Source: Microterricola viridarii (GTDB lineage Bacteria > Actinomycetota > Actinomycetes > Actinomycetales > Microbacteriaceae). Taken from it: a DNA stretch of 64,000 bases. Location of the stretch: positions 620,001 through 684,000 of the forward strand of contig NZ_LT629742.1 of NCBI RefSeq assembly GCF_900104895.1, written 5' to 3'. Both the position numbers and the translations under genes were made by a program. Positions 1 through 64,000 of the stretch are shown one piece after another (position 1 is the first letter of the stretch; the number at the start of each line of letters is the position of its first letter). The notes below the pieces were generated by a model, which was given only the letters and a program-made list of their open reading frames with translations, did not search any database and was not told the DNA's origin.

Positions 1-374
1 GGGGTGCGCCCGAGCAGCACGGCATCCGTCACCGAGAGCTCCAGCTGGCTGTCGGCGTGCTGCTCGGCCAGGGCGACGACGCGGGCGCGGGCGCGCCGGG
101 TCGCGGTGTCCAGCCGGGTTCCGCCGTGGCTGACGGTGCCGCCGTCGCCGTTCAGCACACCGGCGATGAGGTGCAGCAGGGTGCTCTTGCCGGCGCCGTT
201 CGGCCCGATGATCGCGCCGAGGCGGCCCTGCGGGATGGTGCAGTCCACCCCGTCGATGACGAGGGCGCCGGCGCGGGTGAAGTGCAGGCGCGAGGTCTCC
301 AGGCCGGGAGGCGCGGCATCCGGGGCCAGGCCCGCGGCGGCGGCGGGCGCGCGGCGTGCGGCGGTGACGGTCAT
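1..374 (-). CDS. ABC transporter ATP-binding protein, FecE/BtuD type (partial, C-terminus outside window)
   Basis: Cytoplasmic ATPase of a substrate importer; only the first 124 codons are in the window. Translating the minus strand from the ATG at 374 gives a variable Ala-rich leader and then a clear Walker A motif (GPNGAGKST, near residue 60). This is followed by the usual region leading to the Q-loop. The ATG overlaps the TGA stop of the permease gene by four bases (ATGA), so the two are translationally coupled. It is the third gene of a binding protein-permease-ATPase operon read toward position 1. The family serves iron-siderophore, haem, cobalamin or F420-0 import; the substrate is argued under the binding protein. 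The family call is secure, the substrate is not. Confidence 0.9.
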   Translation of the reverse strand, partial: MTVTAARRAPAAAAGLAPDAAPPGLETSRLHFTRAGALVIDGVDCTIPQGRLGAIIGPNGAGKSTLLHLIAGVLNGDGGTVSHGGTRLDTATRRARARVVALAEQHADSQLELSVTDAVLLGRT

Positions 375-1513
375 CCGACCCTCCGGTTTCTGAGCATGAT
401 CAGGGCGAAGACGGGGCCGCCGACGATGGCGGTCAGGATTCCGACCGGCAGCTCGCGCGGGTCGAACAGGGTGCGCGCGCCGGTGTCCATCCAGACCAGG
501 AAGATCGCGCCGGCCAGGGCGGAGAGCGGCAGCAGGGCGCGGTGGCCGGGGCCCGCCCCGCCGCGGGAGACGAGCAGCCGCACGGCGTGCGGCAGCACGA
601 GGCCGACGAATCCGATCGCACCGCTCACCGCGACGAGGGCACCGGTGAGCAGGGCGGTCGCGCCGAGCAGCAGCCAGCGCACCCGGGTGACCGGGATGCC
701 GAGCGCCGAGGCGGCGGTGTCGCCGAAGGCGAAGGCGTCGAGCACGGTGCCGCTGAACAGCAGTGGCAGTCCGATCACGAGCAGGGCGGCCCCGGCGATC
801 ACGACGGCCGGCCAGCGGGCGCCGGCCAGCGAGCCGAGCAGCCAATTCAGGATCTCCCGGTAGCTGTCGCCGGTCGCGCTCCAGAAGATCACCAGGCTGG
901 TCAGCGCGCCGAAGATCGCCGAGACGGCGAGGCCGCCGAGGATGGTGCGGCTCGGGCTGAGCCCTCCGCCGCCCCCGGCGAGCAGCAGGGTGGCGCCCAG
1001 GGCGAGCAGCGCCCCGAGGAACGCCGCGACGGGCAGCGCGATGGCGGCGCCCAACACGATCACGCTGACGGCGCCGAGCGAGGCGCCGGAGCTGAGGCCG
1101 AGTAGGTACGGGTCGGCGAGCGGGTTGCGCATGAGCGCCTGCATCACCGTGCCGCAGAGGGCCAGGCCCGCGCCGACGGCCGCTGCCGTGAGGACCCGGG
1201 GCAGGCGCAGCTCCCAGACGATGCCATCGCGGAGCGGCGAGAGCGGCTCGAGCCCGAACAGGCCGCCGAGGCCGAGGTGGTGCAGCACGCTGGCGAGCAC
1301 CTCGGACGGGCTGAGGTCGGCCGGGCCGATCGCGATGGCCAGCAGCACGGATGCCGCCAGCGCCAGCCCGAGCACGGCAGCCACGACCCCGGTGCGCCCG
1401 CGCCCGCGTCCCCGCGCCACCGCGCCGAGACTGCGCGACTTGTCGTTCGGGGCGCCCGGAACGACAAGTCGCGCAGTCTCGGCGGGCGGTGCGGCGGGGG
1501 AGGGGCTAACCAT
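371..1513 (-). CDS. FecCD-family ABC transporter permease
   Basis: Integral membrane permease of 380 residues, the normal size for FecCD/BtuC proteins. The family signature is visible: GLALCGTVMQALMRNPLADP near residues 115-135, and the C-terminal VSGAIGFVGLVLPH and LPVGILTAIVGGPVF stretches. About nine to ten hydrophobic segments follow residue 40. The ATG at 1513 overlaps the stop codon of the binding-protein gene and the 3' end overlaps the ATPase start. The first 40 codons are odd: they contain a perfect 26-bp inverted repeat (1423-1484) whose sequence recurs in two intergenic regions, so the cytoplasmic N-terminus reads ETARLVVPGAPNDKSRSL. A GTG near codon 43 is an alternative start that would leave the palindrome untranslated. 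Confidence 0.9.
   Translation of the reverse strand: MVSPSPAAPPAETARLVVPGAPNDKSRSLGAVARGRGRGRTGVVAAVLGLALAASVLLAIAIGPADLSPSEVLASVLHHLGLGGLFGLEPLSPLRDGIVWELRLPRVLTAAAVGAGLALCGTVMQALMRNPLADPYLLGLSSGASLGAVSVIVLGAAIALPVAAFLGALLALGATLLLAGGGGGLSPSRTILGGLAVSAIFGALTSLVIFWSATGDSYREILNWLLGSLAGARWPAVVIAGAALLVIGLPLLFSGTVLDAFAFGDTAASALGIPVTRVRWLLLGATALLTGALVAVSGAIGFVGLVLPHAVRLLVSRGGAGPGHRALLPLSALAGAIFLVWMDTGARTLFDPRELPVGILTAIVGGPVFALIMLRNRRVG
1423..1484. repeat. GAGACTGCGCGACTTGT palindrome, copy 1, inside a coding sequence
   Basis: Perfect inverted repeat with 26-nt arms (1423-1448 and 1459-1484) around a 10-nt GC loop. The arm core GAGACTGCGCGACTTGTCGTT recurs near 41375 and 48878. This copy lies near the 5' end of the FecCD reading frame, the others are intergenic. 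Confidence 0.9.
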
Positions 1514-2540
1514 CGAGGGCTGCCAGCTGGGTGTTCAGCGAGGCGACGGCCTCGACGTTGCGCACGCCGGCCTCGCCGGCGGGGAACGGCACGGTGAGGT
1601 AGCGGCCTGCCTGCACGGCGCTCAGCTCGGCGGTCGCGGGGTTCGACTCGAGCAGCGCGATCTTGCTCTCCGCGGTGTTCCAAGCGGCGTCCACGAGCAC
1701 GATCACGTCGGGGTCCGCGGCCACGATCGCCTCCCAGCCGAGCGGCGCCCAGCTGTCCTGCACGGAGGCGGCCACGTTCTCCAGCTCGAGCGCGTCGAGG
1801 ATCATCTGCGGGGCGCCGATGCCGGCTCCCACATAGGGGGTGTCGTTGCCCGAGCTGTACCAGAGCGCGGTGCGGCCGGCACCGGCCGGCTGCACCGCGG
1901 CCAGCTCGGCCTGCTGTCCGGCGATGAGGGTCGCGGCGGCATCCTGCACGTCGAAGATCTCGCCGAGCTGCTCGATGTCGGCGAACACCGCGTCGAAGGT
2001 GAGCGGGTTCGGGCGGTACGCCTCGGCCTTGCACGCGGCGGACGAAACGAGGCTGTTCACGCCGAGGGCGGCGAGGGTCGCCCGGTCGCCCGCGCCCTCC
2101 GCACTCAGGTTCGACTCCCAGCCGGCGTAGACCAGGTCCGGCTCGAGCTCGAGCGTCGCCTCCTGGCCGGGCAGCTTGTCGCTGAGCACCGGCAGCGCCT
2201 CGGCCTCGGCCTGCCAAGTCGCGGCGGCCGGCCCGTCGCCGAACGCCGTGCCGACGATCCGCTCGCCGAGCCCGAGTGCCAGCAGCGCCTCGGTCGAGGT
2301 GGACTTGATCGTGATGACGCGCTCGGGCGCCGCCTCGAAGGTCACCTCGGTGCCGCAGTTGTCGATCGTGAGCGGGTAGTCGGTGCCGCTCTGCTCGAGG
2401 GTCGGCGGCAGCGAGACGACACCGCCGGGCGGCGCGGATGCCGGCGCGGCACAGCCGGCGAGGAGGGCGAGCGATGCGGCGGCGACGCCGATGGCGAGGG
2501 GGCGGCGGGCGGTGCGCCGGGCGGGGTTCAGCGTGAACAA
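1506..2540 (-). CDS. ABC transporter substrate-binding lipoprotein, BtuF/FhuD fold, probable F420-0 type
   Basis: Secreted lipoprotein with a type II signal peptide ending LALLAGC. The start is taken as TTG at 2540 because GGAGG lies six bases before it; an ATG frame extends to 2645 but lacks a ribosome site. That gives 344 residues. Its sequence (CGTEVTFEAAPERVITIKST, then LPGQEATLELEPDLVYAGWE, ending VPFPAGEAGVRNVEAVASL) resembles, from memory, the proposed F420-0 transporter binding proteins (TIGR03868) rather than siderophore or cobalamin binders. That is recognition without a search, so ferric-siderophore or B12 binding stays possible. An F420-type oxidoreductase is encoded 4.5 kb away. 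It heads the operon with the FecCD permease and ATPase. Confidence 0.75.
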   Translation of the reverse strand: MFTLNPARRTARRPLAIGVAAASLALLAGCAAPASAPPGGVVSLPPTLEQSGTDYPLTIDNCGTEVTFEAAPERVITIKSTSTEALLALGLGERIVGTAFGDGPAAATWQAEAEALPVLSDKLPGQEATLELEPDLVYAGWESNLSAEGAGDRATLAALGVNSLVSSAACKAEAYRPNPLTFDAVFADIEQLGEIFDVQDAAATLIAGQQAELAAVQPAGAGRTALWYSSGNDTPYVGAGIGAPQMILDALELENVAASVQDSWAPLGWEAIVAADPDVIVLVDAAWNTAESKIALLESNPATAELSAVQAGRYLTVPFPAGEAGVRNVEAVASLNTQLAALDG

Positions 2541-2919
2541 GAGGGGCCTCCGGACAGGGTGATGGCAGGGAATCCGAGCGATGTCGGCGACCTGCGGCCC
2601 AAGTCCAGGCCGGTTCAGCCCCGTCATCCCGACAGGGGGTCGCATTCAGCCTAGACGCCCGGCGCCGTCAGGCGCCAGACTCCGCTGGATTCTGGGTCCA
2701 GCGCATCTCGCACCCAGGGGATGGCTTCGGTCGCTGGCGCTCCCTCGAGCCAACGGGAAGCGGCACCGGATGCGGAGGCAAGCGCGACATCGGGAGGCAA
2801 CTTCGTGCCGGAAGCGGCCTCCCGATCCGCCGTCGGCCTCCCGAACGGCGGCGCCGGGCGGGCTCAGGGCGCGACGCGCCAGCGCTCCGCGGGTGCCGAG
2901 CCGGCGGGGCCGCCCGCCG
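2541..2919. other. Intergenic region; no gene recognised
   Basis: A 379-bp gap holding the leader of the binding-protein gene and, at 2722-2757, one copy of a dispersed motif (TGGCTTCGGTCGC..GCTCCCTCGAGCC) that recurs at 21992-22025. The stretch 2560-2620 was inspected for a cobalamin riboswitch, but no convincing B12 box or upstream domains were found. Confidence 0.6.
2722..2757. repeat. Dispersed short repeat, TGGCTTCGGTCGC...CTCCCTCGAGCC (copy 1)
   Basis: About 35 bp, nearly identical to 21992-22025 apart from a small difference in the middle. The ends can pair imperfectly (GGCTTCG with CGAGCC). Both copies are intergenic. Function unknown. Confidence 0.7.
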
Positions 2920-4365
2920 CTACGCCTCCAGCGTGTAGAAGGCGCGCGGCCCGGGCAGCGCCGCGCCGGCCAGCGCCCCGGCCACCTCGGCCGCGTTGCT
3001 GCGCACCATGCCGGCCGTGACGCGCACGAAGCCGGGACCGACGCCGGGCACCGAGGAGACACCGCCGATTGCGGCATCCGTGTGCACCGCCCCGCCGGCC
3101 AGGAAGGGCGAGCCGGGCGCGACGCGGATGCCGGCCGCCGCCAGCTGCACCAGCGCTGCACGCTCGTCGGCGACGGGCAGCCAGAGGTTGATGCCGTCCG
3201 GGAGCGTGGTCGAGGCCTCTCCGACGCCGGAGACCGCGTGCACGCCCACCTGGGCCAGCTCGGCGTTCAACGCCTTCTGCCGCGAGTAGTACTGTCGGCG
3301 TGCCTCCGTCACCTCGTCGAGCGCGGTGCCGTCGGTGAGCAGGTCGGCGAGGATGCGCTGCACCATGCGGGAGGTCCAGCCCGGGCCGAGCATGCGCCGG
3401 GACACGATGCGGTCGATCAGCGCGGCCGGCCCGCCGAGGGCGGCGATGCGCAGGTCGGGGCCGTGTGACTTGGAGAAGCTGCGCACGTGCAACACCTGGT
3501 CGGGGATCCAGCGGCCGAGGCTGACCGGGGCGGCCGTGCTGATCTGGCCGGAGTGGTCGTCCTCGACCACGATGAGCTGGGAGCCGTTGCGGGCCGAGCG
3601 GATCACCCGGGCCAGCTCCTGCGCCCGCTCCGCGGTCATCGAGGCGCCGGTGGGGTTCTGCGCCCGCGGCTGCAGCACGAGTGCGGACGGCCCCTGGCGC
3701 AGCGCCACGGCGAGCGAGCTCGGCAGGATGCCGTGCTCGTCGATGGCGACCGGCACGACGGAGGCACCGAGGGCGCTGACCAGGTCGAAGAAGGCGGGGA
3801 AGCCGGGGCTCTCCAGCACCACCCGGTCGCCGAAGCGCACCACCGACTCGAGGCTGCGCGAGACGGCGTCCTGGGCCCCGTCGACCACGGTCAGCGACTC
3901 GGCGCGGTACGGCCAGCTCTCGTCGAGCACCCGGCCGAGCTCCGGCACCACCGGCAGCTCGTGGTAGCTCGAGGTCTCCGCCCGCAGCGAGACACGGGAC
4001 AGCGCCGGGCCGAGCGCGGGCAGCAGCAGCGGGTCGGGGGTGCCGTGGGAGAGGTCGAGGTGGGTGGCGTCCTGCGGCAGCTCGCCGCCGGCGACGAGGC
4101 CGAGCATGCGCGGCGGCAGCCAGGTCTGCGGATGCTGCCGCACGAAGCTGCCGGCCCGCCCGCGCGATTCGATCAGCCCGGCCTGGCTGAGCGCCTGCCA
4201 GGCGTGGCTCACCGTCGCGGGGCTGACGCCCAGCAGCGTGCCGAGCGCGCGCACCGTCGGCAGCCGGTCCCCGGGGCGAAGTTCCCCGCTCGTGATGCGT
4301 CTGGCGATGGCCGCGGCGATGCCGCGCGGGGTGGCATCGTCGATCTCGTTCCAGAACTCGTTCAC
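2920..4365 (-). CDS. MocR-family transcriptional regulator (GntR HTH fused to an aminotransferase-like domain)
   Basis: About 481 residues from GTG 4365, chosen because AAGGG sits five bases upstream; a further in-frame ATG at 4425 lacks one. Residues 10-75 form a GntR winged helix (ARRITSGELRPGDRLPTVRALGTLLGVSPATVSH, in two parts). Residues 100-480 are an aminotransferase class I fold that retains QNPTG (N237), EDD (269-270) and the PLP lysine K299 in SFSKSHGPDLR. Such proteins sense PLP or a PLP adduct and usually regulate a neighbouring aminotransferase or amino-acid pathway. It is divergent from the pyrimidine/ureide catabolic cluster, which contains an aminotransferase, so it is the likely local regulator. 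Substrate inferred only. Confidence 0.88.
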   Translation of the reverse strand: MNEFWNEIDDATPRGIAAAIARRITSGELRPGDRLPTVRALGTLLGVSPATVSHAWQALSQAGLIESRGRAGSFVRQHPQTWLPPRMLGLVAGGELPQDATHLDLSHGTPDPLLLPALGPALSRVSLRAETSSYHELPVVPELGRVLDESWPYRAESLTVVDGAQDAVSRSLESVVRFGDRVVLESPGFPAFFDLVSALGASVVPVAIDEHGILPSSLAVALRQGPSALVLQPRAQNPTGASMTAERAQELARVIRSARNGSQLIVVEDDHSGQISTAAPVSLGRWIPDQVLHVRSFSKSHGPDLRIAALGGPAALIDRIVSRRMLGPGWTSRMVQRILADLLTDGTALDEVTEARRQYYSRQKALNAELAQVGVHAVSGVGEASTTLPDGINLWLPVADERAALVQLAAAGIRVAPGSPFLAGGAVHTDAAIGGVSSVPGVGPGFVRVTAGMVRSNAAEVAGALAGAALPGPRAFYTLEA

Positions 4366-4497
4366 AGAAACCCTTGCCTTTCTGGCTGGTTCGGCAACAT
4401 GATGATTAACGCGTGTGTCACACACTGAAACAAAAGAGAAATGTTTACGCCGAACAATAACAGAATGAGCAAAGAAGCTCGGTTCGGCTCAACCGCT

Positions 4498-4531
4498 CGG
4501 CGTTGGTGACTCCCGTGAATTGCCAACGCCG
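4498..4531. promoter_or_regulatory. Inverted repeat in the divergent promoter region, candidate MocR operator
   Basis: CGGCGTTGG (4498-4506) and CCAACGCCG (4523-4531) are perfect 9-nt arms around a 16-nt spacer. They lie in the unusually AT-rich 232-bp gap between the MocR gene and the ureidopropionase gene. A second small dyad, GTGTG-T-CACAC, lies near 4411-4423. Operator function is inferred. Confidence 0.45.
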
Positions 4532-4597
4532 GCACCCCGCGAAGTATTACGCATCGCGGCTCAAACCCAGTTTGAAATAGGCGCAAGTGGAGGCAAG

Positions 4598-5461
4598 ATG
4601 ACCGGCGACACCCCCAAAATCGTTCGAGCAGCACTCACCCAGACCACGTGGACCGGCGACAAGGAGTCCATGCTCGACAAGCACGAGCAGTTCGCGCGCA
4701 CGGCCAAGGAGCAGGGCGCCCAGGTGATCTGCTTCCAGGAGCTGTTCTACGGCCCCTACTTCGGCATCACGGAGGACGCCAAGTACTACGACTACGCCGA
4801 GCCGGCAGACGGCCCGATCGTGCAGCGCTTCGCCGCCCTGGCGAAGGAACTCGGCATGGTGATGGTGCTGCCGATCTACGAGGAAGACCAGCCGGGCGTC
4901 TACTACAACACCGCCGTTGTGGTCGACTCCGACGGCACCATCCTCGGCCAGTACCGCAAGCACCACATCCCGCACCTCGACAAGTTCTGGGAGAAGTTCT
5001 ACTTCCGCCCCGGCAACATGGGCTACCCCGTCTTCAACACCGCGGTCGGCCCGATCGGCGTCTACATCTGCTACGACCGGCACTTCCCGGAGGGGTGGCG
5101 CGAGCTCGCCCTCAACGGCGCGCAGATCGTGTTCAACCCGAACGCCACCAAGCCCGGCCTCTCCAACCGGCTCTGGGAGATCGAGCAGGCGGCCGCGGCC
5201 GCCGCCAACGGCATGTTCGTCGCGGCGTCCAACCGCGTCGGGCGCGAGGACAACGAGTACGGCGACCTCGCCGTCACCTTCTACGGCTCCAGCCAGGTGC
5301 TCGACCCGCGCGGCAACTGGGTCGGCGAGCTCGGTTCGTCCACCGACGAGGAGGTGCTCGTGCGCGACCTCGACATGAGCCTGGTGCGCCAGGTGCGCAA
5401 CGACTGGCAGTTCTTCCGCGACCGCCGCCCCGAGTCCTACACGTCCATCCCGAAGCCGTAG
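4598..5461 (+). CDS. Nitrilase-superfamily amidohydrolase, beta-ureidopropionase-like (N-carbamoyl-beta-alanine amidohydrolase)
   Basis: Cytoplasmic C-N hydrolase of 287 residues. The start ATG 4598 follows GGAGG by four bases; the open frame continues upstream without a ribosome site. The Glu-Lys-Cys triad is visible: E48 in CFQELFYG, K121 in YRKHHIP, C158 in ICYDRHFPEGWRELAL. The adjacent dihydropyrimidinase makes N-carbamoyl-beta-amino acids, so the expected reaction is hydrolysis of N-carbamoyl-beta-alanine to beta-alanine, CO2 and ammonia (PydC/UPB1 role). N-carbamoyl-D-amino-acid amidohydrolase is the main alternative. It is the first gene of a probable operon running to 14975, with 40 bp to the next gene. 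Confidence 0.85.
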   Translation: MTGDTPKIVRAALTQTTWTGDKESMLDKHEQFARTAKEQGAQVICFQELFYGPYFGITEDAKYYDYAEPADGPIVQRFAALAKELGMVMVLPIYEEDQPGVYYNTAVVVDSDGTILGQYRKHHIPHLDKFWEKFYFRPGNMGYPVFNTAVGPIGVYICYDRHFPEGWRELALNGAQIVFNPNATKPGLSNRLWEIEQAAAAAANGMFVAASNRVGREDNEYGDLAVTFYGSSQVLDPRGNWVGELGSSTDEEVLVRDLDMSLVRQVRNDWQFFRDRRPESYTSIPKP

Positions 5462-5501
5462 CCGCCGAACAGGAAAGAGGAGCAGGAGAAGGGGAACAGA
5501 C

Positions 5502-6965
5502 ATGGCAACGACCCTCATCACCGGCGGCACCGTGGTCACCTCCACGGGCCGGGCGGATGCCGATGTGCTCATCGACGGCGAGAAGATCGTGGCGGTGCTG
5601 GCGCGCGGCAGCGTGCTGCTCGGCACCGACCTGACGGCCGGCGTCGACACCGTCATCGACGCCACCGGCAAGTACGTGATCCCGGGCGGCATCGATGCGC
5701 ACACGCACATGTCGCTGCCGTTCGGCGGCACCGCGGCATCCGACAACTTCGAGACGGGCACCCGGGCGGCCGCCTGGGGCGGCACGACGACGATCATCGA
5801 CTTCGCCGTGCAGACCCACGGCCAGAAGGTGCAGGACGGCCTGGCCACCTGGCACGGGATGGCCGCGGGGCAGTGCGCGATCGACTACGCGTTCCACCAG
5901 ATCGTGGGCGACGTGAACCCGGAGTCGCTGCTCGCGCTCCGCGGGCTCCCGGACGAGGGCATCTCGAGCTACAAGATGTTCATGGCCTACCCCGGCGTCT
6001 TCTACAGCGACGACGCCCAGATCCTGCGCGCCATGCAGGTCGCCGCCGACACCGGGCTGATGACGATGATGCACGCCGAGAACGGCCCGGCCATCGACGT
6101 GCTCGTCGAGCAGCTGCTCGCCCAGGGCAAGACCGACCCGTACTACCACGGGGTGGCGCGCGCCTGGCAGATGGAGGAGGAGGCGACGCACCGGGCGATC
6201 ATGCTCGCCAACCTCACCGGGGCGCCGCTGTACGTCGTGCACGTGAGCGCCAAGCAGGCCGTCGAGCAGCTCGCGGCGGCCCGCGACAACGGCCAGAACG
6301 TCTTCGGCGAGACCTGCCCGCAGTACCTCTACCTCTCGCTGGAGGACCAGCTCGGCGCCTCCAGCGACGAGTGGGGCAACTTCGAGGGCGCCAAGTGGGT
6401 GTGCTCGACGCCGCTGCGCTCCAAGGAGGAGGGCCACCAGCACCACATGTGGCAGAGCCTGCGCACGAACGACATCCAGATGGTCTCCACCGACCACTGC
6501 CCGTTCTGCATGAAGGGGCAGAAGGACCTGGGGCTCGGCAACTTCTCCAAGATCCCGAACGGCATCGGCTCGGTCGAGCACCGCATGGACCTGCTCTACC
6601 AGGGCGTCGTCGACGGGCAGATCACGCTGGAGCGCTGGGTGGAGATCACCAGCACCACCCCGGCGCGCATGTTCGGGCTGTACGGCAAGAAGGGCGTCAT
6701 CCAGCCGGGTGCCGACGCAGACATCGTCGTCTACGACCCGAACGGCCACACCTCGATCGGCTACCCCGTCGACTCCGACGGCAACCCGACCGGGCGCAGC
6801 CACCACATGAACATGGACCACTCCGCCTGGGAGGGCTACGAGATCGACGGCCACGTCGACACCGTGCTCTCCCGCGGCAAGGTGGTCGTCACCGACCGGC
6901 AGTACGTCGGCCAGAAGGGCGATGGCCAGTTTGTGAGGCGCGGGCTCAGCCAGTACCTCATCTAG
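5502..6965 (+). CDS. Dihydropyrimidinase / hydantoinase
   Basis: Zinc amidohydrolase of 487 residues, typical for the family. It hydrolyses the ring of dihydrouracil or dihydrothymine, or of 5-substituted hydantoins. The metal ligands are in place: HTH at 67-69 in GGIDAHTHM, carbamylated-lysine candidate K158 in SSYKMFMAY, H191 in MMHAENG, H247 in VVHVSAK, and D331 in STDHCPF. A purine-rich site (AAGGGGAACAGAC) precedes ATG 5502. Flanked by a carbamoyl amidohydrolase and, downstream, a beta-amino acid aminotransferase, it fits PydB of the reductive pyrimidine pathway. Hydantoinases are hard to separate from dihydropyrimidinases by sequence, so the natural substrate is open. Confidence 0.9.
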   Translation: MATTLITGGTVVTSTGRADADVLIDGEKIVAVLARGSVLLGTDLTAGVDTVIDATGKYVIPGGIDAHTHMSLPFGGTAASDNFETGTRAAAWGGTTTIIDFAVQTHGQKVQDGLATWHGMAAGQCAIDYAFHQIVGDVNPESLLALRGLPDEGISSYKMFMAYPGVFYSDDAQILRAMQVAADTGLMTMMHAENGPAIDVLVEQLLAQGKTDPYYHGVARAWQMEEEATHRAIMLANLTGAPLYVVHVSAKQAVEQLAAARDNGQNVFGETCPQYLYLSLEDQLGASSDEWGNFEGAKWVCSTPLRSKEEGHQHHMWQSLRTNDIQMVSTDHCPFCMKGQKDLGLGNFSKIPNGIGSVEHRMDLLYQGVVDGQITLERWVEITSTTPARMFGLYGKKGVIQPGADADIVVYDPNGHTSIGYPVDSDGNPTGRSHHMNMDHSAWEGYEIDGHVDTVLSRGKVVVTDRQYVGQKGDGQFVRRGLSQYLI

Positions 6966-6975
6966 CAGCGGCAAC

Positions 6976-7006
6976 GGGCGGATGCCGGAGGCTCCGGCAT
7001 CCGCCC
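6976..7006. terminator. Perfect 14-bp hairpin between dihydropyrimidinase and LLM genes
   Basis: GGGCGGATGCCGGA (6976-6989) pairs fully with TCCGGCATCCGCCC (6993-7006) around a 3-nt loop. No T-run follows. It may partially terminate or stabilise the upstream message. The stem is built from the heptamer GGATGCC and its complement. Confidence 0.6.
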
Positions 7007-7052
7007 CTCACACAGACGTGAATCGGCACATTTCGTAAGGAACGGGAACCAG

Positions 7053-8069
7053 ATGGATTTTGGAGCGGTACTGCAGACCAACCCACCCTCGGCGCGCACG
7101 GTGCAGCTGGCCAAGCTGGCAGAGGACCACGGCTTCAGCCATGTGTGGACCTTCGACTCGCACCTGCTCTGGCAGGAGCCCTACGTCATCTACAGCCAGA
7201 TCCTGGCCGAGACGCGCAAGGTCATCGTCGGCCCCATGGTCACCAACCCGGCCACCCGGGACTGGACGGTCACCGCCTCGCTCTACGCCACGCTCAATGA
7301 GATGTACGGCAACCGCACCATCTGCGGCATCGGCCGCGGCGACTCCGCCGTGCGCGTCACCAACGGGGCGCCGACCACGCTGACCACGCTGCGCGAGTCG
7401 ATCCACGTCATCCGCGAGCTGGCCAACTCCCGCTCGGTCGAGTACAACGGCGCCACCCTGCAGTTCCCGTGGAGCGTGGGATCCAAGCTCGACGTCTGGG
7501 TGGCCGCCTACGGCCCGCTCGCGCTCAAACTCACGGGGGAGGTCGGCGACGGCTTCATCCTGCAGCTGGCGGATGTCGACATCGCCGCGTGGATGATCAA
7601 GACCGTGCGCGCGGCGGCCGAGGCGGCCGGGCGCGACCCGATGTCGATCAAGTTCTGCGTCGCCGCCCCGATGTACATCGGCGACGACTGGGAGCACATG
7701 CGCGACCAATGCCGCTGGTTCGGCGGCATGGTCGGCAACCACGTCGCCGACATCGTCGCCAAGTACGGCGCGCATGGCGAGATCCCCGAAGCCCTCACCG
7801 ACTACATCAAGGCGCGCGAGGGCTACGACTACAACGAGCACGGCCGATCGGGCAACACGCACGCCAGCTTCGTGCCGGACGACATCGTCGACCGCTTCTG
7901 CCTGCTGGGCACCGCCAAGGAGCACATCGAGAAGCTCGAGGCGCTCAAGGCGCTCGGCGTCGACCAGTTCGCCGGCTACCTGCAGCACGACAACAAGGAA
8001 GAGACGCTGCGGGTCTACGGGGAGACCGTGATCCCGGCCCTCAGCGATCACATCACGGCCAAGGCATGA
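7053..8069 (+). CDS. LLM-class flavin/F420-dependent oxidoreductase, TIGR03842-like
   Basis: Cytoplasmic luciferase-like TIM-barrel protein of 338 residues, AAGGA before the ATG. It begins MDFGAVLQTNPPSARTVQLA and carries the LLM features of a substrate/cofactor strand (HVWTFDSHLLWQEPY), GIGRGDSAVR, and VWVAAYGPLALKLTGEVGDG. From memory this is the TIGR03842 (CPS_4043) subfamily, annotated F420-dependent and repeatedly found beside hydantoinase/dihydropyrimidinase genes. The cofactor (F420 or FMN) cannot be read from sequence. It lies inside the catabolic operon and its stop overlaps the next start (ATGA). Since no dihydropyrimidine dehydrogenase is present, it is the only redox enzyme here that could act on the ring. 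Confidence 0.85.
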   Translation: MDFGAVLQTNPPSARTVQLAKLAEDHGFSHVWTFDSHLLWQEPYVIYSQILAETRKVIVGPMVTNPATRDWTVTASLYATLNEMYGNRTICGIGRGDSAVRVTNGAPTTLTTLRESIHVIRELANSRSVEYNGATLQFPWSVGSKLDVWVAAYGPLALKLTGEVGDGFILQLADVDIAAWMIKTVRAAAEAAGRDPMSIKFCVAAPMYIGDDWEHMRDQCRWFGGMVGNHVADIVAKYGAHGEIPEALTDYIKAREGYDYNEHGRSGNTHASFVPDDIVDRFCLLGTAKEHIEKLEALKALGVDQFAGYLQHDNKEETLRVYGETVIPALSDHITAKA

Positions 8070-9037
8070 CGTTGACCACCTCGCCGCCCGCAGAGCTGAC
8101 CGAGCCTGCCCAGACCCGCCGCACCGGCGGGGGCTCCGGCGCGCGCCGGAGCGGCGCCCCGCGCGGCGCCCGGGAACTGCAGGTGTGGGCATACGGCGCG
8201 CTCGGCCTGGCCGCGATCGTGATCGTCTGGGAGCTCTACAAGCTGCTCGCCCCCGCCGACGGCGTCGTGATCGGCGGGCTCCGGGTTCTGCCGCGCACCA
8301 CCGACCTGGCCATGCCGCACATCTGGGACATGCTCGCCCGGCTGTTCGAGCCGGTCACCCGGGCCGAGGGGGCTGCGCCGCTCTGGGCCGCCGTCGGCGC
8401 CGGCGCGCTCGTCACGCTCGGCATCGCCGCGGTCGGCTGGCTGGTCGGCCTCGTCGTCGGCGTCGGGCTCGCACTGGTGATGCTGCGCTGGCGACTGGCC
8501 GAGTGGGGCCTGCTGCCCTGGATCATCCTCAGCCAGACCGTTCCGCTCATCGCCTTCGCGCCGATCGTGCGCAGCTGGGGCTCCAAGATCCAGATCGGCG
8601 GCTTCGAGTGGGCAGACTGGATGTCGGTCGCCCTCATCGCCAGCTACCTCGCCTTCTTCCCGATCGCGATCGGCGCGCTGCGCGGCCTGCAGTCGCCGGA
8701 CGTGATCCACACGGAGCTGATGCGCAGCTACGGCATCGGCTGGTGGCGCACCCTCGTCAAGCTGCGCGTGCCGGCATCCGTGCCCTACCTGCTGCCGGCG
8801 CTGCGCCTCGGCGCGGCCAACGCCGTCATCGGCGCCGTCGTCGCCGAGGTGTCGACGGGCCTGCAGGGCGGCCTCGGCCGCATCCTCATCCAGTACGCCG
8901 GCCAGGCCAGCGGCGACCCGGCCAAGGCCTGGGGCCCGATCTTCGGCGCCATCGTGCTCGGCCTCGTCGTGGCGGGCTCGATCGCCCTGCTCGGCGTCTT
9001 CCTCAAGAACTACCGACGCGTGGAGGTCAACGCATGA
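8066..9037 (+). CDS. ABC transporter permease, NMT1/SsuC/ThiX type (first of two)
   Basis: Membrane permease of 323 residues with an Arg/Gly-rich N-terminus and about six hydrophobic segments. The BPD_transp_1 EAA-type loop is ELMRSYGIGWWRTLVKLRVPASVPYLLPALR near residues 220-250. The start ATG 8066 overlaps the preceding TGA; longer open frames upstream are chance extension through the LLM gene. It pairs with the second permease at 9918 and the ATPase between them. It likely imports a pyrimidine, hydantoin or related precursor for the enzymes of the same operon (inference from context). Confidence 0.88.
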   Translation: MTLTTSPPAELTEPAQTRRTGGGSGARRSGAPRGARELQVWAYGALGLAAIVIVWELYKLLAPADGVVIGGLRVLPRTTDLAMPHIWDMLARLFEPVTRAEGAAPLWAAVGAGALVTLGIAAVGWLVGLVVGVGLALVMLRWRLAEWGLLPWIILSQTVPLIAFAPIVRSWGSKIQIGGFEWADWMSVALIASYLAFFPIAIGALRGLQSPDVIHTELMRSYGIGWWRTLVKLRVPASVPYLLPALRLGAANAVIGAVVAEVSTGLQGGLGRILIQYAGQASGDPAKAWGPIFGAIVLGLVVAGSIALLGVFLKNYRRVEVNA

Positions 9038-9918
9038 ACCAGGCTCAGCACGGCGCACCGTCTCAGACAACCGCCGACGCCGTCACCGTGACCGGCGTCG
9101 ACAAGACCTTCGACACCCGGAGCGGACAGGTGCACGCGCTGCAGGGCATCAACCTCACCGTCAAGGCCGGCGAGTTCGTGTCGCTGATCGGGCCGAGCGG
9201 GTGCGGCAAGTCCACCCTCATGCGCATCATCGCCGATCTCGACCAGCCCACCGCGGGGAGCGTCGCCGTCTTCGGCAAGAGCGCGGGCCAGGCGCGCCTC
9301 GACCAGGACTACGGCATCGCCTTCCAGCAGGCCGGCCTGCTGCCCTGGCGCACGGTCGCCGCCAACGTCGGCCTGCCGCTCGAGCTGCACGGGGTCGGCA
9401 GCGCCGCCCGCGCGGCCCGGGTGGCCGAGCTGCTGAGCATGGTCGGGCTCACCGAGTTCGCCGACCGCTACCCGGACCAGCTCTCGGGCGGCATGCAGCA
9501 GCGCGTCGCCATCGCCCGTTCGCTGGCGGAGAGCCCGAGCCTGTTGCTCATGGACGAGCCGTTCGGCGCGCTCGACGAGATGACCAGGGAGCGGATGCAG
9601 ACGGAGCTCGTGCGCATCTGCGCCGAGACCCAGGCCGCCGTCGTGTTCGTCACCCACTCCATCCCGGAGGCCGTCTACCTCTCCGACCGCGTGGTCGTCA
9701 TGTCGGCCCGCCCCGGCCGGATCCAGGAGATCGTGCCGATGCGCCTGGACGGCGAGCGCACCGAGTCCCTCCGCGAGGACACCCGCTACTTCGAGATGAT
9801 CACCGCGGTGCGCGAGGCGCTGCACGGCGGCAACCCGGGCGGCGGCATCGCCACGGGTGGCCTGGCCACCGGCGCCGTCGCGGCCTCCGCGCCCGTGCGC
9901 GGGGCGGAGACGCGCTGA
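9034..9918 (+). CDS. ABC transporter ATP-binding protein, nitrate/sulfonate/thiamine-precursor type
   Basis: Cytoplasmic ATPase of 294 residues. Walker A is GPSGCGKST (53-61), Q-loop AFQQAGLLPWRTV, signature LSGGMQQR, Walker B LLLMDEPFGALDE, and the switch histidine is in FVTHSIPEA. The short C-terminal tail is Gly/Ala-rich and variable. Both ends overlap neighbours (ATGA with the first permease, TGATG with the second), showing a tightly coupled transport operon. The sequence type is the SsuB/TauB/ThiZ clade. Confidence 0.92.
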   Translation: MNQAQHGAPSQTTADAVTVTGVDKTFDTRSGQVHALQGINLTVKAGEFVSLIGPSGCGKSTLMRIIADLDQPTAGSVAVFGKSAGQARLDQDYGIAFQQAGLLPWRTVAANVGLPLELHGVGSAARAARVAELLSMVGLTEFADRYPDQLSGGMQQRVAIARSLAESPSLLLMDEPFGALDEMTRERMQTELVRICAETQAAVVFVTHSIPEAVYLSDRVVVMSARPGRIQEIVPMRLDGERTESLREDTRYFEMITAVREALHGGNPGGGIATGGLATGAVAASAPVRGAETR

Positions 9919-10739
9919 TGAGCACGGCTGCGGTATCGAGACGGGGCGCGGCCCCCGGCCGGAAGCCGATGAGCGCGCGCACCGAGTCGTGGCTGCGCAT
10001 CATCGCGCCCGTCGCGGTCGGCGCGATCGTGCTCGGCGGCTGGCAGTTCCTGGTGACCGTGGTCGGCGTCAGCGAGTACCTGCTGCCGAGCCCGGCATCC
10101 ATCGCCACCCAGTTCGTCGACTACCTGCCCTCGATCCTCTCCGCCATGTACATCACCGGCATGAACGCGCTGATCGGACTGCTCGTCGGCTCCATCCTCG
10201 GCATCGGCCTGGCGGCACTCGCCGCGAACTCGCGGCTGGTCGACGGCATGAGCGCGCCGATCGTCGCCTCGATCGCCGTCATCCCGATCGTGGCCCTGGC
10301 CCCGGTGCTGAACTCGATGTTCGGCGCGGACAGCCAGTTCAGCCGGCAGGCCATCGCGGCGCTGGCCACCTTCGTGCCCGTGTTCATCAACACGCTGCGC
10401 GGGTTCCGGCAGACCCGGGCCGTGCACCGCGACCTGATGCGGGTCTACGCGGCCAGCCCCGGCCAGGTGCTGCGCACCGTGACGCTGCCGACGGCGAAGC
10501 CGTTCATCTTCACCGGCATCCGGATCGCCTCCTCGCTGGCCGTGATCTCGGCCCTCGTCGCCGAGTACTTCGGCGGACCGCGCGGCGGCCTGGGCGGCCT
10601 CATCTCGACCTCGGCCGCGTCCAGCGCCTACGCCAGGGCGTGGGCCTACGTCGTCGCATCCATCGTGCTCGGCCTCCTCTTCTACGTCGCGACGCTCGCG
10701 CTCGAACGCCTCGCCAACCGGCGCGGGGGTGGTTCGTAG
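9918..10739 (+). CDS. ABC transporter permease, NMT1/SsuC/ThiX type (second of two)
   Basis: Membrane permease of 273 residues, shorter than and different from the first one, so the transporter is probably a heterodimer. The coupling loop reads DLMRVYAASPGQVLRTVTLP followed by AKPFIFTGIRIA. Ends with a basic tail (LANRRGGGS). The start ATG 9918 overlaps the ATPase stop codon. A 119-bp gap with a short tandem repeat separates it from the binding-protein gene. Confidence 0.88.
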   Translation: MSTAAVSRRGAAPGRKPMSARTESWLRIIAPVAVGAIVLGGWQFLVTVVGVSEYLLPSPASIATQFVDYLPSILSAMYITGMNALIGLLVGSILGIGLAALAANSRLVDGMSAPIVASIAVIPIVALAPVLNSMFGADSQFSRQAIAALATFVPVFINTLRGFRQTRAVHRDLMRVYAASPGQVLRTVTLPTAKPFIFTGIRIASSLAVISALVAEYFGGPRGGLGGLISTSAASSAYARAWAYVVASIVLGLLFYVATLALERLANRRGGGS

Positions 10740-10791
10740 CCCACACACTCCCCGGGCCCGACGGGCCAGGGGCAGGCAACACCAGGCAACT

Positions 10792-10821
10792 CAACACAAC
10801 GCACGGCAACACAACGCACGG
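10792..10821 (+). repeat. 15-bp tandem repeat upstream of the binding-protein gene
   Basis: CAACACAACGCACGG occurs twice head to tail (10792-10806, 10807-10821), followed by a partial third unit CAACACAGG. It is an unstructured A/C-rich leader between the second permease and the lipoprotein gene. Probably a slippage product. Confidence 0.8.
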
Positions 10822-10858
10822 CAACACAGGCACCACTGAGAGCAGGGAAAGGACTGAA

Positions 10859-12028
10859 ATGAAACACAGCACACGTCGCCTCGCGACACTGGGCGCGCTC
10901 ACACTGTCGGCAGCGCTCGTACTCTCCGCTTGTTCCGGTTCTGGCGACACCTCCGGAGGTTCGGGTGGCTCGACCGATGGCGCTGGCGGCGGCGACGCCA
11001 CCACCGCGGTCAAGCTCCAGCTGCAGTGGCTGCCGCAGGGCCAGTTCGCCGGCTACTTCGCCGCCGCCGAGCAGGGCTACTTCGCCGATGAGGGCCTGGA
11101 CGTCGAGATCATCCCGTCCGGCGGCGACATCGTGCCGCAGGACGCCCTCGCCAACGGCGACGTCGACTACGCGATCGCCTGGGTGCCGAAGGCGCTCGGC
11201 TCGGTCGAGGCCGGCGCCAACATCACCGACATCGCGCAGATCTTCCAGCGCTCCGGCACCCTGCAGGTGTCGTGGGCGGATTCCGGCATCGACTCGGTCG
11301 CCGACTTCGAGGGCAAGAAGATCGGCTCCTGGGGCTTCGGCAACGAGTGGGAGATCTTCGCGGCCATGGCCGAGGAGGGCCTGGACTCCTCCACCGTGCA
11401 GATCATCACGCAGGACTTCAACATGAACGCCTTCCTGCAGGGTGACATCGACGCCGCGCAGGCGATGACCTACAACGAGTACGCGCAGCTGCTCGAGGCC
11501 GTCAACCCCGAGACCGGCAAGCAGTACACGGATGCCGACTTCAACGTGATCAGCTACCAGGACACGGTCGGCGCCATGCTGCAGGACGCGATCTGGGCCG
11601 ACACCGCCCGGCTCGAGAGCGACACCGCCTACCAGGACACCACGGTCAAATTCCTCAAGGCCGTCGTCAAGGGGTGGATCTACGCGGCGGAGAACCCGGA
11701 GGAGGCCTCGGCGATCACCATCGCGGCAGGGTCCAACTGGGGCCCCAGCCACGAGCTGTGGATGGTCAACGAGACCAACAAGCTGATCTGGCCGGCACCG
11801 GAGGGCATCGGCGTGATCGACGAGGCCGCCTGGGACGCCACCGTCAAGGGTGCCCTCTCGGCCGTCAACGAGACCGGGGCCTCCCCGATCACGAAGGAGC
11901 CGCCGGCATCCGCCTGGTCCAACGACTGGATCACCAAAGCACTCGACGAACTCAAAGCTGAGGGAGTCGATGTGACGGGCGAGAGTTTCACGCCCATCAC
12001 CGTCACCCTCGCCGAGGGCGGCAACTAA
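10859..12028 (+). CDS. ABC transporter substrate-binding lipoprotein, NMT1/THI5-like
   Basis: Secreted lipoprotein of 389 residues. The signal peptide ends LVLSAC with lipidated C25, followed by a Ser/Gly linker. The mature part begins KLQLQWLPQGQFAGYFAA and continues EQGYFADEGLDVEIIPSGG, the hallmark of ThiY/NMT1-type binders of pyrimidine-like ligands. GSWGFGNEWEIFAAM and AWSNDWITKALDEL are later landmarks. AAAGGACTGAA precedes the ATG. It completes the importer begun at 8066. The ThiY-like fold plus the enzyme neighbours suggest a pyrimidine or cyclic ureide ligand rather than nitrate or sulfonate; this is inference. Confidence 0.88.
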   Translation: MKHSTRRLATLGALTLSAALVLSACSGSGDTSGGSGGSTDGAGGGDATTAVKLQLQWLPQGQFAGYFAAAEQGYFADEGLDVEIIPSGGDIVPQDALANGDVDYAIAWVPKALGSVEAGANITDIAQIFQRSGTLQVSWADSGIDSVADFEGKKIGSWGFGNEWEIFAAMAEEGLDSSTVQIITQDFNMNAFLQGDIDAAQAMTYNEYAQLLEAVNPETGKQYTDADFNVISYQDTVGAMLQDAIWADTARLESDTAYQDTTVKFLKAVVKGWIYAAENPEEASAITIAAGSNWGPSHELWMVNETNKLIWPAPEGIGVIDEAAWDATVKGALSAVNETGASPITKEPPASAWSNDWITKALDELKAEGVDVTGESFTPITVTLAEGGN

Positions 12029-12035
12029 AACCGGA

Positions 12036-12073
12036 TCCGACAGGCCCAGCCACCGCCGGCTGGGCCTGTCGGA
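12036..12073. terminator. 16-bp perfect hairpin after the transporter genes
   Basis: TCCGACAGGCCCAGCC (12036-12051) pairs perfectly with GGCTGGGCCTGTCGGA (12058-12073) around ACCGCC. No T-tract follows, so it may attenuate rather than stop transcription into the aminotransferase gene 33 bp on. Confidence 0.75.
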
Positions 12074-12106
12074 GCCATTCACTGCACCATCGAAAGGCAG
12101 CAACAC

Positions 12107-13429
12107 ATGCTCGAAACATCCAACCCCGATCTCGACGCCATCACGGCCGAGCTCGATCAGCGCCACGTCTTCCACTCGTGGTCGGCGCAGGCCGCTCTCG
12201 CGCCGTTCGTGATTGCAGGCGGCAGGGGGTCGCGGGTCTGGAACCATGAAGGGACCAGCTACCTCGACTTCTCGAGCCAGCTGGTGAATGTCAACATCGG
12301 GCACCAGCACCCCGCGGTCATCTCCGCCATCCAGGAGCAGGCCAGCCTGCTCGCCACCGTCGCCCCCGCGACCGCCAACCTGGCCCGCGGCGAGGCCGCC
12401 AAGCGCATCGCCGATCGTGCACCGGAGGGCTTCAACAGGGTCTTCTTCACCAACGGCGGGGCGGATGCCAACGAGAACGCGATCCGCATGGCACGCCAGT
12501 TCACCGGCCGCGACAAGGTGCTCAGCACCTACCGCTCGTACCACGGCAACACCGGCTCTGCCGTCGTCGCCACCGGCGACTGGCGCCGCATCCCCAACGA
12601 GTACGCCACCGGCCACGTGCACTTCTTCGGCCCCTACGCCTACCGCAGCGACTTCTGGTCGAGCACGCCGGAGCAGGAGGCGGAGCGTGCCCTGCGCCAC
12701 CTCGAGCGGGTCATCCTGAGCGAGGGACCGTCGTCGATCGCGGCGATCCTGCTGGAGACCATCCCCGGCACGGCCGGCGTGCTGCTGCCGCCGCCCGGCT
12801 ACCTGGCCGGCGTGCGCGAGCTCGCCACCCGCCACGGCATCCTGCTCATCCTCGACGAGGTCATGTGCGGCTTCGGCCGCACCGGCCGCTGGTTCGCCTT
12901 CGACGGCTACGACGTCGTCCCCGACCTGATCACCTTCGCCAAGGGCGTCAACTCCGGCTACGTCCCGGTCGGTGGCGTCGTCATCAGCGACCCGATCGCC
13001 GACTTCTTCAACGACCGGGTGTTCCCCGGCGGCCTCACCTACAGCGGCCACCCGCTAGCGATGGCCTCGATCGTCGCCGCCCTCGACACGATGGCCTCAG
13101 AGGGCATCGTCGAGAACGCGGCAGCCGTCGGTCGCGAGCACATCGGCCCCGGCCTGGCCGCCCTGGCCGAGAAGCACGACATCATCGGCGAGGTGCGCGG
13201 CGAGGGCGTCTTCTGGGCCGTCGAGCTCGTCGCCGACCGCGCCACCCGCGAGCCGGTCAGCGCCGCCGTGATGGGCCGCATCAAGAAGGAGCTCGTCGCG
13301 CGCGGCCTGCTGCCCTTCCTGGCCGAGAACCGCATCCACGTCGTGCCGCCGTGCGTCGTCACGCCGGACGAGGTCGCCGAGGCGATGGCCATCTACGACG
13401 AGGTGCTCTCCCTCGACCTGCTCGGCTAA
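12107..13429 (+). CDS. Class III PLP aminotransferase, probable beta-alanine (omega-amino acid) transaminase
   Basis: Cytoplasmic enzyme of 440 residues. The class III hallmarks are present: GGADANENAIRMAR (118-131), YHGNTG, D250-E251 in LILDEVMCGFGRTGRW, and PLP lysine K279 in LITFAKGVNSGY. A GAAAGG site precedes the ATG. The expected role is transfer of the amino group of beta-alanine (or 3-aminoisobutyrate) to pyruvate or 2-oxoglutarate, giving malonate (or methylmalonate) semialdehyde for the dehydrogenase encoded next. That is the PydD step. The substrate follows from its position between ureidopropionase and semialdehyde dehydrogenase genes; 4-aminobutyrate or taurine transaminase are alternatives. 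Confidence 0.88.
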   Translation: MLETSNPDLDAITAELDQRHVFHSWSAQAALAPFVIAGGRGSRVWNHEGTSYLDFSSQLVNVNIGHQHPAVISAIQEQASLLATVAPATANLARGEAAKRIADRAPEGFNRVFFTNGGADANENAIRMARQFTGRDKVLSTYRSYHGNTGSAVVATGDWRRIPNEYATGHVHFFGPYAYRSDFWSSTPEQEAERALRHLERVILSEGPSSIAAILLETIPGTAGVLLPPPGYLAGVRELATRHGILLILDEVMCGFGRTGRWFAFDGYDVVPDLITFAKGVNSGYVPVGGVVISDPIADFFNDRVFPGGLTYSGHPLAMASIVAALDTMASEGIVENAAAVGREHIGPGLAALAEKHDIIGEVRGEGVFWAVELVADRATREPVSAAVMGRIKKELVARGLLPFLAENRIHVVPPCVVTPDEVAEAMAIYDEVLSLDLLG

Positions 13430-13475
13430 CGCCCCGCACCACAGATTTTCACCAGAAAAGAATAGGAACACCGCA

Positions 13476-14975
13476 ATGTCCGAAATCCCCACCGTCCAGC
13501 ACTGGGTCAATGGCGCACCCGCAGCCGGAACCTCCACGCGCACCGCACCCGTCTTCAACCCGGCCCGCGGCGTCGCAGAGAAGAACGTGCTGATGGCCAG
13601 CACCGCCGACGTCGACACCGTGGTCGCGGCAGCCAAGGCCGCCCTCCCGGCCTGGCGCGACATGTCGATCGCCAAGCGCCAGAACATCATGTTCAACTTC
13701 CGCGAGCTGCTGCACAAGCGCACCCCCGAGCTGGCCGCGATCCTCACCAACGAGCACGGCAAGGTGCTCTCGGATGCCGCAGGCGAGATCGCCCGCGGCC
13801 TCGAGGTCGTCGAGTACGCCTGCAGCATGCCGACCCTGATGAAGGGCGACTACTCCGAGAACGTCTCCACCGGCGTCGACGTGTACTCGCTCAAGCAGCC
13901 GGTCGGCGTCGTCGGCATCATCAGCCCGTTCAACTTCCCCGCGATGGTGCCGCTCTGGTTCTTCCCGCTGGCCATCGCCGCCGGCAACACGGTCGTGCTG
14001 AAGCCCTCGGAGAAGGACCCGTCCGCGGCCAACTTCATGGCGCAGATGCTCAAGGACGCCGGCCTGCCCGACGGCGTCTTCAACGTCGTGCACGGCGACA
14101 AGGAGGCCGTCGACGCCCTCCTCGTCAACCCGGATGTCGGCTCGATCTCCTTCGTCGGCTCGACCCCCATCGCCAAGTACATCTACGAGACGGCCAGCGC
14201 CCACGGCAAGCGCGTGCAGGCCCTCGGCGGCGCGAAGAACCACATGCTGGTGCTTCCGGATGCCGACCTCGACCTGGCCGCCGATGCCGCCGTCAACGCG
14301 GGCTTCGGCTCGGCCGGTGAGCGCTGCATGGCGATCAGCGTGATCCTCGCCGTCGACGCTGTCGCCGACGAGCTGATCGCCAAGATCAGCGAGCGCATGG
14401 CGACGCTGAAGACCGGTGACGGAACCCGCGGCTGCGACATGGGCCCGCTCATCACCGAGGTGCACCGCGACAAGGTGTCCGGCTACATCGACATCGCCGC
14501 GGCCGACGGCGCGACCGTCGTCGTGGACGGCCGCGGCATCGAGGTCGACGGCGACGCCGACGGCTTCTGGCTCGGCCCGACCCTGCTCGACCGGGTGCCG
14601 CTCAGCTCCGCCGCCTACACCGACGAGATCTTCGGCCCGGTGCTGTCGATCGTGCGCGTCGAGGGCTACGAACAGGGCCTCGACATCATCAACTCGAGCC
14701 AGTACGGCAACGGAACCGCCATCTTCACCAACGACGGTGGTGCAGCCCGGCGCTTCCAGAACGAGGTGACCGTCGGCATGATCGGCATCAACGTGCCGAT
14801 CCCCGTGCCGGTGGCCTACCACTCCTTCGGCGGCTGGAAGAACTCGGCCTTCGGTGACGCGAAGGCGTACGGCCCGGCCGGCATCGCCTTCTTCACCCGC
14901 GAGAAGGCCGTCACCTCGCGCTGGCTCGACCCGAGCCACGGCGGCCTGAACCTGGGCTTCCCGCAGAACCACTAG
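13476..14975 (+). CDS. mmsA: CoA-acylating methylmalonate-semialdehyde dehydrogenase
   Basis: Cytoplasmic aldehyde dehydrogenase of 499 residues, the standard MmsA/IolA length. It shows SPFNFPAMVPLWFFP (150-164), LKPSEKDP, and catalytic C284 in the family-specific GSAGERCMAIS. It converts methylmalonate or malonate semialdehyde with CoA and NAD to propionyl-CoA or acetyl-CoA plus CO2. AGGAA lies upstream of the ATG. As the last gene of the run it completes dihydropyrimidine to acyl-CoA conversion (PydE-type step); elsewhere MmsA serves valine or inositol breakdown. The match of motif and context is strong. Confidence 0.93.
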   Translation: MSEIPTVQHWVNGAPAAGTSTRTAPVFNPARGVAEKNVLMASTADVDTVVAAAKAALPAWRDMSIAKRQNIMFNFRELLHKRTPELAAILTNEHGKVLSDAAGEIARGLEVVEYACSMPTLMKGDYSENVSTGVDVYSLKQPVGVVGIISPFNFPAMVPLWFFPLAIAAGNTVVLKPSEKDPSAANFMAQMLKDAGLPDGVFNVVHGDKEAVDALLVNPDVGSISFVGSTPIAKYIYETASAHGKRVQALGGAKNHMLVLPDADLDLAADAAVNAGFGSAGERCMAISVILAVDAVADELIAKISERMATLKTGDGTRGCDMGPLITEVHRDKVSGYIDIAAADGATVVVDGRGIEVDGDADGFWLGPTLLDRVPLSSAAYTDEIFGPVLSIVRVEGYEQGLDIINSSQYGNGTAIFTNDGGAARRFQNEVTVGMIGINVPIPVPVAYHSFGGWKNSAFGDAKAYGPAGIAFFTREKAVTSRWLDPSHGGLNLGFPQNH

Positions 14976-14987
14976 GGAATCCTGCGT

Positions 14988-15023
14988 GAGGGGCTCCTCC
15001 GGCATCCGCCGGGGGAGCTCCTC
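14988..15023 (+). terminator. Probable terminator of the catabolic operon
   Basis: GAGGGGCTCCTCCGGC (14988-15003) and GCCGGGGGAGCTCCTC (15008-15023) form a 16-bp stem with two G-U pairs and a 4-nt loop, followed by TCTCGTT. It sits 13 bp after the mmsA stop. Confidence 0.75.
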
Positions 15024-15178
15024 TCTCGTTGGCGCGGTTGCCAGCCGGCGGGCAACCGCGAGTGCTCTCGACTTCGCCGCCGTGCACTGCCAGACTGGCT
15101 CGAAGACGGGTCGACCACGTGTCGGGGGATGCCGCAGCGTGGCGGCAACGGTGCGGGCGCCCCGGAGGGGGAGCCGCA

Positions 15179-17530
15179 ATGACAGTCGACGACAACCGCA
15201 CAGCCGCATCGGTGAAGGCGAAGGCGCCGCTCCCGGCGGCGCCGATTCTCCCCTTCCCGCCGAAACCAAGCGGCAGCGTCGCAGGCATCACCATGCAACA
15301 GTCGACGTACTCACCGCTGCCCCATCGGCAGTCGCTGCCCGACGATGCGCCGAACATTCTGATCGTCTTGATCGATGACGCCGGGCCCGGCCTTCCGTCG
15401 GCGTTCGGCGGCGAGGTGAACACGCCGACGCTGGAGCGCGTGCACGGCGCCGGCATCGGGTTCAACCGCTTCCACACCACCGCGATGTGCTCACCGACTC
15501 GGGCGTCGCTGCTCACCGGCCGCAACCACCACCGTGTCGGCGCAGGTCAGATCGCCGAGTTCGCCAATGACTGGGACGGCTACTCCGGTCTCATTCCCCG
15601 CGACGCTGCGACACTGCCGGAGATCCTGAAGCACTATGGCTACGCCACCAGCGCCTTCGGCAAGTGGCACAACACCCCGACCACCGAGACCTCGGCGGCC
15701 GGGCCATACGACAACTGGCCGACCGGCCTCGGATTCGAGTACTTCTACGGTTTCCTCGCCGGGGAGGCTTCGCAGTACGAGCCCAACCTCGTGCGCAACA
15801 CCACGAGCGTTCTGCCGCCGAAGAGCGCGGAAGAGGGCTATCACCTCTCTGAGGACCTCGCCGATGACGCCATCTCGTGGCTGCGACGCCACAAGACGCT
15901 TCGTCAGGACTCGCCGTTCATGATGTATTGGGCCAGCGGGGCCATCCACGGCCCACACCACGTGCCGAAGGAGTGGGCGGACAAGTACGCAGGCAAGTTC
16001 GACGATGGCTGGGATGCCTATCGCGAACGCGTGCACACACGGGCGATCGAGAAGGGCTGGATTCCCGCGGACACCGTGCTGACCGAGCGCGACGAGGCGC
16101 TCGATGCGTGGGACGCCATCCCCGAGGACGAGAAGCCGTTCCAGCGCCGCCTGATGGAGGTGGCAGCAGGCTTCGCCGAGCACGTCGACCACCAGGTTGG
16201 GCGGCTGCTCGACGAGGTGGACGCCCTGGGCTTCGGCGACAACACGCTCGTGCTCTACATCTGGGGCGACAACGGTTCATCGGCCGAGGGACAGGGCGGC
16301 ACCATCAGCGAGCTGCTGGCGCAGAACGGCATCCCGTCCACGGCGAGGCAGCACATCGATGTGCTCGACCAGCTCGGCGGGCTCGACGTGCTCGGCAGCC
16401 CCGCCACCGACAACATGTACCACGCAGCGTGGGCCTGGGCCGGCTCGACTCCCTACAAGGGAATGAAGCTGCTCGCCTCGCATCTGGGCGGAACGCGCAA
16501 CCCGATGGCGATCAGCTGGCCGGCGCGCATCGCCCCCGATGACCGGGTGCGGAGCCAGTTCCACCACTGCAACGACGTGATGCCGACCATCCTCGAGATC
16601 GTCGGGATCACCGCGCCGCAGATCGTGAACGGCGTCACGCAGAAGGCCATCGACGGCACGAGCTTCGCCTATGCGATCGACGATCCGGATGCCGACGGTC
16701 AACTGCACACCCAGTACTTCGAGATCATGGGCAGCCGCTCGATCTACAACGACGGCTGGATGGCCAGCGCCCGCGGCCCGCGGCTGCCCTGGGTGCCGGG
16801 GCTGCCGCCGGGAATCCGGACGTGGACGCCGGAGGAAGACGTCTGGGAGCTCTACGACCTCGAGAACGACTGGTCGCAGTCGCGAGATGTGGCGAGTGAA
16901 CACCCCGAGCGGCTCAAGCAGCTCCAAGACCTCTTCTTGGTGGAGTCGACGAAGAACGACGCGCTCCCCATCGGCGGCGGCCTCTGGGTGATGGTGCTGC
17001 ACCCGGAAGACAGGCCGCAGCCGCATTACACGGAGTGGGAGATGTTTGACAGCACACTCCGCGTGCCGGAGAGCGCGGCGCCGACACTGGGCAACCGCTC
17101 CAACGTCGTGACCATTGAGGCGACGCTGCCCGAGCGCGCATCCGGAGTGCTCTACAAACTGGGCGGCGGTGCCGGCGGGCTGACGCTCTTCCTGGACGAG
17201 GGCGTCTTGCGCTTCGAGTACAACCTCTTCATGATGAACCGCACCAAGATCGCATCCGAGGTGGCGCTCCCCGCCGGCCCCGTGCGCATCACGGTGACGA
17301 CGGTGCGGCACAGTGCTGCGCCAGACTCCGGCCTGGACATCGAGCTGCGCGTCGACGGCGAGGTCGTCGGTTTCGGCGTGGTGCCGTTGTTGGCCGGTAT
17401 CGGCTTCACCGCCAACGATGGCCTCGACATCGGCCGGGCCCTGGGGTCGCCGGTGTCATTGGATTACCGTGATCGCGCCCCGTTCCCGTTCACCGGCAGC
17501 CTGGAACGCGTGCACATCGCCTACTCCTGA
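15179..17530 (+). CDS. Type I sulfatase (arylsulfatase family)
   Basis: Alkaline-phosphatase-fold sulfatase of 783 residues, matching the large AtsA-type arylsulfatases. The start ATG 15179 follows GGAGGGGGAG; the open frame upstream has no site. Metal residues sit in ILIVLIDDAGPG (D66, D67). The formylglycine cassette is CSPTRASLLTGR with C104, so an FGE maturase (not in this window) is needed. No signal peptide is seen, implying a cytoplasmic enzyme. The last 150 residues look like a beta-sandwich extension. It cleaves sulfate esters; the substrate is unknown. It stands alone between the pyrimidine cluster and a convergent oxidoreductase gene. Confidence 0.9.
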   Translation: MTVDDNRTAASVKAKAPLPAAPILPFPPKPSGSVAGITMQQSTYSPLPHRQSLPDDAPNILIVLIDDAGPGLPSAFGGEVNTPTLERVHGAGIGFNRFHTTAMCSPTRASLLTGRNHHRVGAGQIAEFANDWDGYSGLIPRDAATLPEILKHYGYATSAFGKWHNTPTTETSAAGPYDNWPTGLGFEYFYGFLAGEASQYEPNLVRNTTSVLPPKSAEEGYHLSEDLADDAISWLRRHKTLRQDSPFMMYWASGAIHGPHHVPKEWADKYAGKFDDGWDAYRERVHTRAIEKGWIPADTVLTERDEALDAWDAIPEDEKPFQRRLMEVAAGFAEHVDHQVGRLLDEVDALGFGDNTLVLYIWGDNGSSAEGQGGTISELLAQNGIPSTARQHIDVLDQLGGLDVLGSPATDNMYHAAWAWAGSTPYKGMKLLASHLGGTRNPMAISWPARIAPDDRVRSQFHHCNDVMPTILEIVGITAPQIVNGVTQKAIDGTSFAYAIDDPDADGQLHTQYFEIMGSRSIYNDGWMASARGPRLPWVPGLPPGIRTWTPEEDVWELYDLENDWSQSRDVASEHPERLKQLQDLFLVESTKNDALPIGGGLWVMVLHPEDRPQPHYTEWEMFDSTLRVPESAAPTLGNRSNVVTIEATLPERASGVLYKLGGGAGGLTLFLDEGVLRFEYNLFMMNRTKIASEVALPAGPVRITVTTVRHSAAPDSGLDIELRVDGEVVGFGVVPLLAGIGFTANDGLDIGRALGSPVSLDYRDRAPFPFTGSLERVHIAYS

Positions 17531-17565
17531 CGCTGCGCGCGCCGCCTGCGCGCCGCACCCGTCAT

Positions 17566-17620
17566 CCGACTCGAAGAATCGGCCGCCCTCGCTCGAGGGT
17601 GCGCCGATTCTTCGAGTCGG
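17566..17620. terminator. Long palindrome between convergent genes (18-bp perfect outer stem)
   Basis: CCGACTCGAAGAATCGGC (17566-17583) pairs with GCCGATTCTTCGAGTCGG (17603-17620), and the interior CCCTCG/CGAGGG also pairs. It lies between the convergent sulfatase and oxidoreductase genes, so a bidirectional terminator is likely although no T-run is present. Confidence 0.75.
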
Positions 17621-17656
17621 CACCCTCGTCGAGGCGTTGAGGTCAGGCGTGAGGCG

Positions 17657-18631
17657 TCAGGCGACCGTGATGACGACCTTGCCCGCCGGGTGGCCGTCGC
17701 GCCAGTGCCGGATGGCGGCGGGGGCCTCGGCCAGCGGGTAGGAGGAGTCGATCACGGGCGCGAGGCTGCCCGCCTCGATGAGCTCGGTCAGCGAGTGCAG
17801 CAGCCCGGCGTTCTCGGTGGCCGCCAGCATCCGCAGGTTCTGCCCGACGAACGGCGACTTCAGGCTCGCACCGACCGGGCGTCCCAAGCCGCCGAAGACC
17901 GGCGCATCGACCTCCGACCCCACGATCACGAGCGTGCCGTGCGGTGTGAGTGCCGTGCGCAGCTCGGCGACGGAGCGGTGCCCGGCGGTGTCGATGATCA
18001 CGTCGAAGAGGCGGATGCCGGTCGTGAACGACTCGCGCGTGTAGTCGATCACGTGGTCGGCGCCGAGCGACCGCACGAGCTCGAGCTTGCCGGTGCTGGT
18101 CACGCCCGTCACGCTCGCGCCGAGTTCCTTCGCGATCTGGACGGCGAAGGCCCCGACGCCGCCGGCCGCCCCGATCACGAGCACACTCTGGCCGGCCTTC
18201 ACCGCGCCGCTGTCGCGCACCGCCTGCAGCGCGGTCCCCGCCGAGATCGGCAGAACGGCCGCCTGCTCGAAGCTCAGCGAGGCCGGCTTGGGGGCGATGC
18301 GGTCGGCGCGGGCGCAGACGTACTCGGCGAAGGAGCCCTCGCAGTATCCGTAGACCTCATCGCCGACCGCGAACCCGGTGACCCGGTCGCCGAGCGCCGC
18401 GATGACACCGGCCACCTCGCGGCCCTTGACCCTCGTCTTCGGCCGGCGCAGGCCGAACCCCATCACGCGCGCCAGGTACGGGCGCCCCATCATCAGATGC
18501 CAGACGCCGGCGTCGACGCCGGCCGCCTCCACCCGGATCAGCACCTCGCCGGCGCCGGGGGTGGGGGTGTCGATGTCGCCGAGGCGCAGTGCCTCCACGT
18601 CGCCGTACTCGTCTTGAACTATTGCTCGCAT
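17657..18631 (-). CDS. NAD(P)-dependent alcohol dehydrogenase/quinone oxidoreductase (MDR family)
   Basis: Cytoplasmic medium-chain reductase of 324 residues. The GroES-like N-terminal half contains GAGEVLIRVEAAGVDAG and VKGREVAGVIAALG. The Rossmann half has VLVIGAAGGVGAFAVQIAKE near residue 150 and DVIIDTAGHRSVAELR. No zinc-binding cysteine cluster is visible, so it belongs to the zinc-free quinone oxidoreductase-like branch. AAGGGATCCAGACC precedes ATG 18631. Substrate unknown. It may be cotranscribed with the upstream XRE regulator gene (51 bp gap). Confidence 0.88.
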   Translation of the reverse strand: MRAIVQDEYGDVEALRLGDIDTPTPGAGEVLIRVEAAGVDAGVWHLMMGRPYLARVMGFGLRRPKTRVKGREVAGVIAALGDRVTGFAVGDEVYGYCEGSFAEYVCARADRIAPKPASLSFEQAAVLPISAGTALQAVRDSGAVKAGQSVLVIGAAGGVGAFAVQIAKELGASVTGVTSTGKLELVRSLGADHVIDYTRESFTTGIRLFDVIIDTAGHRSVAELRTALTPHGTLVIVGSEVDAPVFGGLGRPVGASLKSPFVGQNLRMLAATENAGLLHSLTELIEAGSLAPVIDSSYPLAEAPAAIRHWRDGHPAGKVVITVA

Positions 18632-18682
18632 GGTCTGGATCCCTTCTGTTGTGGGTCGGGTCCTGCTGCTTGGGGTCGGGCC

Positions 18683-18904
18683 CTACTGTTGCTGGGCCGG
18701 GTAGTGGAAGACCGCGTCGAGGGGGACCCCCAGCGCGTGAGCGATCTGGAACGCCATCTCCAGCGAGGGCGAGTAGCGGCCCTGCTCGATGGCGATCACG
18801 GTCTGCCGGGTCACGCCGATGCGCTCGGCGAGCTCGGCCTGGGTCATCTCGCCGCGCTCGAAGCGCAGCCGGCGGATGTCGTTGGTCACCCGGGTCGGCT
18901 TCAC
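18683..18904 (-). CDS. Small XRE-family (HTH_3) transcriptional regulator
   Basis: A 73-residue protein consisting almost only of a Cro/C1-type helix-turn-helix ([22 protein letters not shown]) followed by a [19 protein letters not shown] helix pair. The start is GTG 18904, which overlaps the stop codon of the upstream membrane-protein gene (GTGA), so the two are coupled. Such compact regulators paired with a small membrane protein commonly repress their own operon. The likely target is the palindromic promoter at 19341-19402. Two-gene module, physiological role unknown. Confidence 0.9.
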
Positions 18905-19323
18905 CACGACTGGAACCCCCGGCGGTAGGCGATGATCCTGACGGTGCAGCTGAGGATGGCGGAGATCACGAAGCACAGGTAGAGCACGTTCGCGATCCAG
19001 AAGTAGCCGAGCTCGAACATGGCCAGCAGCATCGCCGCGACGCCGCCGATCACGAGGAACGACTGGCCGATCCGCTCACTGAACTGGTAGATCTCGCGAT
19101 CGCGCTGGTCTTTCTTCCCCTCGCCGCCCGGGGTGAACATGCCCCACACGATGCGCGCCAGGATCGACACGACGATGGCCCCGCCGATCGTCCACAACAT
19201 CGCCGGCACGTAGTCGACCTCGCTCGGCTGGCCGCCGGCACCCAGGATGACGACGAGGTAGACCACGTATCCGCAGACGGCGACGACGCCCATGACCCAG
19301 GCGCTCTTCTCTTCGGATGACAT
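18901..19323 (-). CDS. Small four-helix membrane protein paired with an XRE regulator
   Basis: A 140-residue membrane protein of unknown function with four hydrophobic segments (roughly residues 10-30, 42-63, 84-104, 108-130) and a charged loop [21 protein letters not shown] between the second and third. ATG 19323 is preferred over the in-frame ATG 19341 because GGGAG lies just before it. It resembles DUF2178-type proteins in size, topology and neighbourhood (memory, not searched). It is the first gene after the strong palindromic promoter and is coupled to the regulator. A sensor or anti-regulator role is possible but unproven. Confidence 0.8.
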
Positions 19324-19340
19324 CAGGACTCCCGCCTCCA

Positions 19341-19402
19341 TGTAAAGAACTCTTGACGCCGAATGTATGCCAGAGCAGACACGGTGTCAAGAGTTCTTTA
19401 CA
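19341..19402 (-). promoter_or_regulatory. Strong promoter framed by two inverted operator copies
   Basis: On the minus strand TTGACA (plus 19385-19390), a 17-nt spacer and TACATT (plus 19362-19367) make a near-consensus sigma-70 promoter. It is framed by two perfect 17-nt inverted arms, TGTAAAGAACTCTTGAC (19341-19357) and GTCAAGAGTTCTTTACA (19386-19402). Each arm is itself an imperfect dyad, GTAAAGA-AC-TCTTGAC, as expected for a dimeric HTH protein. One site overlaps the -35 and the other the transcription start, fitting autorepression by the XRE protein. Confidence 0.8.
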
Positions 19403-19419
19403 TAGTGCGGATGCTGGAA

Positions 19420-19893
19420 CTAGCGAGAAAGCGTGATGCCGACGGTGGCGAGGGTACCGAACACCACACCCCAGATGGTGATTGCGATGATCTGCCAGAG
19501 GATGACGGAGTTCTTGGACGCGCCGAAGGAGACCATGGCGGCGGAGGTGAACTGGCTCGGCAGCACGACCGGGCCAACCAGGCTCACCCCGGCGACGCCG
19601 TACTTGTCGAACCAGGCGCGCACTTTTCTGCTGCGGGCCGAATCCTGCCGTGGCGCCTTGGAGTTGACCACGCCGGTGCGCACTCGATGCGCGGCGAACA
19701 CGAAGATCAGCATGGCCAGAACGTTGCCGACGATCGCCGCCGCGATGGCGACGACGGGGTTGAGGCCGGCGAGCACGCCGATGACCGAGCCGAAGTAGGA
19801 GTCGACGAACGGGATGGCCGCGACGAGCATCACGCCCACCCACTGCAGCAGAGCGGGGAAGGAGGAGGTGAAGTCTTGCAGTGCGTCGATCAT
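19420..19893 (-). CDS. Small multi-pass membrane protein, COG2426-like small multidrug export family
   Basis: A 157-residue integral membrane protein with hydrophobic segments near residues 12-40, 45-68, 98-118 and 130-155. A cytoplasmic basic loop (KAPRQDSARSRKVRAWFDKYG) precedes GPVVLPSQFTSAAMVSFGA. From memory these features match the Sm_multidrug_ex (COG2426) family, often annotated 'small multidrug efflux protein'; actual drug export is rarely shown. GAAAGG lies before ATG 19893. It diverges from the two-component genes starting at 20056, so control by that pair is possible. Confidence 0.65.
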   Translation of the reverse strand: MIDALQDFTSSFPALLQWVGVMLVAAIPFVDSYFGSVIGVLAGLNPVVAIAAAIVGNVLAMLIFVFAAHRVRTGVVNSKAPRQDSARSRKVRAWFDKYGVAGVSLVGPVVLPSQFTSAAMVSFGASKNSVILWQIIAITIWGVVFGTLATVGITLSR

Positions 19894-20024
19894 TCGTGGT
19901 GCCTTTCGTGGTGGCCGTGGCCGAGAGTGTGTGCTGAAGCGATAGCTCCATCCTGTCGGCGGCGCTGGAAGCGAAGTAGTGCCGCACTGTCACGGTGTTT
20001 ATGGCACTTTCGCCCGCGAAAACA

Positions 20025-20055
20025 TGACAAATGTCACTGCTCTACGCTGGGGAGG
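20025..20055 (+). promoter_or_regulatory. Candidate promoter and dyad upstream of the two-component genes
   Basis: TGACAAATGTCA (20025-20036) is a 12-bp palindrome, followed by a TACGCT -10-like box at 20043-20048. Seven bases further is the ATG of a ten-codon leader frame, so the message may start at or near that ATG. The palindrome is a candidate response-regulator site. Confidence 0.4.
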
Positions 20056-20088
20056 ATGAGCAGCCCTGACACCCGCCCGGCCCGATGA
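20056..20088 (+). CDS. Ten-codon leader open frame MSSPDTRPAR overlapping the kinase start
   Basis: The ATG at 20056 lies seven bases after a -10-like box and the frame ends in TGA at 20086-20088. That TGA overlaps the kinase ATG at 20085 (ATGA). The kinase has no ribosome site of its own, so translation of this mini-frame probably delivers ribosomes to it. No product function is implied. The call rests on spacing alone. Confidence 0.4.
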   Translation: MSSPDTRPAR

Positions 20089-21281
20089 CGGCGACCCCCA
20101 CCCCCGTGCGCAGCGTGCAGACGACGTGGTTGTTCACGCTGGGCTCGATGGTGTTCTTCACGGTGTTCCTGTACGCGTGCGTCGCGATGATCCTGCTGGC
20201 GGACTTTGCCGCGACCGGCGGCGCGCTCGACGCCGTGCTGCTTGTCCTGTGTCTGGCGGCGGCCGCCGTGAACGTGCGGTACTGCTGGTTCCTGCGGGTC
20301 GGGCGCGGGGGAGGGATGCCGCGGACCGCGTGGACGCTCGCCCTGCTGGCGCCAGCGGCATTCGTCTGGGTCATCGCCCTCTTCAGCTCGAACGCGGCCC
20401 TGCTCGGGGCGATCCCGCTGTGGATGGCGCTCTGCCTCATCGCCTGCCTCCTGCCCAAGCGCCCGCGCTGGCTGCTGCTCACCGGCGGCGTCGGGCTGAT
20501 CGCGGTGCACCCGTTCCTCAGCGACGCGATCACCGGCAGCACCGTCGACTTCACCGACCGTTACTCGGCCTGGCTGCTGGCGGTGTACGTGGTCGCGCTG
20601 CCCGTCATGCTGCTCAGCAGCCTGTGGTGGTGGGAGATCGTCGTGATGCTGGACCGCAACCGGCACACCGCCGCCGAGCTGGCCGTCGCCAGGGAGCGGC
20701 TGCGCTTCGCCGCCGACCTGCACGACATCCAGGGCCACCACCTGCAGGTGATCGCCCTCAAGTCGGAGCTGGCCGAGCGGCTGCTGACCGTGGACGCCGA
20801 GGCCGCGCGCGTGCACGTGCACGAGACCCGCATGATCGCGAAGCAGGCGCTCGAGGAGACGCGTTCGCTGGTCGCCGGCTACCGCGAGGTCGCGCTCGAC
20901 GACGAGCTGCAGAACGCGCGCGAGGTGCTCACGGCGGCCGGCGCCACGTGCACGCTCGACGTCGACCCGCTGCCGGCCGGCACCGACCTGCGCCGCGCCC
21001 TGGCGATGACGGTGCGCGAGGCGACGACGAACATCCTCCGGCACAGCGAGGCCGGCCGGGTCGGCATCCGCTTCCGGTCGACGGCCGAGGCGTACACGCT
21101 GGAGATCGGCAACGACGGCGTCGGCGCGGTGTCCAGCCCGGGCACCTCCGGCTCGGGCCTGGCCGGGCTGCGCGAGCGGCTGCTGCCGGTCGGCGGCGAG
21201 CTCGAGACCTCCTTCGACCCGGATGCCGGCCAGTTCACGCTGACGGTGTGCGTGCCGACCCGGGTGGGGGCCCGGGCATGA
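20085..21281 (+). CDS. Sensor histidine kinase, NarL/DesK-type (HisKA_3)
   Basis: Membrane kinase of 398 residues. Six hydrophobic segments fill residues 14-190. Then comes the HisKA_3 dimerisation domain with phospho-acceptor H213 in FAADLHDIQGHHLQVIALK. The ATPase domain has an N-box (TVREATTNILRHSE) and G-box (GTSGSGLAGLRERL). An in-frame stop just upstream leaves ATG 20085 as the only good start. The 3' end overlaps the response-regulator gene (ATGA). The signal is unknown; the DesK-like layout suggests membrane or envelope sensing, and the divergent membrane exporter is a plausible target. Confidence 0.92.
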   Translation: MTATPTPVRSVQTTWLFTLGSMVFFTVFLYACVAMILLADFAATGGALDAVLLVLCLAAAAVNVRYCWFLRVGRGGGMPRTAWTLALLAPAAFVWVIALFSSNAALLGAIPLWMALCLIACLLPKRPRWLLLTGGVGLIAVHPFLSDAITGSTVDFTDRYSAWLLAVYVVALPVMLLSSLWWWEIVVMLDRNRHTAAELAVARERLRFAADLHDIQGHHLQVIALKSELAERLLTVDAEAARVHVHETRMIAKQALEETRSLVAGYREVALDDELQNAREVLTAAGATCTLDVDPLPAGTDLRRALAMTVREATTNILRHSEAGRVGIRFRSTAEAYTLEIGNDGVGAVSSPGTSGSGLAGLRERLLPVGGELETSFDPDAGQFTLTVCVPTRVGARA

Positions 21282-21967
21282 GCGCGCTCGGCGAGGTCGG
21301 GACCGGGACCGGCACCGGCACCGGCGCCGACACGGGCGCGGGCATCGCGCAGGCCGAGCGGCGCGTCATCCGCCTGCTCATCGCCGACGACGAGCACCTG
21401 ATCCGCGGCGCCCTCGAGGCGCTGCTCGGGCTGGAGCCGGACATCGAGGTCGTGGCCAGCGCCGACAACGGCGTCACCGCCGCCGAGCTCGCGCTGCAGA
21501 CCCGGCCGGACATCTGCCTTCTCGACCTCGAGATGCCGCACGCCGACGGCATCGAGGCGGCCGCGCGGATCCTCTCGACGGTGAGCACCCGGGTCATCAT
21601 CGTGACCAGGCACGCCCGCCCCGGCGTGCTGCGGCGCGCGCTCGAGGCACGGGTCTCCGGGTTCGTGCCGAAGTCGACGCCGGCGGGCGAGCTGGCCGAG
21701 GTGATCCGGGATGTCGCAGCTGGCAAGCGCTACATCGACCACGAGATCGCCGCGGCGGCCCTCACCGCCGAGCGCTGCCCGCTCACCGACCGCGAGCTCG
21801 ACGTGCTGCGGGTCAGCCGCACCGCCGTCGGCGTGCAGCAGATCGCCGAGCGCCTGCACCTGGCCCCCGGCACCGTGCGCAACTACCTGTCGGCGGCGAT
21901 GACGAAGCTCGACGCGGCGTCCCGGCACGAGGCAGCCGAGAAGGCGTGGCAGCAGGGCTGGATCTAG
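21278..21967 (+). CDS. Response regulator, NarL/FixJ (LuxR-type HTH) family
   Basis: A 229-residue protein: receiver domain with D38-D39, phospho-acceptor D83 in CLLDLEMPHADG, T110 and K132. It is followed by a C-terminal LuxR HTH (LTDRELDVLRVSRTAVGVQQ then IAERLHLAPGTVRNYLSAAM). The start ATG 21278 overlaps the kinase stop. The N-terminus carries a low-complexity run GTGTGTGTGADTGAG before the receiver, encoded by a GGCACC/GGGACC slippage repeat (21299-21335). A later start is possible but no better one is seen. It should bind DNA after phosphorylation by the adjacent kinase. Confidence 0.92.
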   Translation: MSALGEVGTGTGTGTGADTGAGIAQAERRVIRLLIADDEHLIRGALEALLGLEPDIEVVASADNGVTAAELALQTRPDICLLDLEMPHADGIEAAARILSTVSTRVIIVTRHARPGVLRRALEARVSGFVPKSTPAGELAEVIRDVAAGKRYIDHEIAAAALTAERCPLTDRELDVLRVSRTAVGVQQIAERLHLAPGTVRNYLSAAMTKLDAASRHEAAEKAWQQGWI

Positions 21968-21991
21968 GGCGGCCCCGCGCTCCCCGCCTGT

Positions 21992-22025
21992 TGGCTTCGG
22001 TCGCAAGCTCCCTCGAGCCACCGGG
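21992..22025. repeat. Dispersed short repeat (copy 2 of the 2722 element)
   Basis: TGGCTTCGGTCGCAAGCTCC followed by CTCGAGCC and ACCGGG. It nearly matches 2722-2757 and lies between the convergent response-regulator and acetyltransferase genes. Confidence 0.7.
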
Positions 22026-22060
22026 GGTCCTGCTGGTCGCGCCTGTCGAAGCCCCGCGGT

Positions 22061-22615
22061 TCAGTCGTGCAGGATCCGCTGGAACAGCACGTGGTCCTGC
22101 CAGTCGCCGGCGATCTTGAGGTAGCGCGGGGCGACCCCGATCCGCTCGAATCCGGCCCGCGCGAGCACCGCCTGCGACGCGGCGTTGTGCAGCAGCGTGC
22201 CGGCCTCCAGCCGGTGCAGCTGCAGCCGGTCCCTGGCCAGCTCGACGACGTGCTGCAGCATGGCCTGCGCGATGCCCCGGCCGGTGTACTCGCCGTCGAC
22301 CCAGTAGCCGAGGCTGGCGCTCTGGAACGGCCCGCGGGCGATGCCGGAGAGGTTGATGCGCGCGAGAATCTCGGCGCCGTCGCTCAACACGAGCGGGAAG
22401 CCGGTGCCCGCGCCGTACTGGCCGAGCTGGCCGAGCACGACGGAGCGCTGCCCGGCCGGCGTGAAGTAGTCCTCGGAGCGCACCGGTTCCCACGGCGCGA
22501 GGTGCGCGCGGTTGCGCAGGTATGCGCGGGTCAGAGCCGCGCTGTCGTCGGCGCGCAGCAGGCGGAGGGCGGTTCCGTCGGGCAGGGCGCGGGGCAGATT
22601 CGCGGATGTCGGCAC
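22061..22615 (-). CDS. GNAT N-acetyltransferase, RimJ/RimL-like
   Basis: Cytoplasmic acetyltransferase of 184 residues. RimJ-type features are seen: LRLLRADDSAALTRAYLRN at the start, then PFQSASLGYWVDGEYTGRGI with the acetyl-CoA loop (Q/R-x-x-G-x-G/A), and LEAGTLLHNAASQAVLARAG. The start is GTG 22615. A TAGCAT -10 box ends seven bases upstream, so the message is probably leaderless. A 15-bp tandem duplication there duplicates the -10 box. RimJ-type enzymes acetylate N-terminal amines of ribosomal or other proteins; the exact substrate is unknown. Confidence 0.87.
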   Translation of the reverse strand: MPTSANLPRALPDGTALRLLRADDSAALTRAYLRNRAHLAPWEPVRSEDYFTPAGQRSVVLGQLGQYGAGTGFPLVLSDGAEILARINLSGIARGPFQSASLGYWVDGEYTGRGIAQAMLQHVVELARDRLQLHRLEAGTLLHNAASQAVLARAGFERIGVAPRYLKIAGDWQDHVLFQRILHD

Positions 22616-22617
22616 GC

Positions 22618-22647
22618 AACGATGCTATCCAGAACGATGCTATCCAG
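22618..22647 (-). promoter_or_regulatory. 15-bp tandem duplication carrying two -10 boxes
   Basis: AACGATGCTATCCAG occurs twice head to tail (22618-22632, 22633-22647). On the minus strand each unit supplies TAGCAT; the proximal one (22627-22622) sits seven bases before GTG 22615. Confidence 0.65.
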
Positions 22648-22703
22648 ATGGCCGGGGCCGGGGGCAACGCGCGCGGCCTCCGCCAGCTCATAGGCTCGAG
22701 GCT

Positions 22704-23240
22704 GTGCCCACACCCTCGCCCGTCCTGATCGCCGTCGAGTCACCGTTCTCGGACGAAGCCCGCGCGATCTCCGCGCGCTACTTCGACGACCTGATCACCC
22801 GTTATCACGGCCGCCCCGCGACGGCCGCCGAGATCGCGGACGTCGACGCCTCGTACCCGGGGGAGCGCCTGCAGGAGCCGCACGGGCTGCTGCTGCTCGC
22901 CCGGCGCGGCCAGCGCGTGCTCGGGTGCGCCGGGATGCGGTTCGTCGCTGAGGGCGCCGTGCCCGGCGCCGAGGGCGCGGAGGCCGCCCCGCAGCGGGTG
23001 GGCGAGGTGACGCGGGTGTTCGTCGACGCGGCCGCGCGCGGGCTCGGGCTCGGCCGACTGCTGATGGGCGAGCTGGAGGTGCAGGCGCGGGCGCGCGGGC
23101 TCTCGGCGCTCCGCCTCGACACGCGATCGGATCTCGTCGAGGCGCGGCGGCTCTATGCCACCGTCGGCTACGCCGAGGTCGCCCCGCACAACGACGACCC
23201 CTATGCCGACCACTGGTTCCGCAAGCAGCTGGACGGCTGA
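22704..23240 (+). CDS. GNAT N-acetyltransferase
   Basis: A 178-residue acetyltransferase. The C-terminal half has the GNAT core: VTRVFVDAAARGLGLGRLLM (motif A with the R/G-x-G-x-G loop), ALRLDTRSDLVEARRLYATV and YAEVAPHNDDPYADHWF. The start is GTG 22704, eight bases after TAGGCT, so it is probably leaderless. Upstream open frame lacks any start signal. It is divergent from the RimJ-like gene across about 90 bp. The substrate is not evident. Confidence 0.85.
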   Translation: MPTPSPVLIAVESPFSDEARAISARYFDDLITRYHGRPATAAEIADVDASYPGERLQEPHGLLLLARRGQRVLGCAGMRFVAEGAVPGAEGAEAAPQRVGEVTRVFVDAAARGLGLGRLLMGELEVQARARGLSALRLDTRSDLVEARRLYATVGYAEVAPHNDDPYADHWFRKQLDG

Positions 23241-23429
23241 CCGGCTCGGCCCGGGGAAACCAAGCGGCCCCGACAAGCCGCTCGGCGGGGGAGCGGAGCA
23301 GCCTGTCGGGGCCTGGGGCGATCGGGCCGGCGCGCCCCGCGGGGGAGCGGGGCGGCCCGCCCGATCACCGGTTCGACAGGGCCACCGGCTGGGGGCCGCC
23401 GGCTCGGCCTGTCGAACGCGGGGGGAGCA
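23241..23429. terminator. Three consecutive hairpins between convergent genes
   Basis: Stem 1: GGCCCCGACAAGC (23266-23278) with GCCTGTCGGGGCC (23301-23313). Stem 2: GATCGGGC (23320-23327) with GCCCGATC (23359-23366), with further pairing inside. Stem 3: GTTCGACAGG (23371-23380) with CCTGTCGAAC (23408-23417). The motif CGGGGGAGC occurs near each. No T-run follows. Likely a bidirectional termination zone. Confidence 0.65.
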
Positions 23430-24470
23430 TTAGGGCGCGCTGCTGAGCGCGGCCGCCAACTCCGTGATCGAGACGCCGGCGAGGGCGGGGACGAAGAGCC
23501 CCTTCACGGCGTCCAGCTGGGTGTCCCAGCTGGTGCCGAGCAGCTCGGCGGGGTCGATGGCCCCCACGAGGGCACCGACCATGGCCGGCAGGCTGTCCGA
23601 CTTGCGGCCGAAGGCCAGCGAGACGAGGAGCGCCTCGCTCAGGCGGCCCTCGCAGAGGCGCACGATCGAGAAGGCGAGCGGCAGGGTCTCCGGGGCGACG
23701 CCGCCGTGGCTGTACTCGCGCGAGTTGAGCGCCGCGGACAGCTCGGGGATGCTCGCGAATGCGCTGCTCGCGGCATCCGTGATCTCGCGGGCCCTGGCCA
23801 CGTTCGCGCCGAGCCAGCTGGATGCCGGGATCTGCTCCTCGGCGAGCGCGAGCGCCGCCTCGAGCGGCGAGCCGTCGGCCAACTCGGCCATCGCGACCGC
23901 CATGGCCGCCGTGGCCCAGACGCCGTCCTCGGCGTGGGTGATCGAGGCGTAGTCGAGCGCGATCGCGGCCGCGCGCGCGGGGTCGCCCGCACAGTGCAGG
24001 CCGATGCTGACGCCGGCGGGGATTGCGCTGTCGGTGTAGAAGGCCGGGTTGTCGTTGCCCGTGATCGGCGGAACATAGCCGCGCTGGGTATTGATGATCG
24101 CCGAGCGCTCCGCGATGCCGCTCCACACGTCCTCGCCGAGCATGTGCTTCTGCCAGCCGGCGAAGAGCGCCTCGGCACCCTGCCCCGAGCCGGACGCCGC
24201 GCACTCGATCAAGACCTTCGCGGCGACCACGGCCGACTCGATGTCGTCGCTCGCGTTGAGCGTGGAGATGCCCATGCTGTGCGCGAAGGGGAGCATCGGG
24301 CGTGCGACGCGCTGCTGGTCGAGCTCGGCCGAGCCCCGCCAGAGCATTCCGCGCACCCAGGTGTCGCGAATGGACTGGTGGTAGTCGGAGGCGATTCCGA
24401 GGGAGTCCCCGGCGGCGAGGCCGAGCAGGGCCCCGTGTGCGCGCGTCGCGCGGCTCAACGAATCAGACAC
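23430..24470 (-). CDS. ADP-ribosylglycohydrolase-family protein with altered metal motif (second of pair)
   Basis: A 346-residue all-helical ARH-family protein. The start is GTG 24470, six to seven bases after GGAG, overlapping the upstream gene by eight bases. Family landmarks are GALLGLAAGDSLG (13-25), NASDDIESAV where the usual TDDT motif is SDD (74-76), and LAFGRKSDSLPAMVGALVGA where the usual GxDxDT is K-S-D-S. These changes could alter or weaken binding of the two Mg2+ ions. It probably acts on an N- or O-glycosidic ADP-ribose-like or nucleoside-like bond, with its paralogue next door. The function is inferred only from the family. Confidence 0.82.
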   Translation of the reverse strand: MSDSLSRATRAHGALLGLAAGDSLGIASDYHQSIRDTWVRGMLWRGSAELDQQRVARPMLPFAHSMGISTLNASDDIESAVVAAKVLIECAASGSGQGAEALFAGWQKHMLGEDVWSGIAERSAIINTQRGYVPPITGNDNPAFYTDSAIPAGVSIGLHCAGDPARAAAIALDYASITHAEDGVWATAAMAVAMAELADGSPLEAALALAEEQIPASSWLGANVARAREITDAASSAFASIPELSAALNSREYSHGGVAPETLPLAFSIVRLCEGRLSEALLVSLAFGRKSDSLPAMVGALVGAIDPAELLGTSWDTQLDAVKGLFVPALAGVSITELAAALSSAP

Positions 24471-25464
24471 GGGCGGGCTCCTCAATTGTCGTGGCGCTCA
24501 ACTCGACCAGGGCATCGGCGAGCTCGAGCAGGTTCGTTCCCGCGGTGGAGAGAATGCAGCGACCCATGACCTGGATCACCTGTGCGCTCCAGGCCTCGGG
24601 GATGGCCGAGTAGCCGATCATGGCCCCCGCCATCGCGCCGGTCATGGCCGCAATCGTGTCGGAGTCTCGACCGATGTTGACCGAGGACTCGATCACGGTG
24701 GCGAAGTCGCCCTTGCTGGCAGCGAAGAGCCCGAACGCGAGCGCGAGCGCCTCGGGCCCGGCATCCGCCCAGGGGTAATGCAGAAGCGAGATCTCCTCGT
24801 AGAGGATGCTCTCGGCCTCTTCGACGGATCCCGCGGCGCGGGCGAGGCCGAGCGCGCGAGTGACCAGGCGGTGGGACCACGAGTCGGTGGGCAGGGCGGC
24901 AACGCCGGCGGCCAGGACCGCCTCGAAGTCGTCGCTCACCATGGCGACCGCGACGGCGGCGGCGATCGCCTGACCGCAATAGATTCCGTCACGGGCATGG
25001 CTCACGGAGGCGTCGATGCCGGCCAGCCGCGCGGCCTCGACGGGGTCGCCGAGGGCGAAGATGCCGATCGGGGCGACGCGCATGGCCGCGCCATCGCTCC
25101 ACTGCTCGTAGTTCTCCTGGCCGCTGCGGGGCGGCGTCACGCCCTTGATGAAGTTGCTGATCGCGACCATTTCGCTGAAGCCGGCGCCGAAGAAGCCGCC
25201 CTTCTGGTGTGAGACCGCGCCGACCCACTGCGCCATGACGCCCTCGGCGCTCAGCGCGGAGCCCTGCGCGAGCACGCCCTGGGCGCAGAGGACGGCGTAC
25301 TCGGTGTCGTCGGTGCCCGCAGCGTCTCCGCTGAGGTAGCCGGTGACCCGGCCGAATTGCTCGCGGATCGCGGAAATCGTCATGCCCTCCGTCGGGGCAC
25401 CCATGGCGTCGCCGATGGCGAGGCCGATGATTGCGCCGCGGGCGCGATCATGAATCGTAGTCAC
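24463..25464 (-). CDS. ADP-ribosylglycohydrolase-family protein (first of pair)
   Basis: A 333-residue ARH-family hydrolase with a complete dinuclear Mg2+ signature: GAIIGLAIGDAMGAPTEGM (10-28), GTDDTEYA with T51-D52-D53, and NIGRDSDTIAAMTGAMAGA with D267 and D269. The start GTG 25464 has GGAAG upstream. Family members cleave ADP-ribose from protein side chains or hydrolyse small ribosyl glycosides; many bacterial ones sit with sugar transporters and kinases. Here it is divergent from a LacI regulator and an ABC sugar importer and is flanked by a shared operator motif, suggesting catabolism of an imported glycoside. The precise substrate is unknown. Confidence 0.88.
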   Translation of the reverse strand: MTTIHDRARGAIIGLAIGDAMGAPTEGMTISAIREQFGRVTGYLSGDAAGTDDTEYAVLCAQGVLAQGSALSAEGVMAQWVGAVSHQKGGFFGAGFSEMVAISNFIKGVTPPRSGQENYEQWSDGAAMRVAPIGIFALGDPVEAARLAGIDASVSHARDGIYCGQAIAAAVAVAMVSDDFEAVLAAGVAALPTDSWSHRLVTRALGLARAAGSVEEAESILYEEISLLHYPWADAGPEALALAFGLFAASKGDFATVIESSVNIGRDSDTIAAMTGAMAGAMIGYSAIPEAWSAQVIQVMGRCILSTAGTNLLELADALVELSATTIEEPARV

Positions 25465-25610
25465 GTATCTTCCAAACCATTACGTTTTGCGGGATAAGTC
25501 ATCACCATAGCGGCAAACATCGTTGCAACCTCGCGGAATTTCCTATTTGACAGAGCGGGGTTCCGCGCTGAATACTGAGGCGACGCAAAACGTTATGCGC
25601 AAGGAGCCCA
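25465..25610. promoter_or_regulatory. Divergent promoter region with two inverted LacI-type half-elements
   Basis: CATTACGTTTTGC (25478-25490) and GCAAAACGTTATG (25585-25597) are inverted copies of one motif with a single mismatch, 94 bp apart. They are placed next to the two divergent start codons. The ACGT centre is typical of LacI-family operators. Simultaneous binding could loop the region and repress both directions. Confidence 0.6.
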
Positions 25611-26627
25611 ATGAACAGTGCCACCGGAATTGTCGCCGTCGCGGCGGAAGCCGGCGTCAGCGTGTCCACCGTTTCGCAGGTGCTCGGCGGCAAGCGCCCC
25701 GTCAGCGCGGCCACGCGCTCGCGGGTCGAGGCGGCGATCGAGAAGCTCAACTACCGCCCGCACCCCGGCGCCCGCAGCCTGCGCAGCCAGCGGACCGAGT
25801 CGGTCGCGCTCATCGTGCCCGACATCACGAACCCCTTCTACCCGCTGGTGGCCGTCGGCATCCAGGATGTGTTGATGCCGCAGGGCTACCTGCTCTCCGT
25901 CAATGACGTCGCGCTGCCCTCGCGCACGGTGAGTGAGACGCTGCGGCACGTGCTCGCCCGTCGGGTCGACGGCATCGTGCTCACCACCTACGGCTGCACG
26001 CAGGCCGACCTCGACCTGATCGCGCAGTCCGGCACCCACGTGGTCGCCCTCGGCCAGGACATCGGCGTGAGCGGCAGCGACTACGTCGACGTCGACGAGG
26101 CGGCCGGCATCGGCTCCGTCGTCGCGCACCTGCTCGGCAACGGCTTCCGGCGCATCGCCTTCGTCGGCGGGGAGCGCGACGACTTCACCTCCTCCCTGCG
26201 CCACTCCGGCTATCGCGAGGCCCTCCTCGGCGCGGGCCTGGCGGTGGATGACGCGCTCTCGGTGTTCACCTCGTTCACCCGCGACGGCGGCGCGGCCGGT
26301 GCCGCCCTGCTGCTCGAACTCCAGGAGCTTCCGGATGCGATCGTCTGCGCGAACGACCTGATCGCGATCGGCGTCATCGACACGCTGCGCGCCAGGGGCA
26401 TCTCGATCCCGGAGTCCATCGCCGTCACGGGATACGACGACATCGAGGCCGCCGGGCTGATCACCCCCGCGCTCACGACGGTCGACAACCCCGCCAGGGA
26501 GATCGGCCGCACCAGCGCCCGCCTCCTGCTCGACCGGCTGAACGGCTCGGTCGACGACGTCACCCGCCACGTCCGACTCTCCCAGCGCCTCGTCATCCGC
26601 GAGTCCAGCACCGTTGTCACCCACTGA
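25611..26627 (+). CDS. LacI-family transcriptional regulator
   Basis: A 338-residue repressor. The N-terminal HTH is VAVAAEAGVSVSTVSQVLGG, followed by the hinge YRPHPGARSLRSQ and a periplasmic-binding-protein-like sensor domain (SVALIVPDITNPFYPLVAVG ... AIVCANDLIAIGVIDTLRARG split by chain). AAGGAG stands five bases before ATG 25611. It lies at the head of the ABC importer genes and divergent from the two ADP-ribosylglycohydrolase genes. It likely binds the paired motif in the intergenic region, including one site overlapping its own leader. The effector is probably the imported sugar or glycoside. Confidence 0.93.
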   Translation: MNSATGIVAVAAEAGVSVSTVSQVLGGKRPVSAATRSRVEAAIEKLNYRPHPGARSLRSQRTESVALIVPDITNPFYPLVAVGIQDVLMPQGYLLSVNDVALPSRTVSETLRHVLARRVDGIVLTTYGCTQADLDLIAQSGTHVVALGQDIGVSGSDYVDVDEAAGIGSVVAHLLGNGFRRIAFVGGERDDFTSSLRHSGYREALLGAGLAVDDALSVFTSFTRDGGAAGAALLLELQELPDAIVCANDLIAIGVIDTLRARGISIPESIAVTGYDDIEAAGLITPALTTVDNPAREIGRTSARLLLDRLNGSVDDVTRHVRLSQRLVIRESSTVVTH

Positions 26628-26643
26628 AAGGAACACCTCCCCC

Positions 26644-27999
26644 GTGTCAAAGTTTTCACGACGCGCTCTGCGCACTGCAGTAGTCGCGGTCGCCGCTTCA
26701 AGCCTTCTGGCCGGTTGCGCCGGAGCGGCGAGCTCTGCCGACACCGTTAGCTACTGGGCTGCCTTCAACTCGACCGACACCCAGAAGACGTTCCAGTCGG
26801 AGTTCATCGACGCGTTCAACGAGTCCTCGGATGGCGCCCAGGCCAAGCTGGACGTCAAGCAGTGGTCGAACATCGGCTCGCTCACCGACACCGCAGTTGC
26901 GGCCGGCCGCGGCGCGGATGTCGTCTTCTCTCCCGGCCCGTCGAGCGCGCTCGGCTTCGCCTCGGCCGAGCGCATCGAGTCCCTCGACTCCTTCGCCACG
27001 GAGTACGAGTGGGAGAAGCTCCTCGAGCCGTGGGCCTACCAGGCCAGCCTCGTCAACGGTGAGCTGTACTCGATCCCCACCGGCTATGGCTCCATCGTGA
27101 TGTTCTACAACCCGGGCGTCTTCGCCGAGCACGGCTGGACCGTCCCGACGACCGCCGCCGAGTTCGAGAAGGTGGCCACCGAGGCCGCCGCAGCGGGCAT
27201 GATCCCCGTGGGCGCCGGCAACAGCGGCTACCAGGCGCAGAGCGAGTGGTACCTCTCCGCCGTGCTCAACGCCGCCGTCGGCCCGGAGAAGCTCTACGAG
27301 GTGCTCACCGGCACCGCCAAGTTCACCGACCCGGAGTTCGTCGACGCAATGACGACACTCAAGACGCAGATCGACAAGGGCTGGTGGGGCGGCAGCGCGA
27401 ACAGCTACTTCACCAACACCGACACCGACATGTTCGCCGGCCTCGCCAGCGGCAAGGTGGCTCTCTACATGACCGGCACGTGGTCGTTCAGCTCAGCCGG
27501 CTCCTACTTCGGTGAGGCTGCCGGCAACGACGCTGAGTGGGACTGGGCCCCGCTGCCCGCGCTCAGCGACAACGTCGAGCCGGGCGTCTACCCGCTCGCG
27601 ATCGGCACCTCGCTCTCGATCAACGCGGTCTCCAAGAACAAGCCCGCGGCGGCCAAGTTCCTGGACTCGCTCATCAACGACCCGGCCAAGATCTACAACT
27701 ACATGGCCAAGACCAGCGAGAACCCCGCCCCGGTCGTCGTGGACGAGGCCGACTTCCCCGCGGATCTCGATGAGCGCGTCGCCCGCCTGTACAAGGACAT
27801 CCCGACGAGCAGCAACCTCGGGTACGCCTCGTGGACCTTCTTCCCCGCGGCGACCGACACGTACCTGTACACGGAGTTCGACAAGATCATCACGGGCGAC
27901 ATGAGCCCGAGCGACTACCTCGCGGGTCTGCAGAAGACCTTCGACGGTGAGCTCGCCGCGGGCAAGGTCATCGTGCCGTTCGCCCCGACGGCTGGCTAA
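26644..27999 (+). CDS. ABC transporter sugar-binding lipoprotein (family 1 extracellular binding protein)
   Basis: Secreted lipoprotein of 451 residues. The signal peptide SKFSRRALRTAVVAVAASS ends LLAGC with lipidated C25. The mature domain is of MalE/UgpB type: VSYWAAFNSTDTQKTFQSEF near the start, then GYGSIVMFYNPGVFAEHGW and VALYMTGTWSFSSAGSYFGE. The start is GTG 26644 with AAGGA about a dozen bases upstream. It feeds the two permeases that follow. No ATPase is encoded in the cluster, so a shared MsiK-like ATPase is expected. The ligand is unknown; the glycohydrolase neighbours hint at a ribosyl glycoside. Confidence 0.9.
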   Translation: MSKFSRRALRTAVVAVAASSLLAGCAGAASSADTVSYWAAFNSTDTQKTFQSEFIDAFNESSDGAQAKLDVKQWSNIGSLTDTAVAAGRGADVVFSPGPSSALGFASAERIESLDSFATEYEWEKLLEPWAYQASLVNGELYSIPTGYGSIVMFYNPGVFAEHGWTVPTTAAEFEKVATEAAAAGMIPVGAGNSGYQAQSEWYLSAVLNAAVGPEKLYEVLTGTAKFTDPEFVDAMTTLKTQIDKGWWGGSANSYFTNTDTDMFAGLASGKVALYMTGTWSFSSAGSYFGEAAGNDAEWDWAPLPALSDNVEPGVYPLAIGTSLSINAVSKNKPAAAKFLDSLINDPAKIYNYMAKTSENPAPVVVDEADFPADLDERVARLYKDIPTSSNLGYASWTFFPAATDTYLYTEFDKIITGDMSPSDYLAGLQKTFDGELAAGKVIVPFAPTAG

Positions 28000-28007
28000 T
28001 CCACCCC

Positions 28008-28949
28008 ATGTCACGAACCGCAACCGCCGTGCCGCCGCAGGGAACCCCCCTGCGGCGGCACGGCAGCACGAAGATCAAGTACCGCACGCGCGGACTCGCT
28101 TGGGCGTTCATGGCGCCCCTCCTCATCGTCAACCTCCTGGTGATCGGTGGTCCGGGGCTCGCCTCGTTCTTCTACTCCTTCACCGACTGGGACGGCCTGG
28201 GCGCGGCCAACTTCGTCGGGCTCGCGAACTACGTCGAGCTCTTCACGAGCCCCGCCGTGCTCAGCGCGATCCAGCACAACCTCATCTGGACCGGGTTCTT
28301 CCTCGTCGTCCCGATGTCGATGGCCCTCCTCGGCGCCTTCCTGCTCTCGCGCGTGCGCCGCGGCCAGATCCTGTTCCGCGTGCTGTTCTTCATCCCGTAC
28401 GTGCTCGCGACGATCGTCTCCTCGATCATCTGGCGGCAGATCCTCAGCCCGACGGCCGGGATCGGGCAGGCGCTGCAGAGCATCGGCATCGACTGGTTCG
28501 CTGACACCAACTTCCTCGGAGACCCGGCGCTCGCTCTCGGTTCCGTGGCGTTCATCAACAACTGGCAGTGGTGGGGCTTCCTGCTGGTGCTGTTCCTGGC
28601 CGCGATGCAGGGCGTCGACCCAGCGCTCTACGAGGCTGCCCGTCTGGACGGCGCGAACGCGTTCCGCGAGTTCTGGCACATCACGCTGCCCGGCATCCGC
28701 CCCACCCTCATGTTCCTCATGCTCATGACGGTGATCTGGTCGTTCCTCGTCTTCGACTACGTGTTCATCCTCACCCAGGGTGGGCCGGCCGGGTCGACGG
28801 ATGTCGTCGGAACGGTGCTCTACCGCACGGCGTTCTCCGAGAACCGCGCGGGCTACGCCTCCTCGATGGCGATGCTGCTCACCGTGATCAGTGCGGCCAT
28901 CGTGCTCGGCTATCAGCTGCTTCGCAAGAAGCTCAAGTGGGAGGTTTAG
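28008..28949 (+). CDS. ABC sugar transporter permease, MalF/UgpA type
   Basis: Membrane permease of 313 residues with six hydrophobic segments. The coupling loop EAARLDGANAFREFWHITLP near residues 205-224 is diagnostic for CUT1 sugar permeases. It starts eight bases after the binding-protein gene stop. The Shine-Dalgarno is weak, so coupling is likely. It partners with the permease at 28951. Confidence 0.92.
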   Translation: MSRTATAVPPQGTPLRRHGSTKIKYRTRGLAWAFMAPLLIVNLLVIGGPGLASFFYSFTDWDGLGAANFVGLANYVELFTSPAVLSAIQHNLIWTGFFLVVPMSMALLGAFLLSRVRRGQILFRVLFFIPYVLATIVSSIIWRQILSPTAGIGQALQSIGIDWFADTNFLGDPALALGSVAFINNWQWWGFLLVLFLAAMQGVDPALYEAARLDGANAFREFWHITLPGIRPTLMFLMLMTVIWSFLVFDYVFILTQGGPAGSTDVVGTVLYRTAFSENRAGYASSMAMLLTVISAAIVLGYQLLRKKLKWEV

Positions 28950-28950
28950 C

Positions 28951-29859
28951 GTGAGCATCGTCTCTGAAGTGAGCGAGAAGCCCGCGATCCGCTCGCGGCC
29001 GGGCCCCACGTCCCGCCGCGGCCGGCGCAAGACCGGCACGAACACGGGCACCGGCCCGCTCGGCTGGTTCCTGCTCGTCGTGCTCGCCGTCTACGCCGGC
29101 GGACCGCTCGTCGTGTTCCTGTTCAACTCGCTCAAGAGCCCCGCGGAGATCAGCAACTCCCCGCTCGGCGCGCCGACCGAGTGGCGCTGGGAGAACTTCG
29201 TCACGGCGTTCCAGGACGCCAACATGGGCCAGGGCATCCTGAACAGCCTCATCATCTCGGTCTCGACCGCGGTGGGCGTCTGTGTGATTGCCGGGCTCGC
29301 CGCCTACGCGATGACCAGGCTCGACCTGCCGGGCAAGAACAACTGGATGCTCTACCTCCTGGTCTCGACCTCGCTGCCGATCCAGATGTTCCTCGTTCCG
29401 CTGCTGACCTGGTGGTCGACTCTCGGGCTCTACAACTCCCAGTTCGGCCTCATCGTCATCTACTGGGCGATCTACAGCCCGTTCGCCACCCTGCTGCTGC
29501 GCTCGTTCCTCATCGCGATCCCGCCGCAGTACGAGGAGGCGGCGCGCATCGACGGCGCGGGCGAGTTCCGCCTGTTCACCAGCATCGTCGTGCCGATGAT
29601 CTGGCCCGGCTTCATCACGGCAGCGCTCGTCGCCGGCCTCCAGGCCTACAACGAGTTCCTGCTCGCGGTGACCTTCATCCAGGACGCCGACCGGCTCCCG
29701 GCCTCGCTCGCGCTGTACTCGTTCCAGCAGAACCTGACGCCGAACTGGGCGCTCGTGAGCGCGGCCGGCCTGATCATGGCGCTGCCGGCGATCGTGATCT
29801 TCATCTTCCTGCAGCGCAAGTTCATCGAGGGCTACACGCAGGGCGGCATGGCGAACTAG
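28951..29859 (+). CDS. ABC sugar transporter permease, MalG/UgpE type
   Basis: Membrane permease of 302 residues; GGGAGG precedes GTG 28951 by seven bases, one base after the previous stop. The coupling loop is EEAARIDGAGEFRLFTSIVV followed by PMIWPG. A basic N-terminal tail (SRRGRRKTGTNTG) precedes the first membrane segment. Last gene of the importer operon and followed by a terminator. Confidence 0.92.
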   Translation: MSIVSEVSEKPAIRSRPGPTSRRGRRKTGTNTGTGPLGWFLLVVLAVYAGGPLVVFLFNSLKSPAEISNSPLGAPTEWRWENFVTAFQDANMGQGILNSLIISVSTAVGVCVIAGLAAYAMTRLDLPGKNNWMLYLLVSTSLPIQMFLVPLLTWWSTLGLYNSQFGLIVIYWAIYSPFATLLLRSFLIAIPPQYEEAARIDGAGEFRLFTSIVVPMIWPGFITAALVAGLQAYNEFLLAVTFIQDADRLPASLALYSFQQNLTPNWALVSAAGLIMALPAIVIFIFLQRKFIEGYTQGGMAN

Positions 29860-29874
29860 CCGAGCCGCCCCGCA

Positions 29875-29922
29875 CGCAGACGGGCCCGCCCGCGGATTCT
29901 CCGCGCGGTGGGCCCGTCTGCG
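29875..29922. terminator. Bidirectional intrinsic terminator
   Basis: CGCAGACGGGCCCGCC (29875-29890) and GGTGGGCCCGTCTGCG (29907-29922) form a 16-bp stem with one wobble, followed by TTTCT. It lies between the convergent permease and dGTPase genes. Confidence 0.85.
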
Positions 29923-29933
29923 TTTCTGGCCCG

Positions 29934-31496
29934 CTACAGGCTGCGGCCGGACTCCCAGAGGTTGTCGGAGGTGCCGCTGATCAGCGCCGCGATCCCCATC
30001 GCCTGGGCGTCGGTGAAGGAGGCGATGTAGTCCACGACGGCGCGGGAGCGGCCGAAGCGGGCGATGTCGGCGTCGCTCGTGGTGGCGCCGACCGCCGCGA
30101 AGTACTCCGGGGCGTCCGCGCGCAGCGCCCGGTACTCGTCGGTGGCGGCCTCGATCGAGTCGAGCAGCCGGCGCGGGGCGCGGCCGGCATCCGCCGGGTC
30201 GTTCAACCAAAGGTGGAAGCCCTCGGCGAGCGTCTCGAGCACGCGGGCCTGGCCGCGCTGGTAGACGGCGAGGTCGCTGCGGTCGAGCACGAAGCGGGTG
30301 TGCACGAACTTGAGCACGACGACGTCGTGCCAGGCGTCGCTGCGCAGGCGCACGTGGCCGCTGCGCACGTTCGGCGTGCGCTCGACCCGGATGGAGCCCT
30401 TGAGCCGGTCGATCCAGCGCCGGGTGAAGGCGGCGACCGCGCGGTCGGCCTCGAGCCCGCCGTCGTAGGGCAGCGTGAGCAGGCCCTCGACCAGGTCGTC
30501 GGTGACCCGCTCGACCGACTCCCGGAACGCGTCGGCGTCGGCGATCCAGGCGTCCTTGGCCTGGGTGTGCCGCCAGGCGGCCTCCAGCGCGTAGCCCGGC
30601 CGGCGCACGGCTAGGCCGGCGCGCAGCTCCTCCGCGTCCAGGTCGGCGAGCGCGCTCTGGGCGATGAGCCAGCCGTTCAGCTCGACCGAGACGGAGGTGT
30701 ACTGCAGCACGCCCGCGCGGTAGAAGTCGTCGAGGTCGTGCACCGAGTAGGCGATGTCGTCGGCGATGTCCATCACCGAGCACTCCAGCGTCTGCTGGTG
30801 CCGCCCGATCGCCGGGAACACCGAGCGCACATCCGCCATCTCGAGCGCGTCGATCGAGTAGGCCGAGAACTTGAGGGCGCCGGATGCCGAGTCGGCGCCG
30901 ACCCCGCGGGGCAGGCGCTCCGCCGGCTCCGGGGGCAGCGCGCGCCACTCGTTGCGGGTCCACGGGTACTTGAGCACGGCGGCCCGCACCGCCCGGGTGA
31001 GGTTCAGGCCCCGCGCGGTCGCGTCGCAGCTGTCCAGCGCGGTCAGGATGCGGAACGTCTGCGCGTTGCCCTCGAAGCCGTCGGGCAGGCCGAGATTGCC
31101 GCGGGCGAGGCGGTCGAGCACCTGCTCGCCGAGGTGGCCGAACGGCGGGTGGCCGAGGTCGTGGGCGGATGCCGCAGCCTGCACGACGACGGGGTCGCAG
31201 CCGCCGAGCTCGGCGACCGTGTTGCGCACCTCCTCCGGGGCGTCGCGCAGGCCGACCGCGATCGAGCGGGCCACGGCCGACACCTTGAGCGAGTGGGTGA
31301 GCCGGTTGTGCACGGTCGTGCCGGAGCCGGCCTGCGGGATCACCTGGGTGACCGCGGAGAGCCGGGAGAAGTAGGGGGAGAAGCGGATGCGCTCGATGTC
31401 GACGCGGAACTCGTCCTCGCCCGTGCCGGGTGCCGCGGGCTCGGGGATCGCGCGCTCGCGCCCGCCGCCGGTGTGGGATTTCGCAAAGCTCTGCAT
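29934..31496 (-). CDS. dgt: Deoxyguanosinetriphosphate triphosphohydrolase-like HD hydrolase
   Basis: A 520-residue HD-domain dNTP triphosphohydrolase, which removes triphosphate from dGTP or other dNTPs. The metal residues are H68 in NRLTHSLKV, H112-D113 in AASAHDLGHPPFGHLGE, and the later ADDIAYSVHDLDD. The N-terminal segment RFSPYFSRLSAVTQVIP is typical of the Dgt family. It lacks the shorter 420-residue length of most actinobacterial homologues; the C-terminal 150 residues are an extended helical region. A TAGGCT box lies nine bases before ATG 31496. It is expected to act in nucleotide-pool control. Confidence 0.9.
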   Translation of the reverse strand: MQSFAKSHTGGGRERAIPEPAAPGTGEDEFRVDIERIRFSPYFSRLSAVTQVIPQAGSGTTVHNRLTHSLKVSAVARSIAVGLRDAPEEVRNTVAELGGCDPVVVQAAASAHDLGHPPFGHLGEQVLDRLARGNLGLPDGFEGNAQTFRILTALDSCDATARGLNLTRAVRAAVLKYPWTRNEWRALPPEPAERLPRGVGADSASGALKFSAYSIDALEMADVRSVFPAIGRHQQTLECSVMDIADDIAYSVHDLDDFYRAGVLQYTSVSVELNGWLIAQSALADLDAEELRAGLAVRRPGYALEAAWRHTQAKDAWIADADAFRESVERVTDDLVEGLLTLPYDGGLEADRAVAAFTRRWIDRLKGSIRVERTPNVRSGHVRLRSDAWHDVVVLKFVHTRFVLDRSDLAVYQRGQARVLETLAEGFHLWLNDPADAGRAPRRLLDSIEAATDEYRALRADAPEYFAAVGATTSDADIARFGRSRAVVDYIASFTDAQAMGIAALISGTSDNLWESGRSL

Positions 31497-31557
31497 GGTG
31501 TCGTCAGCCTAGCGCCGGCGACCGAGGCCAACGCCGCCGGCGGAGGGGCCGCCGCGG

Positions 31558-31619
31558 CATCGACTACGCGAAAAGCGCGCCACAACGGGAGTCTTGGCGC
31601 ACTTTTCGCGTAGTCGATG
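31558..31619. repeat. Long inverted repeat (25-nt arms, one mismatch)
   Basis: Left arm 31558-31582 begins CATCGACTACGCGAAAAGCG and right arm 31595-31619 ends TTTTCGCGTAGTCGATG. They pair over 25 nt with one wobble and a 12-nt loop. It sits beyond the 3' end of the enoyl-CoA hydratase gene and upstream of the dGTPase gene, and is followed by short CGGCTCAGCG tandem repeats (31627-31665). Confidence 0.75.
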
Positions 31620-31655
31620 GCGGCGCCCGGCTCAGCGTCGGGCTCAGCGCCCGGC

Positions 31656-32441
31656 TCAGCGCCGGGCGAACGCGGCCACGCGAGCCATGGCCTCCGGGGT
31701 GGCGAACGCGGCGCCGATGGTGCCCGCCTCGTCGTCGAGCGACTCCCGGAAGCTGCGCGTGCGGGCGGCACGGAGCAGCCGCTTCGCCTCGGCGAATGCG
31801 GCCGGGGCCCCGCCCAGCCACGAGTCGGCGATGGCGCGGGCGCGCTCCGCGACGGCATCCGGGGCGGTGACCTCTGTGACGAGGCCCCAGTCCAGCGCCT
31901 CGGCCGCGGTCAGCGTGCGCGGGGTGAGCAGCAGCTCCAGTGCCCGGCGCTCGCCGACGGCCTCAGGCAGCAGGCTGGTCACGCCGCAGTCGGGGGTGAG
32001 TGCGACATCCGCGTACTTGCTGGCGAAGCGGGCCGTCTCCGCGGCGACGATGATGTCGGCCACGAGCATGAAGCCGAGCCCGCCGCCGGCCGCCACGCCC
32101 TGCACGGCGGCGACGATGGGTGTGCCGCTCTCGCGCAGCAGCAGGTGCCCGGCGTGGATCACATCGGCGAGCTCGCGCACGGCGGCTCCCGCATCCCTGC
32201 CGGTTTCCGGGCCTGCGGCGGCCAGCGCGGCCATCTCCATGACGTCGCCGCCGGCGCAGAAGGCGCGGCCGGCCGCGTCGAACAGCACGGCGCGGATGTC
32301 GTCGCGGCGGGCGATCTCGCCCGCGATCTCGCGCCAGCGGTGCGCGGCCTCCGCGTTGATCGCGTTCAGGCGCTCCGGCCGGTTGAGGGTCACGTGGGCC
32401 AGGCCGTCGTCGCTGACGGTGAAGAGGATGCTGTCGCTCAT
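31656..32441 (-). CDS. Enoyl-CoA hydratase/isomerase (crotonase) family protein
   Basis: Cytoplasmic crotonase of 261 residues starting MSDSILFTVSDDGLAHVTLN. The oxyanion-hole segments are seen: AVLFDAAGRAFCAGGDVMEM and GVAAGGGLGFMLVADIIVAA. The second glutamate-bearing region is TPDCGVTSLLPEAVGERRAL. ATG 32441 lies eight bases after TAGACT, so it is probably leaderless; the open frame to 32873 has no start signal. The role in fatty-acid or other acyl-CoA breakdown is unspecified. It is divergent from the PadR gene. Confidence 0.87.
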   Translation of the reverse strand: MSDSILFTVSDDGLAHVTLNRPERLNAINAEAAHRWREIAGEIARRDDIRAVLFDAAGRAFCAGGDVMEMAALAAAGPETGRDAGAAVRELADVIHAGHLLLRESGTPIVAAVQGVAAGGGLGFMLVADIIVAAETARFASKYADVALTPDCGVTSLLPEAVGERRALELLLTPRTLTAAEALDWGLVTEVTAPDAVAERARAIADSWLGGAPAAFAEAKRLLRAARTRSFRESLDDEAGTIGAAFATPEAMARVAAFARR

Positions 32442-32525
32442 GGCGTGCAGTCTACGGAAGGCCGCGGCACGGCATCCGCAGACTGCCCCTTGCCGGTAGC
32501 GTGCGTGGCCAGTATCTTGTGACGC

Positions 32526-32879
32526 ATGAGTGAGGACGTCGGGGCCCAGCTGCGCAAGGGCGTCGTCGAGCCCTGCATCCTCGGGCTGCTCGCGCGCGAG
32601 CCGATGTACGGCTGGCAGCTCTCGGAACAGCTCGTCGGCCACGGCATGATCGCCAGCATCGGCACGCTCTACCCGATCCTCGGCCGGCTGCGCGCGCAGG
32701 GGCTGGTGAGCAGCTTTGACGAGGCCTCGCCGGCCGGGCCGGTGCGCAAGTTCTACGAGCTGACGGATGCCGGCCGCGGCCGCCTCGCCGCCTTCCGGCA
32801 GCAGTGGGCTCCCTTCTCCGCCACGGTCCTCCAGCTCGTCGGCCCCCTCGACCCACGCAAGGACGACTCCCATGACTGA
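32526..32879 (+). CDS. PadR-family transcriptional regulator
   Basis: A 117-residue winged-helix protein with the PadR signature: CILGLLAREPMYGWQLSEQL, SIGTLYPILGRLRAQGLV and VRKFYELTDAGRGRLAAF. ATG 32526 lies eight bases after TATCTT, so it is probably leaderless. The 3' end overlaps the next gene by eight bases. PadR proteins paired with a downstream HAAS/DUF1700-type membrane protein form common two-gene modules; the regulator probably represses its own operon. Confidence 0.9.
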   Translation: MSEDVGAQLRKGVVEPCILGLLAREPMYGWQLSEQLVGHGMIASIGTLYPILGRLRAQGLVSSFDEASPAGPVRKFYELTDAGRGRLAAFRQQWAPFSATVLQLVGPLDPRKDDSHD

Positions 32880-33576
32880 TGCACGCCTGCCTGACGCCCG
32901 CCTGCCTGACGCCCGCCTCGCCGACGCCGCGACCGCCTACCTCGCCCGCCTGGATGCGGCGCTCGACGGGGTCGACGAGGGGACGGCGGCGGAGATCCTC
33001 GCCGGAGTGCGGGAGGAGTTGCTCGGGCAGGACGCCGCGGCGACCGGTGCGCGCATCCGGGAGCTCGGCGACCCGGAGTTCATCGCGGCCGAGGCGCGCG
33101 GGGCGCTGCCGGGGGAGCCCGCGGCATCCACACCCGCCGCAGCACCCGTGTCGGGACCCTCGCCCGCGTCCGCCGATGCGCGGCCGGAGCCGGCCTGGTT
33201 CGCGGTGCTCGCCGGGCTGCTGGTGATGCTCGGCGGCGTCGTCGTGCCCGTGCTCGGCGGGCTCGCCGGCTACGTGATGGTGTGGCTGTCGACGGCGTGG
33301 ACCCGCAGGCAGAAGCTGATCGCGACAGCCGTGCCGGTGGTCTACCTCGCGGTCCTGTGCGCCGTCGCGGCCCTCGTGACCGGCGGGGCGCAGCCGCCGG
33401 CGACGGGCGCTGCCGGCGCTGGATCGTCCGAGGCGGGGGCCGCGGCGAACCCGCTGCTGCCCGCCGGCTACGACGTGCTGTGGAGCGGCGTGCTGCTGCT
33501 GGCCGTGGTGCAGCTCGGCGTCGGCGCCTGGCTGCTCGCCGCCGCGCGCCGCACCCGGATGCGCCGGGCCGGCTGA
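32872..33576 (+). CDS. HAAS/DUF1700-like membrane protein paired with PadR
   Basis: A 234-residue protein. The N-terminal helical part (YLARLDAALDGVDEGTAAEI then LAGVREELLGQ and ARIRELGDPEFIAAEARG) matches the HAAS signalling domain found beside PadR regulators. A linker rich in Ala/Pro follows, then three membrane segments (about residues 105-128, 144-166, 200-224). The extreme N-terminus repeats ARLPDARLPDARLADA, encoded by a tandem CCTGACGCCCGCCTG DNA repeat. The start ATG 32872 overlaps the PadR gene. Function unknown. Confidence 0.75.
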   Translation: MTDARLPDARLPDARLADAATAYLARLDAALDGVDEGTAAEILAGVREELLGQDAAATGARIRELGDPEFIAAEARGALPGEPAASTPAAAPVSGPSPASADARPEPAWFAVLAGLLVMLGGVVVPVLGGLAGYVMVWLSTAWTRRQKLIATAVPVVYLAVLCAVAALVTGGAQPPATGAAGAGSSEAGAAANPLLPAGYDVLWSGVLLLAVVQLGVGAWLLAAARRTRMRRAG

Positions 33577-33862
33577 GGCCTCCGCCCGCGCGCCCTGCCT
33601 GGCCGCCCGCCCGCCCGCGCTGCCCGCCCTGCCCGCCCGCGCTGCCCGCCCGCGCTGCCCGCCCTGCCCGCCCGCGCTGCGCCAGTTGCTCGCCCTCCGC
33701 GCCACCCCGGGTGGCGCAGAGGGCGAGCAACTGGCGCAGAGGGGCACGGATGCCGCAGGCGAGCGCGCCCGGCCAGACGACCCCTTGCTCGCGCCCCGAC
33801 CGCGCACTAGCGTGATCCACAGCGGCCACAGAGTGGCGGCCGGGAGCGAGCGGGGGCAGCGA
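33577..33862. other. Intergenic region, low complexity plus long palindrome
   Basis: Positions 33590-33675 are a C/G slippage tract (GCCCGCCCTGCCCGCCCGCG units). It is followed by the palindrome at 33677-33739 and then the leader of the peptidase gene. No protein of its own is supported. Confidence 0.7.
33677..33739. terminator. Long inverted repeat (30-nt arms, one mismatch)
   Basis: The left arm 33677-33706 begins CTGCGCCAGTTGCTCGCCCT and the right arm 33710-33739 ends GGGCGAGCAACTGGCGCAG. They pair over 30 nt with one mismatch and a 3-nt loop. It lies between genes of the same orientation, so a terminator or mobile palindrome are both possible. Confidence 0.7.
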
Positions 33863-34621
33863 ATGGCGCACGTGGTGGCATCTGGGGCGGGCAAGGCGCT
33901 GATGGAGCGCCGCAATGATCCGACCCACGACTACATCCTGGATCTCACCGGCAAGGAGCGCCCGCGGGTGCTCTTCGTCGGCACGGCGACGGGCGACGAG
34001 CCGGGCTACATCCTGAGCTTCTACCAGACGTATGACTCCGACCGCTGCGCCCCGCACCACCTGCCGCTGTTCCACCGCACCCTGGACGACCTGGCCGGCT
34101 TCGTTCGCGGCTTCGACGTCATCCACGTCGGCGGCGGCAACACCGCCAACATGCTCGACGTCTGGAAGCGGCAGGGCCTCGACGTGATCCTCCGCGAGAT
34201 GTGGGAGGACCCCGCCTCCAACGCCGTGTTCACCGGCGGCAGCGCCGGCGGCATCTGCTGGTTCGAGGGCGGCACCACCGACAGCTACGGGCCCACACTG
34301 CGGGTGTTGCCGGAGAGCCTCGGCTTCCTGCCCGGCAGTTTCAGCCCGCACTACGACGCCGAGGACCAGCGCCAGCCGCTCTACCACGCGGCGCTGAAGA
34401 GCGGAGAGCTCGGCCCCGGCTACGCGGTCGGCAACCTGCAGTCCGTGCACTTCACGACCACGGCAGGGCGCGCCGGCGCCGAGTTCGTGCGGGCGATCAG
34501 CCCCGTCGACGGCGGCCTGGCCCTCACCGTCGCGGCCGTCGACGGGCAGATCGTCGAGACGCCGCTGCCGATCACCGTGCTCGCCACGACGCGCGCCGCG
34601 GGCGGATCGGTCAGCGCATGA
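33863..34621 (+). CDS. pepE: Peptidase E-like serine peptidase (S51 family, aspartyl dipeptidase)
   Basis: Cytoplasmic S51-family protein of 252 residues. The nucleophile S127 lies in AVFTGGSAGGICWFEGGTTD, with GGGNTANMLDVWKRQGLD before it and GFLPGSFSPHYDAEDQRQPL after it. Peptidase E cleaves dipeptides with N-terminal aspartate. The N-terminus VVASGAGKALMERRNDP departs from the usual GGGGF form, and the exact start is uncertain. The 3' end overlaps the Dcu-type transporter gene (ATGA). That pairing suggests linked use of aspartate or dicarboxylates. Confidence 0.8.
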   Translation: MAHVVASGAGKALMERRNDPTHDYILDLTGKERPRVLFVGTATGDEPGYILSFYQTYDSDRCAPHHLPLFHRTLDDLAGFVRGFDVIHVGGGNTANMLDVWKRQGLDVILREMWEDPASNAVFTGGSAGGICWFEGGTTDSYGPTLRVLPESLGFLPGSFSPHYDAEDQRQPLYHAALKSGELGPGYAVGNLQSVHFTTTAGRAGAEFVRAISPVDGGLALTVAAVDGQIVETPLPITVLATTRAAGGSVSA

Positions 34622-35973
34622 ACGACAGCGTCGTCATCCTGATCCTGCAACTGCTCGTGGTGATCCTGGCCATCTTCATGGGCACCCGCACGAGCGGGAT
34701 CGGGCTCGGCGTCTGGGGCCTGGTCGGCGTCGCGGTGCTGCTGTTCGGCTTCCAGACGGCACCGGGCAACGCGCCCATCGATGCCGTGTTCATCGTGCTC
34801 ACCGTGGTGACGGCGGCATCCGTCATGCAGGCGGCCGGCGGCATCGATTGGATGGTCTCGATCGCGGCGAAGGTGATCAGGCAGCGCCCGAAGAGCGTGG
34901 TGTTCTTGGCGCCGGCGATGTCGTTCCTGTTCACGGTCGGCGCCGGAACCGGCAACATCTTCTACCCGCTGCTGCCCGTCATCTACGACGTCTCCTACCA
35001 GCAGCGCATCCGGCCGGAGCGCTCGCTCTCGGTCTCGGCCGTCGCCTCCCAGGTCGGCATCCTCTGTAGCCCGGTCTCGGCCGCGACGGCGTCGATGGTT
35101 GTGCTGCTCGCCCCGAGCGGTTTCGACCTCGGCAAGCTGCTGCTGATCATGTGGCCGGCCTCGATCGTCGCCCTCTTCGTCGCCAGCCTGGTGATGGTGC
35201 GCTGGGGGAAGAACCTCGAGGACGACCCGGAGTTCCAGCGCCGGCTGGCCGCCCACGCGATCAAGCCGCCGGAGTCCAAGGAAGACAGGGCCCCGCTGCC
35301 CCGCACGGCCGTGCTCTCCGCCTCGCTCTTCCTTACCGGCGTCGGGATCATCGTCCTCACCGGCCTGTTCGAGGGCCTGCGCCCCATCATTGGCACGGAT
35401 GCCGACGGCAACCCGGAGCGGGTCTCGGTCGCGATCGTGATCGAGGTCGTCATGGGCGTGATCGCCGCCGCGATCTTCCTCACCTGCAAGGTGAAGGCCG
35501 CGGACGTGCCGAAGCAGTCCACCTTCCCGGCCGGCATGGTCGGTGCGTTCGCACTGTTCGGCATCGCCTGGCTCGCCAACACCTTCGTCGCCAACAACAA
35601 CAACCTGATCGTGGAGGGCCTCGGCGCCGTGGTGTCGGGCTCCTCCGCCTTCCTCGGCGCGCTGCTGTTCGCCCTCGCGCTGGCCGCCGTCGCCATGCTC
35701 ACGACCAGCCAGTCGAGCGCGACGAACGCGATCGTGCCGATCGGCCTCGCGATCGGCCTGCCCGCCTCGCTGATCGTCGGGCTCTGGCCCGCGGCGATGG
35801 GCATCTACATCCTGCCGGCCAACGGCAGCCAGGTCGCCACGGTCGCGTTCGACCAGACCGGGTCGACCAAGATGGGCAAGTTCGTCTTCGACCACTCGTT
35901 CCAGATCCCGAACCTCATCTACATGGTGGTGGCCATCATCGTCGGTGTTGTGCTGTCGTTCGCAATCGCCTAG
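34618..35973 (+). CDS. DcuA/DcuB-type C4-dicarboxylate/aspartate transporter
   Basis: Integral membrane carrier of 451 residues with 10-12 hydrophobic segments. Family landmarks are MGTRTSGIGLGVWGLVGVAV (20-39), GAGTGNIFYPLLPVIYDVSY, QVGILCSPVSAATASMV, and the C-terminal TTSQSSATNAIVPIGLAIGL and LPANGSQVATVAFDQTGST. It exchanges or imports C4-dicarboxylates and aspartate. Coupled to peptidase E, it may move aspartate or fumarate generated from Asp-X dipeptides. In Escherichia coli the family serves anaerobic fumarate respiration; the role in this organism is not shown. Confidence 0.88.
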   Translation: MNDSVVILILQLLVVILAIFMGTRTSGIGLGVWGLVGVAVLLFGFQTAPGNAPIDAVFIVLTVVTAASVMQAAGGIDWMVSIAAKVIRQRPKSVVFLAPAMSFLFTVGAGTGNIFYPLLPVIYDVSYQQRIRPERSLSVSAVASQVGILCSPVSAATASMVVLLAPSGFDLGKLLLIMWPASIVALFVASLVMVRWGKNLEDDPEFQRRLAAHAIKPPESKEDRAPLPRTAVLSASLFLTGVGIIVLTGLFEGLRPIIGTDADGNPERVSVAIVIEVVMGVIAAAIFLTCKVKAADVPKQSTFPAGMVGAFALFGIAWLANTFVANNNNLIVEGLGAVVSGSSAFLGALLFALALAAVAMLTTSQSSATNAIVPIGLAIGLPASLIVGLWPAAMGIYILPANGSQVATVAFDQTGSTKMGKFVFDHSFQIPNLIYMVVAIIVGVVLSFAIA

Positions 35974-36005
35974 CGAGGCTTTCGCTTGCCGGGGTGTCGC
36001 GCACG

Positions 36006-36020
36006 TAGAATCGGGGGGTG
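36006..36020 (+). promoter_or_regulatory. Leaderless promoter of pyrE
   Basis: TAGAAT at 36006-36011 is followed by six bases and then the GTG start at 36018, so transcription should begin on the start codon itself. A TTGCCG at 35986-35991 would be a -35 with short spacing. Confidence 0.55.
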
Positions 36021-36572
36021 ACTGACGTGCGAACCAAACTGATCGACTACATCTCGGCTGAGGCCGTCTTCCACGGTGACTTCACCCTCACCAGTGGCAA
36101 GAAGGCGACCTACTACGTCGACCTCCGCAAGGTCAGCCTCGACCACCGGGTCGCCCCGCTGATCGGCCAGGTCATGCTCGATCTCATCGCCGAGATCCCG
36201 GATGTCGCCGCCGTCGGTGGCATGACGATGGGCGCCGACCCGATCGCCGCCGCCGTGCTGCACCAGGGTGCCGCCCGCGGAGCCGCCTACGACGCCTTCG
36301 TCGTGCGCAAGGAGCCGAAGGACCACGGCCGTGGCCGCCAGGTCGAGGGCCCGGACCTCGAGGGCAAGCGCGTGATCGTGCTGGAGGACACCTCCACCAC
36401 CGGTGGTTCGCCGCTGGCCGCCATCGAGGCGCTCAAGAAGGTCGGAGCGATCATCGCCGGCGTGGCCGTCGTCGTCGACCGCAACACCGGTGCCCGCGAA
36501 GTGATCGAGGCCGCCGGATACCCCTACTACGCAGCGATTGGCCTCGACGACCTGGGCCTCTCGGATGCCTGA
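36018..36572 (+). CDS. pyrE: Orotate phosphoribosyltransferase
   Basis: Cytoplasmic 184-residue enzyme converting orotate and PRPP to orotidine 5'-phosphate in de novo pyrimidine synthesis. The PRPP loop is VLEDTSTTGG (121-130). The N-terminal FHGDFTLTSGKKATYYVDLR is typical of OPRT, as is GGMTMGADPIAAAV. GTG 36018 is set by the leaderless promoter. The 3' end overlaps the next gene by eight bases. Biosynthetic pyrE lies 21 kb from the catabolic pyrimidine cluster. Confidence 0.94.
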   Translation: MTDVRTKLIDYISAEAVFHGDFTLTSGKKATYYVDLRKVSLDHRVAPLIGQVMLDLIAEIPDVAAVGGMTMGADPIAAAVLHQGAARGAAYDAFVVRKEPKDHGRGRQVEGPDLEGKRVIVLEDTSTTGGSPLAAIEALKKVGAIIAGVAVVVDRNTGAREVIEAAGYPYYAAIGLDDLGLSDA

Positions 36573-39300
36573 TCTCGACCAGCCGGCGGCATCCGACGAT
36601 CGAGAGACCCCGGATGCCGTGGGCTCCGCCGAGGCTGCTGAGCGTCCAGAGGACGACGGCCCCGCCTTCGGCAGCGCCGAGTGGCTGCTCGCGCAGCTGA
36701 GCGGCGACCGCAAGCCGGCCGCGGCGCCGCGCAGCCCGCTGCTGCCGCCCGTGCAGGAGGAGCAGCCGGCCGCCCCCGCAACCGCCCCGTCGACCGCTTC
36801 GCAGCCGGTCGTTCCGCCGGCGACCCCGACCGCGGCCCTGCCGGTCACGCCGGCCCCGGCCGCCGCACAGCCCGCCGCCCCGGCGCCGGCCGTTCGCGCC
36901 ACCCCAGCGCAGGAGGCGCCCGCCAACCCGCCGACGCCGCCGGCCCGCGACTACGCTGTTGCCGACTACTCGGCCGCGCGCTCGGCCCAGCCCGACTTCT
37001 TCGAGCTCGCGCCGGTCGTCGAGCCCGAGGCAGAGCCGGCACCAGCTCCGGCCGCCGCGCCCGCCGCACCCGTCGAGGAGCCCGCCGCCCCCGCTGCCGC
37101 CCCAAGCTTTGCCGACACCGCCGCGCTGGGTGAGACCCAGCCGTTCACCGAGGTGTTCCCCGTCGCCGACGTGTCGCCCGAAGCCGTGCTGCCTCACACG
37201 GCACCGCCCGCGCCCTCGCTGCCTGCAGCGGCCCCGGCCGACACCGCGCCGTACACGGGCACGGAGTCCCTCGCCGGCGCCGCGACCGTCGCGGAACCCC
37301 CGGCCCCGCGGATGTTCAAGACCCCGCCGGCTCCGCTCGTCGAGCCGCCGGCAGCGGCGCCCGCAGCGCCTCTCACGCCGCCGCCCGCCGCCGCCGCGCC
37401 TGCCGCGCCGCAGCCCGCCGTGCCCGCCGACACCGCCTCCCCGCTCGACCAGAGCTTCACCGCCGCGATCCTCATCCCCGCAGACGGCCTGGACGCCCAC
37501 TACGACGACGAGTACGACGACTTCGACGACGACTCAGAGCCGGAGGAACCGGCCGGCCCGGTGTTCCAGTGGGGCCTGACGGCCGGTGCCGCCAATGGCG
37601 CCCCGGCAGCGGATTCCGGCCTCCCGCCGGCACGGGTCGTGCCTGCTGCGTCCGTGACCGCCGCTGAGGCTGTGCCGGTCGCGCCCGCTGAGCCCGTTGC
37701 TCCGGCTGTGCCGGTCGCGCCCGCTGAGCCCGCCGCCCCGGCGGCGCCGGTCGAGGCCGCAGCGCCGATCGTGCCCGCATTCTTCGCCCGAGTCACGGGC
37801 GCCGACGTTCCGGCCCAGCCCGCTGCGCCGACCGAGGCTGCCGCGCCAGCGGAAGCTGCCGCGCCCGCTGATGCTGCCGCGCCCGCGGAAGCTGACGGAC
37901 CAGCCGAGCAGCCCGCAGCAGCCACTCCGGCTGTACCCGCCGTCGACGCCGCACCCGCCGCTCCGGTCGCTGCCGCACCGGCCGCCCCCGAGAGTGACGA
38001 GAACGAGGAGTCGGCGACGACCTCCGATGACGTCCTCGCCGAGTGGTTCGCCGCGATCATGCCTGGAGCCGACGAGACCACCCCGGACGCGTCCGGCGTC
38101 GACGCCGCCGCGTCGGAGCAGGACGCACCCGTCGCGGAAATCGCGGAACCGGCCACCCCTGCCCCGGTCGAGCCGCCCGTCGAGAAGCCGGTCGAGGAGC
38201 CCGCCGCGCCGGCCGCTGTGCTGCCGCCGCTCATCGCGCCACCGGCGCCGAGCGAGGCCCCGCTGCGGGTGCCCGGCGTTCAGCCGGCCCCGGCCGTGCC
38301 GGCCCCGGCCGCGCCGGCACCTGTCCAGCAGGCACCGGCCGCCCCGACTCCGGCCGCACCGACCGCCGCGCAGCCGGCCCCGGCCGCACCGAACCAGGCA
38401 CCAACGCTGCCGTACTCCGCCGGAGCCGCATTCACGCCCGTCTTCGGCGCCCCGCGCTCCGAGCAGCCCCAACAGCTTCCCGGTGCCGCGCCGGCGCAGC
38501 ACCCCGCGACGCCGACCGCTGCCGCGCCCGCGGCGGCAGCACCCGCGCGCCCTGGGGCGTCCGCAGCGCGGCCCGGCATGCCGGCCGGGGCCGCCGCCGA
38601 ACCGTTCGGCCACTGGGCCGCAGCGGTTCCGGCATCCGCGGCACCGGCAGGAACCCCGCAGTCGGGAGGCCCGAACGGGCCCGCCTCGACCGGTTCGGGG
38701 CGCCCGCCCGGCCGCGGGGGCAAGCCGCCGCGCGCTCTCATCATCACGCTGATCGCCGTGGTCTGCGTCGCCGTGCTCGCCGGGCTCTTCATCCTCGGCA
38801 CCAAGCTGCCCGCGCTGCTCGGCACAGCGCCGACGCCGACGCCCGCAGCGACCGAGGGCACCGCGCCCGCCACGGAGGCGCCGACCCCGCCGCCCGCCCC
38901 GACCGCGATGCAGCCGGCCGGCGAGCACAACTGGGACGAGCTGTTCGGCGGCGAGTGCCTCGACCCGTTCGTCAGCCCCTGGGCCGAGACCTTCACCGTC
39001 GTCGACTGCGGCGCCCCGCACGCAGCCCAACTGGCGTTCCGCGGCAACCTCGGCGGCGACGAGGCGACGCCGTTCCCCGGCGAGGAGGCCATCGCCGCCC
39101 AGACCAACCAGCTCTGCGGGCGGACCGGAATCGTCGACCCGGCCGCGGAGTCCGCCTCCGGGCAGCTGCAGATGCAGAGCTCCTTCCCCGTGACCGAACA
39201 GCAGTGGGCCTCCGGCCAGCGCAACTACTACTGCTTCGTCAGCGCTGTGTCGGGCGAGCCCCTCACCGCGAGCGTCGCGGGCCCCGGCCCAGCCGCCTAG
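36565..39300 (+). CDS. Ala/Pro-rich single-pass membrane protein with C-terminal septum-formation-like domain
   Basis: A 911-residue protein starting MPDLDQPAASDD and overlapping pyrE. Residues about 50-715 are a low-complexity Ala/Pro/Val region broken by short acidic stretches (DDEYDDFDDDSEPEEP near 312). One membrane helix (ALIITLIAVVCVAVLAGLFI, about 724-746) follows. An extracytoplasmic domain of about 135 residues carries NWDELFGGECLDPFVSPWAE, VDCGAPHAAQL, QLCGRTG and YYCFVS, with four cysteines. That C-terminal domain resembles the actinobacterial 'septum formation' (DUF4190-associated) family by memory. The long N-terminal arm is cytoplasmic. Function unknown; repeats suggest rapid length change. 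Confidence 0.75.
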   Translation: MPDLDQPAASDDRETPDAVGSAEAAERPEDDGPAFGSAEWLLAQLSGDRKPAAAPRSPLLPPVQEEQPAAPATAPSTASQPVVPPATPTAALPVTPAPAAAQPAAPAPAVRATPAQEAPANPPTPPARDYAVADYSAARSAQPDFFELAPVVEPEAEPAPAPAAAPAAPVEEPAAPAAAPSFADTAALGETQPFTEVFPVADVSPEAVLPHTAPPAPSLPAAAPADTAPYTGTESLAGAATVAEPPAPRMFKTPPAPLVEPPAAAPAAPLTPPPAAAAPAAPQPAVPADTASPLDQSFTAAILIPADGLDAHYDDEYDDFDDDSEPEEPAGPVFQWGLTAGAANGAPAADSGLPPARVVPAASVTAAEAVPVAPAEPVAPAVPVAPAEPAAPAAPVEAAAPIVPAFFARVTGADVPAQPAAPTEAAAPAEAAAPADAAAPAEADGPAEQPAAATPAVPAVDAAPAAPVAAAPAAPESDENEESATTSDDVLAEWFAAIMPGADETTPDASGVDAAASEQDAPVAEIAEPATPAPVEPPVEKPVEEPAAPAAVLPPLIAPPAPSEAPLRVPGVQPAPAVPAPAAPAPVQQAPAAPTPAAPTAAQPAPAAPNQAPTLPYSAGAAFTPVFGAPRSEQPQQLPGAAPAQHPATPTAAAPAAAAPARPGASAARPGMPAGAAAEPFGHWAAAVPASAAPAGTPQSGGPNGPASTGSGRPPGRGGKPPRALIITLIAVVCVAVLAGLFILGTKLPALLGTAPTPTPAATEGTAPATEAPTPPPAPTAMQPAGEHNWDELFGGECLDPFVSPWAETFTVVDCGAPHAAQLAFRGNLGGDEATPFPGEEAIAAQTNQLCGRTGIVDPAAESASGQLQMQSSFPVTEQQWASGQRNYYCFVSAVSGEPLTASVAGPGPAA

Positions 39301-39415
39301 ACCCCCCGCCTAGACTCCGCCGAGCCCATCGCCCGGCCAAGCCCGGCCCGCGAGGCCGACCGGTCCCGGCCCCAACCGAACACACACACCCTTCACAGCA
39401 GCAGGAGACGCCACC

Positions 39416-40408
39416 GTGCCAGACACCACCGCGACAGACACCACCACCGCCCGCCTCGTCGTCGTCGGATCGCTCAACGTCGACAGCACGAGCTACGTCG
39501 AGCACTTCCCCGCACCGGGGGAGACGGTCGAGAGCACCGGCTTCGCGGTTGCGCTCGGCGGCAAGGGCACGAACCAGGCCGTCGCCGCGCACCTGGCCGG
39601 CGTTGAGACCCGGCTGATCGCCCGCATCGGCGACGACAGCTCCGGCGACTTCGCCCTGCAGACCCTCACCGAGCTCGGCATCCCGACGCTCGGCGTCGGG
39701 CGCCTGCCCGGCGTCACCACCGGTGTCGCGCAGATCACCGTCGTCGCCTCCGGCGAGAACACGGTCATCGTCACGGCCGGCGCCAATGGTCTGCTCGCCC
39801 CGGAGTTCGGCCCAGCCGACACCGCGGCGATCGCCGGCGCCGAGCTCGTGCTCAGCCAGGGCGAGATCCCGGCCGCCACGGTCGAGGCGCTGGCCGCCAC
39901 GGCCGCCGCCGCCGGCACCCGCTTCGTGCTGAACCTCGCGCCGCCCATCGCGATCGACCCGGCCGCGCTGGCCGGCTGCGACCCGCTCGTCGTCAACGAG
40001 CACGAGGCGCGGGCCGTCGGCCTGGTGCCGGATGCCGCGGCCGAAGACGGCGCAGACCTCTCGATCGAGCGCTGGCGGCAGCTGGCGGCATCCGCCGTTG
40101 CAGAGGGCCGCTGTGCCTCGCTCGTCATCACCCTCGGCTCGGCCGGAGCCGTCGCCGCGGATGCCGCGGGCAGCTGGCACAAGCAGGCGCCGCGCGTCAC
40201 CCCCGTCGACACGACCGGTGCCGGCGACTGCTTCACCGGAACCCTCGCCGCCTTCCTCGCCGAGGGCCGCGGGTTGGCCGACGCGACCGGCCTGGCCGCG
40301 GCCGCCGGGGCACTCTCCGTGCAGGCGCGCGGCACGGTCGGCTCCTACGCCGGGCGCGACGCCGTGCTCGCCTTCGCCGCCGAGCACGGCCTGACCGAGA
40401 AGCGCTGA
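39416..40408 (+). CDS. rbsK: Ribokinase-like PfkB carbohydrate kinase
   Basis: Cytoplasmic kinase of 330 residues. PfkB signatures: VVVGSLNVDSTSYVEHFPAP, GGKGTNQAVAAHLAGVE, and the anion-hole/catalytic DTTGAGDCFTGTLAAF with base D271. GTG 39416 follows GCAGGAGACGCCACC. It phosphorylates ribose or a related pentose (or a nucleoside). The nucleoside hydrolase gene starts eight bases downstream, so the pair would release ribose from nucleosides and phosphorylate it. Confidence 0.9.
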   Translation: MPDTTATDTTTARLVVVGSLNVDSTSYVEHFPAPGETVESTGFAVALGGKGTNQAVAAHLAGVETRLIARIGDDSSGDFALQTLTELGIPTLGVGRLPGVTTGVAQITVVASGENTVIVTAGANGLLAPEFGPADTAAIAGAELVLSQGEIPAATVEALAATAAAAGTRFVLNLAPPIAIDPAALAGCDPLVVNEHEARAVGLVPDAAAEDGADLSIERWRQLAASAVAEGRCASLVITLGSAGAVAADAAGSWHKQAPRVTPVDTTGAGDCFTGTLAAFLAEGRGLADATGLAAAAGALSVQARGTVGSYAGRDAVLAFAAEHGLTEKR

Positions 40409-40415
40409 GGACACC

Positions 40416-41357
40416 GTGGCGACGACGGCGATCCCCCTGATCCTGGACTGTGACCCGGGCCACGACGACGTCTTCGCCATCTGGCTGGCCGCCGGCAACC
40501 CCGCGCTCGAGCTGCGCGCCATCACCACCGTCGCCGGAAACGGCACCCTGGTGCACACGACGCTCAACGCGCGCATCGCCTGCACCGTCGCCGGCATCAG
40601 CGGCGTGCCCATCGCAGCCGGCGCCGACCGGCCGCTCGTCAAGCCGCTGGCGACGGCCGAGTGGATCCACGGCGAGAACGGCCTCGGCGGGCCCGAGCTG
40701 CCCGAGCCGACCGTTCCGCTCGACCCGCGGGGTGCCGTCGAGCTGATGGCCGACACCCTGCTCGCCTCGGCCGAGCCGGTCGCCATCGTCGCCACCGGCC
40801 CACTCACCAATGTCGCCACGCTCATCCGCGACCGGCCGGAGCTGCTCGGCCGCATCCGCGAGATCGTCTGGATGGGCGGCACCACCGAGCGCGGCAACGT
40901 CACCCCGTACGCCGAGTTCAACGCGTGGGTCGACCCGGACGCCGCCGCGATCGTGCTGGCCAGCGGCATCCGCTTCACCATGGTCGGGCTCACCGTCACC
41001 CACCAGGCGATGGTGACGGATGCCGTGCGCGACGCCGTGGCGGGCATCGGCAACCGCACCGGGGCCTTCGGCGCCGAGCTGCTGGACTTCTTCCGCTCGA
41101 TGAACCAGGAAGCGCTCGGCCTGCCGGACGGCCCGCTGCACGACCCCGTCGCGGTGGCCGTGCTCGCCGATCCGGAGACGGTCGGCAGCGTGTTCACCCG
41201 GCTCGACATCGAGCTGGCCGGAACCGAGACGCTCGGCGTGACCAGCGTCGACCTGGTCGGCATCCTCGAGCGGGAGCCGAATGCGCACGTCGCCCTCGAG
41301 CTCGACGCGCCCCGTTTCTGGCGGCTCATCACCGACGCCCTCGCCACCCTCGCCTAG
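40416..41357 (+). CDS. Inosine-uridine-preferring nucleoside hydrolase
   Basis: Cytoplasmic nucleoside hydrolase of 313 residues. The calcium-binding signature is LILDCDPGHDD (D11, D13, D17, D18). Other landmarks are ANGxNG-like AEWIHGENGLGGPELPEP, IVATGPLTNVATLI and the later LPDGPLHDPVAVAVL. It splits ribonucleosides to base and ribose. GTG 40416 has GAGG upstream. Working with the kinase it would salvage bases and ribose. Followed by a palindrome. Confidence 0.92.
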   Translation: MATTAIPLILDCDPGHDDVFAIWLAAGNPALELRAITTVAGNGTLVHTTLNARIACTVAGISGVPIAAGADRPLVKPLATAEWIHGENGLGGPELPEPTVPLDPRGAVELMADTLLASAEPVAIVATGPLTNVATLIRDRPELLGRIREIVWMGGTTERGNVTPYAEFNAWVDPDAAAIVLASGIRFTMVGLTVTHQAMVTDAVRDAVAGIGNRTGAFGAELLDFFRSMNQEALGLPDGPLHDPVAVAVLADPETVGSVFTRLDIELAGTETLGVTSVDLVGILEREPNAHVALELDAPRFWRLITDALATLA

Positions 41358-41374
41358 CCCCCCCTCCCAGATGT

Positions 41375-41436
41375 CGCCGAGACTGCGCGACTTGTCGTTC
41401 CGGCGCCGAAAAACTACAAGTCGCGCAGTCTCGACG
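41375..41436. repeat. GAGACTGCGCGACTTGT palindrome, copy 2
   Basis: Arms 41375-41400 and 41412-41436, imperfect by two mismatches. The arm core matches copies at 1423 and 48878. It lies 18 bp after the nucleoside hydrolase stop, so it may also terminate transcription. No T-run. Confidence 0.85.
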
Positions 41437-41597
41437 AGATGGGGCGAGGGCGGGGCGGGGCGGGGCAGGTTGGACGAAAGTGGGTTCGGCGGGCGGTTGT
41501 GGAGACTAATGGGGAATGCTGGGCAAAATGGGTCGGACGAACTGGACTGAAAGTCGTCGATTTCGAAACGGACTGCATCATCGTCCATACTCGACTC

Positions 41598-42335
41598 GTG
41601 AACGCTGCCTCCGCCCCCGCCATCCCCGCCTCGATCGACGGACTCGAGTTCGTCATGATCTCCTCCTCGGGGAGCGCCGTCTCCAGCGAGTCCCCGACGC
41701 GCTTCCGCTACCAGCAGCTCGGCCAGATGATCTGGGGCGGCTACATCGGCGACACCGTGCAGCTCGGCCGCTTCGTCGGCCGCCGCGACGGCGACGTCGT
41801 CACCATCTGCTTCGCGCACAAGCCCGTCGACGGCGGAGAGGTCATCCTCGGCACGGCCGAGAGCACCCTGCGCCGGGCGGATGACGGCAAGCTCTACCTC
41901 GACGAGGTCTTCGAGAAGGACGGCGAGGCGCACGAGAGCGCCTGCGTCGAGGTGGAGCCGCTGGCGGAGTGGCCTGCCCTCGACCTCGCACACACCAGTG
42001 AGCCCCGCATGGACGGCACCGCCTTCGTGCTGCAGCGCTCCACCGCGAGCACCGTCAACGTGGACTCGCCGACCCGCTTCGAGTTCAGCGAGAACTCCGG
42101 CATCATCTGGGGCGATTACTTCGGCGACACGGTCACCGGCGGGCGCTGCGTCGGCCGCTACAGCGGCGGCGTGCTCCAGGAATACTTCGTGCACCACGTC
42201 GTCGCCAGCGACGCCACGCTGCTCGGCGACAGCACCACGACCGTCAAGCAGACGGATGACGGCCGCTTCGAGCTCATCGAGGACTTCGTGCTGGACGGCG
42301 TGCCCGGCTTCAGCGTCTGCGTGCAGGTCGACTGA
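41598..42335 (+). CDS. Two-domain protein; tandem copies of a small beta-barrel-like domain (N-acetylglutamate synthase-like family)
   Basis: A 245-residue cytoplasmic protein of unknown role. It consists of two related halves of about 115 residues: the first reads FRYQQLGQMIWGGYIGDTVQ then GRFVG and DGGEVILGTAEST, the second FEFSENSGIIWGDYFGDTVT then GRCVG and DATLLGDSTTT, each ending in an acidic strand (EVFEKDGEAHESACVEV / EDFVLDGVPGFSVCVQV). The pattern resembles small single-domain proteins annotated 'N-acetylglutamate synthase', an annotation of doubtful meaning. GTG 41598 lies seven bases after a CATACT box, so it is probably leaderless. Confidence 0.7.
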   Translation: MNAASAPAIPASIDGLEFVMISSSGSAVSSESPTRFRYQQLGQMIWGGYIGDTVQLGRFVGRRDGDVVTICFAHKPVDGGEVILGTAESTLRRADDGKLYLDEVFEKDGEAHESACVEVEPLAEWPALDLAHTSEPRMDGTAFVLQRSTASTVNVDSPTRFEFSENSGIIWGDYFGDTVTGGRCVGRYSGGVLQEYFVHHVVASDATLLGDSTTTVKQTDDGRFELIEDFVLDGVPGFSVCVQVD

Positions 42336-42758
42336 CCGCGCGACGCGAAGCGTCGCGAAAGGCGGCAGCCCAGTCCAAGGAAAACTGCGAAACCGTCCCC
42401 GGTGCTTGCCGAGTTTCGGTGCGATCGACCAGCGGGCATGCCCAGTGCCCCGTTGGTCGAGTAGGCCCGCCAGGGCCGTATCGAGACCCTGACGTGGCGG
42501 GAAGCTGAGTCGGGTGCGGGGTCTCGATACGCTCGTTCCTCGCTACTCGACCAGCGGGTTTCGGCGCGATCGACCAGCGGGCATGCCCAGCGCCACGTTG
42601 GTCGAGTAGGCCCGTCAGGGCCGCGTCCCGTTGGTCGAGTAGGCCCGCCAGGGCCGTATCGAGACCCTGACGTGGCGGGAAGCCGACCCGGGTGCGGGGT
42701 CTCGATACGCTCGCTCCTCGCTCCTCGACCAACGAGTTTCGGCGGCCCCGCCGGGCGC
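42336..42758. repeat. Repeat field with two 116-bp direct copies
   Basis: Two 116-bp near-identical units (42451-42566 and 42629-42744) begin CGTTGGTCGAGTAGGCCCGC, contain TATCGAGACCCTGACGTGGC and GGGGTCTCGATACGCTCG, and end TTTCGGCG. A truncated third copy of the left end lies at 42595-42628. A separate 36-bp repeat, GCGATCGACCAGCGGGCATG onward, occurs at 42421 and 42567. Within each unit GGTCGAG...TATCGAGACC forms inverted segments. No gene is seen. Similar motifs are common in Microbacteriaceae (memory). Confidence 0.85.
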
Positions 42759-43346
42759 CTAGCCGCTCAGGCTCGCGCGGCCCGGGTTCGCCCGGGTGAA
42801 GCGCGTCATGCCGAGCTGGGCGCCGGCCGGCTCCCGCGGGGGCAGGTCGCTCGGCAGCAGGTACGGGCGCTGGAACACCTCGTCCAGCACCAGCACCGTC
42901 TCCACCGACTTCACCTCGGGCAGCGCCGCCAGCACGCCGATCACGAAGTCGTGGATCGCGCCCACCTCGTCGCCGCGGATGAGCAGCATGGCGTCGTGCT
43001 CGCCCGTCGTGATGCGGCACGACTCGATCTCGGTCATCTCGCTGATCTGGCTGCGGAAGCGCTCCCACGACTGCGGGTGCACAGAGAGGAACACGAGCGC
43101 GCAGATGCCGAGCCCGGCCTTGGCCGGATCGATGCGCGCGCTGAAACCGGTGATGACGCCATCTGCCATCAACTGCTCGACCCGCGTATAGACATTTGCG
43201 CGTGAGACGTTCACTCGTTCAGCTAGGGCTGACATTGAGATTCGTCCGTTATCTCGCAGTTCAGCCAAGATTTTCATGTTGATCTCGTCGAGAGTGCGGG
43301 GTGATTGTCCAGACTGATCCTGAGCGCTTTGAGCTTTGCTAGACAT
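42759..43346 (-). CDS. Lrp/AsnC-family transcriptional regulator
   Basis: A 195-residue regulator. The N-terminal HTH is LDEINMKILAELRDNGRISM then LAERVNVSRANVYTRVEQL. The RAM/AsnC ligand domain follows (ALVFLSVHPQSWERFRSQIS, SCRITTGEHDAMLLIRG, VETVLVLDEVFQRPYLLP). The start is ATG 43346 with AAAGG nine bases upstream. The longer in-frame ATG at 43439 lacks a site. It is divergent from the oligopeptide-type importer genes and probably controls them in response to an amino acid. The C-terminal tail of 20 residues is unusual. Confidence 0.9.
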   Translation of the reverse strand: MSSKAQSAQDQSGQSPRTLDEINMKILAELRDNGRISMSALAERVNVSRANVYTRVEQLMADGVITGFSARIDPAKAGLGICALVFLSVHPQSWERFRSQISEMTEIESCRITTGEHDAMLLIRGDEVGAIHDFVIGVLAALPEVKSVETVLVLDEVFQRPYLLPSDLPPREPAGAQLGMTRFTRANPGRASLSG

Positions 43347-43540
43347 AATGGCGGGCCTTTCCGTCGTTGGTGGCGCATTATCTGTAACTCTGGGGCTTTG
43401 ATTGGACAGAGTAGCGCTGATTGTGCGAATGTCATGCAAAGCCGTCCAAGTATTTGGATCGTTGAGTCGGATGCCTCGCCCAGAGATGCGCGCAGGCCGC
43501 CCGGCGTCTGCCCCCGCAGTTCATGAGAAGGAGTTACCCC
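43347..43540. promoter_or_regulatory. AT-richer divergent promoter region
   Basis: A 194-bp gap between the Lrp regulator and the importer genes, visibly less GC-rich than its surroundings (for example ATTATCTGTAACTC, GGCTTTGATTGG). It should contain Lrp sites and both promoters. No clear consensus boxes were assigned. Confidence 0.5.
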
Positions 43541-45118
43541 GTGCGCACCAAAATCCGCTACGTCGCAACAGCTCTCGGGCTGAGCGCATCGCTCGCCCTC
43601 GTCGGTTGCGCCGCAACCGCTCCGGAAGGCGGCACCGGCAGCGCTCCCACCAGCATCGTCATCGACACCGCGTTCACGCTCGAGACGGCCGACCCGGGCC
43701 GCAACTACGTGCCGACCGGCTACATGGTCTCGAAGGCGCTCTACGAGACGCTCCTCGACTTCGCCGGCTCCGACGAGAGCACCCCGGTGCCCGGTCTGGC
43801 CAGCTACACCCAGAACGACGACGCAACGGTCTTCACCTTCACCCTCGACGACGGCCGCGTCTTCTCCGACGGCACCCCGGTCACCGCGGACGACGTCGTC
43901 TTCTCGCTGAACCGCGTCAAGGGTATGACCGAGAGCAAGGCCAACTTCCTGATGGAGGGCATCGAGGTCGCCAAGGTCGACGACAAGACCGTCGAGCTCA
44001 GCACCGCGACCTCCTCGCTCAAGCTGCCCGCGCTGATGACCAACCCCTCGCTCGCGATCCTCAACTCCAAGGTCGTCATCGAGAACGGTGGCACCACCGA
44101 CAACACCGACGCCGCCGAGAAGTTCCTCAACACCACCTCCGCCGGCTCCGGCCCCTACATCCTCGACACGCTCAGCGTCGAGTCGCAGGTCGTGCTCACC
44201 GGCAACGAGAAGTACAACGGCGCAGAGGACATCGACTTCGACCGCGTCGTCATCCGCAACGTCTCCGAGAGCGCCACCCAGAAGATGAACCTCGAGGGCG
44301 GCGACTCCCAAGTGGCCGTCGACCTGAGCGGCGACCAGGTCGCCGGCCTGAGCGGCGCGGTCAGCGTCACCTCGGTGCCGTCGGCCCAGACGATCTTCCT
44401 GCTGCTGAACCAGAACCCCGAGGTTGCCGGCGTCACGGCGAACCCGGAGTTCGCCTCGGCCGTGCGCTACGCGCTCGACTACCCGGCACTCCTCGAGCTG
44501 GCCGGCGCCGGCTCGGAGCAAGCGACCGGCGTCATCCCGCCGTCGTTCCTCGGCGCGCTGACCGACGGTGTCAAGCAGGACCTCGCCGCCTCGAAGGCCG
44601 CCCTGGCCAAGTCCGGCTACGCCGGTGAGACCATCACCCTCGAGTACCCGAACGACTACCCGGTCGGCGGCGTGAGCTTCACCCCGCTCGCCGAGCGCAT
44701 CCAGTCGCAGCTGTCGGCAGCCGGCATCTCCATCGAGCTCGCACCGGCGCCGTTCACGACGCAGATCGACGAGTACGTCAACGGCCGCGAGGCGTTCAGC
44801 ATCTGGTTCTGGGGCCCGGACTACGCCGACTCGGCCAACTTCCTGCCGTTCCAGGCCGGGGCCAAGGTCGGCCTGCGCGCCGGCTGGACCGCCGAAGCCG
44901 CCCCGTCCATCGTCGAGCTGGCCACCGCCGCCGAGACCGCGACCAGCATGGAATCGCGTGAGGGCGCCTTCAGCGACTTCGCCGAGGCGCTGCAGCAGCA
45001 GGGCCCGTTCGTGCCGCTGATCGTGCCCGGCTCGAACATCGCCACCGCCGACTTCATCTCCGGTGTCAACTACAACTCGACGTGGACGATGGACATCGCC
45101 GAGCTGCAGGCCAAGTAG
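43541..45118 (+). CDS. ABC transporter peptide-binding lipoprotein (family 5 extracellular binding protein)
   Basis: Secreted lipoprotein of 525 residues. The signal peptide ends LALVGC with lipidated C23. The SBP_bac_5 fold is shown by LETADPGRNYVPTGYMVSKA, FTFTLDDGRVFSDGTPVTAD then DVVFSLNRVKG, and SGPYILDTLS. AAGGAG precedes GTG 43541. Such proteins bind oligopeptides, nickel, opines or glycosides. The Lrp-family regulator next door suggests a peptide or amino acid derivative. Confidence 0.92.
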   Translation: MRTKIRYVATALGLSASLALVGCAATAPEGGTGSAPTSIVIDTAFTLETADPGRNYVPTGYMVSKALYETLLDFAGSDESTPVPGLASYTQNDDATVFTFTLDDGRVFSDGTPVTADDVVFSLNRVKGMTESKANFLMEGIEVAKVDDKTVELSTATSSLKLPALMTNPSLAILNSKVVIENGGTTDNTDAAEKFLNTTSAGSGPYILDTLSVESQVVLTGNEKYNGAEDIDFDRVVIRNVSESATQKMNLEGGDSQVAVDLSGDQVAGLSGAVSVTSVPSAQTIFLLLNQNPEVAGVTANPEFASAVRYALDYPALLELAGAGSEQATGVIPPSFLGALTDGVKQDLAASKAALAKSGYAGETITLEYPNDYPVGGVSFTPLAERIQSQLSAAGISIELAPAPFTTQIDEYVNGREAFSIWFWGPDYADSANFLPFQAGAKVGLRAGWTAEAAPSIVELATAAETATSMESREGAFSDFAEALQQQGPFVPLIVPGSNIATADFISGVNYNSTWTMDIAELQAK

Positions 45119-45138
45119 AAGCCGAAGGAATCTCTAGC

Positions 45139-46215
45139 GTGGGAAAGAACACCCGCGCGACCCGCGTGCACCCGGCCAGAGCTCCACTTGGTGGATCCCC
45201 TCTGGCCGGGTACGTGCTTCGTCGCCTCGGAATGTCAGTACTGTTGCTCTTCGGCGTCACCCTGGTGACGTTCAGCCTCGCCAACCTCGTCCCGGGCAAC
45301 CCGATCGTGGCAGCGCTCGGCGAGGGCGCGGCCAGCAACCCTGCCACTGTGGCGGCGTACATCGAGAAGCACGGCCTCGACCAGCCGTTGCCCGTGCAGT
45401 ACCTCAACTACCTGCTCAACCTGTTCCAGGGCGACATGGGCGTCTCGCTGCGCACCGCGCAGCCGGTGGCATCCGACCTCGCCAAGGCTGTGCCGGCCAC
45501 GATCGAGGTCGCCATCGGCGCCATCATCGTCAGCCTCGCCGTCGGCGTGGCCCTCGGCTCGCTCGCGGCCTACCGCCGCGGCAAGATCAGCGACCAGCTG
45601 GTGCGCGTGCTCTCTCTCATCGGCCTGAGCATCCCGACGTTCTGGATGGCGCTGGTCAGCTTCAACTTCTTCTTCCTGCAGCTGCGCATCGCGCCCGGCT
45701 CCGGCCGGCTCTCGCCGATCCTCAGCCCGCCGCCGACGGTGACCGGGCTGTACACCGTCGACGCGCTGCTCGCCGGGCAGTGGGTGACGTTCATGGACGC
45801 CATGGCGCACCTGATGCTGCCGGTGTTCGTGCTCTCGCTGTTCACCATCGGCCTGCTCACCCGCTTCGTGCGCACCTCGGTGCTCGAGGTGCTCGACGCC
45901 GACTACATCCGCGCCGGCCGGGCGAAGGGCCTCTCCGGGCCGCGGATGCTCTTCGGCTACACGTTGCGCGGCGCCTCGCTGCCCATCCTGACCATCGTCG
46001 GGCTCGCCTTCGGCTCGCTGCTCTCCGGCACCGTGCTGGTCGAGGCCGTCTTCGCCTGGCCGGGGCTCGGCAGCTACGCCTACAACTCCGCCACCAGCCT
46101 GGACCTGCCCGGGGTGATGGGCGTCGGCCTCATCGTCGGCGTGATCTATCTGGGCATCAACTTCGCCGTGGACCTGCTCTACGGCGTGCTCGACCCGAGG
46201 GTGAGGCTCGCATGA
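45139..46215 (+). CDS. ABC peptide transporter permease, DppB/OppB type
   Basis: Membrane permease of 358 residues. After a basic N-terminus comes YVLRRLGMSVLLLFGVTLVT then FSLANLVPGNP. The coupling loop is LDADYIRAGRAKGLSGPRML. AAGGA precedes GTG 45139. It overlaps the next permease gene (ATGA). Confidence 0.92.
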   Translation: MGKNTRATRVHPARAPLGGSPLAGYVLRRLGMSVLLLFGVTLVTFSLANLVPGNPIVAALGEGAASNPATVAAYIEKHGLDQPLPVQYLNYLLNLFQGDMGVSLRTAQPVASDLAKAVPATIEVAIGAIIVSLAVGVALGSLAAYRRGKISDQLVRVLSLIGLSIPTFWMALVSFNFFFLQLRIAPGSGRLSPILSPPPTVTGLYTVDALLAGQWVTFMDAMAHLMLPVFVLSLFTIGLLTRFVRTSVLEVLDADYIRAGRAKGLSGPRMLFGYTLRGASLPILTIVGLAFGSLLSGTVLVEAVFAWPGLGSYAYNSATSLDLPGVMGVGLIVGVIYLGINFAVDLLYGVLDPRVRLA

Positions 46216-47063
46216 CGCGCCGCTGGTTGCGGATTCCATCCGCCTGGGTGACGCCGCTCGGCGTGATCGGGGCCGTCATCGCGGCCTTCTGGATCGTCGT
46301 CGCGTTCACCGCGCAGTTCTGGGTGCCGTTCGACCCGCTGGCGCAGGTGCTGCCGCGCCTGCAGGCTCCCGGCATCGACACGATCATGGGCACCGACGCG
46401 CTCGGCCGCGACATCTTCTCGCGCCTCATGACCGGCGCCGGCGTCACGATCCCGCTTGCCCTCATGCTCGTCGTCATGTCGATGGTCGTCGGCACCCTGA
46501 TCGGCGCCATCGCCGGCTACTTCGGCAAGTGGGTCGACGAGGTGCTCATGCGCCTGACCGACCTGGTGATGGCGTTCCCCACCGTCATCCTCGCCATGGT
46601 CGTCGCGGCAGCCCTCGGGCCGTCGCTGTTCAACGCCGTGATCGCCGCCTTCGTCGTGTCCTGGCCGCAGTACGCCAGGATGACGCGCAGCATCGTGCTC
46701 GGCCTCCGCACCCAGAACTACGTGATGGCCGGCCGGCTGCTCGGCTTCTCGCCGTTCAAGACGCTGCGCGTCGACGTGGCGCCGAACGTCGTCGGCCCGA
46801 TCCTGGTGCTCGCCAGCCTCGACGTCGGCACCGCGATCCTGCTGCTCTCCGGCCTCTCCTTCCTCGGCCTCGGCGCCCAGCCGCCGACCGCGGAGTGGGG
46901 CTCGATGATCTCCGCCGCCATGGCGAACTTCGACAGCTGGTGGATCGGCGTCTTCCCCGGCCTCGCGATCCTCACCGTCGTGATGGCGTTCAACTTCGTG
47001 GGTGACTCGCTCCGCGACATCTTCGACCCCACCTCCCAGATGAGCAAGGCGGGTGCACGCTGA
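46212..47063 (+). CDS. ABC peptide transporter permease, DppC/OppC type
   Basis: Membrane permease of 283 residues with the DppC motif MGTDALGRDIFSRLMTGA near residue 60 and coupling loop RTQNYVMAGRLLGFSPFKTL. It ends in DIFDPTSQMSKAG. The start overlaps the DppB-type gene and the stop overlaps the ATPase start (TGATG). Confidence 0.93.
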   Translation: MTRRWLRIPSAWVTPLGVIGAVIAAFWIVVAFTAQFWVPFDPLAQVLPRLQAPGIDTIMGTDALGRDIFSRLMTGAGVTIPLALMLVVMSMVVGTLIGAIAGYFGKWVDEVLMRLTDLVMAFPTVILAMVVAAALGPSLFNAVIAAFVVSWPQYARMTRSIVLGLRTQNYVMAGRLLGFSPFKTLRVDVAPNVVGPILVLASLDVGTAILLLSGLSFLGLGAQPPTAEWGSMISAAMANFDSWWIGVFPGLAILTVVMAFNFVGDSLRDIFDPTSQMSKAGAR

Positions 47064-47980
47064 TGACCGACGTTCTGAACACCATGGTCCCGGATGCCGA
47101 GGCGACCGCCCCGGCCGTGCTCAGCGTGCAGGGGCTCACCGTCGGGATCGGCCCGCGCAAGGCGCCGAAGCCGATCGTCACCGGCATCAGCCTCGACCTC
47201 GTGCCCGGCCGCATCCACGGCCTGGCGGGGGAGTCTGGCTCGGGCAAGACCGTCTCGTCGCTGGCGATCCTCGGCCTGCTGCCGGCGAACGCCACCGTCG
47301 GCGGCTCCATCAGGCTGTTCGACGCCGACGCGAACGGCGCCGAGCCGGGCGGCACAGAGCTGGCCGGCACAGAGCTCATCGGCATGCGCCGGCGTGCACT
47401 GAACCGCATCCGCGGCCGGCGCATCGCCATGATCTTCCAGGACCCGTCCTCCAGCCTGCACCCGCAGCTGACGGTCGGCTCCCAGCTGACCGACCACGTG
47501 CGCACCCACCTGAAGCTCGGCCGCGAGGCGGCGCGCGACCGCGCCATCGAGCTGCTGATGCGGGTGCGAGTGCCGAACCCGGTCGAGGCCCTCGGCCGCT
47601 ACCCCCATCAGTTCTCGGGCGGGCAGCGCCAGCGCATCGCGATCGCGATCGCCCTGGCCTGCGACCCGGTGGTGCTGCTCGCCGACGAGCCGACCACGGC
47701 CCTCGACGTCACTGTGCAGGCCGGCATCCTGCACCTGCTGCGTGACCTCGCCGACGAGCGCCAGCTCGCCGTGCTGCTGGTCACCCACGACCTCGGCGTG
47801 ATGAGCGCCATAGCCGACGAGGTCTCGGTGATGCGCCACGGCGCGATCGTGGAGACCGGCCCGCGCGAGCAGATCTTCGGCGCCCCGCAGCACGCGTACA
47901 CCCGCGAGCTGCTGGAGTCGCTGCCGAGCGCCCAGGGTTCCGACACGCCGTCCGTGATCCAGAAGGAGGCCGGCCGATGA
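47063..47980 (+). CDS. ABC peptide transporter ATPase, DppD/OppD type
   Basis: A 305-residue ATPase. Walker A is GESGSGKT (56-63), signature FSGGQRQRIAIA, Walker B VVLLADEPTTALDVT, and switch LLVTHDLGVM. It lacks the long cysteine-rich C-terminus of classic OppD (few cysteines seen), so the iron-sulfur cluster found in some members is not expected. The stop overlaps the next ATPase gene. Confidence 0.92.
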   Translation: MTDVLNTMVPDAEATAPAVLSVQGLTVGIGPRKAPKPIVTGISLDLVPGRIHGLAGESGSGKTVSSLAILGLLPANATVGGSIRLFDADANGAEPGGTELAGTELIGMRRRALNRIRGRRIAMIFQDPSSSLHPQLTVGSQLTDHVRTHLKLGREAARDRAIELLMRVRVPNPVEALGRYPHQFSGGQRQRIAIAIALACDPVVLLADEPTTALDVTVQAGILHLLRDLADERQLAVLLVTHDLGVMSAIADEVSVMRHGAIVETGPREQIFGAPQHAYTRELLESLPSAQGSDTPSVIQKEAGR

Positions 47981-48831
47981 GCGCGAGCCCGAACGATCTG
48001 CTGAGCGTCACCGACCTCGTCATCGAGTACCACGGCGCCTCTGTCGTGCGGGCCGTCGACGGCGTCTCGCTGTCGATCGCGCCCGGTGAGGTGCTGGCGC
48101 TAGTCGGCGAGAGCGGCTGCGGCAAGTCCAGCCTCGCCCGCGCCGTCGTCGGCATGGAGAAGCCGCGCTCCGGGAGCGTGAGCTACCGCGGCCAGGCCGT
48201 GCCGCTGCTCGGCGTGCGCCGCCGGCCGACCGCCTTCACGTCGATCCAGATGGTGTTCCAAGACCCGAACTCGTCGCTGAACCCGCGCATCCGGGTCGGT
48301 ACCCAGATCACCGAGGGTATCCGCGCCGCGCTCGCCCGCGGCGAGGCGGGCTCGAAGCCGGAGGAGTGGCTGGAGCGGGTCGGCCTGCCGACCGCGATGG
48401 TCTCCCGCTACGCGCACGAGCTCTCCGGCGGCCAGCGGCAGCGCGTGGCGATCGCCCGCGCCCTCGCCGCCCGGCCCGACCTGCTCGTCGCCGACGAGCC
48501 GATCTCGGCCCTGGACGCCTCCAGCCAGGCCTCCGTCGCCGACATGATGCGCCGGCTGGCGCTGGATGCCGGGGCCGGCCTGCTGTTCATCTCGCACGAC
48601 CTCGCCATCGTGCGCCTGATCGCCGACCGCACCGTTGTGATGTACCGCGGCCAGATCGTGGAGTCCGGCGTCTCGGAGCGCATCTGGGAGGAGCCGGCCC
48701 ACCCGTACACGCAGGCGCTGCTCTCGGCCATCCCCGCGCCGGACGGCCGCGGCATCCTGCCCGCTGCCCCCGCTGCGGAGGCGCCGGCCGAGTGGCGCAG
48801 CTCGCTGCCGGCCGCGCTCGACCGCGTCTAG
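47977..48831 (+). CDS. ABC peptide transporter ATPase, DppF/OppF type
   Basis: A 284-residue ATPase. Walker A is GESGCGKSS, Q-loop MVFQDPNSSLNPRIRVG, signature LSGGQRQRVAIA, Walker B DLLVADEPISALDAS, switch LLFISHDLAIV. It closes the five-gene importer, is coupled to DppD, and is followed by a palindrome. Confidence 0.92.
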   Translation: MSASPNDLLSVTDLVIEYHGASVVRAVDGVSLSIAPGEVLALVGESGCGKSSLARAVVGMEKPRSGSVSYRGQAVPLLGVRRRPTAFTSIQMVFQDPNSSLNPRIRVGTQITEGIRAALARGEAGSKPEEWLERVGLPTAMVSRYAHELSGGQRQRVAIARALAARPDLLVADEPISALDASSQASVADMMRRLALDAGAGLLFISHDLAIVRLIADRTVVMYRGQIVESGVSERIWEEPAHPYTQALLSAIPAPDGRGILPAAPAAEAPAEWRSSLPAALDRV

Positions 48832-48877
48832 CGGCGCCCAGCCGCGCGCCCAACCGCCGCAACCCCACGCAACCCCA

Positions 48878-48939
48878 CGTCGAGACTGCGCGACTTGTAG
48901 TTCCAGCCCCCGGGAACTACAAGTCGCGCAGTCTCGACG
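48878..48939. repeat. GAGACTGCGCGACTTGT palindrome, copy 3
   Basis: Perfect inverted repeat with 27-nt arms (48878-48904, 48913-48939) and an 8-nt C-rich loop. The arms match copies at 1423 and 41375 apart from one internal base (TGTAGTT for TGTCGTT). It lies 47 bp after the last importer gene. Confidence 0.9.
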
Positions 48940-48991
48940 AGCTGGGCGCGCGGGCGCGGGCGAGGGCGCGGGCGCGGGGCAACAGCAGAAA

Positions 48992-49050
48992 ACTCAGGAC
49001 CACAGCCGCACTGGCCCTAGATTCGGGGCAGCGGGCGTGTGGTCCTGAGT
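48992..49050. terminator. Hairpin between convergent importer and phosphatase genes
   Basis: ACTCAGGACCACA (48992-49004) pairs perfectly with TGTGGTCCTGAGT (49038-49050), with a 33-nt interior. No T-run. Probably a second transcription barrier behind the palindrome at 48878. Confidence 0.6.
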
Positions 49051-49067
49051 GTGCGGGTGCGTCGCTG

Positions 49068-49865
49068 CTAGAGCGCGGTCTCGCGCGGCTCGGCGTAGAC
49101 GAGCTCGTGCACGCCGGAGAGGATCTCGTCCGGCCGGAACGGGTAGCGCGCGATCTCGGCGTCGTCGCTGATGCCGGTGAGCACCAGGATCGTGTGCAGG
49201 CCCGCCTCGATGCCGGCGACGATGTCGGTGTCCATCCGGTCGCCGATCATGGCCGTGTTCTCGGAGTGCGCGCCGATCTTGTTCATCGCCGAGCGGAACA
49301 TCATCGGGTTCGGCTTGCCCACGATGTAGGGCTCCATGCCGGTCGCCTTCGTGATGAGGGCGGCGATGGCGCCGGTGGCGGGCATCGGGCCGTCGGCGCT
49401 CGGGCCGGTGGCATCCGGGTTCGTGGCAATGAATCGGGCGCCGCCGACGATCAGGCGGATCGCCTTGGTGATCGCCTCGAAGGAGTAGTTGCGGGTCTCG
49501 CCCACGACGACGTAGTCGGGGCTCGTCTCGGTCATGATGAAGCCGGCCTCGTGCAGGGCCGTTGTCAGGCCAGCCTCGCCGATGACGAAGGCGCTGCCGC
49601 CGGGGCTCTGCGACTTGAGGAACGCGGCGGTGGCCAGCGCGCTCGTCCAGATGGCCTCCTCCGGCACAATGAGGCCGGAGGCGCGGAGCCGCGCGCTCAG
49701 GTCGCGCGGGGTGAAGATGGAGTTGTTGGTGAGCACCAGGTAGGGGTTGCCCTCGGTGCGCCACTGCTCGAGCAGTTCGGCCGCGCCGGGGAGCGGCTCG
49801 TTCTCGTGCACCAGCACGCCATCCATATCGGTGAGCCAGCATTCGATTTCATCGCGACGTGCCAT
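49068..49865 (-). CDS. HAD-IIA family phosphatase (NagD-like)
   Basis: Cytoplasmic HAD phosphatase of 265 residues. Motif [16 protein letters not shown] (D-x-D), motif [12 protein letters not shown], the IIA cap, [12 protein letters not shown] (K of motif III) and motif [14 protein letters not shown] 49865 is chosen because GGAAGGATGCTC precedes it. NagD-like enzymes dephosphorylate nucleotides or sugar phosphates; the substrate is unassigned. It follows no obvious operon partner, with 102 bp to the mntR end. Confidence 0.9.
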
Positions 49866-49967
49866 GAGCATCCTTCCTTCAGTGCTCAGCCTAGGGCGGA
49901 TGCGGCGTGCTCATGTTACGGCGACGGGTCGGAGGCGTTTCGCGGGCGGCCTCGCGGGCCCGAGCGG

Positions 49968-50609
49968 CTAGGCGCTGACCCAGATGCTCGCGAGCGCCTC
50001 GGCCGAGAGCGGGAGCAGGCGGCCGTCCGGCAGCAGCACGCCGGCATCCGCCAGCTCGAGCGCGGTGTCGAGGCCGATGCCGTTGTCGGTGAGCAGGCGC
50101 AGCACGGCCGGGTCGCGGTCGCTGATGCGCACGACGGCGCCGCGGTGGCCGGCGACGGCCTCGGCGAGCAGCACAGCGGCGGGGCGCTGCAGGCTGCCGT
50201 CTGCGGCCGGGATGGGGTCGCCGTGCGGGTCGCGCCGCGGGTGGCCGAGCCGCGCATCGATCGCCGCGAGCAGCCGCTCGCTCAGCGCGTGCTCCAGCAC
50301 CTCGGCCTCGTCGTGCACCGCGTCCCAGGTGTAGCCCATCTCGTTCACGAGCCAGGTCTCGATCAGGCGGTGCCGGCGCACCACCTGGAGCGCCCGCGCG
50401 GTGCCCGCCTCGTTCAGTCGCACCGCGCCGTAGGGAACGTGGGTGACCATTCCCATGGCGGCGAGCTTCTTGACCATCTCGGTGACCGAGCTGGGCGCGA
50501 TGCCGAGCTTGCCGGCCAGCGCGGAGGGCGTGATCGGCTCCGGCTGCCACTCGGTGTGCGCGTAGATGGTCTTGAGGTAGTCCTCGATGGCGGGGGTCGT
50601 GGCAGGCAT
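49968..50609 (-). CDS. mntR: DtxR/MntR-family metal-dependent repressor
   Basis: A 213-residue regulator: winged helix (IEDYLKTIYAHTEWQ, ALAGKLGIAPSSVTEMVKKL), dimerisation/metal domain (RRHRLIETWLVNEMGYTWDA then HDEAEVLEHALSERLLAAID) and a C-terminal SH3-like FeoA part (RGAVVRISDRDPAVLRLL). It lies ten bases behind the Mn transporter gene, whose start carries matching palindromes, so manganese is the likely corepressor; iron is possible. Seven bases before ATG 50609 is TAGTCT, formed in part by the mntH stop codon, suggesting an additional leaderless internal promoter. Confidence 0.9.
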   Translation of the reverse strand: MPATTPAIEDYLKTIYAHTEWQPEPITPSALAGKLGIAPSSVTEMVKKLAAMGMVTHVPYGAVRLNEAGTARALQVVRRHRLIETWLVNEMGYTWDAVHDEAEVLEHALSERLLAAIDARLGHPRRDPHGDPIPAADGSLQRPAAVLLAEAVAGHRGAVVRISDRDPAVLRLLTDNGIGLDTALELADAGVLLPDGRLLPLSAEALASIWVSA

Positions 50610-50619
50610 CGACCCCAGA

Positions 50620-51930
50620 CTATCCGCCGAACAGCAGCACGAGCAGGGTGACGTTGAGCGTGATGAGCAGAACGGATGCCACGGCGCCCGCCGAGGTCGT
50701 CACCCAGCGGTTGCGGTACTCGCCGAGCACGCCGGCCTTCGCCGTCAGCCAGACCAGCGGCACCAGGGCGAACGGGATGCCGAAGGAGAGCACCACCTGG
50801 CTGAGCACGAGGGCCTGGGTCGGGTCGAAGCCGCTGCCGAGGATCAGCAGCGCCGGGATCAGCGTCACGAGCCGGCGGGCCACGAGCGGCACCCGCACGT
50901 GCAGCAGGCCGTGCATGATCTCGGCGCCGGCGTACGCGCCGACCGAGGTAGAGGCCAGCCCGGAGGCGAGCAGGCCGACAGCGAACAGGGTTGCGACGAC
51001 GGCGCCCATCGAGTCGTGCAGCGCCGCGTAGGCGCCCTCAAGGCTGTCGGTGCCGGCGACGCCCTGCAGGTTCGCGGCGGCGAGCAGCAGGATCGCGAGG
51101 TTGACGCTGCCGGCGATGACCATCGCGATCGAGACGTCCCAGCGGGTGGCGGTGAGCAGGCGCTTCGTGGTGAGCCCGGATGCCCGCACCTCGAAGCGGT
51201 CGCGGGCGAGCGCCGAGTGCGCGTAGATCGCGTGCGGCATGATCGTCGCGCCGAGGATGGAGGCGGCCAGCAGCACCGAGTTGGTTCCCTCGAAGCGGGG
51301 GACCAGCCCGCCCAGCACGCCCTCGGGTGACGGCGGCGCGATGAAGACGCCGGCGGTGAAGCCGATCGCGATGATGGCGAGCAGGCTGATGACGACGCGC
51401 TCGAACACGCGGGGGCCGCGCCGGGTCTGCACGGCGAGCATCACCATCGACACGGTGCCGGTGATGACGCCGCCCCAGATCAGCGGCAGGTTGAACAACA
51501 GGTTGAGCGCGACGGCGCCGCCAATGATCTCGGCCAGGTCGGTGGCCATCGCCACGAGCTCGGCCTGCAGCCAGTAGCTGCGGCGGGCGTGCCGGTTGCG
51601 GATGCGGAGGCCGAGCAGCTCGGGAAGGCTCTTGCCCGTGACGATGCCGAGCTTGGCCGAGAGGTACTGGATCAGCCAGGCCATCACATTGCCGGCGACG
51701 ACCACCCAGACGAGCAGATAGCCATACTCGGCGCCGGCGGTCATGTTGCTGGCGACGTTGCCCGGGTCGAGGTAGGCGACGCCGGCCACGAGGGCGGGGC
51801 CGAGCAGCCAGAGGATCCGGTGCTGACCGCCGCGGCCGAGGCGCGCGGCACGGCGCTGGGCAGGGCTCGCGGCAGGGCTCGCGGCGGTTCCCGCTCCCCG
51901 CGCCTGCTCGTCGTTGAGAGTTTTAGGCAT
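50620..51930 (-). CDS. mntH: NRAMP-family divalent metal (Mn2+/Fe2+) transporter
   Basis: Integral membrane transporter of 436 residues with eleven hydrophobic segments. The NRAMP metal site is present: D55-P-G-N58 in VAYLDPGNVASNM and M231-P-H233 in ATIMPHAIYAHSA. Proton-coupled Mn2+ uptake is the expected role. ATG 51930 lies inside a perfect palindrome. The longer open frame upstream (to 52161) runs through an intergenic hairpin and is not used. Cotranscribed with the DtxR-type repressor. Confidence 0.92.
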   Translation of the reverse strand: MPKTLNDEQARGAGTAASPAASPAQRRAARLGRGGQHRILWLLGPALVAGVAYLDPGNVASNMTAGAEYGYLLVWVVVAGNVMAWLIQYLSAKLGIVTGKSLPELLGLRIRNRHARRSYWLQAELVAMATDLAEIIGGAVALNLLFNLPLIWGGVITGTVSMVMLAVQTRRGPRVFERVVISLLAIIAIGFTAGVFIAPPSPEGVLGGLVPRFEGTNSVLLAASILGATIMPHAIYAHSALARDRFEVRASGLTTKRLLTATRWDVSIAMVIAGSVNLAILLLAAANLQGVAGTDSLEGAYAALHDSMGAVVATLFAVGLLASGLASTSVGAYAGAEIMHGLLHVRVPLVARRLVTLIPALLILGSGFDPTQALVLSQVVLSFGIPFALVPLVWLTAKAGVLGEYRNRWVTTSAGAVASVLLITLNVTLLVLLFGG

Positions 51931-51966
51931 GCCTAAAACATAGCAACTTTTAGGCGCACCTAAAAG
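51921..51966 (-). promoter_or_regulatory. mntH promoter with two metal-repressor palindromes, one over the start codon
   Basis: TTTTAGGCATGCCTAAAA (51921-51938) is a perfect 18-bp palindrome containing the mntH ATG (51930-51928). CTTTTAGGCGCACCTAAAAG (51947-51966) is a nearly perfect second one. Between them, on the minus strand, TATGTT (51942-51937) is a -10 box ending six bases before the ATG. Transcription should begin at the ATG, and a bound repressor would block both the -35 region and the start. Confidence 0.8.
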
Positions 51967-51978
51967 CCCTCGCGCCCG

Positions 51979-52043
51979 CCTCCCGGTTGCCACAAATCGG
52001 GGGTCCGCGCGCCCCACACCCCTGATTTGTGGCAACCGGGAGG
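51979..52043. terminator. Long inverted repeat between divergent mntH and SpoU genes
   Basis: Left arm 51979-52004 begins CCTCCCGGTTGCCACAAATC and right arm 52018-52043 ends GATTTGTGGCAACCGGGAGG. They pair over 26 nt with one mismatch. It lies between divergent genes, so it cannot be a normal 3' terminator; a mobile palindrome or transcription insulator is possible. Confidence 0.7.
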
Positions 52044-52066
52044 GGGCGCGGGGGAAGTAGCCTTGT

Positions 52067-52774
52067 GTGGTGAATGAGCAGACGCAGGACGCCGCGGCCG
52101 ACGGTGACGAAGGCCGGGCCGCGGAGGCCATCGCGCCGACCCCAACCGTCGAACTCAGCACCTGGGGCGTCGGGCCGTGGCCCGGCGGCCGCGAGGAGTG
52201 GCCGGACGAGGACTACTACGACCCCGAGCTGCTCGCGCACGGCGACACCCGCAATGTGATCGACCGCTACCGGTACTGGCGCATGGAGGCCATCGTGGCC
52301 GACCTCGATGAGCACCGGCATCCGTTCCATGTCGCCATCGAGAACTGGCAGCACGACATGAACATCGGCTCGATCGTGCGCAGCGCCAACGCCTTCGCCG
52401 CCGACACCGTGCACATCGTCGGCCGGCGCCGCTGGAACAAGCGCGGCGCCATGGTCACCGACCGCTACCAGCACGTGCTGCACCACTCCACCGTCGATGA
52501 GCTCGTCGAGTGGGCGCGCGCGGAGGGGCTGCCGATCATCGCGATCGACAACGTTCCTGGCTGCGTGAAGATCGAGACGTTCACCTGGCCCGAGCGCTGC
52601 CTCATGCTGTTCGGCCAGGAGGGGCCCGGGCTGTCGCCGGAGGCGATCGCCGCCGCCGCCGCCGTCGTGGAGATCACCCAGTTCGGGTCCACCCGCTCGA
52701 TCAACGCCAGCGCGGCCGCGGCCGTCACCATGCACTCCTGGGTGATGCAGCATGTGAGCTTCGCCACGCAGTAG
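52067..52774 (+). CDS. SpoU/TrmH-family RNA 2'-O-methyltransferase
   Basis: A 235-residue knotted methyltransferase. Motif 1 is IENWQHDMNIGSIVRSANAF, motif 2 MLFGQEGPGLSPEAI, motif 3 QFGSTRSINASAAAAVTMHS. It methylates a ribose 2'-OH in tRNA or rRNA with SAM. Two adjacent GTG codons (52067, 52070) are possible starts; TAGCCT at 52058-52063 favours 52070 on a leaderless message. Confidence 0.92.
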   Translation: MVNEQTQDAAADGDEGRAAEAIAPTPTVELSTWGVGPWPGGREEWPDEDYYDPELLAHGDTRNVIDRYRYWRMEAIVADLDEHRHPFHVAIENWQHDMNIGSIVRSANAFAADTVHIVGRRRWNKRGAMVTDRYQHVLHHSTVDELVEWARAEGLPIIAIDNVPGCVKIETFTWPERCLMLFGQEGPGLSPEAIAAAAAVVEITQFGSTRSINASAAAAVTMHSWVMQHVSFATQ

Positions 52775-52996
52775 GCCCGCGCTCAGGTTAGGGCCAAAGT
52801 GCCCCCAGTTCGGGGTGCAAAGGGTGATTTTCGGGGTGAAATCGGTCCTCACTACGGGGGACAGTTTGGGGTACAGCCACTCGGACTGGGATTCTGGAAG
52901 CGTAGCCCGCCCTAGACGCACGTGCGCGAGGTTCTCGGTGACGAGAATGTCGCGCGACCGGGCTGCACGCCCGATCCGCAGCCCAGGGGGATATCC
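52775..52996 (+). promoter_or_regulatory. Leader region of the giant surface-protein gene
   Basis: A 222-bp gap containing repeated TTCGGGGTG/GGGGTGAAA stretches (52812-52845) and a small hairpin TTCTCG-GTGA-CGAGAA (52932-52947). A TAGACG box near 52913 might be a -10. No known riboswitch was recognised. An AAACTG-type -35 was not assigned. Confidence 0.4.
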
Positions 52997-55900
52997 ATGC
53001 CTGTTCCACGTTTGCGCTCCAGCGCGCCTGCCCACCGCGCACCGCGTCGACGGTACCTCGGGCAGACGCGCCTCTTCTCGGTGGCGGCCGCGTTCCTCTC
53101 GGTTGTGGCGCTGCTGGCGGGAGGGCTCGTCGTCGGCGGAGTTGACGGTGGCCAGTCGCACGCGGCCGAGATCGAGTCGGAGCTCGCCCTCACCAAGACG
53201 GTGACCGCGCCGAACACCTCCCCGTATGCCCCCGGCGAGACCTTCAGCTACACGATCGAGCTCCGCTGCAACGTTGTGAGCGCCGACGTCTGCACCGACG
53301 CGCAACTCACCGACGCCCTGCCCGCACCGCTGGTCTTCGACGATGGCGTGCCGGACCCGGTCCGGGTGCAGGGAGTCTCGGCTCCCACGGTCACGCTGGA
53401 TGGCACGTCCTTCACCGTTGACTTCACCGCCAAGGGCGAGAGCGGGACGGGCATCCTGGGCGGCGAAACGTACTCCATCGCCGTGTACGTGAAGGTTCCT
53501 GCCAACGTCAGCGGTGACCTCGACGGCACCGAACTCGTCAACGTCGCTCACGCGACAGCCTCGAACGCGGAGGCAGTTGAGAGCCCGGCGAGCATCACGC
53601 TCGAAGTGCCCGTGGTTCTGGACTCGAGCGTCGCCAAGTCGGTCGACAACAAGCAGGTAGCCGGGGCAACAGTTCCGGCTGTTGCCGATCAGCCCGTGGA
53701 GTACACCATCGGCGGCGGCAACGCCTCGAACCGCGCAGTCGACACCCTCGTCATCCAGGACCCGGCCGACGGTTCGACGAGCCCGCTGGGCGGATACCTC
53801 GACTTCGCCGGGATCGGCTCGATCACGGCGCCGACCGGCGCGGACCGGGTGAAGATCGAGTACCGCGACGCCCTCGGCGACTGGGTTGAGGCCTATGCGA
53901 CCGGCCCGATCCCCGCCGACACCACCGGCATCCCGGCCATCGATCCGTTGACCGAAGTCAAGGGCCTCCGGTTCACGTTCAGCAAGAACGCCGGCCAGCT
54001 CCCGCCGACCCCGGCGGACGGCCAGGCCGCGATCGTCATCAACACGGTCACCAACAGCACCGTGAGCACGATCCCGCAGGATCAGTCGGTGACGATCCCC
54101 AACACCGCCGCGTCGCACGTCACGCTCGGGGCTACCGCGACCCCGCCGAAGACCGCCCCGGCCGACGTCGTCGTCAGCAACACCGGCCCGCAGGTGGGCG
54201 TCACCAAGGTGTTCACGAAGGACGCCCTGCTCGCCGGCGAATCGACCACCGCGCTGATCACCGCGACGAACGGCAATCGCGCGGTGACCGAGCTCGTCAT
54301 CGCGGAGCCGTCGCCTGGCGCTGCAGACCTCGCCGCCCAGGGTCTCGACTTCGGTGGCTTCACTGACGACCTCGAGTGGCCGGCCAACGCCGATGCTGCG
54401 AGCGTCGAGTACGAATATGCGGACGGAACCTTCGAGACCATCGCCGCGGACGGGGTTGACACGCTCCCCGTCGCACCGGCGGGAAAGACTGTTGTCGGCT
54501 TCACCGTGCGCTTCACCGGCCCGATCCAGGCCAACGCGACAACCGACATCTCGTTCACCGTGACCGCGCAGCCGGTCCCTGGCGTGGACGACGTCACCAA
54601 TACCAATGAGACGACCGCCACCGTCACCGACGTCCACGGCAAGACCGGCATCGACGACGCGCAGGACGACCTCACACGCCAGCCGGCGCGCGTCTCGACC
54701 AGCGTCGAGAAGAACATCGCGCGCGAGGAACTGTGGGCCGCGCCCGGCGCGGTGAGTTCCGTCTCCATCGTCGGCGCCGTCAACGACGCCGGGTCGAATG
54801 CGTCCACCATCGGCTCCGAGCACCTCACCATTACCGATCCCGCCGACACCGCCACTCCGAGCGAGTTCTGGAACACCTTCAACCTTGCGCGGATCACCGC
54901 CGGCGTGCCCAGCAACGCCAACCTCACGGTGAAGTATTGGGACGGCTCCGACTGGCAGACCTTTGCGGGCGCCGGCCTGATCGAGGGCAGCGCAAATTGG
55001 GACTTCACCGTTCCGAACGCACTCAAAGACACCATCCAAGGCGTGCAGTTCGTCTATACCGGCAAGGACGGCAAACTCCTGCCGCCCGGGTTCACGGCCG
55101 CGCCCTACCTGAGCGTGCAGACGCGCGACGAGTTCCGCGACGGGAGCGGCAGCGTCGCCGACGCGGCCAAGGCCGCCGATCCGCTTGTTGTGGCGAACCG
55201 GGCGTCCGCCGCGGTCAGCAACCCGAACGACACCACACCGGCCGACAACAAGGCAGAGGCCGACGACACGATCAGCCTCAAGCCGCTGGACGGTGCCGGT
55301 GTCGGTCCCGACCTGATCGAGAAGCACTGGCTGAGCGACGAGGTGTATGCGTTCAGCGATGAGCAGCGCACCGCGCGCCTCAGCTGGTCAACCGAGGGGC
55401 TGCCCTTCACCACGGTCACCGTTGTGGACGACCCAACCCCCGGCGCCGCTTTCGGAAACATCCAGGCCTCCGTCTACGACGCCTTCGACCTGGCCAAGAT
55501 CGAGCCGATCACCCCTGCACTCGACCCGCTGATCGCCTACGACAAGGTTGAGCGCGTCGAGCTGTTCAACGACGCCTCCGACACCTGGGACGACATCACC
55601 GGCCAGGTCTGCACCCCCGCCGCCGCGTGCGACGGCGCATTCCCCGGTTACGTGCTGACAGCTGCCGAGCGCGCCTCGACGCTGGCCGTGCGCCTGACCT
55701 ACGCCGAGGGCTCCAAGCGCACGGCGGAGGCCGCGCCCCCTGTCGACAGTGGAGTCGCCGCGTCGTACAACCACGAACGCGGACTCGACCTCACCTTCCA
55801 GATCCGCCAGAAGAAGCGCAGCGGCGGGCCGGTCGTCGGCGACATCCACACCGACACCTACAACACCGGCGTGCGCGGCCTCGTGAAGAACACGGTGAAC

Positions 55901-58900
55901 CTCAGCGGGCAGGGTGCGCACAACGTGTCCCAGAGCGCCGAGGACACGATCACGATTCGCGACACCCCGGTCAACGTCGAGATCACGAAGACGTTCGACC
56001 AGAACGAGCTGCCGGTCCCGCCGGCCGGGACCGACGCCGGCAAGTACCCGCTGGTCACCGCAACCATCGTCGCGACGAACACGACCCAGCAGGGGGTCAA
56101 GGTAGAAACCCTGAGCGTCTCGGATCCTGCTGCCGCGCAGGCCGCCCCGACCGCATACAACTGGCTCAACCTGTACGCGATCGGCCGCATCACCGTGCCG
56201 GACGCCGCGACGACATCGACGGTCACGCTGACCAGGGTCGGTGGCGCCACCACCGATTACACGATCCCCCAGGCCCAGGCCCTGACGGCCAGCGCGCTGG
56301 GTGATGTGATCGGCGTCAGTGTCGTTCACTCCGACCCGACCAGGGCCACGATCGTGTCTGGCGCATCGAGCACGCTGGAGCTGACCTTCCAGATGCGAGA
56401 GTTCCAGCGTGACAGCCCGGGCACCGCGGTCGCCGTCGGCAACCAGGCCCGGAATGTGGCCCACACCGATGCCAGCCGCCCGGGTGGGCACACAATTGAC
56501 GAGGCAGAGGGCACCTCCGAAGCCACCGTCGGATTCGTTGCCGCCACCTACGGCGTTCTGGCGGACAAGACGCTCGCCCCCGCCACCCGCTTCGAGGACC
56601 AACCCCGCACCGGGTACCAGCTGACCCTCACCGGGCAGCCGACCGGCAACGTGCGCACCACCAAGCTCACGATCTCCGACACCACGCCGACCTTCTGGAA
56701 CGCATTCGAGCTGGCGTCTCTGCCCCAGGTGACGCTGCCGACCGGCGTGCGTCAGCTGCGCACCTCGGTGCTGGTCGGCGTCGAAGCTTCCCTGGTCGGC
56801 TCGGTGCTGACGCACACCTGCGAGGCCGACACCGATCTCAGCGCGTGCTGGGTCAGGGGCAACTGGGAGGACGCCGCCACGAACGGCACCATCACCCCGA
56901 AGCTGCCGGACGGCGTCACAGCCGCCGACGTGCGCGGTGTGCGCTTCGAGGTGCGCCGCGACACCGCTTCGAGCAACTGGGAGCGCCCGCGCAACCCGCA
57001 GGTCGTCATCAAGGTCAATGCGACGCGCCTGGAGAACTTGCGCGTCGGTCCTGGCGGCGAAGTCGACAGCTACCTTGCGCCGACCACCCGGGTCGGTGTC
57101 GGTCTGAGCGCCGCCCCGGGCGAGACGGTCCAGGGCACGACCAGCAACGTGCTCGACGTGCACGGAGACGGCTCGTGGGGGACGCCGCAGGCGCCCGCAA
57201 CCCTCTGGACCGGCGACGCCGCTGACTCGGCCAACACGGTGCTCCAGCACCGCGTCAACCGCATCAAGGTGGAGAAGGCGCCGGGCAACGGCGCCGGAGG
57301 CGCGGTCTCCCAGCAGTACCCGCCGGACTTCAGCATCCCGTACGCCATGACGATCACGAACACCGGCGACTGGAACATCACCGGGCTGAAGCTCGCCGAC
57401 CAGATCGCCGTCGACGGTGGGGGCGCGCTCCTCGTTCCGATGACGGGCGTCGACCCGGTCTTCAAGTTCACACTCTCCAACCAAACCAGTGGTGCGCTGC
57501 CCAACACCGGCTTCTCCGCGTCCCTCGACGAGAGCAGCGGCGCGGTCGCGATCACCGTCCCGCCGTCCTTCGTCTTCAAGCCGGGCGACAAGATCGTCAT
57601 CCAGGCCGCGCTGATGTTCCGCCTCGGCCTCGTGCCGAGTACCCCCGTCGAGAACTCCATCACCGCGACCAGCGATCGTGTCTTCGAGCGGTGCGAGTCG
57701 ACGCTGAACAACCGGCCCCGCACGGACACGACGAACGTCGCCTCCTGTGAGGCGTTGACGACGGTCAACCCGGCGGCGTCGGCCCCGATCGGTGTGGCCA
57801 AGGCCGTCAAGGGCGTGGCAGCCGGTGTACCGGACGCGCAGCCCGGCGACGTCAACTACGACGACCTCGGCGTGCTGAGCACGTCGGCTTCGGGCTCTGC
57901 CGCCGCCTGCGCCACGCCGAACGCCGGCGGTGGGTACTACACGAACAACTGTGTGCCGATCACCCGGCCCGGCGGCGTTGAGTCCTGGCGCATGACCTTC
58001 ACGAACCGCGGCAACATGGCCAGCGATTCCATCGTCGCCATTGACGTGCTTCCGGCAGTGAACGACACCGGCGTTGTGACCGCTCCGAAGCGAGGCTCCG
58101 CGTGGTCTCCCACGCTGCTCGGCAACGTCGCGAGCAATGCTCCGGGCGCCACGGTCAGCTCGTTCTACACGAACGTCACGCCGGCGCGTGCCTGCAACGG
58201 CAAGGACATCGAGTACACCGCCCGCGTCGGCGACATCCCGACGAACGACGCCTGCTACCGCGACGTCAGCACGCGCGTCTGGACCCCGTTCGACGCCAAC
58301 ACCGCCGAGTCTGAGCTCGCCGCGGCCAAGGCCGTGAAGTTCGTGATCAGCTTCGCGACCGGCGCCGGCTTGGCTCCGGGTGGAGCCGCGTCGCTGACGT
58401 TCGAGACCCGCACTCCGTGGGTGTCGGATGCCGCGGTCGCGAGCGGTCTGCCCATCGCCTGGAACACGGTTGCCGCCGGTTCGCGCGGCACCGACGCCGG
58501 TGTCGAGATCTACCAGGGCCCGGTCGAACCCGTCCGGGCCGGTGTGGCGGCCCCCACCGGCGTGATCGCGCTGAAGAAGAGCATTGACACGCCTGCGGGC
58601 TGGACGGCGCCCCTGCCGAGCGGCTACGACGTCGGCCTGCAGTGCGTCTCCGGCGTGACCCCGGTCAACCTCGTCGGCGCGGGCGGCGTCAACCGGTCCA
58701 CCGCGACCGTCGCCGCCAACGGAACCGTGCTGTACTACGGCGCGGGCACCAACCTTCCGCTGTTCTCGACCTGCACGGCCGGCGAGCTCCCCAGCCAGGG
58801 CGCAACGGCCAGCTACGACCCCGCGGGTGCCAACGGGCGCTCGGGCAGCATTGAGGCGCTGCGCGGGTTCGGCGATCGCACCGACGTGCACCACCCCTTC

Positions 58901-61900
58901 GAGGACGCGCCGGAGCACAACCTGATCGAGGTCACCAACAGCTACGAGTACGCCGGGTTCTCGGTGACCAAGACCGTCGATGCGGGCGGTGCGCTGAACC
59001 AGGATGGCGAGGGAATCGTCTACTCGGGGCCGTACAACTTCCGCGCCAGCTGCCAGTTCCTCGGCAACACAGTGCTGAACGAGACGTTCTCCCTCGGCAT
59101 TGACGGGGTCAAGGAGTTCACCTCTCTGCCCGCCGGGGCCACGTGTTCCGTCATCGAGACGGGCCGCGGCGGTGCGTCCTCGACCAGTTCGGTGTTCACG
59201 CAGGCCGGCTCCCCGCCGGTTGCGGGCACCGGCCCGACGTCCTCCTTCACCCTGACGGCGGATGACGCACAGGGTGATTTCACCAGCGCACTCGTCATGA
59301 AAAACGTCTTCACCGTCGGTGCGGCGACCATCACCAAGGCGTTCGCCGGAACCGGCGCCGCCGACTGGGGCAACGAGGACTTCACCGTCGACCTGAGCTG
59401 CACGCTGGCATCGGCCAACCCGACCACGGTCTTCTCCGACACGCAGGTTCTGAACAAGACGGCTCCCACGTGGAACGTCTCCGACCTGCCGAGCGGCGCT
59501 AGCTGCACCGTGAGTGAGCCGAAGACGGGCGGGGCCAACGGCACCGCGTTCTCGCCGAGTACCTTCACCGTCGGAGCGAGCGTCAGCGCGCCGACGGCGG
59601 TGACGGTGACGAACACCTTCACGACGGGCAGCGTGCGAGTGACCAAGACGCTCGCCGGTGAGCCCGCCGCGTCGCTGGCACCCGCCACAGACGACGAGTA
59701 CACCGTCTCGATGTCGTGCACCAGGGAGGTGGACGGCGTCAGCAAGTCCATCGCCATCCCCGGCGGCGCGACGCGCACGATCACGGGTGGCGGTTTCGCC
59801 GACTACAACGGCCTGCCGACCGGCGCTGAGTGCACCGTGGCCGAGACCGATCTCGGCCACGCGCAGAGCTCGACGATCAGCCCGAACAACGGCGTCATCA
59901 CCGTCGGTGACAACGCCGCGACCGTTCAGGTCTCGGTCACCAACACCTTCGAGAATGGCTCGCTGGAGATCAGCAAGGCGGTGACCGGTGCTGGTTCCGC
60001 CTTCGCTGCGGCCACCTTCGACGCAACCGTGAGCTGCAGTTGGCAGGGCGCCGCACTGACTCTGCCGAACGCGGGAGCGGTCACGCTCGAGCCCGGTGTG
60101 CCCGTGACGGTGGACGACCTGCCGCTCGGCAGCGTGTGCTCGATTGACGAGGCAGACGCTGGTCAGACCTCATGGACGGCCAGCCCGGCATCCGTGACCG
60201 TGACCGATGCCACGGACGCCGCAGAGATCGCCGTGCAGAACGTGTACGAGCTGGCCAGTCTGCGGGTCGAGAAAACGGTGCAGGCCGGCAACGAATCCAC
60301 CACCCTGCCGACACGCTTCGCGTTCAGCGCACAGTGCACCTTCCAGGGTGCCGAGGTATTGCCGCTGACCTCGTTCATGCTCGACCATGGCCAGTTCCGT
60401 GAGTTCACCGGACTCCCGGCTCGCTCGGAGTGCGCCGTGACCGAGACGGATGCCCGCGGGGCCGACAGCACGGTGAGCAGTGTGAGCGTGCAGAACGCCA
60501 CGGTGCCCCCGGTCGTCGACCAGGGCACCAGCACGGTCACGATCCCGGAGCTCAGCGCCGATGTCGATGACGCCGCACAGAACACCGTCGGCTTCACGAA
60601 CCTCTTCGACGCTTCCGCGCTCATCGTGACGAAGAAGCTGGAGGGCGGCGCGGCGAGCTACGCGGCTGACAAGACCTTCGACGTGGACGTCTCCTGCACC
60701 CTCGCCGGTGAGGAGACGGTGACGAGGAGCCTCGCGTTGAACGCCGCGAACGGCTTCACTGCCAGCGTCGGCGAGCTCGTCGACGGTACGGAGTGCTCCG
60801 TCGTCGAAACGGGCGAGCACGGGGCAGACGCTGTCGTCATCACGCCGAACGACGGGGTCGACGAGACCGTGGGCCTGGTGACCATTCCGGCGTCCGGCAT
60901 CACCGAGCTCACGGTGAGCAACTGGTACCTCAGCGGTTCGCTCCAGGTCACGAAGTCCGTCGTGGGCGATGCAGCGGCAAAGTTCGGCACCAGCGACTTC
61001 GGAGTTGACCTCAGCTGCTCCCTGAACGGCACGCCGATCGAGATCGCCGGAGGCAACGCGCGCACCGTGAGTGCGGCGGCGCCGTCGGCGCTCTACACCG
61101 GCCTGCCGACCGGCGCCGTGTGTGAGCTCAACGAAACCAGTAACGGTGGCGCCGGCTCCAGCCGTCTCACCGATGCCGCGGGCGAGACGCTGGCCGGCAA
61201 CGCCGCGGACGGCCACCGCTTCACGGTCGCAACGGACGCCAGCCTGCTGGACTCGGCAGACCAGCCGCAGTCTGCCCTGGGGGTGGAGAACACCTTCAAC
61301 TTCGCGAGCGTCACCGCGGCGAAGACGGTCGAGTCCAGCGTTCTGGGCGCCGACGGCCAGCCGTTCGACCACGGCTCCTTCGAGCTCGCCCTCTCCTGCA
61401 CCCTCGACGGCCGGGCCGTCACCGGTGCGGAGCCGAATGAGCGCACCGTGACGGCTGGCGAGAGCATCAGCTGGACCGAGCTGCCCGAGGGCGCGGTCTG
61501 TGAGATCAGCGAGACGGATGCCGGCGGTGCCATCGGCACCACCATCCTGTCCGAGCAGGGGGAGACCAAGACAGCCGTCGCCGGCCGCAGCCTCGTGCTC
61601 GACCCGCTGCTCGCCCTCGACGGCGCCAACACGGTGTCGATCTCGAATGAGTTCGCCGCGGCATCCGTCGCGGTGCGCAAGGTTGTCGACGGCACCGCCG
61701 CCGACACCGTGAAGCGCAGCTTCCCCGTTGAGTTGTCGTGCGTGCTGATCGACGAGCGGCACCCGGCACCCGGCCTGGTCGTGCGGGATGCCGTGCACCA
61801 GATCGGCGGCAGCGAGAACCTGACGGTCATGGATGACGAGCTGCCGGCGGGTGCGGAGTGCACCGTCACCGAGACCGAAACCGGCAACGCTACGAAGACC

Positions 61901-62158
61901 ACCGTGGCGGTGGGCGATGAGGTCACCGACGGCCCGACGTCAACCTTCGCCCTGGCGGCCGGCCTGGCCGGTGCGGCCACGGTGACGGTGACGAATACCT
62001 TCACCGCTCCGGCTGTCGTCCCGCCCGTCGGAGGGCTGAGCACCACGGGCGTCCAAGCCGCCGCGATCATTGGCTCCGCCGCCTTGGTCCTCGGCCTGGG
62101 AGCACTGCTGTTGTTCGTCGGCCGGCGACGACGCCTGAGCAAGAGCGCGGCCGAGTAG
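52997..62158 (+). CDS. Giant cell-surface protein, sortase-type anchor, nine DUF5979-like C-terminal repeats
   Basis: A 3053-residue exported protein. GGGGG precedes ATG 52997; the open frame to 52922 lacks a site. The N-terminus has a long basic signal sequence ending near SHAAEIE. Residues about 60-1980 hold DUF11/isopeptide-type beta-domains (ALTKTVTAPNTSPYAPGETF, SVAKSVDNKQVAG, SVEKNIAREELWAAPG, EITKTFDQNELPVPPAG, ADKTLAPATRF). Residues about 1985-3003 (58951-62004) are nine repeats of about 110 residues with the form VTKTV..F..SC......LP.GA.C.V.ET..G....TVTNTF. Each has two cysteines, probably a disulfide. The C-terminus is LSTTG, a hydrophobic helix and RRRRLSK, a sortase-like signal. 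Likely an adhesin or stalk. Confidence 0.88.
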   Translation: MPVPRLRSSAPAHRAPRRRYLGQTRLFSVAAAFLSVVALLAGGLVVGGVDGGQSHAAEIESELALTKTVTAPNTSPYAPGETFSYTIELRCNVVSADVCTDAQLTDALPAPLVFDDGVPDPVRVQGVSAPTVTLDGTSFTVDFTAKGESGTGILGGETYSIAVYVKVPANVSGDLDGTELVNVAHATASNAEAVESPASITLEVPVVLDSSVAKSVDNKQVAGATVPAVADQPVEYTIGGGNASNRAVDTLVIQDPADGSTSPLGGYLDFAGIGSITAPTGADRVKIEYRDALGDWVEAYATGPIPADTTGIPAIDPLTEVKGLRFTFSKNAGQLPPTPADGQAAIVINTVTNSTVSTIPQDQSVTIPNTAASHVTLGATATPPKTAPADVVVSNTGPQVGVTKVFTKDALLAGESTTALITATNGNRAVTELVIAEPSPGAADLAAQGLDFGGFTDDLEWPANADAASVEYEYADGTFETIAADGVDTLPVAPAGKTVVGFTVRFTGPIQANATTDISFTVTAQPVPGVDDVTNTNETTATVTDVHGKTGIDDAQDDLTRQPARVSTSVEKNIAREELWAAPGAVSSVSIVGAVNDAGSNASTIGSEHLTITDPADTATPSEFWNTFNLARITAGVPSNANLTVKYWDGSDWQTFAGAGLIEGSANWDFTVPNALKDTIQGVQFVYTGKDGKLLPPGFTAAPYLSVQTRDEFRDGSGSVADAAKAADPLVVANRASAAVSNPNDTTPADNKAEADDTISLKPLDGAGVGPDLIEKHWLSDEVYAFSDEQRTARLSWSTEGLPFTTVTVVDDPTPGAAFGNIQASVYDAFDLAKIEPITPALDPLIAYDKVERVELFNDASDTWDDITGQVCTPAAACDGAFPGYVLTAAERASTLAVRLTYAEGSKRTAEAAPPVDSGVAASYNHERGLDLTFQIRQKKRSGGPVVGDIHTDTYNTGVRGLVKNTVNLSGQGAHNVSQSAEDTITIRDTPVNVEITKTFDQNELPVPPAGTDAGKYPLVTATIVATNTTQQGVKVETLSVSDPAAAQAAPTAYNWLNLYAIGRITVPDAATTSTVTLTRVGGATTDYTIPQAQALTASALGDVIGVSVVHSDPTRATIVSGASSTLELTFQMREFQRDSPGTAVAVGNQARNVAHTDASRPGGHTIDEAEGTSEATVGFVAATYGVLADKTLAPATRFEDQPRTGYQLTLTGQPTGNVRTTKLTISDTTPTFWNAFELASLPQVTLPTGVRQLRTSVLVGVEASLVGSVLTHTCEADTDLSACWVRGNWEDAATNGTITPKLPDGVTAADVRGVRFEVRRDTASSNWERPRNPQVVIKVNATRLENLRVGPGGEVDSYLAPTTRVGVGLSAAPGETVQGTTSNVLDVHGDGSWGTPQAPATLWTGDAADSANTVLQHRVNRIKVEKAPGNGAGGAVSQQYPPDFSIPYAMTITNTGDWNITGLKLADQIAVDGGGALLVPMTGVDPVFKFTLSNQTSGALPNTGFSASLDESSGAVAITVPPSFVFKPGDKIVIQAALMFRLGLVPSTPVENSITATSDRVFERCESTLNNRPRTDTTNVASCEALTTVNPAASAPIGVAKAVKGVAAGVPDAQPGDVNYDDLGVLSTSASGSAAACATPNAGGGYYTNNCVPITRPGGVESWRMTFTNRGNMASDSIVAIDVLPAVNDTGVVTAPKRGSAWSPTLLGNVASNAPGATVSSFYTNVTPARACNGKDIEYTARVGDIPTNDACYRDVSTRVWTPFDANTAESELAAAKAVKFVISFATGAGLAPGGAASLTFETRTPWVSDAAVASGLPIAWNTVAAGSRGTDAGVEIYQGPVEPVRAGVAAPTGVIALKKSIDTPAGWTAPLPSGYDVGLQCVSGVTPVNLVGAGGVNRSTATVAANGTVLYYGAGTNLPLFSTCTAGELPSQGATASYDPAGANGRSGSIEALRGFGDRTDVHHPFEDAPEHNLIEVTNSYEYAGFSVTKTVDAGGALNQDGEGIVYSGPYNFRASCQFLGNTVLNETFSLGIDGVKEFTSLPAGATCSVIETGRGGASSTSSVFTQAGSPPVAGTGPTSSFTLTADDAQGDFTSALVMKNVFTVGAATITKAFAGTGAADWGNEDFTVDLSCTLASANPTTVFSDTQVLNKTAPTWNVSDLPSGASCTVSEPKTGGANGTAFSPSTFTVGASVSAPTAVTVTNTFTTGSVRVTKTLAGEPAASLAPATDDEYTVSMSCTREVDGVSKSIAIPGGATRTITGGGFADYNGLPTGAECTVAETDLGHAQSSTISPNNGVITVGDNAATVQVSVTNTFENGSLEISKAVTGAGSAFAAATFDATVSCSWQGAALTLPNAGAVTLEPGVPVTVDDLPLGSVCSIDEADAGQTSWTASPASVTVTDATDAAEIAVQNVYELASLRVEKTVQAGNESTTLPTRFAFSAQCTFQGAEVLPLTSFMLDHGQFREFTGLPARSECAVTETDARGADSTVSSVSVQNATVPPVVDQGTSTVTIPELSADVDDAAQNTVGFTNLFDASALIVTKKLEGGAASYAADKTFDVDVSCTLAGEETVTRSLALNAANGFTASVGELVDGTECSVVETGEHGADAVVITPNDGVDETVGLVTIPASGITELTVSNWYLSGSLQVTKSVVGDAAAKFGTSDFGVDLSCSLNGTPIEIAGGNARTVSAAAPSALYTGLPTGAVCELNETSNGGAGSSRLTDAAGETLAGNAADGHRFTVATDASLLDSADQPQSALGVENTFNFASVTAAKTVESSVLGADGQPFDHGSFELALSCTLDGRAVTGAEPNERTVTAGESISWTELPEGAVCEISETDAGGAIGTTILSEQGETKTAVAGRSLVLDPLLALDGANTVSISNEFAAASVAVRKVVDGTAADTVKRSFPVELSCVLIDERHPAPGLVVRDAVHQIGGSENLTVMDDELPAGAECTVTETETGNATKTTVAVGDEVTDGPTSTFALAAGLAGAATVTVTNTFTAPAVVPPVGGLSTTGVQAAAIIGSAALVLGLGALLLFVGRRRRLSKSAAE
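58951..62004 (+). repeat. Nine tandem DUF5979-like modules within the surface protein
   Basis: Each module begins near [SA]-x-V-x-K-x-[VL], has a cysteine after about 30-40 residues (SCQF, SCTL, SCSW, QCTF, SCVL) and another in a conserved GLP.GA.C.V.ET strand, and ends T-V-x-N-x-[FY]. Linker residues differ between modules. The units are diverged, so the array looks old rather than freshly duplicated. Confidence 0.8.
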
Positions 62159-62163
62159 CCGAC

Positions 62164-62196
62164 CAGAGGTGCCGGGGCATTGCCCCGGCACCTCTG
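62164..62196. terminator. Terminator after the surface-protein gene
   Basis: CAGAGGTGCCGGGGCA (62164-62179) pairs with TGCCCCGGCACCTCTG (62181-62196), a 13-14-bp stem with a tight loop followed by CCATTC. It begins five bases after the stop codon. Confidence 0.85.
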
Positions 62197-62244
62197 CCAT
62201 TCGGTGATAGCGTCGGGTGGAGACCACGAACGAGACATCACCGA

Positions 62245-64000
62245 ATGCACCCTCGAACCACCGCACCGGCTGCGCCGTTCCGCGAGCGTCACGTGCTGAA
62301 CAGGCCTCGTCTTCTGCGAAAGGTGAGCAGGCAGACGGCGCTCCTGGTGGTCCGCGGCAGCAACGGCAGTGGAAAGACCACCTTGCTCGCCGAGTGGGCC
62401 AGGCAGCAGCCGGGCACCGTTGTGTGGCTGAACATCGGGGCGCACACGTCGGACCCGGTGCCGTTCTGGCAGGCAGTACTGCAGGGGCTGCGCGATGCCC
62501 GCCTTGCCGAACCCGGCGCGCCTCTGCACAGCGGCGGTGAGCTGCCGGGCTCGGGGCGCGACCATCTCCGCCGGGTCCAGGCAGGCCTGCGCGCCCTGGA
62601 GGCGCCCGTCGCCCTCGCAGTGGACGGGGCCGAGAGCCTCTCGGCGCAGGCCGCAGAGGAGCTTCTCGCCGTGCTGGCGGTGGCGCCCGCGCTCGTCGTC
62701 GGTGTCGCCACCCGGGAGCGCGGCGCGTTCGAACTGCCCGCGGTGCGCCTCGCCGTCGACACCGTCGTCGTCGCCGGCGCGGAACTGGAGTTCACCGCCG
62801 CGGAGACGGCGGCCGTGCTGAGCGCCGCCGGGCTCCCCGACGACGCCGAGACGGTGCGGCTGGTGCGCGGCGCCAGCCTCGGCCACCCCCGCTCCACCCG
62901 CGCTCTGCTGAGCGCCCCGAGTTGGCCAGACCTGCCCAACGCCGAGGAGCTGGACCGGCACCTGCTCGCCGCCGCCGACGGGGCCGACATCCGCCTGCTC
63001 GAGCTCGCCGCCGAGGACGGCGCCCTGCTGGAGCTCGCGCTGCACGCCTCTGTCGTCGACGAGCTGCCGCTCGGCCTCGCCGAGGTGCTGGCCGGCCAGC
63101 GTTGCGCGGCCAGGGCCGCGGATGCCGCCGAGCTGCTCGATCGAGCGGAATCGCTGGGCCTCGGGTACTGGACAAGCGATGTGCCGGCGCGGGGCTTCCG
63201 CTTCACGGCGCCCGTGCGCGGCATCCTGCGCCGGGAACTCGGTGAGCGCGGCGTCGCGGAGCTGGGCGCGGCCCGCCGCACGGCCATCGGCTGGCTGCTC
63301 GACAGCAACAGGGCGGAAGCTGCTTTCCTGCTCGCCGTGCAGAGCGGCGAGTACGAGCTGGCCAGCGAGGCCGGCGCGCAGTGCTTCCTCGCGCTGCTCG
63401 CCTCCCGCGCCGAGGAGCTGCGCGCCGTGCTCTCGCCGATCCCGGTGGAGACGATGCGCAGCCAACCGATCCTGGCGATGCTGCTCGCGGTCTCCTACAA
63501 CCAGGTTGCCCGGTTGCGCCCGCGGGCGCTCGAGTACTTCGCCATCGTGGTGCTCGGGGCGAAGGCCGTGCGCGCCGAGTTGGGGGTCACGGAGACGATC
63601 GCGCTGGACGCTATGGTGAGCGTCGCGCTGCGGGTGACGGCGCAGACGGCCCGGGCTGCGCGGGCCGCGGAGAGCGCCTTGGGCGGCTTCGCGGCGCTCG
63701 ACGACGAGGGGCGTGAGCAACTCGGCCACCTGCGGGCCGACGTGATGGTGCACGCCGGGCTCTCGCTGCTCTACGGCGGCGCTCCGGATGCCGCACTCGC
63801 CGCATTCCAACGCTGCCGCGAGCCGCTGACCTCCGCGGGCAGCCTGCACGGCCTGTCGGTGCAGGCCGGCACTCATGCGCTCATGGGGGAGATGGCCGAA
63901 GCGGCGGCCGTCGTCGCCGAGGGTCGAACGCGGCGCTGGCCACGGGGTTGGGACGGCGGCTACATCGGCTCGTTCTATGAGCTCGCCCAGACCCTGCTGG
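62245..64000 (+). CDS. Large MalT/LuxR-type ATP-binding regulator (partial, C-terminus outside window)
   Basis: At least 585 codons from ATG 62245. The P-loop is VVRGSNGSGKTTLLAEWARQ (G38 to T45), followed by WLNIGAHTSDPVPFWQAVLQ and a STAND-like middle part (LAVDGAESLSAQAAEELLAV). Helical repeats start near residue 340. This is the architecture of MalT-like LAL regulators, whose LuxR DNA-binding domain at the far C-terminus would lie beyond the window. TAGCGT at 62208-62213 may be the -10 box. An alternative GTG at 62217 is in another frame. Its position after the giant adhesin suggests a regulator of surface functions, which is inference. Confidence 0.8.
   Translation, partial: MHPRTTAPAAPFRERHVLNRPRLLRKVSRQTALLVVRGSNGSGKTTLLAEWARQQPGTVVWLNIGAHTSDPVPFWQAVLQGLRDARLAEPGAPLHSGGELPGSGRDHLRRVQAGLRALEAPVALAVDGAESLSAQAAEELLAVLAVAPALVVGVATRERGAFELPAVRLAVDTVVVAGAELEFTAAETAAVLSAAGLPDDAETVRLVRGASLGHPRSTRALLSAPSWPDLPNAEELDRHLLAAADGADIRLLELAAEDGALLELALHASVVDELPLGLAEVLAGQRCAARAADAAELLDRAESLGLGYWTSDVPARGFRFTAPVRGILRRELGERGVAELGAARRTAIGWLLDSNRAEAAFLLAVQSGEYELASEAGAQCFLALLASRAEELRAVLSPIPVETMRSQPILAMLLAVSYNQVARLRPRALEYFAIVVLGAKAVRAELGVTETIALDAMVSVALRVTAQTARAARAAESALGGFAALDDEGREQLGHLRADVMVHAGLSLLYGGAPDAALAAFQRCREPLTSAGSLHGLSVQAGTHALMGEMAEAAAVVAEGRTRRWPRGWDGGYIGSFYELAQTLL

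Follow-up and report, generated by a model that had tools for sequence, protein, structure and literature searches.

The operon described here lies in a 64,000-nt stretch of Microterricola viridarii DNA (the window), and all coordinates are positions inside this window on the forward strand. Matches to NCBIfam and Pfam profiles revealed a contiguous operon on the plus strand, extending from an amidohydrolase to MmsA (4598–14975). The operon and its neighbors are:

371..1513, minus strand, putative F420-0 (deazaflavin precursor) ABC importer, permease (TIGR03869, 484 bits, cut-off 437)
1506..2645, minus strand, putative F420-0 ABC importer, substrate-binding protein (TIGR03868, 452 bits, cut-off 392)
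2920..4425, minus strand, divergent MocR-type regulator with GntR and aminotransferase domains (PF00392 and PF00155)
4598..5461, plus strand, nitrilase-superfamily C-N hydrolase, proposed N-carbamoyl-beta-alanine amidohydrolase (beta-ureidopropionase) (PF00795, 220 bits)
5502..6965, plus strand, dihydropyrimidinase, HydA/PydB (TIGR02033, 525 bits, cut-off 393)
7053..8069, plus strand, LLM-class oxidoreductase, proposed F420H2-dependent uracil/thymine reductase (TIGR03842, 595 bits, cut-off 295)
8066..9037, plus strand, ABC importer permease 1 (PF00528)
9034..9918, plus strand, ABC importer ATPase (many ABC ATPase models matched)
9918..10739, plus strand, ABC importer permease 2 (PF00528)
10859..12028, plus strand, ABC importer binding protein with NMT1/THI5 fold (PF09084, 137 bits)
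12107..13429, plus strand, class-III aminotransferase, proposed beta-alanine/beta-aminoisobutyrate transaminase (PRK06062, 732 bits, cut-off 472)
13476..14975, plus strand, MmsA, CoA-acylating (methyl)malonate-semialdehyde dehydrogenase (TIGR01722, 673 bits, cut-off 448)

As judged from profile matches and coordinates, every gene named in a first-pass annotation of this DNA is where that annotation placed it. Both permeases that it assigned to an ABC importer are present, within a four-gene importer that includes the ATPase and binding protein. The regulator that it called divergent and MocR-type is on the minus strand and contains both PF00392 and PF00155; no MocR equivalog model scored above its own cut-off. 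Genes overlap by 4 bases at 8066–8069 and 9034–9037 and the largest intergenic gap is 119 bases, which fits a single transcript. A consensus scan of 4300–15300 detected zero promoter-like sites; the three terminator-like sites, each of which falls on the minus strand, compare with 3.9 expected by chance.

Three features of the Pyd pathway are present by model score, with predicted substrates: dihydropyrimidinase (TIGR02033), transaminase (PRK06062, a subfamily model without a stated function), and semialdehyde dehydrogenase (TIGR01722). The solved relatives of HydA are D-hydantoinases and dihydropyrimidinases, while the best solved relative of the aminotransferase is taurine:2-oxoglutarate aminotransferase (6jix). 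For the nitrilase-type hydrolase, no equivalog model was above its cut-off (255 bits versus a cut-off of 410 for the nearest named family, N-carbamoylputrescine amidase), and the best solved relatives are N-carbamoylputrescine amidohydrolase, with beta-ureidopropionases next. The importer ATPase scored 209–212 bits with nitrate- and taurine-type models, none of which was above cut-off among the matches listed. Since the solved relatives of the binding protein are 4nmy, followed by ThiY (a formylaminopyrimidine binder) and THI5, this protein is probably a pyrimidine binder. The earlier description holds in that the operon would import a cyclic ureide and catabolize it.

The classical first enzymes of pyrimidine catabolism are missing. 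The first-pass annotation had found neither PydA/PreT-PreA nor Rut genes in the window and proposed searching the genome for pydA/preTA and rutA. In that search, the PreA model remained below cut-off and RutA had zero matches. Nor does the rest of the genome contain a dihydropyrimidine dehydrogenase, a find that was to count against the annotation, as the sole PF01180 (DHO_dh) protein is a class-2 PyrD. Among the 52 genomes of the family that carry TIGR03842, PreA was above cut-off in none and RutA in two. Across the phylum, PreA was above cut-off in 2 of 296 genomes, neither of which is among the 62 with TIGR03842. According to the annotation, the operon lacks a first reductive step and its substrate is perhaps not uracil. 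We doubt this reading, since the LLM protein is the only redox enzyme of the operon without an assigned role, lies near pyd genes, and tracks F420 genes, making it a likely non-classical first reductase.

To date, TIGR03842 is a family known by number: an LLM-class F420-dependent oxidoreductase (hypothetical equivalog) whose function is unassigned. The protein also belongs to PF00296, the Pfam family of RutA. Its nearest solved sequences are the F420-dependent Mer enzymes (~28% identity), and when its predicted model, which is weak (pLDDT <50) at residues 37–40 and 98–103, was compared to the PDB using Foldseek, ranks 1–14 by E-value were F420-dependent enzymes, with Mer at the top. The F420-dependent alcohol dehydrogenase Adf was also among the structural relatives. 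A GP.VTNP..R region is common to the LLM protein and Mer, and two segments that are invariant in TIGR03842 (RWF..xVxNHV and YDYxxH) were not seen in Mer. The proton donor may be among the family-invariant residues, which include R221, W222, N229, H230, Y258, D259, Y260, and H263. The protein is not a Mer, as it scored 132 bits with the Mer equivalog (cut-off 349) and Mer Glu6 is not kept: none of the 26 TIGR03842 members aligned has Glu there. An identity of the RutA type was also rejected: RutA was absent from the NCBIfam matches at E 0.001, and no RutA-named entry occurred among 25 solved sequences or 50 listed folds.

Genes for CofD, CofE, FGD, and the putative F420-0 importer all lie within 10 kb leftward, with CofE and FGD adjoining each other 8–10 kb left of the window. 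No CofH (FO synthase) turned up in the genome, and the bacterium may therefore bring in a deazaflavin precursor from outside. Two other candidates were excluded from the F420 genes: a protein taken as FbiC, which is no FO synthase and has only a weak regulator match, and a protein taken as CofC, which is a TIGR03557 LLM protein. As F420 reductase serving TIGR03842, npdG was rejected, since it was above cut-off in 0 of 63 genomes, with one weak match in our genome (74 versus 150 bits). FGD, adjoining CofE, is a better candidate.

TIGR03842 and CofD co-occur. Scoring CofD with TIGR01819 (PF01933 is unsuitable, as it also matches non-F420 genomes such as E. coli), we found both in 43 of 110 family genomes, TIGR03842 alone in 9, CofD alone in 7, and neither in 51 (Fisher p 2e-14, treating genomes as independent and ignoring kinship). 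CofE, tested in 22 genomes, was present in all nine with TIGR03842 but without CofD and missing from all 11 chosen genomes lacking both LLM and CofD. In the phylum, 59 of the 62 genomes with TIGR03842 contained CofD at E <1e-50. The seven family genomes with CofD alone indicate that F420 has other uses there.

Physical linkage is more restricted. Of the 43 family genomes that have both genes, 38 have 3.4–16.1 kb between LLM and CofD, and the other five have them on separate contigs. Linkage is partly a matter of shared chromosomal background, as rnc, mutM, and other genes recur too; of 38 full-flank loci without rnc, mutM, or DUF177, F420 genes were present in 23 and absent from 15. Queries from our genome detected F420 genes within ~10 kb in none of 60 loci from across the phylum, so this linkage is limited to some lineages.

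The 60 phylum loci, from 59 genomes, were drawn from 65 above-cut-off TIGR03842 places in 62 of 296 genomes, leaving out our own place, contigs <4 kb (G164 and G135), and second partial places (G092 and G200); several end early at contig ends. In 55 of them, the LLM gene has a dihydropyrimidinase or N-carbamoyl amidase gene no more than ~10 kb away. The amidase type varies while the LLM protein remains, with a nitrilase in 33 loci and a Zn-carbamoylase in 22. No recognized Pyd hydrolase was nearby in the other five, three of which have MmsA only. We also surveyed the best 80 of 588 confirmed candidates as named loci; all 80 are actinobacterial, so this survey leaves other phyla unsampled. The arrangement is conserved among them: HydA was present in 80 of these 80, nitrilase in 79, the MocR-type regulator in 52, and MmsA in only 28.

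Proteobacterial loci contain related arrangements. In Leisingera (Alphaproteobacteria), cofGHDCE-npdG-TIGR03842 is divergent to NCS1-hydA-carbamoylase-aminotransferase-transhydrogenase, and in Paracoccus alcaliphilus, cofGHDCE-npdG-TIGR03842 is followed by an ABC transporter. In two further proteobacterial clusters, both of which contain hydA and a gene for a Zn-dependent hydrolase, PreT-PreA occupy the place of the Leisingera cofGHDCE-npdG-LLM block; the one from Burkholderia has an NCS1 carrier. Plasmid records yielded 61 PreA matches and 13 LLM-protein matches, 12 of the latter at ≥43% identity. Caballeronia SBC1 and M1242 are among the 25 of 61 plasmid PreA matches listed. In Caballeronia sp. 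SBC2, we observed a partial TIGR03842 match (residues 205–332 of the Leisingera query), after which come a Zn-dependent hydrolase, an alanine dehydrogenase, and a partial transhydrogenase. We do not claim that TIGR03842 and PreA are mutually exclusive, as Caballeronia has PreA and this TIGR03842 remnant, in different strains.

A model that we favor from these sequence comparisons, with strong evidence from gene context and a probability of roughly 80%, is that the operon encodes a Pyd pathway in which an F420H2-dependent TIGR03842 reductase takes the place of the non-homologous dihydropyrimidine dehydrogenase. The ABC importer would bring in uracil or thymine, and the LLM enzyme would reduce the pyrimidine ring by hydride transfer from F420H2, giving dihydrouracil or dihydrothymine. 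From their family assignments, dihydropyrimidinase would open the ring, the nitrilase-type enzyme would release CO2, NH3, and beta-alanine or beta-aminoisobutyrate, and the transaminase and MmsA would yield acetyl- or propionyl-CoA. Since no CofH was found, the deazaflavin core probably enters the cell through the adjacent F420-0-type ABC transporter.

Other roles for the LLM protein are conceivable. One is that the operon has no first reductase and degrades an imported saturated ureide, such as dihydrouracil or a hydantoin, with the LLM protein performing another redox step. The D-hydantoinases among the HydA relatives would fit, as would the presence of an ABC importer where the Burkholderia PreT-PreA cluster has an NCS1 carrier. 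However, the binding protein remotely resembles the pyrimidine binders ThiY and THI5, the transaminase and MmsA form the beta-amino acid end of a uracil/thymine route, and the Leisingera F420-LLM block adjoins NCS1-hydA-carbamoylase, which elsewhere are partners of PreT-PreA. We consider this explanation unlikely. Alternatively, imported dihydropyrimidines could be degraded with the LLM protein acting as an F420H2-dependent malonate-semialdehyde reductase that forms 3-hydroxypropionate, a reaction carried out by PydE in the extended Pyd pathway. The structural relatives include Adf, and only 28 of the 80 named loci (the best of 588 candidates) contain MmsA, so that a second outlet for the semialdehyde would be of use. 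Yet here MmsA is already in the operon, making such a reductase needless, and no enzyme would remain for the first step; the same holds for Leisingera, where an NCS1 nucleobase carrier lies alongside. Reserving F420 for simple aldehyde reduction would, in our judgement, be unexpected. We regard this role as improbable.

RutA is an LLM protein too, and the shared Pfam family PF00296 could point to a RutA-type monooxygenase or reductase that depends on FMN, with the nearby F420 genes a coincidence. This is highly improbable, since RutA did not appear among the NCBIfam matches at E 0.001, the 25 solved sequences, or the 50 listed folds, a dihydropyrimidinase would be pointless after a ring-opening oxygenase, and TIGR03842 tracks CofD and CofE.

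If TIGR03842 is indeed an F420H2-dependent uracil reductase, it may be a main reason for the retention of F420 in many Actinomycetes and some Alphaproteobacteria. Hosts with CofD, CofE, and FGD but no FO synthase would then rely on precursor from their neighbors, obtained through the adjacent importer, for uracil use. We hold this wider proposal tentatively, at a little short of even odds. If true, F420 would have an everyday role in bacteria, in uracil catabolism, neighboring bacteria could cross-feed a cofactor, and the first step of pyrimidine catabolism would gain a further chemistry. It would also give TIGR03842 a function, bear on the role of F420 and the uracil-pathway gap in lineages carrying this family, and add another non-PydA enzyme that might reduce fluoropyrimidines.

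Among the open-licence PubMed Central matches listed, no paper concerned an F420-dependent uracil reductase, although other papers may mention one; in the same literature, we found nothing on TIGR03842, TIGR03868, CPS_4043, F420-0 ABC transporters, or F420 salvage. According to a 2015 study, Mycobacterium smegmatis has a reductive uracil pathway for which some genes had yet to be identified, and the portion available leaves the dehydrogenase gene unnamed (PMC4617892). Excerpts of a 2021 review state that no bacterial F420H2-dependent reductase outside Actinobacteria had been investigated experimentally and ask what purpose F420 production serves in Proteobacteria and Chloroflexi (PMC8498797).

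The operon resembles classical reductive pyrimidine degradation in the family assignments after the dihydropyrimidine, in import, and in clustering. It differs in its LLM-class, probably F420H2-dependent first enzyme, in place of a DHO_dh-type flavoprotein, and in its link to F420 genes. The ferredoxin-dependent PydAc of Clostridium chromiireducens, as described in the extract available, varies the electron donor of the first step but is still a PydA homolog, while the LLM protein comes from another family (PMC7332683). Another comparison is a Chloroflexota PF00296 protein, encoded beside SsnA and predicted to be an F420-dependent yanthine reductase; it too is proposed to use F420 for reductive dearomatization of a pyrimidine ring, although in the available part of that source it belongs to the purine (uric acid) pathway and uracil is not proposed as a substrate (PMC12507026). 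Mer is closest in solved sequence and fold, sharing the GP.VTNP..R region, but at ~28% identity the LLM protein lacks Glu6 and has RWF..xVxNHV and YDYxxH segments of its own.

The first-pass annotation described a pyrimidine or ureide catabolic operon. Re-examination of its ORFs, gene starts and family assignments bore out both description and coordinates:

4598-14975, plus strand: operon of nitrilase-type amidohydrolase, dihydropyrimidinase, LLM oxidoreductase, permease, ATPase, permease, binding protein, aminotransferase and MmsA, with a MocR-type regulator divergent from it
7053-8069, plus strand: the LLM oxidoreductase gene of this operon
15179-17530: 783-aa sulfatase-like protein just 3′ of the operon and probably not part of it; named sulfatases match only weakly
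371-2645, together with L124 (18 kb to the left of the window): F420 gene set comprising CofD, CofE and FGD plus a putative F420-0 ABC importer, but no CofH
L124:6981-8201: second LLM protein, F420_G6P family (TIGR03557, 270 bits), immediately before CofE; it also occurs close to CofE in several genera

We searched the host genome (3.84 Mb, single contig) for pydA/preTA and rutA. PF01180, the catalytic domain of PydA/PreA, occurs in one place, a class-2 PyrD (464 bits, cut-off 433), and RutA has no match in this genome. Thus, the host can draw on neither the classical reductase nor Rut, and the absence noted earlier for the window extends to the genome. What is not supported is the idea of a route without its first step, as this step is probably covered by the LLM protein, a member of TIGR03842 (595 bits, cut-off 295), which NCBI classes as a "hypothetical equivalog". 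Among the 52 of 110 family genomes with TIGR03842, PreA (NF006183, cut-off 335) is above cut-off in none, with weaker matches in two (109 and 88 bits), and RutA is above cut-off in two. PreA exceeds its cut-off in 2/296 phylum genomes.

Using a profile of 26 members, we found that the nearest solved sequence is Mer, the methylene-H4MPT reductase that uses F420 (E 3e-51), followed by F420-dependent Adf and FGD-type enzymes. An AlphaFold2 model built from 30 close sequences (pLDDT 84.7, pTM 0.87; residues 37-40 and 98-103 below pLDDT 50) retrieved F420-dependent enzymes at Foldseek ranks 1-14, with Mer at the top (TM ~0.8); flavin monooxygenases first appear at rank 15. TIGR03842 and Mer have the GP.VTNP..R region in common. 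However, TIGR03842 does not share Glu6 of Mer (the position altered in the entry titled E6Q), and its invariant RWF...V.NHV and YDY..H segments were not seen in Mer.

TIGR03842 is above cut-off in 62/296 phylum genomes, and we examined 60 loci from 59 of these. A Pyd hydrolase was present at 55: HydA with nitrilase at 32, HydA with a Zn-dependent carbamoylase at 15, carbamoylase without HydA at seven, and nitrilase alone at one; the other five had none. Three carbamoylase examples exceeded the TIGR01879 cut-off. As expected of a pathway enzyme, the LLM protein stays while the second hydrolase swaps between two families. The 80 named relatives analysed (the best of 588 candidates), whose closest LLM proteins are from Microbacteriaceae with Leifsonia on top (91% identity), have HydA at 80 loci, nitrilase at 79, aminotransferase at 60, binding protein at 58, regulator at 52 and MmsA at 28. 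At three loci (L072, L073 and L076, family f33), MmsA is the sole pathway gene within reach of TIGR03842; either the pathway genes are scattered or the enzyme has another use there. One TIGR03842 gene (G206:C1:2193491-2194476, locus L084) matched as two pieces, reflecting a frameshift or sequencing error.

TIGR03842 also co-occurs with F420 genes. In the host, CofD lies left of the window (TIGR01819, 306 bits), and the permease (TIGR03869) and binding protein (TIGR03868) of a "putative F420-0 ABC transporter", both above cut-off, lie at the window start. Of the 110 family genomes, 50 have CofD: 43 have both genes, nine the LLM gene only, seven CofD only and 51 neither (Fisher p 2e-14, which ignores kinship). 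Since CofE is above cut-off in all nine CofD-less genomes, 52/52 TIGR03842 family genomes have CofD or CofE; CofE was found in none of 11 chosen genomes lacking both LLM gene and CofD. Comparing lists by eye, we found CofD at E < 1e-50 in 59/62 phylum genomes with TIGR03842; the other three (G115, G224 and G232) are 90-96% complete.

Where a family genome has both genes (43 cases), 3.4-16.1 kb separate the LLM gene from CofD in 38; in the remaining five they are on separate contigs. CofD, CofE or the F420-0 importer occurs in 48 of the best 80 of 588 named loci, and in 43 of the 63 that extend 9 kb or more upstream. When all genes called at the named loci were clustered (antisense artefacts are among the clusters), the clusters outside the operon included CofD (28 loci), F420-0 binding protein (24), its permease (19), CofC (13) and CofE (8), and also RNase III (21), LysR-like (20), MutM (18) and DUF177-like (16) genes, LysR and DUF177 being named by eye. 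These latter four are shared chromosomal background. Of 57 named loci covered on both sides, 19 have rnc/mutM/DUF177, and F420 genes occur at 16 of them. The other 38 are without rnc/mutM/DUF177; F420 genes are present in 23 of these, among them loci of Arthrobacter, Actinotalea, Cellulomonas and Demequina, and absent from 15. Counting against linkage, own-genome queries found F420 genes within ~10 kb at 0/60 phylum loci.

An independent case in another phylum is a Leisingera caerulea plasmid, where a single run, cofG-cofH-cofD-cofC-cofE-npdG-TIGR03842 (LLM 506 bits), is divergent to an NCS1 nucleobase symporter, hydA (615 bits to TIGR02033), Zn-dependent hydrolase, aminotransferase and NAD(P) transhydrogenase. 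Paracoccus alcaliphilus has cofGHDCE-npdG-TIGR03842 followed by an ABC transporter; hydA was not found in the 29 kb of this locus. In contrast, Burkholderia pyrrocinia and Azospirillum ramasamyi have hydA and Zn-dependent hydrolase beside PreA and an adjoining NAD(P)-dependent oxidoreductase, with NCS1 also in the former. These gene orders suggest that, in Leisingera and Paracoccus, the F420 operon specifically serves the TIGR03842 enzyme. A Caballeronia plasmid carries a decayed cluster: a partial TIGR03842 gene (L238:9001-9384), then Zn-dependent hydrolase, alanine dehydrogenase and part of a transhydrogenase, with transposases close by.

Gene content, family membership, the lack of PreA and RutA in the host, and F420 co-occurrence and linkage are the observed basis for a model in which the operon encodes a Pyd pathway whose first enzyme is probably F420H2-dependent. 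F420H2, regenerated by FGD, would donate hydride to the pyrimidine ring; dihydropyrimidinase would take the reduced pyrimidine, and later enzymes would yield acetyl- or propionyl-CoA. A pyrimidine substrate agrees with the distant kinship of the binding protein to ThiY/THI5, and a beta-amino acid product with that of the transaminase to taurine:2-oxoglutarate aminotransferase. The CofH model (E 1e-10) had no match in the host or 30 others, 31/52 TIGR03842 family genomes. An F420 set without CofH suggests cofactor scavenging; since CofD, CofE and the putative importer are present, the simplest reading is that the host salvages FO or F420-0.

Among the open-access papers listed, none concerned an F420-dependent uracil reductase, though an earlier report may exist beyond them; the main text of an F420 review (PMC8498797) does not contain the word "uracil". 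PMC4617892 (2015) describes a reductive uracil pathway in M. smegmatis with incompletely identified genes, and PydA is known to vary in its electron donor (PMC7332683). For uric acid clusters of Chloroflexota, PMC12507026 (2025) predicts a yanthine reductase of PF00296 that depends on F420, which is the same idea, but for a purine pathway. We conclude that the operon is a variant of the known Pyd pathway in which the first enzyme is probably F420H2-dependent, a predicted activity with good support from context.
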